In this document: in pieces, positions 1 to 30,167 of the stretch | Layout of the letters: each line of letters starts with the position of its first letter | How positions within the stretch are numbered: the first letter of the stretch is position 1 | IMG/VR virus record: IMGVR_UViG_3300023310_000001 | Location: 1-30,167 of that record | From: a virus | Length of the DNA stretch: 30,167 nucleotides | Strand: one strand, 5' to 3' | Notes under the pieces: model-generated | The model's input: only the letters and a program-made list of their open reading frames with translations | Databases searched by the model: none | What the model was told of the DNA's origin: nothing | Made by a program: the position numbers and the translations under genes

Positions 1-337
1 TTTCGGCAGTGATAGCATCTTTCCATGTTGTTGTGCTGTTCATCATGTCATGATATTGCATATCCAGTTGGTCTTGTATAGTTGGGTACACTCTATCACG
101 CTGGTATTGTGTAGCTACAAGCCCCGATTTGAACGTATCCCTTGCCAGCACATCCCCTTCTACCCATGCAGTACCGCTCCATTTCGGCGCATGGAAGCCA
201 ACAGGCTGAATGTCAGTGGCATTGGGTGGAATAGTGTAGGTTTTAGCTGCTGTAGAAACCGTGGACGCATCTGCGTTAATCAGTTCGTCTTCTGTGTATA
301 GCTTGGTTTTAGAGTCGTATTTATGTATAAGTTTCAT
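1..337 (-). CDS. Tail fibre assembly-like protein, 3' end outside window
   Basis: The gene starts at ATG (337-335), overlapping the fibre stop codon as TAATG. It reads about 112 codons without a stop to the window edge, so the C-terminus is missing. The N-terminus begins MKLIHKYDSKTKLYTEDEL. The middle has a GWV-like stretch (KWSGTAWVEGD), and near the edge there is YPTIQDQLDMQYHD. A YP-x-I-x-DQLD-x-xYH signature is typical of small phage proteins encoded just after a tail fibre, often annotated as fibre assembly or DUF4376-like. Coupling to the upstream fibre gene suggests stoichiometric expression with it. The assembly role is inferred from position and this motif. A virion fibre-tip protein is the alternative. 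Confidence 0.7.
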   Translation of the reverse strand, partial: MKLIHKYDSKTKLYTEDELINADASTVSTAAKTYTIPPNATDIQPVGFHAPKWSGTAWVEGDVLARDTFKSGLVATQYQRDRVYPTIQDQLDMQYHDMMNSTTTWKDAITAE

Positions 338-1512
338 TATAGCCCCGCCTTGAATGTTGCGCTAATTGATAAATATCCGTTTGCGTTACCTGTGTGAGGA
401 TCAGTACTCACAAAACGCACAGCACCTGAAGTGGGTATGTCAACCCTACCTACCCCACCTAATGTTACTTGGCTCAGCATAATAGTGGTAGATGGTCGCA
501 TACCAACAGGGAGCGTAAATATAGTTGTGGTGATTGTGTTTGAACCACCCCTAACAAGACCTTTTATGTAAACTATGCCGTTTGTTAAATCTTTGGCATA
601 TCGGGCAGACCAACCAGCCCCGTAATCAGTCCAGCTATTCACAAACGTAGGTGTGTACCAAGTGAGTGGATTATCACCAACAGGAGCCCAAACTGACCAC
701 ACGCCCTGCACAACACTGCAATGATAGATGGGCAGTATGGCTAATGTATTATTTAGCGGGGTAGCTCTTAAATATCTATATTGATTATTGACGCTATCAC
801 TATAATGACGCATGACTTCGATATACCACCAACTTGCTGGCAATCCGTTTTGTGATACTGATAGAAAAACATCATAAGCACCTAATGATAAATCTTCCGC
901 CCATGTTTGTAGTGGATAATTATTATAAAGATGTCTAACAAGAGCAGACCAGCTTCCATCCGCACGCTTCATGCTGTTTGTGCGACCAGCGGCTACTTCT
1001 GTTGCTGCACCTGCTGGAAGCTGAATTACTTCTGTGTTGGCATCTAGCGCTGCCTTCAAATTAAGGGCTGCCTGTTGTGCTGTAGATACAGGCTTATTAA
1101 CATCGCTTGTGTTATCTACGTTACCAAGCCCTATGTCTGCTTTTGTAACAGCATGTGGATTGCCTGTAACTGTAGAAGCATGTGCCTTAAGCGTGCCAAG
1201 TTGCTCAAATCGCACTGCATCGCCATTTACTGTAGCTGCCGCAAGCCCTGTTATTTTAAATCCACCAAGTGGTATATTTGCCGTAGCTGTGCTTGTTCCA
1301 TCCGAAGCCATAAGCCTTGCTGTTGCTGCTGTTACCGATTCAAGCGCAGTTCCAGCGGCATTTACCCGAACAAGCCTTAGCGCAAACCCTGCCAATGATG
1401 GAAGTTTATCAAATCCAGACGTTACCAGTGCGAACTCTGCGCGTGCTGATGCACTATCGCCATTCGCATTGAATGGAGGATAGCCGCTATTCGTAAAATA
1501 ATCATTAGCCAT
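337..1512 (-). CDS. Tail fibre protein
   Basis: This 391-aa protein is likely the receptor-binding fibre. It starts at ATG with AGGAG six bases upstream. Residues 1-110 are Ala/Thr/Gly-rich and suggest a shaft or virion-attachment region. Residues about 116-150 contain NPHAVTKADIGLGNVDNTSD, the short repeat found in many phage side-tail fibres (HxVTKxxVGLGNVDNTSD type). The C-terminal third is aromatic and beta-rich (WSVWAPVGDN, then NSWTDYGAGWSARYAKD), as in fibre tip domains that bind host surface structures. The gene follows the giant polyvalent gene and is coupled by TAATG to the next gene. I see no C-type lectin variable region, so there is no sign of diversification by retroelement. The host receptor cannot be told from sequence. 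Confidence 0.85.
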   Translation of the reverse strand: MANDYFTNSGYPPFNANGDSASARAEFALVTSGFDKLPSLAGFALRLVRVNAAGTALESVTAATARLMASDGTSTATANIPLGGFKITGLAAATVNGDAVRFEQLGTLKAHASTVTGNPHAVTKADIGLGNVDNTSDVNKPVSTAQQAALNLKAALDANTEVIQLPAGAATEVAAGRTNSMKRADGSWSALVRHLYNNYPLQTWAEDLSLGAYDVFLSVSQNGLPASWWYIEVMRHYSDSVNNQYRYLRATPLNNTLAILPIYHCSVVQGVWSVWAPVGDNPLTWYTPTFVNSWTDYGAGWSARYAKDLTNGIVYIKGLVRGGSNTITTTIFTLPVGMRPSTTIMLSQVTLGGVGRVDIPTSGAVRFVSTDPHTGNANGYLSISATFKAGL

Positions 1513-1609
1513 GTACTGCTCCTTCTATGGGTCAAGTTGCATCACTGCAAGTCATCAAACTATTGCTTATTTATTGTTATAATGCAAGGTGTGACGCTTA
1601 ACCATCGTG
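1513..1609 (-). promoter_or_regulatory. Fibre leader region with CTTGCATT motif and GUGA hairpin
   Basis: This 97-base gap lies between the giant gene and the fibre gene. On the transcribed strand it holds CTTGCATT (plus positions 1581-1588) followed by an AT-rich stretch. Next comes a perfect 5-bp hairpin, TTGCA-GTGA-TGCAA, at 1537-1550, and then the fibre Shine-Dalgarno AGGAG. The same CTTGCATT octamer lies in the gap between terL and portal, again upstream of hairpins with a GNRA loop. It may be a promoter or processing site that raises fibre expression. No good -10 box at ideal spacing is obvious, so this is a weak call. Confidence 0.35.
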
Positions 1610-4600
1610 TTATTTATTCTTATGTCTATCTTTTGCTAGCTTAAATTTTGATAAAAACTGTAAGTATAACTTCCTTTCTTCTATCTCAACCTGTTTTATC
1701 CTTAATCTTTTATCATTCAAGGTTAAGTCGTCATCCGCATTTATATCATCTATATAATCACGCTTCTTCTTAATTTTCTTTTGTTCTTTATTGGCGCGTT
1801 TTGATAGCTTTGCAAGGAATCCGATTTTAGCTTTAATATCATTAAGATTGTCCGCACCATATTTCTTCGCGCCCTTAAGCTCGTTGGTGGCATCTCTAAC
1901 CTCATCCACTGCCCGCCAGAATTGACCGCGTGTGTTTGCGATAGTATCAGCCTTAGCAAACTTGCGAACGATAGGGATTTCTCTTAACTCTGGACTTGCG
2001 CCATGTGCAACGATTGAAGCCAAGCCAACTGAATCAACGACAAACTTGCCTGCGCCCCCTGTTAATGACTCAACCCAGAAACGCAAGCTTTCAGGCGACA
2101 CATCAACATAGCCTTTTGTATAAGAGTTTCCGTATGTTAGTTCATTCATGCCTTTAGCAACGCTCTCATAAAGGCTGCCTTTTGATTTACGGTATTGATT
2201 TTCTGAATCAGGCTTATACTTGCTGTACATTATTGGTTGGATAGGTCTGCCAAATCCATTTTCATTTGCATTTACACCAAGTGCCATTTTAATCGCAGTA
2301 GGCATAATCTGTAATGGTGAGAAATTACCGTCTGGAATTGGATTGCCTGGTGGGCTAAAGTTCTCGAACATCGCTTCTGCAAGGCGAATGCCAAGCTTGT
2401 CTAAATCCTCGCCATGAGCTGCATCTGACATAACATTTCCCAGTACATGAAATATGCCATAGCCATAAGGGATAGGCATTAAATACATATCCTCGCCAAC
2501 GAATGTAACAATGTTCCTATCCTTGATAAAATCAGGAATTGCAGCCCATCTATCTTCATCATCACCACGCATTGCTTCCGCTATCGAGTACCCTGCAAGT
2601 GCCATCATGCCAACAAGTATTTTAGCTTGGTTCTTATGCTCACCTTTGAATAGGGTAGTTAAGATGCGCTCTGTGCCTTGCACGTTAGGATTAAAGAACA
2701 AGAACATTGCGCCAGCTTGCGCACCAACCTCGCCTTTCCTGTTGAAATTAACTGTAGACCGTTTAGCTGCCTGCGCTGCCTTAGCCTTACTTAACACCTT
2801 GTCGCCCATAATGCCTTTATCAGTCAAAGTCATATATGTGGCAACTCGCAAAGCGTTTTCTGTAAGTGCGTTTACATGTTGCATAACAGTTAAGAAATGC
2901 CCTACAACTGGGATTGCACTAAGTTTGGCTTGCCCTGCTTTTGCAGTAGCTTTTATTCTTGCTTTACCTTTGCTTCCGCCCTCTGCAATCACTTCGTTAT
3001 ACACACGATTATAAGTATCAATCGCACCTGCAAACTCATTGAATGAATTAGTCATATCAAGACCAATACGCTCTGCATCTGGAAGGTATGATGCGCCAGT
3101 ATTACCACCGCTGGCTCTATAATCATTCACGATAGCAGAATCACCATTACTTACAAAATGCTTAAACAACTCTTTCAATGCTTTGCCATAGTTTTTATAA
3201 ATCTTAGTCGTTGTTGTGATACCATAATCACCTGAAAGGTTAATGATGCCAGCCGTGTAATCGCGTGCCATATTTACAAGCGCAAACTCTGGGTTATAGC
3301 CTGTGTATGCTTTTGACAACCAAGCGTTAAACGAACGCCCTGCCGCTAGAACCATGCCTAGATGCTCAATACCTAAGTTCTTATATGCCCTTGCAAGCAA
3401 TGAGTCATTCAACTGCACTCTTACAGAATATCCGTCAATATAAACATTAGCTTCATTTTCGGCTAACATTGGTGATGCCATCATAGCTACCATAGGATCA
3501 TAGCTAACCTCAACATCATACTTCATAAAGTTTCTGCCAGTTTCCTTCGAGTCTCCATTGATAAAATCAGAAGCTTCTTTCTTGGTTGGGAATGACATTA
3601 GAATGTTGCCATCATAAATAGCTGCATAAACTGCTTTATTTGTTAGAACTTTCTTCTTAACAGGTTTATTTACAGTGATGATATTAGGGTTAGCCATTTC
3701 AATCGCCATACGGATTAACGCCATGCCAACGGTATTCTTCTCTGTAACCATTATTGCACGCTCATGGTCGCCAAAGATATTCTGTAACACGGCTTCTTCA
3801 CGTGTTCCATGCCCTAGCCTTTTCTTCTGTTTACCGTTTACGCTTAGTCCTGCACCAGTGCCAGTAGGAGCATTGTCGCCAATACCTTTTAATGGTACAT
3901 AGTGTTTATACAGTGCGCTCCAAGAGTCTGCCATATCCTTTGATATAATACCGCGCTTCACATACATGTTACGAGTATCTTTTATGATGCTATCAACCTT
4001 ATCTGTTAAGGCTGAAAACTCATTAAAGTTTGCCATAGCTTCGTATTTGTCAGTGATTGCTATTGCTTCTTCATCTGTAATGCCATTGGCTGTTGCGTCT
4101 TGGTCTTTGTGAATTTTACGCATTCTTGCATTAGCTTCTGGAATGTGGCGCATTTCCATATATTCAGCTAATTCAGATAGCTTGAATCCTGCCTTTTGCG
4201 TTGATTGGATAATATCCTTCATGCGTATTTCGCGGAAATCCTCTGTGGCTGCCGCAATCTTACCGTGCATATTACCTTCATGCATCCATACATCAGCGGC
4301 TTCGGATAATGCTTTTCCATGCTCTGCTACCCAGTCACGAATAACTGCAAAGCGAACCATCTTATCCTGCCATACACGCCCTGTCTTTTGCAATAATGTT
4401 TCTTCTGGGGCTACTTTGTCGATATTCTCAGATAACTTACTTTGTGCTGGGTGGTTCTCTGCCATAGAGCGAAAAACAGGACTTAATCCTTCTTGCTGAG
4501 ATGTTTCCTTACCCATGTCTGCAATATGCTGGCGAGCAAGTCCGCGAAGTGTTGCAGGGGTGATTTTCATATCTAAGCCGAATTGCTTAATTAAGAATGC

Positions 4601-7600
4601 ACGAATTTCACCAATGAATGTATCAACCCATTTCTTGATTGAGCTGGGAGCGTTTTCATAATTAGTTACAGCGTACGATAAATATTCATCAAAAAGATGC
4701 TCTGGCTTAGTCCCTGCGGCTTCTGCGCGTGCTTCTGCTGCCTTTATCCAGTCAAACACTTTACCGCGCTTACCAGCCATTTTACGCATTCTGTCAAGTT
4801 GCTTGAAGGCGTTTGCTTTGGCTTTGCTGTTGCCATCTAAGTGGCTGTGCAATGACTCATGTAGCAAAGTGGATGCAAGCGTATTCGCATCGTTGTTTTC
4901 AGCTACGATATGAACAGTGCCGTCTTTATCAGTCCAGCCTTGGATTGCGCCGTTTTTGGAATACTTGGCGGTGATTGAAATATCAGCTTCATCAAACACT
5001 ACAAAATTATAATTCGCATTATTTTCCTGCTCTTGTGTAATATATGCTTTTGCTTCATCTTCAGTTTTGAAGTGGACACCGTTGGCTAAATAATCATTGC
5101 CTTTAACCATCCAGTCACCCGCAACTGTTTCGCTTGGTGGGGTGATGTGGTAATTGGCAACTTGCCTGCTTGAGCCGTCCAGATACTTGATGCCGCGAAT
5201 GCCTATAGAATGAAGAAGTTTCGACACATTTTTTGACTTGTCCCCATTTCTAGGATAGCCCTTAAATAATCCATACCCATCAATAGCCTTGTCTTTAAGG
5301 TCGGAATATATGTTTTTACCATTGATATTATCTTCATTTATTCCAATAGTTTTTAACGCCTGTTTAACCTTATCGCTCTGCTCACTTAAAGGCTTGTCCC
5401 ATAGCAGATATTCGTCTTCACTGGGCTTGAGGTCGACCTCATAAAGTCTTCCTTTGTTGTCAGCGTTGTAGGAATCGTAATCAATCTCATTCAAAATCTG
5501 CAACGATTTCTCTATTTTTTTAACACGGTGTTCGTACTTACCTGTATCGGCGTACCGCTGTTTAGCCTTTTTCAGCTTATTTTTAAAAAATGAAAAAGCC
5601 CGTTCTCTTTGAGATTCAAAGTTTTCTTTTGTGCCTGTCAGCTCATCAATGACATTGCTCACATAACCAGCGTCATCATCATAATCGTAGCTGCTGTAAA
5701 ATCTCTTAATATCACTGCCATCGCCTGCTGTTAGCTTTTCCCTGTACCACTCCGCAACATCTTTATTGCCTGCAAAATACAAGCCATACCCATAAGCCTG
5801 TGCACCTTCACCAGTGCCGATTGCATCAGTAGTAAATCTATTATGGTCATGCGGTGAACCATGCCATGCAGTCATACGTTTAACCGCATCAGGAACATTA
5901 TTTGCAGTACGGTGAACAACGACCTTGCCGTTTTTGATTGCGCGTTTCATAGCACTACCGAATTGTTTAATTAGGGATTGCTCTGTTTGGGCTACGGTTT
6001 GACCTGTGATGATTGCGCCTTTCGAGAATTTAGCCCCATTCTCCTTAATCAAGTCTAAAGACACCTCGCCTTCAACCATGTACATATCGCGGATTTGCTT
6101 AATTTCTTCTTGCAATGATTTTAGCTCATTTTCTTTTGCAAGTTTGTCGCTTTCAATTTTCTTGATATTGTCATTCACTTCATCTTTACGGATAAGATTG
6201 CGGCTGACAGTTTCTTTATTCCGCTTATGAAATTCACGAATAGCCTTTGCGCGGTCTTCATCATTCATGCCGTCATATCTAGGCACTTGACGAACTTTTA
6301 AGCCAGCCAAGACCTCATCTATATCTACAAGCGACCTCTCTGCACCTGCAATCCTGTTATTAAACCGCTTAATAGTGTTGGATAAGTCTGCGAATACACC
6401 ATTAGAGTTAGAAATCTTATGCTCAATGATGAGTTTCTGCTTCTTAATAGGGTCTTGCTCTAGTGCTATTGCAGCTTCAAAAGGGTCAGACGGTGCTTTG
6501 TTTGAAACATCAACAACATCGCTGTCTGTATTGCCCCAATATACTTCATTAAAACTTTTCTTGCTGTCAATAATCCTGTTGCTTAACTCATCGAATGAGC
6601 CAGATAAATCAAACGTATGACTACGAACGGACGAATATCTATTGCCTTGACGAACGCCACGATTGATACGCTGCTCTATTTCATCAGGACGATACGGCTT
6701 ATCAAGTTGATAGATGTCTGTTGTATTAACCTGTAAATCAACACCCACGCCAAGTTTTGGAGTGTTACCAATGATTACGCGGATTTCACCACTGTTATAA
6801 GCATCAATAATACCTTGTAACCTTTCTGGTTTAGCTCCTGATTTTACAACCTTGCCAGTTATTGGATTGACGTGCATGCCGCCATTAACAAAAACTACCT
6901 CTGTTTCTTTCAAGTTTGTCGCCTTAAGTATCTTATTGCGAATATCCTCATGGGTTGAGCCGCCAGTATTGGCAAACTTTAACCTGTCTAAGAAGATAAT
7001 CTGCCCTGACTTGCTATCTTTTTTAACCTGCTCTGCAACCAATGCAACTGTTTTTGCTATCTTAGAGTATGATTGATTCTGCTCATCCTTAAATACATCG
7101 CCTTCACTTACTAGATCACTAAAGCTTGTTGGCTTATAAAGGCGAAGGTCGATACTTGCATCACGCCCTGCGCCATACATTTGGATAATTTCTTCTGATT
7201 CTACATCATTACCCTGTCGCTTCTGCTGCGCCGCTTCGATTGATTTAATAAGCCTTGCTTGTATATCCCCGAAAACAACCTTGCCCTCATCGCTTAGTTC
7301 CATTTGGTGAACAATATCAATTTGCTCTGGTCGCGTAAGGTCTTTGGCAGATTCAGGGCTGCGATAATCAACATAACGCTTAATAATGTTGTTTAATGAT
7401 TCTATATTCTTAATCTCTTGCAGTGCTGGGGTTTGTTTTACTGAACCATCAGCGCGGACATCTTCTTCCATACCGACTTCTAAGAACTCATCTACAAAGT
7501 CATTAACACTATTAACACCATACTCTTCCAAAATTTTAGTATCTAAATGATGTAATAGCGTCATTAGTTCTAGTGGTTTGTTTGGCGTAGGCGTGCCAGT

Positions 7601-10600
7601 TAGCAAGATTATGTTATTACCATTGTTCTTTCTTGAAATATATTGTGTCTTAAATCTAAAGTCATAAGCGCGTGCGCCGCTAAGATTAACTGCAATAGGG
7701 TCTTGGTTTTTATCAGCCTTTCCATCTGCACCTTTAGGGAATGTTGGGATAAGTGCTAAATCTTTGCCTAGCCCGCCACGAACATCAGAAGATAGCATGC
7801 CTATATTTTTATAGTTCTGAACTTCATCTGCAATAATTGCATCAAAGCCTAGCCGTGCCATGTCAAAGCCTTCACGAGCCTTGCCTGCATGATCGCTCAT
7901 TAACGTTGTCTCAAGCATCTTAAGTTTAGCCAACCTTGATTCTTTAGCTCTAATTTGTGACTTGGTTAATTCATAATCGCTCTTTTCATTGGTGCTGATG
8001 CTCTCTAATAGTTCGCGCACATATTTACGCATATCATTTGCTGGGAGCGTGAACTTTTGCGAAAGCTCCATAGAAATAAACGTGAAGTCATATCTATTAT
8101 TCGATAGGTTATTCACCATTGTTTCTTTATCAACTGCATTCATAGCAGCCCACGGCTTAACCTTTCCTTTATTAACACCGCGTACATAACGTGGAAACTC
8201 AAAGATTTTAGAGTTTGGATATAGTTCGCGTGCTGTTTCTTCCCATTGTGGAATGGTATTTGCAGGAACAATAAACAGGGGCTTCTTCATAACCCCACGG
8301 TCAAGCAACTGTTTCGCTGCAATAATAGCAGTAGGAGTTTTTCCTAAGCCAGGGGCAAATGCTAGAACGCCACGCTTGTTATAGATAAGACGCTCTAAAC
8401 CCTCTTGCTGGTGCTGCATTAAGGTGAATTTCTTACCTCTGAACGTGGTAGGTAAATTCTTTATGGTACTGCCATTGAATACAGGCGCGGCAAAGAAGTT
8501 ATTACGCCTATTAAACACATCCTCTACTTCCTGATCAAGCCCATTATCATGTATAGCATGTTTAATTCTTGGCAGAATATCCTTCTTAAGAAGCTCTTGC
8601 GCATCTTTTACACGCTGGTTAAATGAGCTTTCTAATTCGTCCTTTCCTTTCTTTACTAAAGAACTGTTATTAACATAGTTATTATAAATATCGCGCAGGT
8701 CATGTTCTGGAAACAAGTTAGAGCCATGAACTACTGTGCCGTCATAGCTTTCACGATAACCTATCATGTCACGAACACTTGCTGGCAACCATGCTTCTTT
8801 ACCGCTTACTGTAATGCGGCTCATTGGGATCTTGGCTGGCAATACTTTATTAAGACGGTCTTTCTGCTTATTACGCTGCGCCGCTGGCTTCACTTTACCA
8901 AGCGCGTCTAGCTTATTATAAATGTTCCCTGCATAATATAACCGCGCATTCTGGATGGTGGTAGGGCTAACTCTGGCATAATCATTAGTATCTAATAAAT
9001 GTTGAGTTTCTTCTTGGCTAATCGCGCCTTCTTTAATGACCCCTTCTGCATCTTCCGCAGCTTCGGCTCTATCTAATAATGGCGAATCGGCTGTGATTTC
9101 AAGCTTACCACTATCTTCAAAGCGCACTTTACTGCTAAATATCTCACTTGGATTAAATGAATCATCGAATAAACTAAGGAATTGCTTTAACTTCTTATCT
9201 GCATACATGGATTTTGCGCTAGATATTAAAAGCCTATCTTTATGTGGTGCTTTGGTGAATGTATCTTGGTATTTTTTAATCAATGCTACATCATGGGTAT
9301 CTTCAATACGCTGCAATAATGCAAGCTTCTTAACCGCAAGACTTGATACTTCGTGCCCGAATAGCCCGCTTCCTTCTTCCTCACTAAAGCTAACCGCCTT
9401 ATCTGCCACGATTGCTGTTGTTTCGTTCTTTAACTCAAAATAAGGTACTGACTGATTAGAGAAGGTTAGATTATTAGCATCTGCATACGCCTGTGCTTCT
9501 TCTCTATTAGCAAACTTGCCTTTAACATTCTTAACCTTCTTGTTATACGTTTGTGGCTTGATAGCTATATCATCATATCTTGCTTCACCAGTTACGATAA
9601 ATCCTTCTCTGCCGTACATGTTTGTACCAACTGATAAGTCGCCCAATATATTCTTTGGATTATCAATAAAATACTGATTCATTTTATTGCCGTCTTTACT
9701 ACCTAGCTTAATAAATGAATCATTAGTAGCTTGCTGTTTAGATACAACCCCGCTAGGACGCTTTTGCAGAAAGATAATATCAATCATTACATCTGTTGAA
9801 GCATTAGCCTTCTGTGTACCCATAGGAAGCCTGTATGCCCCTATCACATCCGCCTCTGACATTAAGTGCTTGCGCAATGCCCATGCTTCGGTTGAACCGT
9901 CCATAGTGCCTGTGGAAGTCATAAAGGCGATAACTCCACCATCTTTTACTTTGTTTAATGATTGAGCGAAAAAGAAATTGTGAATTGCCTTGAATCTTGG
10001 CTGAATCAATGCTGCGTGTTTACGGGCTAATTGCGAGAATGAAGCAAATGGAACGTTGCCTATGATTAAATCATATCCTTTACCCTTAAATGTTTCGTAC
10101 GATTCTGTTGCTACTTTTGCTTGTGGATATAAGCGTTTTACAACTTCGATATTTGTCTCATCAATATCTACTGCATCCCATTTCGCATCTGGGCGCATAC
10201 CTATAAAGTTACCACTCCCAACTGAAGGTTCAAGAACGCGATTGTATTTTATCCCAGCCGAATCTAGCGCATTGAATATCGCTTTAATTGTACTGTAGTC
10301 AGTATAGTGCTGGTTAAACATTGCCGCACCAGCATCTTTTGATTCCTCTAAGCTTAATCCGCCTTTCCCAGTATATTGGCGCAGAATCTCTTTGTCTGCC
10401 TGCGTTACTTCTGCGACTGGCTTTTTAAGTATCTCATCAACGGCATTGTTAATATCTCTGCGTTTAGCTGGGGTCAATGCAATGTTAGGGCTATCCTCTA
10501 AGTTGTAATTTAAATCCCTAACATCAGTCTTCCTAGAGTCTCCTGATAAAATTCCGTGTTCGCTAGATGTCCGTTCGCCATCTCGTTTACTTTGCTCATC

Positions 10601-13600
10601 GGCTTTGTGTCCGACCAATCCTTGATTTTCGGACTGTAACCCATCTCTACCCCCACCGCTCGGAATAGCCGCGTTAGTAGTGTTTTGTCCTGTTTGTATG
10701 CCTGACTTACTTCCGCTTCTTCCTTCTTGCTTATCCAGTCCTTGTTCCTCAACTGGTACTCTTGGTTGATTATGTTCTGCGTCATCATCTGCACTAACAG
10801 TTCCTTTTGTTCCTGCGTCATTTCTTTCATGCTCAACCTCTTTCTTCCCGTCTGTGTTATCTATTATAGCAGCTTCAACCGAAGCTGCACTATCCATATC
10901 TCTAGCTAAATCAGTAGCACGCGGATCAAACTTAACATTCATATAAAATTGTTTCAGGTACGGCTTGATAATATCGCCTAAATCATCAACCATAGCTTTT
11001 GAGTAAGCTGCGAAAGTTCGCGCCCCACTCTCGATGTGATAACCCGCAAGCGTAATGCCTGCCTGTACTAACTTGGGGTCTAGTCCTGCGCTAGTTTGAG
11101 ATAGCCCTGCTAACAATATCTTTCTAGCTTCGGCAGCGGCATCGCTTGTGAATATTTTATTTGCTGATATTTTAGGTGGCTGTTCGTTCTTAACCACCGC
11201 TTTTTCTACGCTTTCAGCCTGTTTTGTAGGCTGTGGAGTAGTTTCTTTGGGTTTCACGGTGGTTTCACGGGCTGTTTCGCCAGTTACGTCAGATAGATTG
11301 CCTTTGGATAGTTCAGCTTCTGCAATTTTTGCTTTTAAGTATGGAAGAAGTAATGCGCCATGTCCGCCACGAACACTTAGATTGTACGCTTTGCCGTCGT
11401 CCCCTTTTGTTAGCCATGTCTCCCTACCATGCTTTTTAATCGCCACGAAGCCTTCACTAACCACTTTATCAATCCAAAGTGCTGTGGCTTCATCAGCTTT
11501 TGAAACAACCTTTTCCCTCAACCTTTCAGAATTATGTTTTGCCTGTAACGCATCATCATCGGCTTTATCTACACCAGCCCACTCTAAGATAGCATCCCAT
11601 GTTTTACCCTGCTGCTTAGGTAGGTTTACCCCAGTAGCTTCCGTGAATACCTCTTTGGCTGTTTTATTCGCTCCATTCGCGAGGTTCTTTAATGCGTATG
11701 CGTCCTTATTTATAATCCCTTTAGCGATGGCTCTGTGCATTTCGCGCACAGCTGTATTTTCATCGCCGCGCTTGGCAGCTAATTTCGCTGCATAAGATTG
11801 GGCGATTTGCTCTATCTGTTCATCCGCTTTGCTTTTAGTAGTTTCCGATATACCAAGCTTGTTTACGTCAGGCTTATTATGCTTCAAAAATTCAGCCGCC
11901 AGTTCATCTTGGCTGCGGTTTTGATTATTACCTAATGATTCGAGTATTTTGCTACCACGCTCTTTGGTTATGCGCTCTAATTCAGCTAAGGCTGCTTTCT
12001 TTGTGTCCCCAATAGCTCCAAGTCTTAACCCTGTTGTTTTCTCGACTGTTTCCCATAGACCATTGTCTTTATTTCTACCTACAAAATAATCAACACCATG
12101 TACAGTTACATCTTGTGGGCTGGTAAATTCTATCGGTTTATCTTTGCCGACACCGTATGCAACTTTTCTTTTAGCCTTCTCAATAGCTGGCTTTTCTGAC
12201 GATACAGGCTCTACACTGCTTACTTTCGGCTGTGCTTGAGCAGGTGAGTTAGCTATTGGAGCGAGTACATATCCACCTTCGACTGCTTGTGCCTCATGTG
12301 TGCCTGTCAGCTTCTTGGCTTTAATTGCCATATTTGCAGACTTCTCGGTTGCAAACGGCTGTCCATTCGCTCTTTTAATGGAAGGAGCTGTAACATCCGA
12401 GCCACCTTGAGGAAGGTTTATGTTCGGATAACCGCCAATAGGAGCGCGACCATGTATTGCGTTAGCGGCACTTGTATCATTTTTTACTGCTTCTTCTGCT
12501 TGTGCTGATTGAGCAAGGTTGTTTTCCATAACCTGCGCATCAGTAAGTGGGCTTGCAATACCTTCTGGCGATACTTGCGTGCCGATTATTGTATTTCCAT
12601 TTCCAAGTGCGTGCTGTTGCTCTGGTGCAGCAAGAGCCTTGCGGTTTAATCTGGCTTCCCTAGAAATAGCCTCTTCATTGTTGGCTACCGTAACTAATCC
12701 CTGCATCCATTGGTTAAGATTATCTTGTGATTTAACATCGGCTTCTGTTCCCTGCTGGATAGTGCCATCTGAATTGCGCCTTGAAACCTGCTGTGGTGCT
12801 GGCAATGCTTTTTGTAACATACCTTGTGCATGCTGGCTTGACTCATCTAATGGGGTATCGCCAAATAAGGCATCAAGCTCTTTGCGCAACCCCGCGCCTG
12901 TTAAATCTGTGGCTTCATTTGCTGCTCTGATAGACTCATCTAGCGTTTTTGATGGGTCGAGAATATTATCAATGGATGCTTGTGCCTTTTCTGCATCGAG
13001 TTCGCTTGCTGCTTCTTTTAGGTGCGTTTTGGTTACGGGTGCGATTGACCCAACTGCGCCGCCCATAACGCCGCCTGCTAATGCTCCACTAATGGCATTT
13101 TCAAAAACGCCCTCGCCAATATCTTGATTTGGGTTGGCAAATTCTTTAATCGCTTTATTCTGGGCTACTTGCTCTGCAATTCCCTGTGTAAATTCTTGAG
13201 TGCCTTCACCTGCTGCGCCTAGTATGATATTGCCTTTACGTGTTGCCCCTTCTAAGGCTTTGCCAAGAGTTGAAGATGATACAGCCTTTCTACCAAACCA
13301 TCCAGCGAACACCGCCCCCATTGGTGCGCCAAGCAAAGCAGTCATTGTGCCTGCATTCCATTCTGCTTGATTGCGTGCTTTCTTGGCAATTTCCAACTGT
13401 GCTGCATGAGGTTTAATGCCGCTATCAATCAATGACTGATATTCAGGCGACTGCGATATTACTTCTTGCTTCATTGCAATTACAGCATCAAAAACACTTG
13501 AGCCTGACATCCCTGCGCCAACAACGCCTTCACCAATTCCGAAGCCAACTGCGCCTGTAATTGCGCCTTTATGCTTAACGGCTTGTTTCGCCAATGGAGT

Positions 13601-14086
13601 GCCGCCTTTTACTGCTGCCGCTGCTGCTCCGCGCCCTACTGCGTTCCCTAATACTGCTAATCCTTTAGTAGCTACACCGCCAATTCCCATGCCTGCCGCT
13701 GTTCCGAATAATGATTGTGCCAACATGCCTGATACTTTTCTCGCGCTTGGTGCCTGCCAATCATAATTAAACGGATTGAACGAGCTACCTTCTCCGACTT
13801 TATGTGCAATCTCTTCTTTGTCGGATTTTGATTGTGCAGGTGAAAGTTCCTTTTTCAGATTGTTTGTAGCACTCCTGTAAAAATCAGCCGCGCCTTCCGC
13901 GCCAACTAATGATGACAGTCCTTGCATAGTGGACGTAACACCCATTTCTGCTTTGGTTGCCATATCACCAATAAAGCTATCGTTTGTATCTAATTTACTA
14001 TATTCGGCATTTGCAAAATCGAATCCACCTTCCTTCTTGTTATCTTTTATTGGTGTGTATTCTGCTGATTCAAAATCGAATGACAT
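1610..14086 (-). CDS. Giant polyvalent protein: methyltransferase, SF2 helicase, ADP-ribosyltransferase, metallopeptidase, LPD38-like C-terminus
   Basis: About 4,158 aa. I chose ATG at 14086 (MSFDFESAEY) because GAGG lies nine bases upstream; an in-frame TTG five codons earlier lacks this spacing. Approximate residue map: 1-380 Gly/Ala-rich hydrophobic segments; 565-620 a small domain with PFATEKSANMA; 965-1055 a domain starting ISANKIFTSDAAAEARK; 1080-1210 a polar linker; 1215-1450 an N6-adenine-type methyltransferase (LEPSVGSGNF at 1285, NVPF at 1344); 1880-2500 an SF2 helicase (APGLGKT at 1910, DEVQ at 2087, LTGTPTP at 2160, RGVRQGNR near 2476); 2738-3030 an ADP-ribosyltransferase (WHGSPHD, YGYGLYFA); about 3076 a zincin motif HESLHSH; 3300-4100 an LPD38-like region including FLFFNPNVQG. 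This architecture matches DarB-like polyvalent proteins, some of which are packaged in virions and protect injected DNA. Injection here is inferred from the neighbouring putative ejection genes. Confidence 0.88.
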   Translation of the reverse strand: MSFDFESAEYTPIKDNKKEGGFDFANAEYSKLDTNDSFIGDMATKAEMGVTSTMQGLSSLVGAEGAADFYRSATNNLKKELSPAQSKSDKEEIAHKVGEGSSFNPFNYDWQAPSARKVSGMLAQSLFGTAAGMGIGGVATKGLAVLGNAVGRGAAAAAVKGGTPLAKQAVKHKGAITGAVGFGIGEGVVGAGMSGSSVFDAVIAMKQEVISQSPEYQSLIDSGIKPHAAQLEIAKKARNQAEWNAGTMTALLGAPMGAVFAGWFGRKAVSSSTLGKALEGATRKGNIILGAAGEGTQEFTQGIAEQVAQNKAIKEFANPNQDIGEGVFENAISGALAGGVMGGAVGSIAPVTKTHLKEAASELDAEKAQASIDNILDPSKTLDESIRAANEATDLTGAGLRKELDALFGDTPLDESSQHAQGMLQKALPAPQQVSRRNSDGTIQQGTEADVKSQDNLNQWMQGLVTVANNEEAISREARLNRKALAAPEQQHALGNGNTIIGTQVSPEGIASPLTDAQVMENNLAQSAQAEEAVKNDTSAANAIHGRAPIGGYPNINLPQGGSDVTAPSIKRANGQPFATEKSANMAIKAKKLTGTHEAQAVEGGYVLAPIANSPAQAQPKVSSVEPVSSEKPAIEKAKRKVAYGVGKDKPIEFTSPQDVTVHGVDYFVGRNKDNGLWETVEKTTGLRLGAIGDTKKAALAELERITKERGSKILESLGNNQNRSQDELAAEFLKHNKPDVNKLGISETTKSKADEQIEQIAQSYAAKLAAKRGDENTAVREMHRAIAKGIINKDAYALKNLANGANKTAKEVFTEATGVNLPKQQGKTWDAILEWAGVDKADDDALQAKHNSERLREKVVSKADEATALWIDKVVSEGFVAIKKHGRETWLTKGDDGKAYNLSVRGGHGALLLPYLKAKIAEAELSKGNLSDVTGETARETTVKPKETTPQPTKQAESVEKAVVKNEQPPKISANKIFTSDAAAEARKILLAGLSQTSAGLDPKLVQAGITLAGYHIESGARTFAAYSKAMVDDLGDIIKPYLKQFYMNVKFDPRATDLARDMDSAASVEAAIIDNTDGKKEVEHERNDAGTKGTVSADDDAEHNQPRVPVEEQGLDKQEGRSGSKSGIQTGQNTTNAAIPSGGGRDGLQSENQGLVGHKADEQSKRDGERTSSEHGILSGDSRKTDVRDLNYNLEDSPNIALTPAKRRDINNAVDEILKKPVAEVTQADKEILRQYTGKGGLSLEESKDAGAAMFNQHYTDYSTIKAIFNALDSAGIKYNRVLEPSVGSGNFIGMRPDAKWDAVDIDETNIEVVKRLYPQAKVATESYETFKGKGYDLIIGNVPFASFSQLARKHAALIQPRFKAIHNFFFAQSLNKVKDGGVIAFMTSTGTMDGSTEAWALRKHLMSEADVIGAYRLPMGTQKANASTDVMIDIIFLQKRPSGVVSKQQATNDSFIKLGSKDGNKMNQYFIDNPKNILGDLSVGTNMYGREGFIVTGEARYDDIAIKPQTYNKKVKNVKGKFANREEAQAYADANNLTFSNQSVPYFELKNETTAIVADKAVSFSEEEGSGLFGHEVSSLAVKKLALLQRIEDTHDVALIKKYQDTFTKAPHKDRLLISSAKSMYADKKLKQFLSLFDDSFNPSEIFSSKVRFEDSGKLEITADSPLLDRAEAAEDAEGVIKEGAISQEETQHLLDTNDYARVSPTTIQNARLYYAGNIYNKLDALGKVKPAAQRNKQKDRLNKVLPAKIPMSRITVSGKEAWLPASVRDMIGYRESYDGTVVHGSNLFPEHDLRDIYNNYVNNSSLVKKGKDELESSFNQRVKDAQELLKKDILPRIKHAIHDNGLDQEVEDVFNRRNNFFAAPVFNGSTIKNLPTTFRGKKFTLMQHQQEGLERLIYNKRGVLAFAPGLGKTPTAIIAAKQLLDRGVMKKPLFIVPANTIPQWEETARELYPNSKIFEFPRYVRGVNKGKVKPWAAMNAVDKETMVNNLSNNRYDFTFISMELSQKFTLPANDMRKYVRELLESISTNEKSDYELTKSQIRAKESRLAKLKMLETTLMSDHAGKAREGFDMARLGFDAIIADEVQNYKNIGMLSSDVRGGLGKDLALIPTFPKGADGKADKNQDPIAVNLSGARAYDFRFKTQYISRKNNGNNIILLTGTPTPNKPLELMTLLHHLDTKILEEYGVNSVNDFVDEFLEVGMEEDVRADGSVKQTPALQEIKNIESLNNIIKRYVDYRSPESAKDLTRPEQIDIVHQMELSDEGKVVFGDIQARLIKSIEAAQQKRQGNDVESEEIIQMYGAGRDASIDLRLYKPTSFSDLVSEGDVFKDEQNQSYSKIAKTVALVAEQVKKDSKSGQIIFLDRLKFANTGGSTHEDIRNKILKATNLKETEVVFVNGGMHVNPITGKVVKSGAKPERLQGIIDAYNSGEIRVIIGNTPKLGVGVDLQVNTTDIYQLDKPYRPDEIEQRINRGVRQGNRYSSVRSHTFDLSGSFDELSNRIIDSKKSFNEVYWGNTDSDVVDVSNKAPSDPFEAAIALEQDPIKKQKLIIEHKISNSNGVFADLSNTIKRFNNRIAGAERSLVDIDEVLAGLKVRQVPRYDGMNDEDRAKAIREFHKRNKETVSRNLIRKDEVNDNIKKIESDKLAKENELKSLQEEIKQIRDMYMVEGEVSLDLIKENGAKFSKGAIITGQTVAQTEQSLIKQFGSAMKRAIKNGKVVVHRTANNVPDAVKRMTAWHGSPHDHNRFTTDAIGTGEGAQAYGYGLYFAGNKDVAEWYREKLTAGDGSDIKRFYSSYDYDDDAGYVSNVIDELTGTKENFESQRERAFSFFKNKLKKAKQRYADTGKYEHRVKKIEKSLQILNEIDYDSYNADNKGRLYEVDLKPSEDEYLLWDKPLSEQSDKVKQALKTIGINEDNINGKNIYSDLKDKAIDGYGLFKGYPRNGDKSKNVSKLLHSIGIRGIKYLDGSSRQVANYHITPPSETVAGDWMVKGNDYLANGVHFKTEDEAKAYITQEQENNANYNFVVFDEADISITAKYSKNGAIQGWTDKDGTVHIVAENNDANTLASTLLHESLHSHLDGNSKAKANAFKQLDRMRKMAGKRGKVFDWIKAAEARAEAAGTKPEHLFDEYLSYAVTNYENAPSSIKKWVDTFIGEIRAFLIKQFGLDMKITPATLRGLARQHIADMGKETSQQEGLSPVFRSMAENHPAQSKLSENIDKVAPEETLLQKTGRVWQDKMVRFAVIRDWVAEHGKALSEAADVWMHEGNMHGKIAAATEDFREIRMKDIIQSTQKAGFKLSELAEYMEMRHIPEANARMRKIHKDQDATANGITDEEAIAITDKYEAMANFNEFSALTDKVDSIIKDTRNMYVKRGIISKDMADSWSALYKHYVPLKGIGDNAPTGTGAGLSVNGKQKKRLGHGTREEAVLQNIFGDHERAIMVTEKNTVGMALIRMAIEMANPNIITVNKPVKKKVLTNKAVYAAIYDGNILMSFPTKKEASDFINGDSKETGRNFMKYDVEVSYDPMVAMMASPMLAENEANVYIDGYSVRVQLNDSLLARAYKNLGIEHLGMVLAAGRSFNAWLSKAYTGYNPEFALVNMARDYTAGIINLSGDYGITTTTKIYKNYGKALKELFKHFVSNGDSAIVNDYRASGGNTGASYLPDAERIGLDMTNSFNEFAGAIDTYNRVYNEVIAEGGSKGKARIKATAKAGQAKLSAIPVVGHFLTVMQHVNALTENALRVATYMTLTDKGIMGDKVLSKAKAAQAAKRSTVNFNRKGEVGAQAGAMFLFFNPNVQGTERILTTLFKGEHKNQAKILVGMMALAGYSIAEAMRGDDEDRWAAIPDFIKDRNIVTFVGEDMYLMPIPYGYGIFHVLGNVMSDAAHGEDLDKLGIRLAEAMFENFSPPGNPIPDGNFSPLQIMPTAIKMALGVNANENGFGRPIQPIMYSKYKPDSENQYRKSKGSLYESVAKGMNELTYGNSYTKGYVDVSPESLRFWVESLTGGAGKFVVDSVGLASIVAHGASPELREIPIVRKFAKADTIANTRGQFWRAVDEVRDATNELKGAKKYGADNLNDIKAKIGFLAKLSKRANKEQKKIKKKRDYIDDINADDDLTLNDKRLRIKQVEIEERKLYLQFLSKFKLAKDRHKNK
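10510..10830 (-). CDS. Overlapping ORF, 106 aa, inside giant gene (candidate)
   Basis: This ORF is read one frame off from the giant gene on the same strand. ATG at 10830 (MKEMTQEQKELL) has AAAGAGG six bases upstream, a good Shine-Dalgarno spacing. The product is Lys/Glu/Gln/Met-rich with helical periodicity early on (ELLVQMMTQNIINQEY), then TLLTRLFRAVGVEMGYSP and a C-terminal YQETLGRLMLGI. Over the same bases the giant protein encodes a polar, low-complexity linker between its domains (SGSKSGIQTGQNTT and similar). A folded product overprinted on a disordered linker is a known pattern for real overlapping genes. No family is recognised. Shadow ORFs of similar length occur elsewhere in this window, so confidence is moderate. 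Confidence 0.45.
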   Translation of the reverse strand: MKEMTQEQKELLVQMMTQNIINQEYQLRNKDWISKKEEAEVSQAYKQDKTLLTRLFRAVGVEMGYSPKIKDWSDTKPMSKVNEMANGHLANTEFYQETLGRLMLGI

Positions 14087-14104
14087 ATTATGTTGCCTCA
14101 ATAC

Positions 14105-14899
14105 TTATTTAATTATTGTTCCAATACCGTTGACTACCCTAACAGTAACACCATTATTTGTATATTCGCCATCTTTTGTTCCTGATGGAACCTTAATGGT
14201 ATTACCAACGCTACTATTCCGACCATTAGATTTTGTTACTTTCGGCATTTCAAGCATTCCGCTGCCACCTTGAATTTGCTTGGCGCGATTAGTTATCCAT
14301 GCCTGCCTTCCTGCTTTTCCAAAATCGGTTTCGTCCGAATGTGACCATGTAGCCTTATCCTTGGCTTCTGCTGTAGCCCGACTTAGCGCACTATCCCAGC
14401 TAATCTTCGGAGCATCTTCTTGCTTAAATTCTCCAAGCCCGCCTTTTTTTCTAAGAACATTATAGGCATCTCTAGCATTACCTTTATAATAAGCTGTTTC
14501 CTCTGGTGTTAAGTCGTCGTTCTTTAATGCCGCTTGCGATTGTGTAAGGATTGCCTTTGCTGCATTTAACTCATCTCTGCTTCCTTTTGATGTGCGAGTT
14601 TCTTTTTTTGCAACACGTTCTTTTTCGCTTTCGGCTGACTTATATATGTTCGCGTTCTTAGTGTCGCTTAGAGCATCATTCCGCTTCTTACTATACAAGT
14701 CTGCTGCGTCTTTTTTCTGTAATTTATACAAGGCAGCCGCATCACCTTTATTGCGCTCATATAAACGCTGGTTATACTCCATATCAACCTCTTTACGAAG
14801 TCGATACATTTCAGCGTCACGCTTTGCCTTGCTTCTTTGGTCTGCGTCATCTGCCATAGCTGTTACGCCACCTGCTAACATTGAACCGAACATACTCAT
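14105..14899 (-). CDS. Coiled-coil virion-associated protein (putative ejection protein)
   Basis: 264 aa, starting at ATG with AGGAG seven bases upstream. It begins with a short Gly/Ala/Met hydrophobic stretch (MFGSMLAGGVTAMADDADQ). Residues about 20-110 are highly charged and Lys/Arg/Glu/Ala-rich (KRDAEMYRLRKEVDMEYNQR), consistent with a long coiled coil. The tail is Gly/Val-rich (GEYTNNGVTVRVVNGIGTII). It sits directly upstream of the giant gene with an 18-base gap, and directly downstream of two other small-residue-rich proteins. In podoviruses this slot usually encodes internal proteins ejected with the genome. I recognise no catalytic motif. The role is inferred from place and composition, and a chaperone for the giant protein is an alternative. 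Confidence 0.65.
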   Translation of the reverse strand: MSMFGSMLAGGVTAMADDADQRSKAKRDAEMYRLRKEVDMEYNQRLYERNKGDAAALYKLQKKDAADLYSKKRNDALSDTKNANIYKSAESEKERVAKKETRTSKGSRDELNAAKAILTQSQAALKNDDLTPEETAYYKGNARDAYNVLRKKGGLGEFKQEDAPKISWDSALSRATAEAKDKATWSHSDETDFGKAGRQAWITNRAKQIQGGSGMLEMPKVTKSNGRNSSVGNTIKVPSGTKDGEYTNNGVTVRVVNGIGTIIK

Positions 14900-14901
14900 A
14901 G

Positions 14902-15495
14902 CTATGCTCCTTGCTGTGGTAAACCGCCACTAGGCTGTTGAAGAATGCCACCGCTTGATGCTTGTGGTGCTTGTTCTTGTGGTGCTTGTTGCCCTTGCGC
15001 TTCTTTATTCTTGCTCATCTTCTCAAATTCACGCTTAAGGGATACAGTAAATATTTCCGATGCAGTCATAAAATCATCATCAGTAATAGGTGCAATCTTA
15101 GCCTCATCAATATACTTGGCAGCCTTAGCTAATAGAATTGTACCTGCTGGAATGATTACTTCACCAGGCATTGTGCCTTTACTCTCATTATATAAGATAA
15201 TCATCATGCCTGTAGCCGCTGTGCCTAAAAGGTCACTTAAAGGATGGCTTCCATCAATAGAGCCAAACAACTGATCGTGAGTCTCTTTAGAAAACATCAC
15301 CTTTTCACCAGCTAATACGGTGCGCTGAATCTTACCCGCGAACTCGCCTGCTTTATCAAGGATATGCTTCTCAATCAAGGCAGGGTCGATTGTAAAGCCG
15401 CCTTGTTGACCGCTTCGTTGTTGCCCACCATTAGCTTTCTTGCGCATCTTGCGTGCCTGAATCTTGCGCTGTCTACGTTTAGTCATCTTTCTCAT
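14902..15495 (-). CDS. Putative internal virion protein, basic N-terminus
   Basis: 197 aa. The start ATG overlaps the upstream stop as ATGA and has GGAG six bases before it. The first 25 residues are very basic (KRRQRKIQARKMRKKA), followed by a Gln/Gly stretch. A middle block of about residues 35-160 looks folded (DPALIEKHILDKAGEFAGKI, then a hydrophobic GMMIILYNESKG). The C-terminus is Gln/Pro/Ala low complexity (QAPQEQAPQASSGG). The basic N-terminus could contact packaged DNA or membrane phospholipid. It belongs to a coupled run of genes at 16846-14105 that are likely internal proteins. No family is named, so the function is inferred from neighbours only. Confidence 0.6.
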   Translation of the reverse strand: MRKMTKRRQRKIQARKMRKKANGGQQRSGQQGGFTIDPALIEKHILDKAGEFAGKIQRTVLAGEKVMFSKETHDQLFGSIDGSHPLSDLLGTAATGMMIILYNESKGTMPGEVIIPAGTILLAKAAKYIDEAKIAPITDDDFMTASEIFTVSLKREFEKMSKNKEAQGQQAPQEQAPQASSGGILQQPSGGLPQQGA

Positions 15496-16406
15496 GCGAT
15501 ACTCCGTGTTGGTAATGGTATTTGAGTAATGCCTTTGTATAGCATTCCGCTCGTGTAAGGTTTCGCTCCTACGTTCACATTAAAGTTTGCATTTGCATTT
15601 GCATTTGCAGTATTAAATTGCTGTTGTGCTAAAGCTCTGTCTTGCGCTAGGAGTTGTACTTTTTGTTTATCCAGCTTGTACTGCTGCTGACTTTGATAGC
15701 CTTTAGCTAGTCCACCTGCTAGTTTCATAACCTTGTCATATTTTGCAAGATTACTATTGATTGATGATAACATAGATGTGTTTCCGCCTGTATTACCTAA
15801 GCCGCCTGCAACACTACCTGTATTACCTAAGCCGCCTGCAACACTACCTAGATTTGTTAAAGAGGATGTATTGCCTGCAAGAGACCCCATGGCATCTACC
15901 GCGCCTGTTGTGCCTGCCGCGCCTACTGCTGAATTGGATAGCCCTGTAGAAAGACTTAACGCATTACTCCCTGTTTGTGCTGCCGCGCCTAATGCTGCAT
16001 TACTCCCTGTTTGTGCTGCTGTGTTGCCAAGCACGTTCCCAAATGTGTCTGTTGCTGTAGACCCAACTACATTACCTGTGGATAAGCCAGCATCCGTCAC
16101 CGCCGATGCCGACACACCAGTATCAGCCACACTCGATGCCGCTGTTGTGCTTGACGCTGTGCTTGCTGCACTGCCTGCTAGACTGCTAGCAATAGTACCT
16201 ACACCCCCAGCAAGTGATATATAGCCGCCAAGCTTAGACATGCGTTTATTTCCTGTTACAGAACCCGCTATAGTTAGCGCACCGCCTACTACCATTGCGC
16301 CTGCTGCGATGCCTGCTAAGGTCATTGTTCCGAATGCTGCCGCTGTAACCCCTGCTGCTATACCTGCTCCACCTGCTATAATTGGTACTAACACTAATGC
16401 TGGCAT
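15492..16406 (-). CDS. Gly/Ala-rich membrane-interacting protein with tandem repeats (putative ejection protein)
   Basis: 304 aa, starting at ATG with AAGGAG six bases upstream; its start overlaps the end of the GNAT-like gene by 13 bases. Residues 1-80 are two or three hydrophobic Gly/Ala stretches with glycine-zipper spacing (IIAGGAGIAAGVTAAAFG, then GAMVVGGALTIAGSV). The middle, about 80-215, is Ser/Thr/Gly/Ala low complexity with repeats (SVAGGLGNTG twice, AAQTGSNA twice). The C-terminus is Gln-rich and helical, then has a NANANANFNVNV run. Such proteins are typical of the DNA-ejection channel of short-tailed phages, where the small-residue helices insert in the inner membrane. That assignment is inferred from composition and position. 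Confidence 0.65.
   Translation of the reverse strand: MPALVLVPIIAGGAGIAAGVTAAAFGTMTLAGIAAGAMVVGGALTIAGSVTGNKRMSKLGGYISLAGGVGTIASSLAGSAASTASSTTAASSVADTGVSASAVTDAGLSTGNVVGSTATDTFGNVLGNTAAQTGSNAALGAAAQTGSNALSLSTGLSNSAVGAAGTTGAVDAMGSLAGNTSSLTNLGSVAGGLGNTGSVAGGLGNTGGNTSMLSSINSNLAKYDKVMKLAGGLAKGYQSQQQYKLDKQKVQLLAQDRALAQQQFNTANANANANFNVNVGAKPYTSGMLYKGITQIPLPTRSIA
15586..15609. repeat. Hexamer tandem repeat, four TTTGCA copies
   Basis: There are four perfect copies of TTTGCA (plus strand) inside the 304-aa gene, coding the alternating Asn-Ala stretch near its C-terminus. The unit is a multiple of three, so gain or loss of copies keeps the frame. Confidence 0.85.
15789..15849. repeat. 30-bp direct repeat, two copies, in 304-aa gene
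   Basis: A 30-base unit containing TATTACCTAAGCCGCCTGCA is repeated nearly exactly, with copies at about 15789 and 15819. It encodes SVAGGLGNTG twice in a row. A separate 36-base pair of repeats beginning GCATTACTCCCTG lies at 15961 and 15997 in the same gene and encodes QTGSNA twice. All units keep the reading frame. Confidence 0.85.
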
Positions 16407-16846
16407 ACTAACTCCTTCGATAATCCTAATAACGTTTGATTATGTAGGACACCATTTTTCTTAAAAGATTTTTTGTTGATTCCTATAACTTCCATACCTG
16501 CTTTTTTAGCAAAGATTAAAGCTACTCTGTTGTACTCTGGCACGTTGGTAATAATTCTTTCGCACGCTGTATTCTTAAACATCCATTCCATGCCTGCTTT
16601 TGCACAATCAATAGCCTTCTTTCCTGCATGAGGAAGCATTGTATGAACTTCATAGCATATTGAGTTATGTGGGTGCAACATAAACACACCGCAATCTTCC
16701 GCTTTAAGCCATATAATCGCATCATCCATTGGTGGAAAATACAGAAGCTTATCTACTGTTCCGTCATCAGAACAGGCATCCCAACACTTATCATGTGTAG
16801 CGATACTTGTAATGTATTCAGAATCAAAAGTGCGTTCGATTATCAT
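16394..16846 (-). CDS. GNAT-fold acetyltransferase-like phage protein (DUF2824-like)
   Basis: 150 aa. The ATG at 16846 lies three bases after the stop of the 368-aa gene, so translation is likely coupled; the Shine-Dalgarno is weak (GGCGG). The pattern fits small phage GNAT proteins: an N-terminal MIIERTFD strand, CYEVHTMLP in the middle, a helix AIDCAKAGMEWMFKN, then RIITNVPEYNRVALIFAKKAG followed by GMEVIG. The VPxxNxxAxxxAxKxG segment corresponds to the acetyl-CoA-binding and C-terminal part of GNAT domains. Proteins of this type occur among head and ejection genes of P22-like phages. The substrate is unknown, and acetylation of a virion protein or of the host are both possible. Confidence 0.7.
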   Translation of the reverse strand: MIIERTFDSEYITSIATHDKCWDACSDDGTVDKLLYFPPMDDAIIWLKAEDCGVFMLHPHNSICYEVHTMLPHAGKKAIDCAKAGMEWMFKNTACERIITNVPEYNRVALIFAKKAGMEVIGINKKSFKKNGVLHNQTLLGLSKELVCQH

Positions 16847-16849
16847 ATA

Positions 16850-17956
<1,107 letters not shown>

Positions 17957-17960
17957 AATA

Positions 17961-20006
17961 TTACCTCAATGCCCTTCTGGGCGTATAATTTAGTGTTGCT
18001 GTATTTAGCGTAAAGGGTTCGTAATAATTTGTGCCTGATTTGAACGTTAGCGCAACGTTCTCGCCTGTTCCATCCATTTGTATGTTGAATGGGGTAATGT
18101 CAACGCCATCCCAAACAAATGAATCCCAAACAAATGCATCCCATTGTACTGCTGCTCCTGCATCTGATGCGTAGGTTTTGGATGCAGGTTGTGAAATGCG
18201 TGATGTTCCATATCCCAGTGAATAGCCAAAAGAAATGTTTGCATAGCTCAATCCAAAGACTTCTAGCGAACATTTGCGATACCGCTTCAATACCATGTGT
18301 GAGGATTGCGAATTGTAGTTTAGAGTTACAAAAGCATTTATGTCAGCACCATCAAAAGATGTGCCTTTTTCCATGTGCATTAAATATCCGCTGTCCGTAC
18401 ACATAAATGTACCTTGCGTGCCGTTATTAAACCTTCCTTCAAATACTTGGTACGGCTTATCAGGAAATTGTATTGGCATGATGCCACTAAGTTTCCCATT
18501 GATAACCGTAAAATACAGGGCTGAACCGTTAGAAAAGAATAATCTGTATTGCGACTTCAACCTGTCAACTGTTGAACAAGAAGCGTTATTTTTGTTCGCA
18601 TTGATAAATGTATTCACGTTGAATGATAAAGCTGATGCATCAAAGTTACCAAAATTCAATGTTGTTTGCAGCCCAATCACTCCACGGTCGTCAAGCATGT
18701 AAGTTTGCGCCATATTTTGAATCGTATAATCAAGTGCGCCGCCACCTGCGCCAACGTATGGCACATAATTGAAGTTAGACCAAGCTGTTCCATAGAGTAG
18801 ATGAACACCATCAACTGAACGCGAAGTTACCATCATAGTAGCTGTTGATTGATTGCCAGGCATTACTTCTAAACCTGTAATTGGATAACCTGTTGCAAGC
18901 TCGCCTGCCCCAGATAGAGCCGTGAAATTATAAGGAAGCCCTGGTGCGGAAGATATGAGTGATGTGTCGATAGAAAGAAATAGGAAATTTTTATGAATCG
19001 CTAAATGCTTAGGAGTATCGGGCAAAGTACCTGTATCTATAGGCACTAAAGTAGTGCCATCAAATTCAAATGCCCTATCCGCGCCGTTACAAGCATAAAC
19101 CCTATTAGTGCCTGTACCGCCAGAAAAATTGCCAATTTTGTATTCTATTTTTCCAGAAGCAGACAATGATATTGCAGTTTCAATGCCAGATAGAGTTACC
19201 GCAACTGCTCCTGCCGTGGCTGCACCTGCTGAATAATTGCCACCTGCTATTGCTGAAATAATAAACTTACCTGTTGCATCACCAGCCGCCCATGACCCAG
19301 ACTGCAATACAACACGCTTGATTGTCGATGTAACGCCACCTTCGGTTAATGTGTCGCCATCCGCAGGCACGCCAATGCCGCCTGCTGTAAAATAAACTTC
19401 ATCATAAAATGGTACATTCACCCATCCCGAAGCACTTGATTTATACATATCTGCTGCTGTAGCGGCTGTATTCGCTCTGAATACATAAACAATGTCATTA
19501 TATAGAAATCCACCAAGTAATCCGCCAGATCCAGGTACTGCACCAATATTAGCCCTGTAAACGTCTGCTGCTGCTGCTTTATAGATTGCTGCATTTTTTG
19601 ATGTAAGTGGTGATGTTGGAGGAATTGAATTTCCAACTATTAAAGCCCCGAATTTAACCTGCTCTGAACTATTAAAGGACAAGACTGATTTCGTTATCGC
19701 TATATAATCTGCACCGATAGCAATAACTTCACCTGTAGCACCTGTAACCTGCCCAGTTATGATGTCACCTATAGCTGGAATATTCACAAAAGAATCAATA
19801 TAAATAACATGCGCAGCCGCATTCGATGGCGCAAACTTGCCATCAAACCTTTCATACCCCTGAACCCTTGTATATCCGCCTGTAACAGCACATTCAAAGT
19901 TCAAAGCATCACGAACAACGCCATTTGGAAGAGATAGGATTGGGGCTGTCTGATTCCAGCCGCCGTTCATCGTAATGGTGTCAAACTTGGTCGGTGGCAT
20001 TTTCAT
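17961..20006 (-). CDS. Tail nozzle-like / tail tubular protein
   Basis: 681 aa. ATG at 20006 overlaps the adaptor stop as ATGA. The N-terminus contains GGWNQTAPILSLPNG and FECAVTGGYTRVQGYERFDG, the opening pattern of large beta-rich podovirus tail proteins (gene 12-like nozzle or gene 10-like stabilisation proteins) that mention the genome-bound start of a propeller. The body is Gly/Ser/Thr-rich beta sequence. The C-terminus has WDAFVWDSFVWDG, then a GTGENVALTF segment and an RRALR ending, which is also common in this group. It should sit below the adaptor and close the head while forming the exit channel. The structural assignment rests on gene order and these motifs, and the specific phage family is not certain. 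Confidence 0.7.
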   Translation of the reverse strand: MKMPPTKFDTITMNGGWNQTAPILSLPNGVVRDALNFECAVTGGYTRVQGYERFDGKFAPSNAAAHVIYIDSFVNIPAIGDIITGQVTGATGEVIAIGADYIAITKSVLSFNSSEQVKFGALIVGNSIPPTSPLTSKNAAIYKAAAADVYRANIGAVPGSGGLLGGFLYNDIVYVFRANTAATAADMYKSSASGWVNVPFYDEVYFTAGGIGVPADGDTLTEGGVTSTIKRVVLQSGSWAAGDATGKFIISAIAGGNYSAGAATAGAVAVTLSGIETAISLSASGKIEYKIGNFSGGTGTNRVYACNGADRAFEFDGTTLVPIDTGTLPDTPKHLAIHKNFLFLSIDTSLISSAPGLPYNFTALSGAGELATGYPITGLEVMPGNQSTATMMVTSRSVDGVHLLYGTAWSNFNYVPYVGAGGGALDYTIQNMAQTYMLDDRGVIGLQTTLNFGNFDASALSFNVNTFINANKNNASCSTVDRLKSQYRLFFSNGSALYFTVINGKLSGIMPIQFPDKPYQVFEGRFNNGTQGTFMCTDSGYLMHMEKGTSFDGADINAFVTLNYNSQSSHMVLKRYRKCSLEVFGLSYANISFGYSLGYGTSRISQPASKTYASDAGAAVQWDAFVWDSFVWDGVDITPFNIQMDGTGENVALTFKSGTNYYEPFTLNTATLNYTPRRALR
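18108..18137. repeat. 15-bp direct repeat, two copies, encoding WD-x-FV
   Basis: ATCCCAAACAAATG(A/C) occurs twice head to tail at 18108 and 18123 in the nozzle-like gene, giving WDSFVWDG preceded by a related WDAFV. The unit length keeps the frame. Confidence 0.8.
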
Positions 20007-20683
20007 ATAATGCAGTTTCCGCGCTGAATCATTGGGAATTGATCCAAACGCAATTTAGAAACCATGCTCTTATATTTCTGTTGCCCGCGATTATAAACCT
20101 CTGGTGCTGCATAGAATGCCCCATAGTCCATCATTGCTTTATAAACAATCAGCCTATGGAAGCGTGCTGGCATATACGGAATATCTGCATCAGCCGCTAG
20201 TGTTTGAACTGAACTCTGATAATCACCTAAGACTGTATATGCATCATTTGGGGCAGGGGCAATTAGTAAATTATTATTGGGTGCGCGTGCTACTTGAATT
20301 GGTCGCGTGTAAGTAACTCGTGTCTGATTGAATAGATAAATGTTTCTGAAATCATCATATTGCATAACTGATAGCCGTTGCTCATCACCCAATCCTTGTG
20401 CGGTCAGGTAGGTGCGCAAAGTATTCAAACGCCATGCTGCAAAATCTGTGATTCCAGCATACGCAGGGGAATACTCCCCTACGTTTAAGGTTGTGCTGAA
20501 AGAGAATGGCTTGCGCATCCAAAGCCACTCCTGTTCATGTAGTTGCTGGATTTCTGACCACGCTTCTCTAGTCCAAACAACAAGGCGGTTCCATTCTCCA
20601 GTTGCATTAACAACTGTAGTTTCAGTACCTACTACACCACACTCATCGCGTAACTGCTTGGACAATTCAAAAAACGTACTCAT
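20003..20683 (-). CDS. Head-tail adaptor (connector) protein
   Basis: 226 aa, starting at ATG with AAAGGATG about nine bases upstream. The sequence is mostly helical at the N-terminus (FFELSKQLRDECGV, then WTREAWSEIQQLHEQEWLWMR). It carries the C-terminal pattern IPYMPARFHRLIVYKAMMDYG followed by AAPEVYNRGQQKYKSMV. That arrangement is characteristic of helical-bundle adaptors that dock under the portal (gp6/gp4/gene 11-like). It lies between capsid genes and the nozzle-like gene, and its stop codon overlaps the nozzle start. It would extend the portal channel after packaging. The adaptor role is inferred from pattern and order. Confidence 0.7.
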   Translation of the reverse strand: MSTFFELSKQLRDECGVVGTETTVVNATGEWNRLVVWTREAWSEIQQLHEQEWLWMRKPFSFSTTLNVGEYSPAYAGITDFAAWRLNTLRTYLTAQGLGDEQRLSVMQYDDFRNIYLFNQTRVTYTRPIQVARAPNNNLLIAPAPNDAYTVLGDYQSSVQTLAADADIPYMPARFHRLIVYKAMMDYGAFYAAPEVYNRGQQKYKSMVSKLRLDQFPMIQRGNCII

Positions 20684-20703
20684 CTATTTCATCCTTTTAC
20701 TTT

Positions 20704-21225
20704 TTAATTATTGCAAACATAATTAAACCATCTGCGACCTGATTCACCTGACGGGTCGTTAATGATTGCAACTGGATGTTTCAAAACTGGCTTGCGAACA
20801 ATTTCCGTTTGGTCTAGTCCTTCTGTATCCTTATACTGCCTTGTTGTTACTTTATCTTCGTGTTTAATAAGTGAATCAACGAATTTCCTTTCAACTGTAT
20901 ATTCTTGACCACGATTAAATGCGCGTATTTCACCGTTTACACCTGCTAAAACTGGATTGATAGCATTTGGGTCGGACGATTCAGGAACCATAATGGTTAT
21001 TTTTTCATTCATAAATGCTAATTCTTTAACATATTCCTGAACGTGAGGCGATTCCATGTCTTCACCTGTCACCACGGCAAGGTCAGGACGGTCAATATCA
21101 TCCAATGCGATATTCGATGAAGCGTCAATAACTACTTCATCTGTGTTTGTTACATCTTCGGTCTTGATAGAAGCTCTGCGCTTGCGCGTAGTGGCTGCTT
21201 TACCTTTGGTAGTATTATCTGCCAT
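20704..21225 (-). CDS. Virion-associated protein of unknown function, 173 aa
   Basis: It starts at ATG with AAAGGAG six bases upstream. The N-terminus is basic and Thr/Ala-rich (TTKGKAATTRKRRASIK), likely disordered. From about residue 45 it looks folded, with ITIMVPESSDPNAINPVLAG, an RGQEYTVERKFVDSLIKHED block and a C-terminal GESGRRWFNYVCNN. A gene of this size often follows the major capsid gene in phages with an N4-gp56-type capsid. It could be a head-completion or decoration protein, but nothing in the sequence decides this. It is separated from the capsid gene by a terminator, so it should be made at a lower level. Confidence 0.6.
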   Translation of the reverse strand: MADNTTKGKAATTRKRRASIKTEDVTNTDEVVIDASSNIALDDIDRPDLAVVTGEDMESPHVQEYVKELAFMNEKITIMVPESSDPNAINPVLAGVNGEIRAFNRGQEYTVERKFVDSLIKHEDKVTTRQYKDTEGLDQTEIVRKPVLKHPVAIINDPSGESGRRWFNYVCNN

Positions 21226-21249
21226 TTGTTTCTCCTTTTATTTAATCAA

Positions 21250-21267
21250 TGGGGCTGTTACGCCCCA
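21250..21267 (-). other. 6-bp GC hairpin upstream of the 173-aa gene
   Basis: TGGGGC-loop-GCCCCA with a six-base loop sits about 13 bases before the Shine-Dalgarno of the 173-aa gene. No T-run follows, so it is unlikely to be a terminator by itself. Its GGGGC/GCCCC arms are the same as those of the terminator 80 bases upstream, so the two could pair with each other. It may mark an RNA processing site or 5' end. Confidence 0.5.
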
Positions 21268-21269
21268 CT

Positions 21270-21297
21270 AATATACTGCATTTAGTTATTTGTATAA
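21270..21297 (-). promoter_or_regulatory. Weak candidate promoter for the 173-aa gene
   Basis: On the transcribed strand TTATAC and TATATT are separated by 16 bases. The -10 box is a good match to sigma-70 and the -35 box is poor. Its location just after the capsid terminator makes a new start plausible. Many AT-rich stretches would match this well, so confidence is low. Confidence 0.25.
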
Positions 21298-21307
21298 GCT
21301 ACACCTG

Positions 21308-21319
21308 TTACATCGGCAT
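21308..21319 (-). other. Orphan Shine-Dalgarno with 3-codon ORF (possible gene remnant)
   Basis: AGGAG (plus 326-330) is followed at ideal spacing by ATG CCG ATG TAA. This is a strong translation start with a stop three codons later. It may be the scar of a deleted gene between the capsid and 173-aa genes, or a start-stop element affecting translation of the readthrough transcript. Confidence 0.4.
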
Positions 21320-21341
21320 GTCAGTCTCCTAAAATTTATTT

Positions 21342-21364
21342 AAGAAAAGGGGCAATTAAGCCCC
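21342..21364 (-). terminator. Rho-independent terminator after major capsid gene
   Basis: On the transcribed strand GGGGC-TTAATT-GCCCC is followed at once by TTTTCTT. It lies about 20 bases after the capsid stop. A terminator at this place is typical of phages that need far more capsid protein than downstream products. Confidence 0.88.
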
Positions 21365-21383
21365 AATCCTGCTTACTAGCTTA

Positions 21384-22460
21384 TCAAGCTAGTGCGTTTG
21401 TTCCTACTTCATATACAGCCATTTGAAGGTCATTCAAAATAACAGCGTTGTAGTAGAACTTAGTACCAACATAGCCGCGTTGACCCTGTGGATCAGCTTT
21501 GTCTTTCTGCCCAGGTGTCATTGCAGTGATATTGTCGCCTTTGACATTACAACCGATATGGCCCCAAGCATCGGACGAACCGACAACCACTTGATAAACA
21601 TCTGCGAATGTGCCAGAAGTAGATAGCAATAGAGGTACAGTACCTGTAACTGCTGCGCCAATGTCCTGAACTGCTACTAATTCAGGTGATGAGACAAAAC
21701 GGAACTCTTCACAAGTACCGAACTCACCAGCTACGGCGCGATTAGGATCGCCGTATTGAGAAACATGGACGAAACCAGGCAAATCACGAATATCAGGATG
21801 AAGGTCGCAAGAAATAAATACAGGGAAAGAGGCTTCAACTGCACTTGTACCATACAAGCCAGAAGCAGGAATACGCTGTACCATTTTAGAAATGCTTGTT
21901 GCATGGTTACTAAGCATTGAGCGAGCGATTTTACGCAAGCCAATCAGGCTAATTGTGCCGTTAACAGTGCCACGAGAGATACCAGTACCACCGTAGAACT
22001 TGTTGGTACAGCCTTTCAGCACGCCAAACAAAGCCATTTCATGCACAAGACCCGTACGTTCACCAACCAACTGTGTCATCTGCTTAGGAATGTCATCCTC
22101 ATACAAGTCGAACGTACGGTCTGTGTAGCCATACAATACGTTGTATTGGTTAAGCGTTTGGGTAATGTCTTGAACAGTGATGTTTTCTGCTGCGGACGTT
22201 ACACCTTCTGCCGTTAGATGTCCTGCGGCATATTGAGTAGCGCGATCGCCAGCACCGTCTGGGAAGAAGCGGTTAGGCTGTGCGGCAGTCATGCCTTTAT
22301 TTAAGAAACGACGATATTTTACTATGTCGCCTGTATTTGGTTTGAAGTCGTCATTAACGCCTACTGTACCAAGTACGATTTTTGGCATCGCATGTTTTAA
22401 GATGCGACCTTTGATAATTCCTACACGCTGTGGTGTTAGGGCGAACGATTGAATAGCCAT
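21384..22460 (-). CDS. Major capsid protein, N4-gp56 family type
   Basis: 358 aa, starting at ATG with AAGGAG eight bases upstream. The N-terminus has KHAMPKIVLGTVGVN, followed by GDIVKYRRFLNKGMTAA, the segment that in N4-gp56-type capsid proteins leads into the HK97-fold E-loop. The middle has TQTLNQYNVLYGYTDR and ERTGLVHEMALFGVLKGCT, forming the long spine helix region. Later FISCDLHPDIRDLPGF and CEEFRFVSSPELVAV match the conserved A-domain pattern. Its length fits the family. It lies right after the scaffold gene and before a strong terminator, as expected for the most abundant virion protein. Confidence 0.9.
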   Translation of the reverse strand: MAIQSFALTPQRVGIIKGRILKHAMPKIVLGTVGVNDDFKPNTGDIVKYRRFLNKGMTAAQPNRFFPDGAGDRATQYAAGHLTAEGVTSAAENITVQDITQTLNQYNVLYGYTDRTFDLYEDDIPKQMTQLVGERTGLVHEMALFGVLKGCTNKFYGGTGISRGTVNGTISLIGLRKIARSMLSNHATSISKMVQRIPASGLYGTSAVEASFPVFISCDLHPDIRDLPGFVHVSQYGDPNRAVAGEFGTCEEFRFVSSPELVAVQDIGAAVTGTVPLLLSTSGTFADVYQVVVGSSDAWGHIGCNVKGDNITAMTPGQKDKADPQGQRGYVGTKFYYNAVILNDLQMAVYEVGTNALA

Positions 22461-22471
22461 TTGCTATCTCC

Positions 22472-23326
22472 TTAGAGTCTAGCCATTTCCTCTCTGTATG
22501 CAGCATCTTCCTCATCTATTGCGCTTGGCTTTTGACTGCCATGCAATGCCGTAGGTCGGACTGCATCCTCAAGTGATGGTTTAGGTTTTTTATTTTGTTT
22601 TGGTTGTTCGGAAATCGACGCTTTGTAGTTGTCAATTACTTCACTCACTAAACCAGCATCCCACGAGTTTAATATCGTGTTTTGTTCGTCTTGTGGAAGT
22701 TGGGAAACGAAATAGCCGAAACTTGGATCATTCCAAGTAATAATGCCATTATCTCCTTTTGAAAACATTGCAGTCTCTTTCCAATCACTATGCTTATCAG
22801 TAAGCATTTGGATTTCATATTGCTGTTCTTTCTCTGCTTGTCTTGCGAGAAACGCATCCATGCGCTCATCTCGAACTAACTCGGTCGGTTCAGCAATATC
22901 GGGTTGTGATTCCGTATCACCGCCTGCAAAGATTTCTGCTAATTCAGGAAATTCATCATTAAGCCTATCAATCACATCTTGAGAAATCGCGCCAGTTCCT
23001 TGAACTGCGCCCGCTGCCCTTAATGCTTCAATAGTAGCTTGCTGTTCTGCAAACTTGCTGCCGAATGTTCCATTGGTTGTATCAATAGACCTCTGCATCT
23101 TATCCAAGCGTGCAAAATTCTCTTTGATTTCATCCTCTGTATATCCAGCAAACACTTCAACCCTTTCAGGCTCTTGTAATTCTTCTTCCTGAACATCCTC
23201 TGCTTCTGTCTCTCCAACTTCTTGCACGGGCGTTTCTTCAACGTCTGCGCCTAGTGGTTCTGACATTTCAGCTAAGTATGCTGCATCCTCGATGCTTTCT
23301 TCGGTTTTATCTACGTTCACACTCAT
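22472..23326 (-). CDS. Capsid scaffolding protein
   Basis: 284 aa, starting at ATG with AGGAG six bases upstream and overlapping the previous stop as ATGA. Residues 1-60 are strongly acidic (EEELQEPERVEVF and similar). Residues 65-105 are helical with Gln/Glu (ENFARLDKMQRSID). The middle has ERMDAFLARQAEKEQQYEIQ, and the C-terminus is basic, then mixed (KQNKKPKPSLED). An acidic, helical protein encoded immediately before the major capsid gene is the usual scaffold arrangement: it guides procapsid assembly and then leaves. No protease domain is seen, so exit without cleavage is likely. The assignment is from composition and position. Confidence 0.8.
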   Translation of the reverse strand: MSVNVDKTEESIEDAAYLAEMSEPLGADVEETPVQEVGETEAEDVQEEELQEPERVEVFAGYTEDEIKENFARLDKMQRSIDTTNGTFGSKFAEQQATIEALRAAGAVQGTGAISQDVIDRLNDEFPELAEIFAGGDTESQPDIAEPTELVRDERMDAFLARQAEKEQQYEIQMLTDKHSDWKETAMFSKGDNGIITWNDPSFGYFVSQLPQDEQNTILNSWDAGLVSEVIDNYKASISEQPKQNKKPKPSLEDAVRPTALHGSQKPSAIDEEDAAYREEMARL

Positions 23327-23565
23327 TTACTACTCCTGTTTGCAGCCGTTAGGTTGCTCACTGATATTTTTGGTTCATTTAGAGCCAAAATTCGTTTAAT
23401 ACTGCGGATTTCTCCGCGCAGAATATTGGTAGCATCAATATTCTGTACTGCATCATTTTTCTTTCGCGCTGATTGCAACTGTGTTTCAAGATGCTCTTTC
23501 AGCTTTAACCAAAGCGAAGTCCTTAAATCTTCGTTGGTCAGTTCAAATTGTTTAGGGGCGATCAT
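23323..23565 (-). CDS. Small helical protein between portal and scaffold, 80 aa
   Basis: It overlaps the portal stop and the scaffold start, each as ATGA, so all three are translationally coupled. The sequence is Lys/Arg/Leu/Gln-rich with helical periodicity (LWLKLKEHLETQLQSARKK, then LRGEIRSIKRILALNE). Small helical proteins at this location are common in podoviruses and are usually left without function. It could assist portal or scaffold assembly. I recognise no family. Confidence 0.7.
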   Translation of the reverse strand: MIAPKQFELTNEDLRTSLWLKLKEHLETQLQSARKKNDAVQNIDATNILRGEIRSIKRILALNEPKISVSNLTAANRSSK

Positions 23566-25850
23566 TTAGTAAATGCCTCGCCATCGGGCGCACGTCCAAC
23601 GGGTTCAACTGCTGGAGTTACAACCTGTGGGGCTTTGCCATCCATATTCGTTAATTCTTTCTGTGTGCGCAGCTTCATAGCTGTATTCGCAAGCTGGGAT
23701 TTAACGTCTGCAAGTTTAAGTTCATTCTTATTCGCATAGTCCATAATAGCTAGTTCACGGCGAAGGCGTAATTCTTCACGTTTTGCTTGGAAGTCTTGCG
23801 CTGAACGCTCTTTCATAGTTTCTTGATACGCTTCGTCACGGTCTAAGTCCTCAACCATCTTGCGTTCATTCGACTGCATTTGCATATCAGCAATCTTCTC
23901 GCGTGATTGAGTGTTAATCTTGGCAACTTCAACCTGCGGCATAGGCGGTACTTGTTGTTGAGCTTGTTGTGCCTGCTGTTTTTCTTCTTCGGACAATTCA
24001 AAGCTCTTAGGATTAAACTTCCAAGACTTAAGAACTTCATCCGCTGCTTTCTTAGGCGAGTAACCGAATGCTGGATTAAGTGACATTTGCAGGATTTGCG
24101 CTGCTTGCATGGATTGAATTTCACGTTCAACCAATGCGGAAGATCCAATGGCTTCAATCTGCATATCGCCTTTCTCATCATCTTCACCATGAATAAGAAT
24201 CCACTCGTAATAGCGGCGGATATGAGGCTCTGTAATACGCTCATCAAATATGCGTGCAATTCTGCGAAGTAATGCGGAAGCGTTCTTATGAAGTAATTCC
24301 ATGCCACCAACCGTATCTGGCGCACTGCCTTGTTGACCTTGTAATAAGAATGTTACACCTGTTGCGTCTTCCATCATCTTGCTTGCGAGATTGATAAGAT
24401 TGACTAACTCACCTTGATTAGATGGGATATTAACGATTTGAATAGCGTCAGCTACCTTATCAACGCCTTCGTCCTCAACTGCTACCCATGTTTTGCCGCC
24501 ATACATATTGTAATTTCCATCTGCTGGCATGATTACACCCTGCTTTAATATGATCTGCGGTGCTGATGATAGGCTTGTATTCTTCATTAAAGCGCGTGCG
24601 GAGGCATTCAGCATGTCTTGAGCAACACGACCTTGCCTTGCTACACCAATTCCAAACGGTGAGCCTGCGCGCGCTTGCCACGGCATAACGTCATAAGGAA
24701 ATTCGCCGCTTGTGTTCGGGTTCATATACCCTTTAATAACTGTATCATTTACTAGCACAACAACTGCATGAGCAAACTTCATTGAGTTATCGTCTTCATT
24801 GTCAAACTCTTTACATCCGCACGCGATTAAATCTTCTGCTTCAATCTCGCCGTAGTAATACCAAACCTCGAACCTATCGTCATCTTGTGTGGCTTGTTCT
24901 AACCTTCCGTCCGCATATTTCTTGTTTGCGCCTTCCTCAAGAACCTTTTTAATACCTTTTGCATGATAGCTAGGTGACTCGGCAAGCTCTCTTAATTGCC
25001 CTGCGCTTAGATATTCTCGCTCTAATACATGCGAACCATCGTGAATATTCTCACCGCAATTACCATCGGGGAAAAAATTAAACGGATCAACTCTTTTTGA
25101 TGATGGGGATATTTTGTACTCAACAACCAATGCGTCATCAATAACAGCTTTTGATTTACGGCGAACAGGATATGCCCCACGGATAATGCCAGTGCCAATC
25201 TTGGCGGCATCTTCGATAACTTTACGGACTTCTGACTTATACTGACATTCAACTAAGTAATCTTTTATCTTAGTCTCTGCTTTCTTTACTTTATCTTCTG
25301 CGTCAATTTCTTCTTTAGCTGCGAATTGACCCAAAGTGTGGGGAGTTCCATCTGGGTTATTTACTGGAGTATTATCACCATCAACTACTTGCTGGACTGA
25401 CCCGCGAATCTTATCCATATCTACGATAGGCGTTGCTTTAATTGCGAAATTCCAGTCTGTGGCAGGTAATAGAATATCACCCAATCTTGCTGATGCTGAA
25501 TCAACAAATTGACGGATAGCATTGAAAAATGCAGTGCATTCGCCGTTTTCTTCTTTGCTTCCTGCTGATGCGCTGCTTGTTAGTCCGCCATTTGCCGACA
25601 ATGATTTAGTGTATTCGCTATTTGCACGATTAGAATCGTCAATGCCTTCGTAGTATTCAGCGTCTTCCGTCCAGATACGCTCAATGCCTGATACTTGCCT
25701 TGCTTTAACCGCTGCATCGCGCTTCTTACCAACAGCCTCACCCAGCTTAGTTAAACGCTGCTCTTTCATCATCTGACGGTCAGCCAGCATACGCAGCATT
25801 TCGTGCGAATGCTCTGCTTTAGTCGTATCGTCTGAAACATCAGTATTCAA
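23562..25850 (-). CDS. Portal protein, probable TTG start
   Basis: 762 aa. The portal forms the dodecameric DNA channel at one capsid vertex. TTG at 25850 has GGAG seven bases upstream; the first in-frame ATG is 17 codons later without a good site. The body shows typical portal sequence: ECTAFFNAIRQFVDSASARL, a wing region with VRKVIEDAAKIGTGIIRGAY, KRVDPFNFFPDGNC, then a crown-adjacent FPYDVMPWQARAGSPFGIGV. Later come VTFLLQGQQG and ALLRRIARIFDERIT. The C-terminal 130 residues are Gln/Lys/Glu-rich (EEEKQQAQQAQQQ type) and form a barrel or coil. A seven-T run right at the TTG could shift the apparent start: with one T fewer, an upstream ATG would be in frame. Confidence 0.88.
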   Translation of the reverse strand: MNTDVSDDTTKAEHSHEMLRMLADRQMMKEQRLTKLGEAVGKKRDAAVKARQVSGIERIWTEDAEYYEGIDDSNRANSEYTKSLSANGGLTSSASAGSKEENGECTAFFNAIRQFVDSASARLGDILLPATDWNFAIKATPIVDMDKIRGSVQQVVDGDNTPVNNPDGTPHTLGQFAAKEEIDAEDKVKKAETKIKDYLVECQYKSEVRKVIEDAAKIGTGIIRGAYPVRRKSKAVIDDALVVEYKISPSSKRVDPFNFFPDGNCGENIHDGSHVLEREYLSAGQLRELAESPSYHAKGIKKVLEEGANKKYADGRLEQATQDDDRFEVWYYYGEIEAEDLIACGCKEFDNEDDNSMKFAHAVVVLVNDTVIKGYMNPNTSGEFPYDVMPWQARAGSPFGIGVARQGRVAQDMLNASARALMKNTSLSSAPQIILKQGVIMPADGNYNMYGGKTWVAVEDEGVDKVADAIQIVNIPSNQGELVNLINLASKMMEDATGVTFLLQGQQGSAPDTVGGMELLHKNASALLRRIARIFDERITEPHIRRYYEWILIHGEDDEKGDMQIEAIGSSALVEREIQSMQAAQILQMSLNPAFGYSPKKAADEVLKSWKFNPKSFELSEEEKQQAQQAQQQVPPMPQVEVAKINTQSREKIADMQMQSNERKMVEDLDRDEAYQETMKERSAQDFQAKREELRLRRELAIMDYANKNELKLADVKSQLANTAMKLRTQKELTNMDGKAPQVVTPAVEPVGRAPDGEAFTK

Positions 25851-25945
25851 AAAAACACTCCATCAAAGGGCAATCTTTCGATTGTTTGCTCACGCTTCAC
25901 AGCGTTGGCTAATTTCTGGATGTGCCACTTAAGGCACACCCCCAT
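25847..25945 (-). CDS. Candidate 32-aa ORF coupled to portal
   Basis: ATG at 25945 opens a 32-codon ORF (MGVCLKWHIQKLANAV, then KREQTIERLPFDGVFF). Its TGA overlaps the portal start as TTGA, the same style of overlap used by other gene pairs here. The peptide is amphipathic with a basic middle. There is no clear Shine-Dalgarno before it. Three of the leader hairpins fall inside it, so the region may be RNA rather than protein. No family is recognised. Confidence 0.3.
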   Translation of the reverse strand: MGVCLKWHIQKLANAVKREQTIERLPFDGVFF

Positions 25946-25976
25946 CTATGGGCTATCCGTTGTCTAGCGACAATGG
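25871..25976 (-). ncRNA. Structured leader with five hairpins before portal
   Basis: On the transcribed strand, in order: CC-TTGTC-GCTA-GACAA-GG with one mismatch (25957-25976); CCCA-TAGA-TGGG (25941-25952); a 9-bp stem with one GU pair, GGGTGTGCC with GGCACATCC (25918-25941); ACGCT-GTGA-AGCGT (25892-25905); CAATC-GAAA-GATTG (25871-25884). The last two have GNRA tetraloops. The array begins just after a candidate transcription start and ends just before the portal ribosome binding site. I cannot match it to a known riboswitch or ribozyme class. It could be a regulatory leader, a processing site or a stability element. Confidence 0.5.
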
Positions 25977-25987
25977 CATCACATGCA

Positions 25988-26016
25988 ATAGTAAATACTT
26001 AAAAATATAAATGCAA
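25988..26016 (-). promoter_or_regulatory. Candidate sigma-70-like promoter between terL and portal
   Basis: On the transcribed strand TTGCAT and TACTAT are separated by exactly 17 bases, placed right after the terL stop. The predicted start, near 25980, falls just before the first leader hairpin. Each box is an imperfect match, so this is moderate evidence. It would give portal and capsid genes transcription separate from terminase. Confidence 0.4.
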
Positions 26017-26022
26017 GACATT

Positions 26023-27567
26023 TCACATTCCCATCCCAGAAACTGTAATTTTTGGAGGTTTGATTCTAGGCATCTTAGCCTTAACCTCTGGTATAACAGG
26101 TACTGCAAAGGTCAGGGCTATAGAGTCAGCCCTGTCAGGCGACTTAACGCCACGCTTCTTAGCTGAATCCTTGCTCTCCAACAGCATTTCTCCGCCACGA
26201 TAGAAATATTTTAAGGCTGTCAGCTCGCTTTTGAGGTCGTAGTCATTTGGTATTGACGCTGTTTTAAGCCATAATCTCATTTCATTCCACATTAAAGCCC
26301 TTAGATTGTAATGTTCACCATCACTTAATCGAATAGCGCAGTTTACATCCTCCACAATCCTTACCTTCTTGCCAGTGCGATTGTTTATAGAATCAGGAAA
26401 CCATGCCCTAAGCATGTCCGCAACACCTGAACCAATGCCGATTACATCAACTGCAATCTGACACGGCTTCTCACCAAAGTTCTTAATCTCTTTTCTTACA
26501 GTAGATGCTACATGAACTGTATCCATCTTATTCAGAACAATTTGATTGATAAGTAATCTTCCGCGTCTGAATGTTATCACGCTGCTATCATCACCAAATC
26601 TAGCAACATCAACGCCTACATATAACTTACCAATAGCTTCAACATCCGCTGCTCCGCGCATAGCTGCGGCATTTACAGTCTCACCATCAATGAGAACATC
26701 AGATACAGAACCCTCATAGTTCCTATCGATTTCTTGCGCAACAATAATCTTATCCAGAATCTTACATTGATTATCATACCAATCCTTGCCTTTTCGTGGA
26801 TCGTCACGCCAATCGAATACAAATTTGCTTATCTTTCCTTCGTGAGCTTTACGATAGAACGCATTGCCAGAGCCATTTGGTGTTGATACATCAATCTTGC
26901 AGTTAGATGTTTGCGATAATGCTGCATCAATAGCGTCAGCATGCTCAAAGAAAGCTGCTTCATCTTTGAAATAGATTGAAGTCCTGTTGCCGCGTCCAAT
27001 GTTATCGCCAGCTTCGCCGATTATAGACGAACCATTTTCAGGGTTAATAATACGCATGAATGGTGCGCACTTCTTCTCATCCCAGCCTTTCGGGATAAAT
27101 TCCTTTGGGAGCATCTTGATAAATATGCGTATTTTCCAGAATAGGCTCTTCGGGTCGCCAATTTTATCTACATATTCCTCTTTGCGTGAGCCGAAACCAA
27201 CCACTGTGCCTGAGTGAAATAGAAACATCCATACAGCAAACGCAACGCATAACCAAGATACGCCCATATCACGCGACTTTTCCACCAGCCCATCTTCCCT
27301 GCCTTTCCATAAATCATACAGCCAGTTTATGTATTCTTCTTGTTTCTCAAATAACACGAATGGTATATACGCTGGCAATCCAACTTCTACATTACGCGGG
27401 TCGAACGTCATACCAAAATCATAAATGAATTGTGCGGGGTTTTCAGCATAGAACTCTTTTGTTTTTTGAACTAATTGAGGGTTGCTGCGTAGGTTTTTAA
27501 GCTTACTTAGTCTTTCATTGAATATAATTGAGTAGTCAGGGTCTTTGAAACTGAATGCTTTAGTCAT
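26023..27567 (-). CDS. terL: Terminase large subunit
   Basis: 514 aa. This is the ATPase/nuclease motor that cuts concatemeric DNA and pumps it through the portal. The ATPase shows a Walker A-like EKSRDMGVSW at about residues 96-105, Walker B SIYFKDEAAF at about 197-206 with Asp202/Glu203, and the coupling motif DVSTPNGSG near 227-234. The RNase H-like nuclease shows YVGVDVARFGDD (Asp320), AVDVIGIGSG (Asp374) and SPDRADS near 476-482. All three acidic clusters are intact and the length is normal. The start ATG has AAGGGTG six bases upstream. The gene follows the small subunit and precedes the portal leader, as is usual. Confidence 0.95.
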   Translation of the reverse strand: MTKAFSFKDPDYSIIFNERLSKLKNLRSNPQLVQKTKEFYAENPAQFIYDFGMTFDPRNVEVGLPAYIPFVLFEKQEEYINWLYDLWKGREDGLVEKSRDMGVSWLCVAFAVWMFLFHSGTVVGFGSRKEEYVDKIGDPKSLFWKIRIFIKMLPKEFIPKGWDEKKCAPFMRIINPENGSSIIGEAGDNIGRGNRTSIYFKDEAAFFEHADAIDAALSQTSNCKIDVSTPNGSGNAFYRKAHEGKISKFVFDWRDDPRKGKDWYDNQCKILDKIIVAQEIDRNYEGSVSDVLIDGETVNAAAMRGAADVEAIGKLYVGVDVARFGDDSSVITFRRGRLLINQIVLNKMDTVHVASTVRKEIKNFGEKPCQIAVDVIGIGSGVADMLRAWFPDSINNRTGKKVRIVEDVNCAIRLSDGEHYNLRALMWNEMRLWLKTASIPNDYDLKSELTALKYFYRGGEMLLESKDSAKKRGVKSPDRADSIALTFAVPVIPEVKAKMPRIKPPKITVSGMGM

Positions 27568-27604
27568 CTGACACCCTTGTATATTCGTAGTGAAGCATCA
27601 TCAT
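27560..27604 (-). other. Tiny ORF (14 codons) overlapping terL start
   Basis: AAAGGTG is followed by three tandem ATG codons opening a 14-codon frame (MMMLHYEYTRVSDD) that ends eight bases inside terL. The site looks translated and could couple or limit terL initiation. It may equally be a leader with no functional product. Confidence 0.3.
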
Positions 27605-27626
27605 TTCACCTTTATTTTTCAGCAAC

Positions 27627-28103
27627 TTACGAATCTGCCTTTTTGCCTTCAATAGCAAGCATATATGCCTGTTCTGGGGTTACATTCACATCTTGCTTGA
27701 TTGCTGGCAAATCCTCTGCACCACCGATAGCTACTTTTTCACCCCATTTTTTAGGATTCCATTTCGCCAGTAGCTTGAGTCTTGTGTCTATGCGCAGCTT
27801 TGAACGCTGTATATTCTCACCATTCAGGCGATACCCCTCTGAACCTTCACCTTCTCGCTTCATGTAATCATTCGATGCAAAGTCAGCAATACCAAGACAT
27901 TCCGCTGCTAAGTAGTCTTCTCCGCTCTCGCGTGCGTGCGCGATGGCAAGAGAAACATCATCACGCTTCTTCCCCCACGCTCTAACTGTATCCACACAAG
28001 GCATGTGTGCATCTCGACAAATAACAGCCAACGGCTCTGCATTGCTTAGCCTTTTGCATATCTCTGTCACCAGTTCTGGGCTGTATTTCGAAGGGCGAGC
28101 CAT
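27627..28103 (-). CDS. terS: Terminase small subunit
   Basis: 158 aa, starting at ATG with AAGGTGG about six bases upstream. The N-terminus MARPSKYSPELVTEICKRLS followed by PLAVICRDAHMPCVDTVRAW is the helix-turn-helix DNA-recognition module found in many phage small terminases. Residues 55-100 (IAHARESGEDYLAAECLGIAD) form the central oligomerisation helices. The C-terminus has LKLLAKWNPKKWGEKVAIGG, also common in this family. It should recognise the packaging site and load the large subunit, encoded 59 bases downstream. Confidence 0.9.
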   Translation of the reverse strand: MARPSKYSPELVTEICKRLSNAEPLAVICRDAHMPCVDTVRAWGKKRDDVSLAIAHARESGEDYLAAECLGIADFASNDYMKREGEGSEGYRLNGENIQRSKLRIDTRLKLLAKWNPKKWGEKVAIGGAEDLPAIKQDVNVTPEQAYMLAIEGKKADS

Positions 28104-28166
28104 TTATACCACCTTGTTCGTTTATTTCTAAAACTCAACCATACACTATTCGCAATAACATGCCAA

Positions 28167-28781
28167 TCACTCCACCACCCACTTGAGCAATCCATCTCTG
28201 ATTAACGGGTCATCCTGCATTAGCGCATAACGGTGAATTTCTGCATACTTAGCGCGGTCATATCCAGCTTTTGCTTCCTCTGGTGTTTTGAATAGACCAA
28301 GGTGTTTGGTTTTGCCGTTTATTCTGATTGCTGCTCTATATTTTTTATGCCGTTTATGCCAGCTTACACCCATCGGGCATAAACCACGTACAGCATTATT
28401 GGCAGTCAACAAATTGTTCAATGCCTGCGGGATAAATCGGCAGTACTCTGGACAATAGACTTTATTCCCTTGTTTTATGATGTCTTTATCAAGTGCTAAC
28501 CCACCGAACTCTTGCGTTAGCATCCATTTTTCAAACGCGCTGAACGTCAACCACTCCTTGCACACTGTGCAGCCGATATATGTTGGTTTTTTCTGTTGAT
28601 ATTTGGCACTATAACAGCGTTCAAGCATATCCACCCACGTTCGGTACGGCTGATACATCATTCTTTTACCATCAATAGTCAGGCACACAACAAACCATGA
28701 GTCGTTCACCCCGATACCCTGCACCAATTTACGATGAGCAAGCGACATTGCAGTTGCTTTAATCTTTGGAAAGTTGTCCAT
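28167..28781 (-). CDS. HNH/AP2-type homing endonuclease-like protein
   Basis: 204 aa from ATG at 28781 (MDNFPKIK), chosen because GGAG lies seven bases upstream; an in-frame ATG at 28808 has no such site. Residues about 47-125 carry the Cys-containing fold of phage HNH proteins: YRTWVDMLERCYS, TYIGCTVCKEW, FSAFEKWM, LALDKDIIKQGNKVYCPEYC and FIPQALNNLL. Residues 138-182 match a DNA-binding AP2 domain (GVSWHKRHKKYRAAIRINGK, then LGLFKTPEEAKAGYDRAKY). Such genes are mobile and nick or cut DNA at cognate sites. It stands between two intact genes, so it is free-standing rather than inside an intron. The leader carries a notable hairpin. Confidence 0.85.
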   Translation of the reverse strand: MDNFPKIKATAMSLAHRKLVQGIGVNDSWFVVCLTIDGKRMMYQPYRTWVDMLERCYSAKYQQKKPTYIGCTVCKEWLTFSAFEKWMLTQEFGGLALDKDIIKQGNKVYCPEYCRFIPQALNNLLTANNAVRGLCPMGVSWHKRHKKYRAAIRINGKTKHLGLFKTPEEAKAGYDRAKYAEIHRYALMQDDPLIRDGLLKWVVE

Positions 28782-28790
28782 GTGAAATCT

Positions 28791-28848
28791 CCAGTAGGTT
28801 AATTCCATCCAGTACGATAGAGGAGCAACCCTCTATCTCATCTACTGG
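28791..28848 (-). promoter_or_regulatory. Switch-like hairpins overlapping HNH ribosome binding site
   Basis: On the transcribed strand GATAGAGG and CCTCTATC (8 bp, perfect, six-base loop; 28816-28837) form a strong hairpin. CCAGTAG upstream (28842-28848) can pair either with the nearby TACTGG (28809-28814) or with the distal CTACTGG (28791-28797). The distal copy ends in the GG of the GGAG site used by the HNH gene. The two pairings exclude each other, so one fold hides the ribosome binding site and the other frees it. An in-frame ORF without a clear start also crosses this region. Confidence 0.5.
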
Positions 28849-28890
28849 GATGTACCGATAGCTTACCACTGCCGATGCAAATAATCAACA

Positions 28891-29103
28891 TCAATACATT
28901 CCTTCCATATCGAAGGCTTCAGGATCAAGCCCTCTTTTTCGCATGTAAGTACCTGCGTCAGTATCAGACATGGCGATTCCCAATTTCATGTCGTAGGTTA
29001 GCTTCTTTTTCTTCTTGGGCTTAGCTTTAGCTGGTTCAGTGCCACCAAACAACCCTTTCATAGTGTCTTCTAACTGTTTCTTGTGCTGTAATATTGACCC
29101 CAT
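28891..29103 (-). CDS. Small basic protein, 70 aa
   Basis: It starts at ATG with AGGAG seven bases upstream. The N-terminal half is amphipathic (ILQHKKQLEDTMKGLFGG), followed by a very basic hinge (KAKPKKKKK) and a more acidic C-terminus (DTDAGTYMRKRGLDPEAFD). It follows the two tiny membrane-protein genes at a two-base spacing. The lysine run could bind nucleic acid or membrane, but no family is recognised. A role in lysis is possible only by proximity. Confidence 0.6.
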   Translation of the reverse strand: MGSILQHKKQLEDTMKGLFGGTEPAKAKPKKKKKLTYDMKLGIAMSDTDAGTYMRKRGLDPEAFDMEGMY

Positions 29104-29104
29104 T

Positions 29105-29254
29105 TTACGCTCCTTTAACTTTAATCATGCCGTAAACTGCTATACCAACAAATACTGGAAAAAAAAGTATCGAATCAATCCCTGTAATCATGCCTGCAAT
29201 CTCTGTGAATTGTGCTGTAAACCCAGCTGTAATAGCAATTAGCATATAAAGCAT
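29105..29254 (-). CDS. Two-TM small membrane protein, 49 aa (candidate holin)
   Basis: The start ATG at 29254 overlaps the stop of the preceding 30-aa ORF as TAATG, so I prefer it to a longer in-frame start at 29311 that would add a Cys-rich segment over the neighbour. The sequence MLYMLIAITAGFTAQF and then SILFFPVFVGIAVYGMI gives two hydrophobic spans joined by a short turn (TEIAGMITGID), with a basic KVKGA tail. Small two-span proteins with a charged tail are typical of phage holins. The neighbouring single-span protein could be its partner. No endolysin lies nearby in this window. Confidence 0.65.
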   Translation of the reverse strand: MLYMLIAITAGFTAQFTEIAGMITGIDSILFFPVFVGIAVYGMIKVKGA

Positions 29255-29346
29255 TAGATTGACAGTGCTAACACAATTATTGATACAATGAACACTGCTA
29301 CATAAAGCCATGTGTCATTATCAACCTTCTTTAGGAATTTCTTCAT
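29254..29346 (-). CDS. Single-TM micro-protein, 30 aa
   Basis: This gene is too short for usual ORF finding. GGAGG lies five bases before ATG at 29346; a tandem ATG at 29349 is too close to the site. The product has a basic start (MKKFLKKVDND), then one membrane span (WLYVAVFIVSIIVLALS). This topology resembles antiholin or small inner-membrane phage proteins. Its start lies inside the end of the 106-aa gene in another frame, and its stop is shared with the next gene's start, so it is part of a tight translation chain. Function is inferred from topology only. Confidence 0.65.
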   Translation of the reverse strand: MKKFLKKVDNDTWLYVAVFIVSIIVLALSI

Positions 29347-29641
29347 CATCCCCTCCAAACGATTCAATCATTTTTTTAATCATCTCTGGAACATCCATTT
29401 TACGAATGTCGTCGCCTTTATCCAACGCAACACAAGCCAACGTATGGACATATGCCGCACCTTCTAGTAATGCTGAAAGCTTGATGGCATCAACATCATC
29501 AAAAGCATCTTTACCGCATTCAACACACTTTGCATCTGCGATATTGATTGCCCCTGGTATCTCAATAGCAAGTTTCTCAACACCATCGTTTGCTAACGAC
29601 TTCCGCATTTCCTCCGCATCTACTTCAATCGTTACGCTCAA
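29321..29641 (-). CDS. Acidic protein, 106 aa, TTG start
   Basis: TTG at 29641 overlaps the upstream stop as TTGA and has GGTGAG seven bases upstream. The first in-frame ATG is 11 codons later and too close to its GGAGG, so TTG is preferred. The sequence is acidic, with CVECGKDAFDDVDAI (two Cys) in the middle and EMIKKMIESFGGDDEEIPK at the end. The CxxC could bind a metal, but only one pair is seen. It follows another acidic gene. No family is recognised. Confidence 0.6.
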   Translation of the reverse strand: MSVTIEVDAEEMRKSLANDGVEKLAIEIPGAINIADAKCVECGKDAFDDVDAIKLSALLEGAAYVHTLACVALDKGDDIRKMDVPEMIKKMIESFGGDDEEIPKEG

Positions 29642-29925
29642 TGTGACTCACCGCCCATCGGCTGTTTCATCTCTGCTTTATATGCTTCGTCTTCTGTCTG
29701 CCCTGATTGACCTAAGATACTCTCAGCCATCTGTTTAATCATCATCAATGCTTCATCCAAGCTTTTGACTGGCTTATAATCTTCTTCTGACTCATTCTCA
29801 CTTTCACTTTCATCTTCACTTGTGACAGACATGGTTCCATCTGGCGCAATTAAAAGTTCGATTGACGTTCCTTCTTCCATACCGCCCTCGGCTTTATCTT
29901 CCATCATATTTTCAGCTTCTTGCAT
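29638..29925 (-). CDS. Acidic protein, 95 aa
   Basis: It starts at ATG with AGGTG six bases upstream. It is Glu/Ser/Met-rich (EDKAEGGMEEG, then ESESENESEEDYKP) and probably largely disordered, with a helical block near residues 52-70 (SLDEALMMIKQMAESILG). Its stop is coupled to the next gene as TTGA. The composition hints at a DNA mimic or chaperone-like acidic protein, but this is speculation; I do not recognise it. Confidence 0.6.
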   Translation of the reverse strand: MQEAENMMEDKAEGGMEEGTSIELLIAPDGTMSVTSEDESESENESEEDYKPVKSLDEALMMIKQMAESILGQSGQTEDEAYKAEMKQPMGGESH

Positions 29926-29964
29926 AATATCACCTGTTTTTCGTTTATTTCGCTACATATTAAA

Positions 29965-30087
29965 TCAATTTTCCAATAAATTCAAATATTCTTCAATCTC
30001 TTCCTTTGCATCTATCTTTATACATCCGTCCGTTCCCCACAACTTCGTCACTCTGCTATCCCAAACCCTGCAATCCTCTATCTCCAC
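29965..30087 (-). CDS. Small ORF, 40 aa, GTG start
   Basis: GTG at 30087 has GGAGG eight bases upstream. The product begins VEIEDCRVWDSRVTKLWG and ends IDAKEEIEEYLNLLEN, a plausible small folded protein with an acidic helix. The upstream gene ends in the same frame only two codons earlier, so the pair could be read as one protein if the TGA were suppressed. It is separated by 39 bases from the 95-aa gene. No family is recognised. Confidence 0.45.
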   Translation of the reverse strand: MEIEDCRVWDSRVTKLWGTDGCIKIDAKEEIEEYLNLLEN

Positions 30088-30090
30088 CCG

Positions 30091-30167
30091 TCATTCCTCC
30101 CATCCATCTATAATTCGGCACATTTTCTTTCTAATGTCTTTATAAACAGGAGTGTCAATCAATACCA
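30091..30167 (-). CDS. 3' end of upstream gene, cut by window edge
   Basis: An open frame runs from the right edge to TGA at 30093-30091, giving LIDTPVYKDIRKKMCRIIDG and then WEE. The segment looks coding, with helical periodicity, but only 24 residues are visible and the start is outside the window. No function can be assigned. Confidence 0.4.
   Translation of the reverse strand, partial: VLIDTPVYKDIRKKMCRIIDGWEE

Follow-up and report, generated by a model that had tools for sequence, protein, structure and literature searches.

A hairpin-and-box leader element before phage virion genes: a candidate structured ribosome-binding site

Gene layout and element copies in the window

The window (the whole stretch of DNA that was analysed, 30 167 nt) is a 30-kb virus contig with 43% G+C. 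All of its structural genes lie on the minus strand and both a small and a large terminase gene are present. The portal gene heads a run that includes the major head protein gene. An HNH endonuclease with an AP2 domain, homing-endonuclease-like, is encoded upstream of the terminase genes (28167–28808, minus strand). The minus strand of 1610–14101 encodes a large polyvalent protein of 4163 residues in which LPD38, SNF2/ResIII helicase-like and Eco57I-type methylase domains are present; proteins of this kind enter the host together with the DNA.

The portal leader was taken as the reverse complement of 25851–26022, from the terminase stop to the portal TTG start. The minus strand of 25871–25976 folded into five consecutive stem-loops with an energy of −40.0 kcal/mol (z = −4.76; none of 200 shuffles was as good); for the whole 188-nt leader z was −3.2. 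The density of stems beyond chance that a preliminary description had seen in the terminase–portal gap was thus confirmed, and the GUGA and GAAA loops it had named are both present. Its five stems of 4–9 bp were found as five stem-loops, but the lower limit was too high, the second stem (CCC-AUAGAU-GGG) having just 3 bp. Because the plus strand of the same interval scored almost equally (z = −4.44), folding energy alone cannot pick the strand; the minus strand was chosen on the basis of gene order and the comparative data. The candidate promoter that had been placed ahead of the hairpins is there and is conserved in a close relative (L025), but it is weak and falls below the threshold of a consensus promoter scan. 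A search of 25500–26300 for intrinsic terminators or attenuators (a G+C-rich hairpin followed by a U run) gave no sites, and a tRNA/tmRNA search found none.

The idea of one five-hairpin RNA peculiar to the portal gene is not supported. The leader instead consists of two copies of an element of about 37 nt together with local additions; a third copy precedes a tail-fibre-like gene, and elsewhere the element stands mostly before capsid, scaffold and tail genes. The element is made up of a GNGA hairpin and a box CCC...GGAG. The hairpin (hairpin B) has an inner stem of 4–5 bp, an A.C or C.C mismatch, outer pairs and a GNRA loop that is nearly always GNGA. The box, (U)CCC-N-U-N-GA-U-GGAG, lies within a few nucleotides of hairpin B, with the start codon 5–9 nt further on, and its GGAG is the Shine–Dalgarno sequence of the downstream gene. 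Three boxes occur in the window (25858–25870, 25940–25952 and 1519–1531), and none of 100 shuffles gave as many matches. The features are listed below; bit scores refer to a covariance model, R1, built from an alignment of 32 copies (A1).

26023–27567, minus strand: large terminase gene.
25988–26016, minus strand: weak sigma70-like promoter TTGCAT-N17-TACTAT, read from the sequence, about 12 nt upstream of the first hairpin.
25940–25977, minus strand: element copy 1 (33.2 bits, E = 3.9e-9; this copy is within the R1 training set), with hairpin CC-A-UUGUC-GCUA-GACAA-C-GG containing an A.C mismatch (25957–25976), linker AUAG and box CCCAUAGAUGGGG (25940–25952).
25918–25941, minus strand: third stem-loop of the minimum-energy fold, 9 bp, loop UUAAGU, overlapping the end of box 1.
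25888–25909, minus strand: hairpin of element copy 2, GC-CA-ACGCU-GUGA-AGCGU-GA-GC, from the fold (R1 hairpin match at 25891–25906, 12.6 bits, E = 0.014).
25871–25884, minus strand: extra GAAA hairpin CAAUC-GAAA-GAUUG, from the fold, inserted between the hairpin and the box of copy 2.
25858–25870, minus strand: box of element copy 2, CCCUUUGAUGGAG, an exact match (18.1 bits), identical in the relatives L025 and L002.
23562–25850, minus strand: portal gene, TTG start at 25850, 7 nt after GGAG (PHROG matches phrog_332/1216/156, portal or head-tail adaptor, E down to 1e-46).
21384–22460, minus strand: major head protein gene.
1519–1554, minus strand: element copy 3, hairpin UUGCA-GUGA-UGCAA and box CCCAUAGAAGGAG (24.9 bits, E = 1.7e-6; not in the training set).
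337–1512, minus strand: tail-fibre/minor-tail-like gene, ATG at 1512 (PHROG tail fibre and minor tail matches, best E = 5.6e-14).

Copy 1 lies at the 5′ end of the portal-led operon, near where the transcript is inferred to start, and no start codon directly follows its box; it departs from GNGA in the loop only (GCUA). The loops of copies 2 and 3 are both GUGA. In copy 2 the hairpin and the box are separated by the 14-nt GAAA hairpin, whereas in copies 1 and 3 the box follows within a few nucleotides; the GAAA hairpin, like the long third stem, was added locally and is no part of the element. The GGAG serves a virion gene as its Shine–Dalgarno sequence in copy 2 (25858–25861, portal) and in copy 3, the box of which contains GAAGGAG and ends 6 nt before the ATG of the tail-fibre-like gene. 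The window's own major head gene has no element copy.

Relatives, wider family and covariation

Relatives were fetched by the portal protein and include L025 (97% identical over the portal part) and L002 (65%). L025 keeps the promoter and leader almost unchanged although different genes stand between the terminase and the leader, homology to the window resuming at the promoter; the third stem carries two substitutions there, with pairing kept as G-U/U-G wobbles. The intervening region of L025 (4140–4830) holds two ORFs that are absent from the window, one of them with a helix–turn–helix-like sequence. L002 keeps the last part of the leader with compensatory changes, followed by the identical box CCCUUUGAUGGAG: its GAAA hairpin reads CAGUC-GAAA-GACUG, an A-U pair of the window being replaced by G-C, and the GNGA hairpin of copy 2 differs in letters with pairing kept. 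A second hairpin-plus-box in L002 precedes a gene for 98 residues. More distant portal relatives have no element copy; the element is therefore gained and lost in the course of evolution.

When viral contigs were scanned for a box with an ATG behind it, at least 120 stretches were returned; about 40 distinct sites among the matches listed have a hairpin with a GNRA-like loop of 4–5 nt directly upstream of the box. In a stricter count a GNRA hairpin lay upstream of 33 of 100 sites with box and start codon, compared with 77 of 1432 control Shine–Dalgarno/ATG sites. Among the other box sites, many probably arose by chance, which is what one expects when a 14-base pattern is sought in a collection as large as the one scanned. 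R1 found 126 copies in 100 of the loci from further scans (40 bacterial-genome loci and 120 more viral-contig loci), often two to four copies per locus. Pattern scans and the covariance model together brought the number of additional copies to over 150, one to five per phage; they come from phage contigs and from prophages, mostly of Alphaproteobacteria, and the hosts named in the records are likewise mainly Alphaproteobacteria. In 13 bacterial genomes significant matches fell almost only in one prophage per genome, so the element is not a host leader. No convincing copy was found in 15 cultured-phage records whose terminase, capsid or tail genes are homologous (among them Rhizobium 16-3, Labrenzia V1, Roseobacter RDJL Phi 1 and Pseudomonas RSP), no named cultured carrier turned up among the records examined and there was no relevant DNA similarity to cultured phages.

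In the 32 copies of A1, both-side changes at paired positions numbered 56, compared with 18.7 after shuffling (score 0.609 versus 0.19). A second alignment of 111 distinct copies (A2), which as a model alignment leans towards its own structure, gave 181 such changes in the hairpin versus 72 in shuffles; the shuffle controls ignore shared ancestry in both alignments. The signal was gone when the pairing partners were slid by 1–3 columns. Pairs that the search pattern had not imposed also covary (columns 3–22: CG 46, GC 39, UA 9; columns 5–20: GC, CG, AU and UA), and column 4–21 is a conserved mismatch of A or C opposite mostly C. The third loop base, left free by the search, is G in every copy of A1 except copy 1 of the window; five-base loops GNGAN also occur. 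Most copies had been fetched with box patterns. A sample fetched by tail-protein homology, not by the motif, contained nine leaders with clear copies and a tenth that is degenerate; in the nine leaders the stem letters change and the pairing stays, and UCC...GGA is kept while the box loop changes. The element is absent from this tail gene's remoter relatives. Folded in isolation, single copies often do not outdo shuffled sequences (L118, copy 3 of the window, the hairpin of which is not the energy minimum in isolation, and L154); the claim of a conserved structure therefore rests on comparison and not on energy. Aligned relatives that lose the pairings without compensation had been set beforehand as the adverse outcome; the opposite was seen in the wobbles of L025, the compensatory change in L002 and the covariation in the wider family.

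About a quarter of the copies have a longer form with a second hairpin (hairpin A, loop CUUNGGCAA) 26–37 nt before the box. Hairpin A was met in 40 distinct occurrences (1.6 expected) and its stem covaries strongly. With near-duplicates removed, CC stands within five bases after GGAG in 32 of 32 long-form copies and in 28 of 103 copies that lack hairpin A, a difference that shared ancestry may inflate. In the predicted fold of one long-form locus (L253), a helix between loop A and this CC forms together with pairing of UCC with GGA. The co-occurrence suggests a pseudoknot; in the two pairs of the loop A–CC helix that were tested only one-sided G-C/G-U changes were seen, and co-occurrence is the link. 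All three window copies are of the short form; the long form, with its upstream CUUNGGCAA-loop hairpin and CC after GGAG, is absent from them.

Two arrangements were noted in addition. In L201 (1598–1706) two identical tandem copies, 71 nt apart, precede one head gene, each with an extra upstream GUGA hairpin (AUACC-GUGA-GGUAU). In the contigs L033, L042, L046, L111, L141 and L038 the sequence CCCTTTGATGGAG, often after CCGCAC, occurs one to three times before genes without a GNGA hairpin, and is possibly a separate or derived element.

The proteins encoded downstream of the element fall into 42 clusters, some of unknown function. PHROG calls among them cover at least ten distinct families of major head protein (617, 10, 283, 212, 1005, 334, 29, 1328, 1357 and 264), head scaffold, head protease, major tail, minor tail, tail sheath and tail tube. 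A Brucella endophytica prophage has copies before a small decoration- or scaffold-like gene, the capsid gene and the major tail gene, and another proteobacterial prophage has five, before genes for a small protein, capsid, sheath, tube and a baseplate-like protein. The pattern of high-copy genes seen elsewhere fits the window only partly because the portal is not a high-copy protein. In L043 a group I intron (4416–4646; Rfam RF00028, 81 bits) lies shortly downstream of an element-bearing scaffold-like gene.

Possible roles of the element

Judged from sequence comparison, the element may be a cis-acting structured ribosome-binding site that sets the translation of virion genes in many unrelated phages, a reading to which a probability of about one half is given. 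Translation initiation of the gene directly downstream is the likeliest level of action because the element ends in a Shine–Dalgarno sequence at a fixed distance from the start codon. The conserved UCC and GGA of the box would form a mini-hairpin (P2) that holds the Shine–Dalgarno sequence; P2 could stack on hairpin B since it follows it almost directly. As P2 has only 3 bp and one of its arms is the constrained Shine–Dalgarno sequence, that it is conserved is no proof of pairing. L159, L169 and L181 carry inserts between CCCA and CGAUGGA that differ from what L176 has there; these inserts would lie in the loop of P2. In the long form, the NGGC loop of hairpin A is predicted to pair with the CC just after the Shine–Dalgarno sequence and so to close the fold around the ribosome-binding site. 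The box as a tetraloop receptor is speculation. Pairing of the CCC with helix 45 of 16S rRNA was considered and dropped, the polarity being unfit for pairing continuous with the anti-Shine–Dalgarno sequence.

The element would be read by the ribosome of the host or by some host factor. A binder specific to the phage is less likely, because, apart from partial sets of terminase and portal-like genes, the 26 carriers compared have no protein family in common; in BLAST comparisons of these carriers, which include fragments, no common phage protein was found and the widest cluster covered nine of them. The element would set a high or timed output of virion proteins and, as far as the letters tell, may be either an enhancer or a gate. 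In the window, copy 1 would act at the 5′ end of the portal-led operon, copy 2 would carry the portal Shine–Dalgarno sequence and copy 3 would serve the tail-fibre-like gene. It is proposed only tentatively that the elements are a new class of leader RNA swapped among unrelated tailed phages as a movable control unit for virion genes, in which the GNGA hairpin and the Shine–Dalgarno mini-hairpin (with the pseudoknot in the long form) make up a compact switch read by a host factor; phages of Alphaproteobacteria would then have a shared means of timing or boosting the synthesis of capsid and tail proteins.

A translational operator, in which P2 hides the Shine–Dalgarno sequence and a protein or metabolite of the host, by stabilising or melting the fold, times virion translation, would explain why the complementary UCC is kept when the loop changes. 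The strictly conserved GA and U of the loop and the fixed A.C mismatch resemble a binding pocket more than a plain spacer, and the possible pseudoknot surrounds the Shine–Dalgarno sequence. Such an operator is nevertheless doubtful: on its own P2 is very weak, there is no match to any Rfam riboswitch and no trans factor was found, the carriers having no phage protein in common.

Stabilisation or processing of mRNA is unlikely. The hairpin would here cap a 5′ end produced by initiation or RNase cleavage and shield abundant virion mRNAs from decay. 5′ stem-loop stabilisers are known, and stable GNGA hairpins next to a ribosome-binding site fit them; a promoter directly upstream, present in the window and at a few further loci, would put the hairpin near the 5′ end. 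A universal upstream promoter is unsupported, however, with a consensus promoter in the upstream 110 nt at only seven of 144 loci (3.4 expected), and a stability hairpin has no need of a strictly conserved box.

Repetition before co-regulated late genes would also suit a promoter or regulator site acting as DNA, but this is very improbable: what is conserved is the RNA pairing, upheld by changes on both sides, the box keeps a fixed position with respect to the start codon, and a promoter at the box would leave no leader because its GGAG is the ribosome-binding site. Functionless chance stem density in an intergenic region, with which the poor folding of isolated copies agrees, is scarcely credible given the cluster's z of −4.8 and copies that recur in unrelated phages with covariation.

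Control of phage late genes is usually described at the level of transcription. If the structured ribosome-binding site is real, an RNA module shared before capsid, scaffold and tail genes points to a common translational layer in phages that otherwise share few genes. The element would then also help, as a sequence signature, to locate virion genes in unannotated contigs, and could be used as a compact expression part in Alphaproteobacteria.

Comparison with known systems

The preliminary description could not match the leader to a known class, and this holds: at the gathering threshold no family of Rfam release 15 hits the element, either in the window or in any of 16 loci that carry it, and relaxed thresholds gave nothing credible. 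What the element has in common with families of that release, riboswitches and phage-associated motifs included, is that it is a conserved folded RNA in a 5′ leader. Open-literature searches on the motif, on phage leader RNAs and on the box letters found no description; a 2017 survey of 224 candidate RNAs was excluded only via Rfam.

Riboswitches of the preQ1-I type resemble the element in size (about 35 nt) and in having one hairpin and a C-rich strand opposite the Shine–Dalgarno sequence. The element differs in that its CCC lies outside the hairpin loop, its loop is GNGA and its targets are virion genes, and the preQ1-I covariance model of Rfam did not match it. Mu-gpT-DE, a candidate cis-regulatory motif, is likewise a leader motif before phage head genes; the element is set apart from it by the Rfam non-match, not by direct sequence comparison. 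The pseudoknot in the T4 gene 32 leader and the MS2 replicase operator are, like the element, folded phage leaders that control the translation of phage genes. Each of these binds the product of one phage's own gene, whereas the element precedes many unrelated genes in unrelated phages for which no common protein was found. A folded leader before a phage gene is a known kind of element, and a family of such leaders shared by unrelated virion genes of unrelated phages appears to be new.
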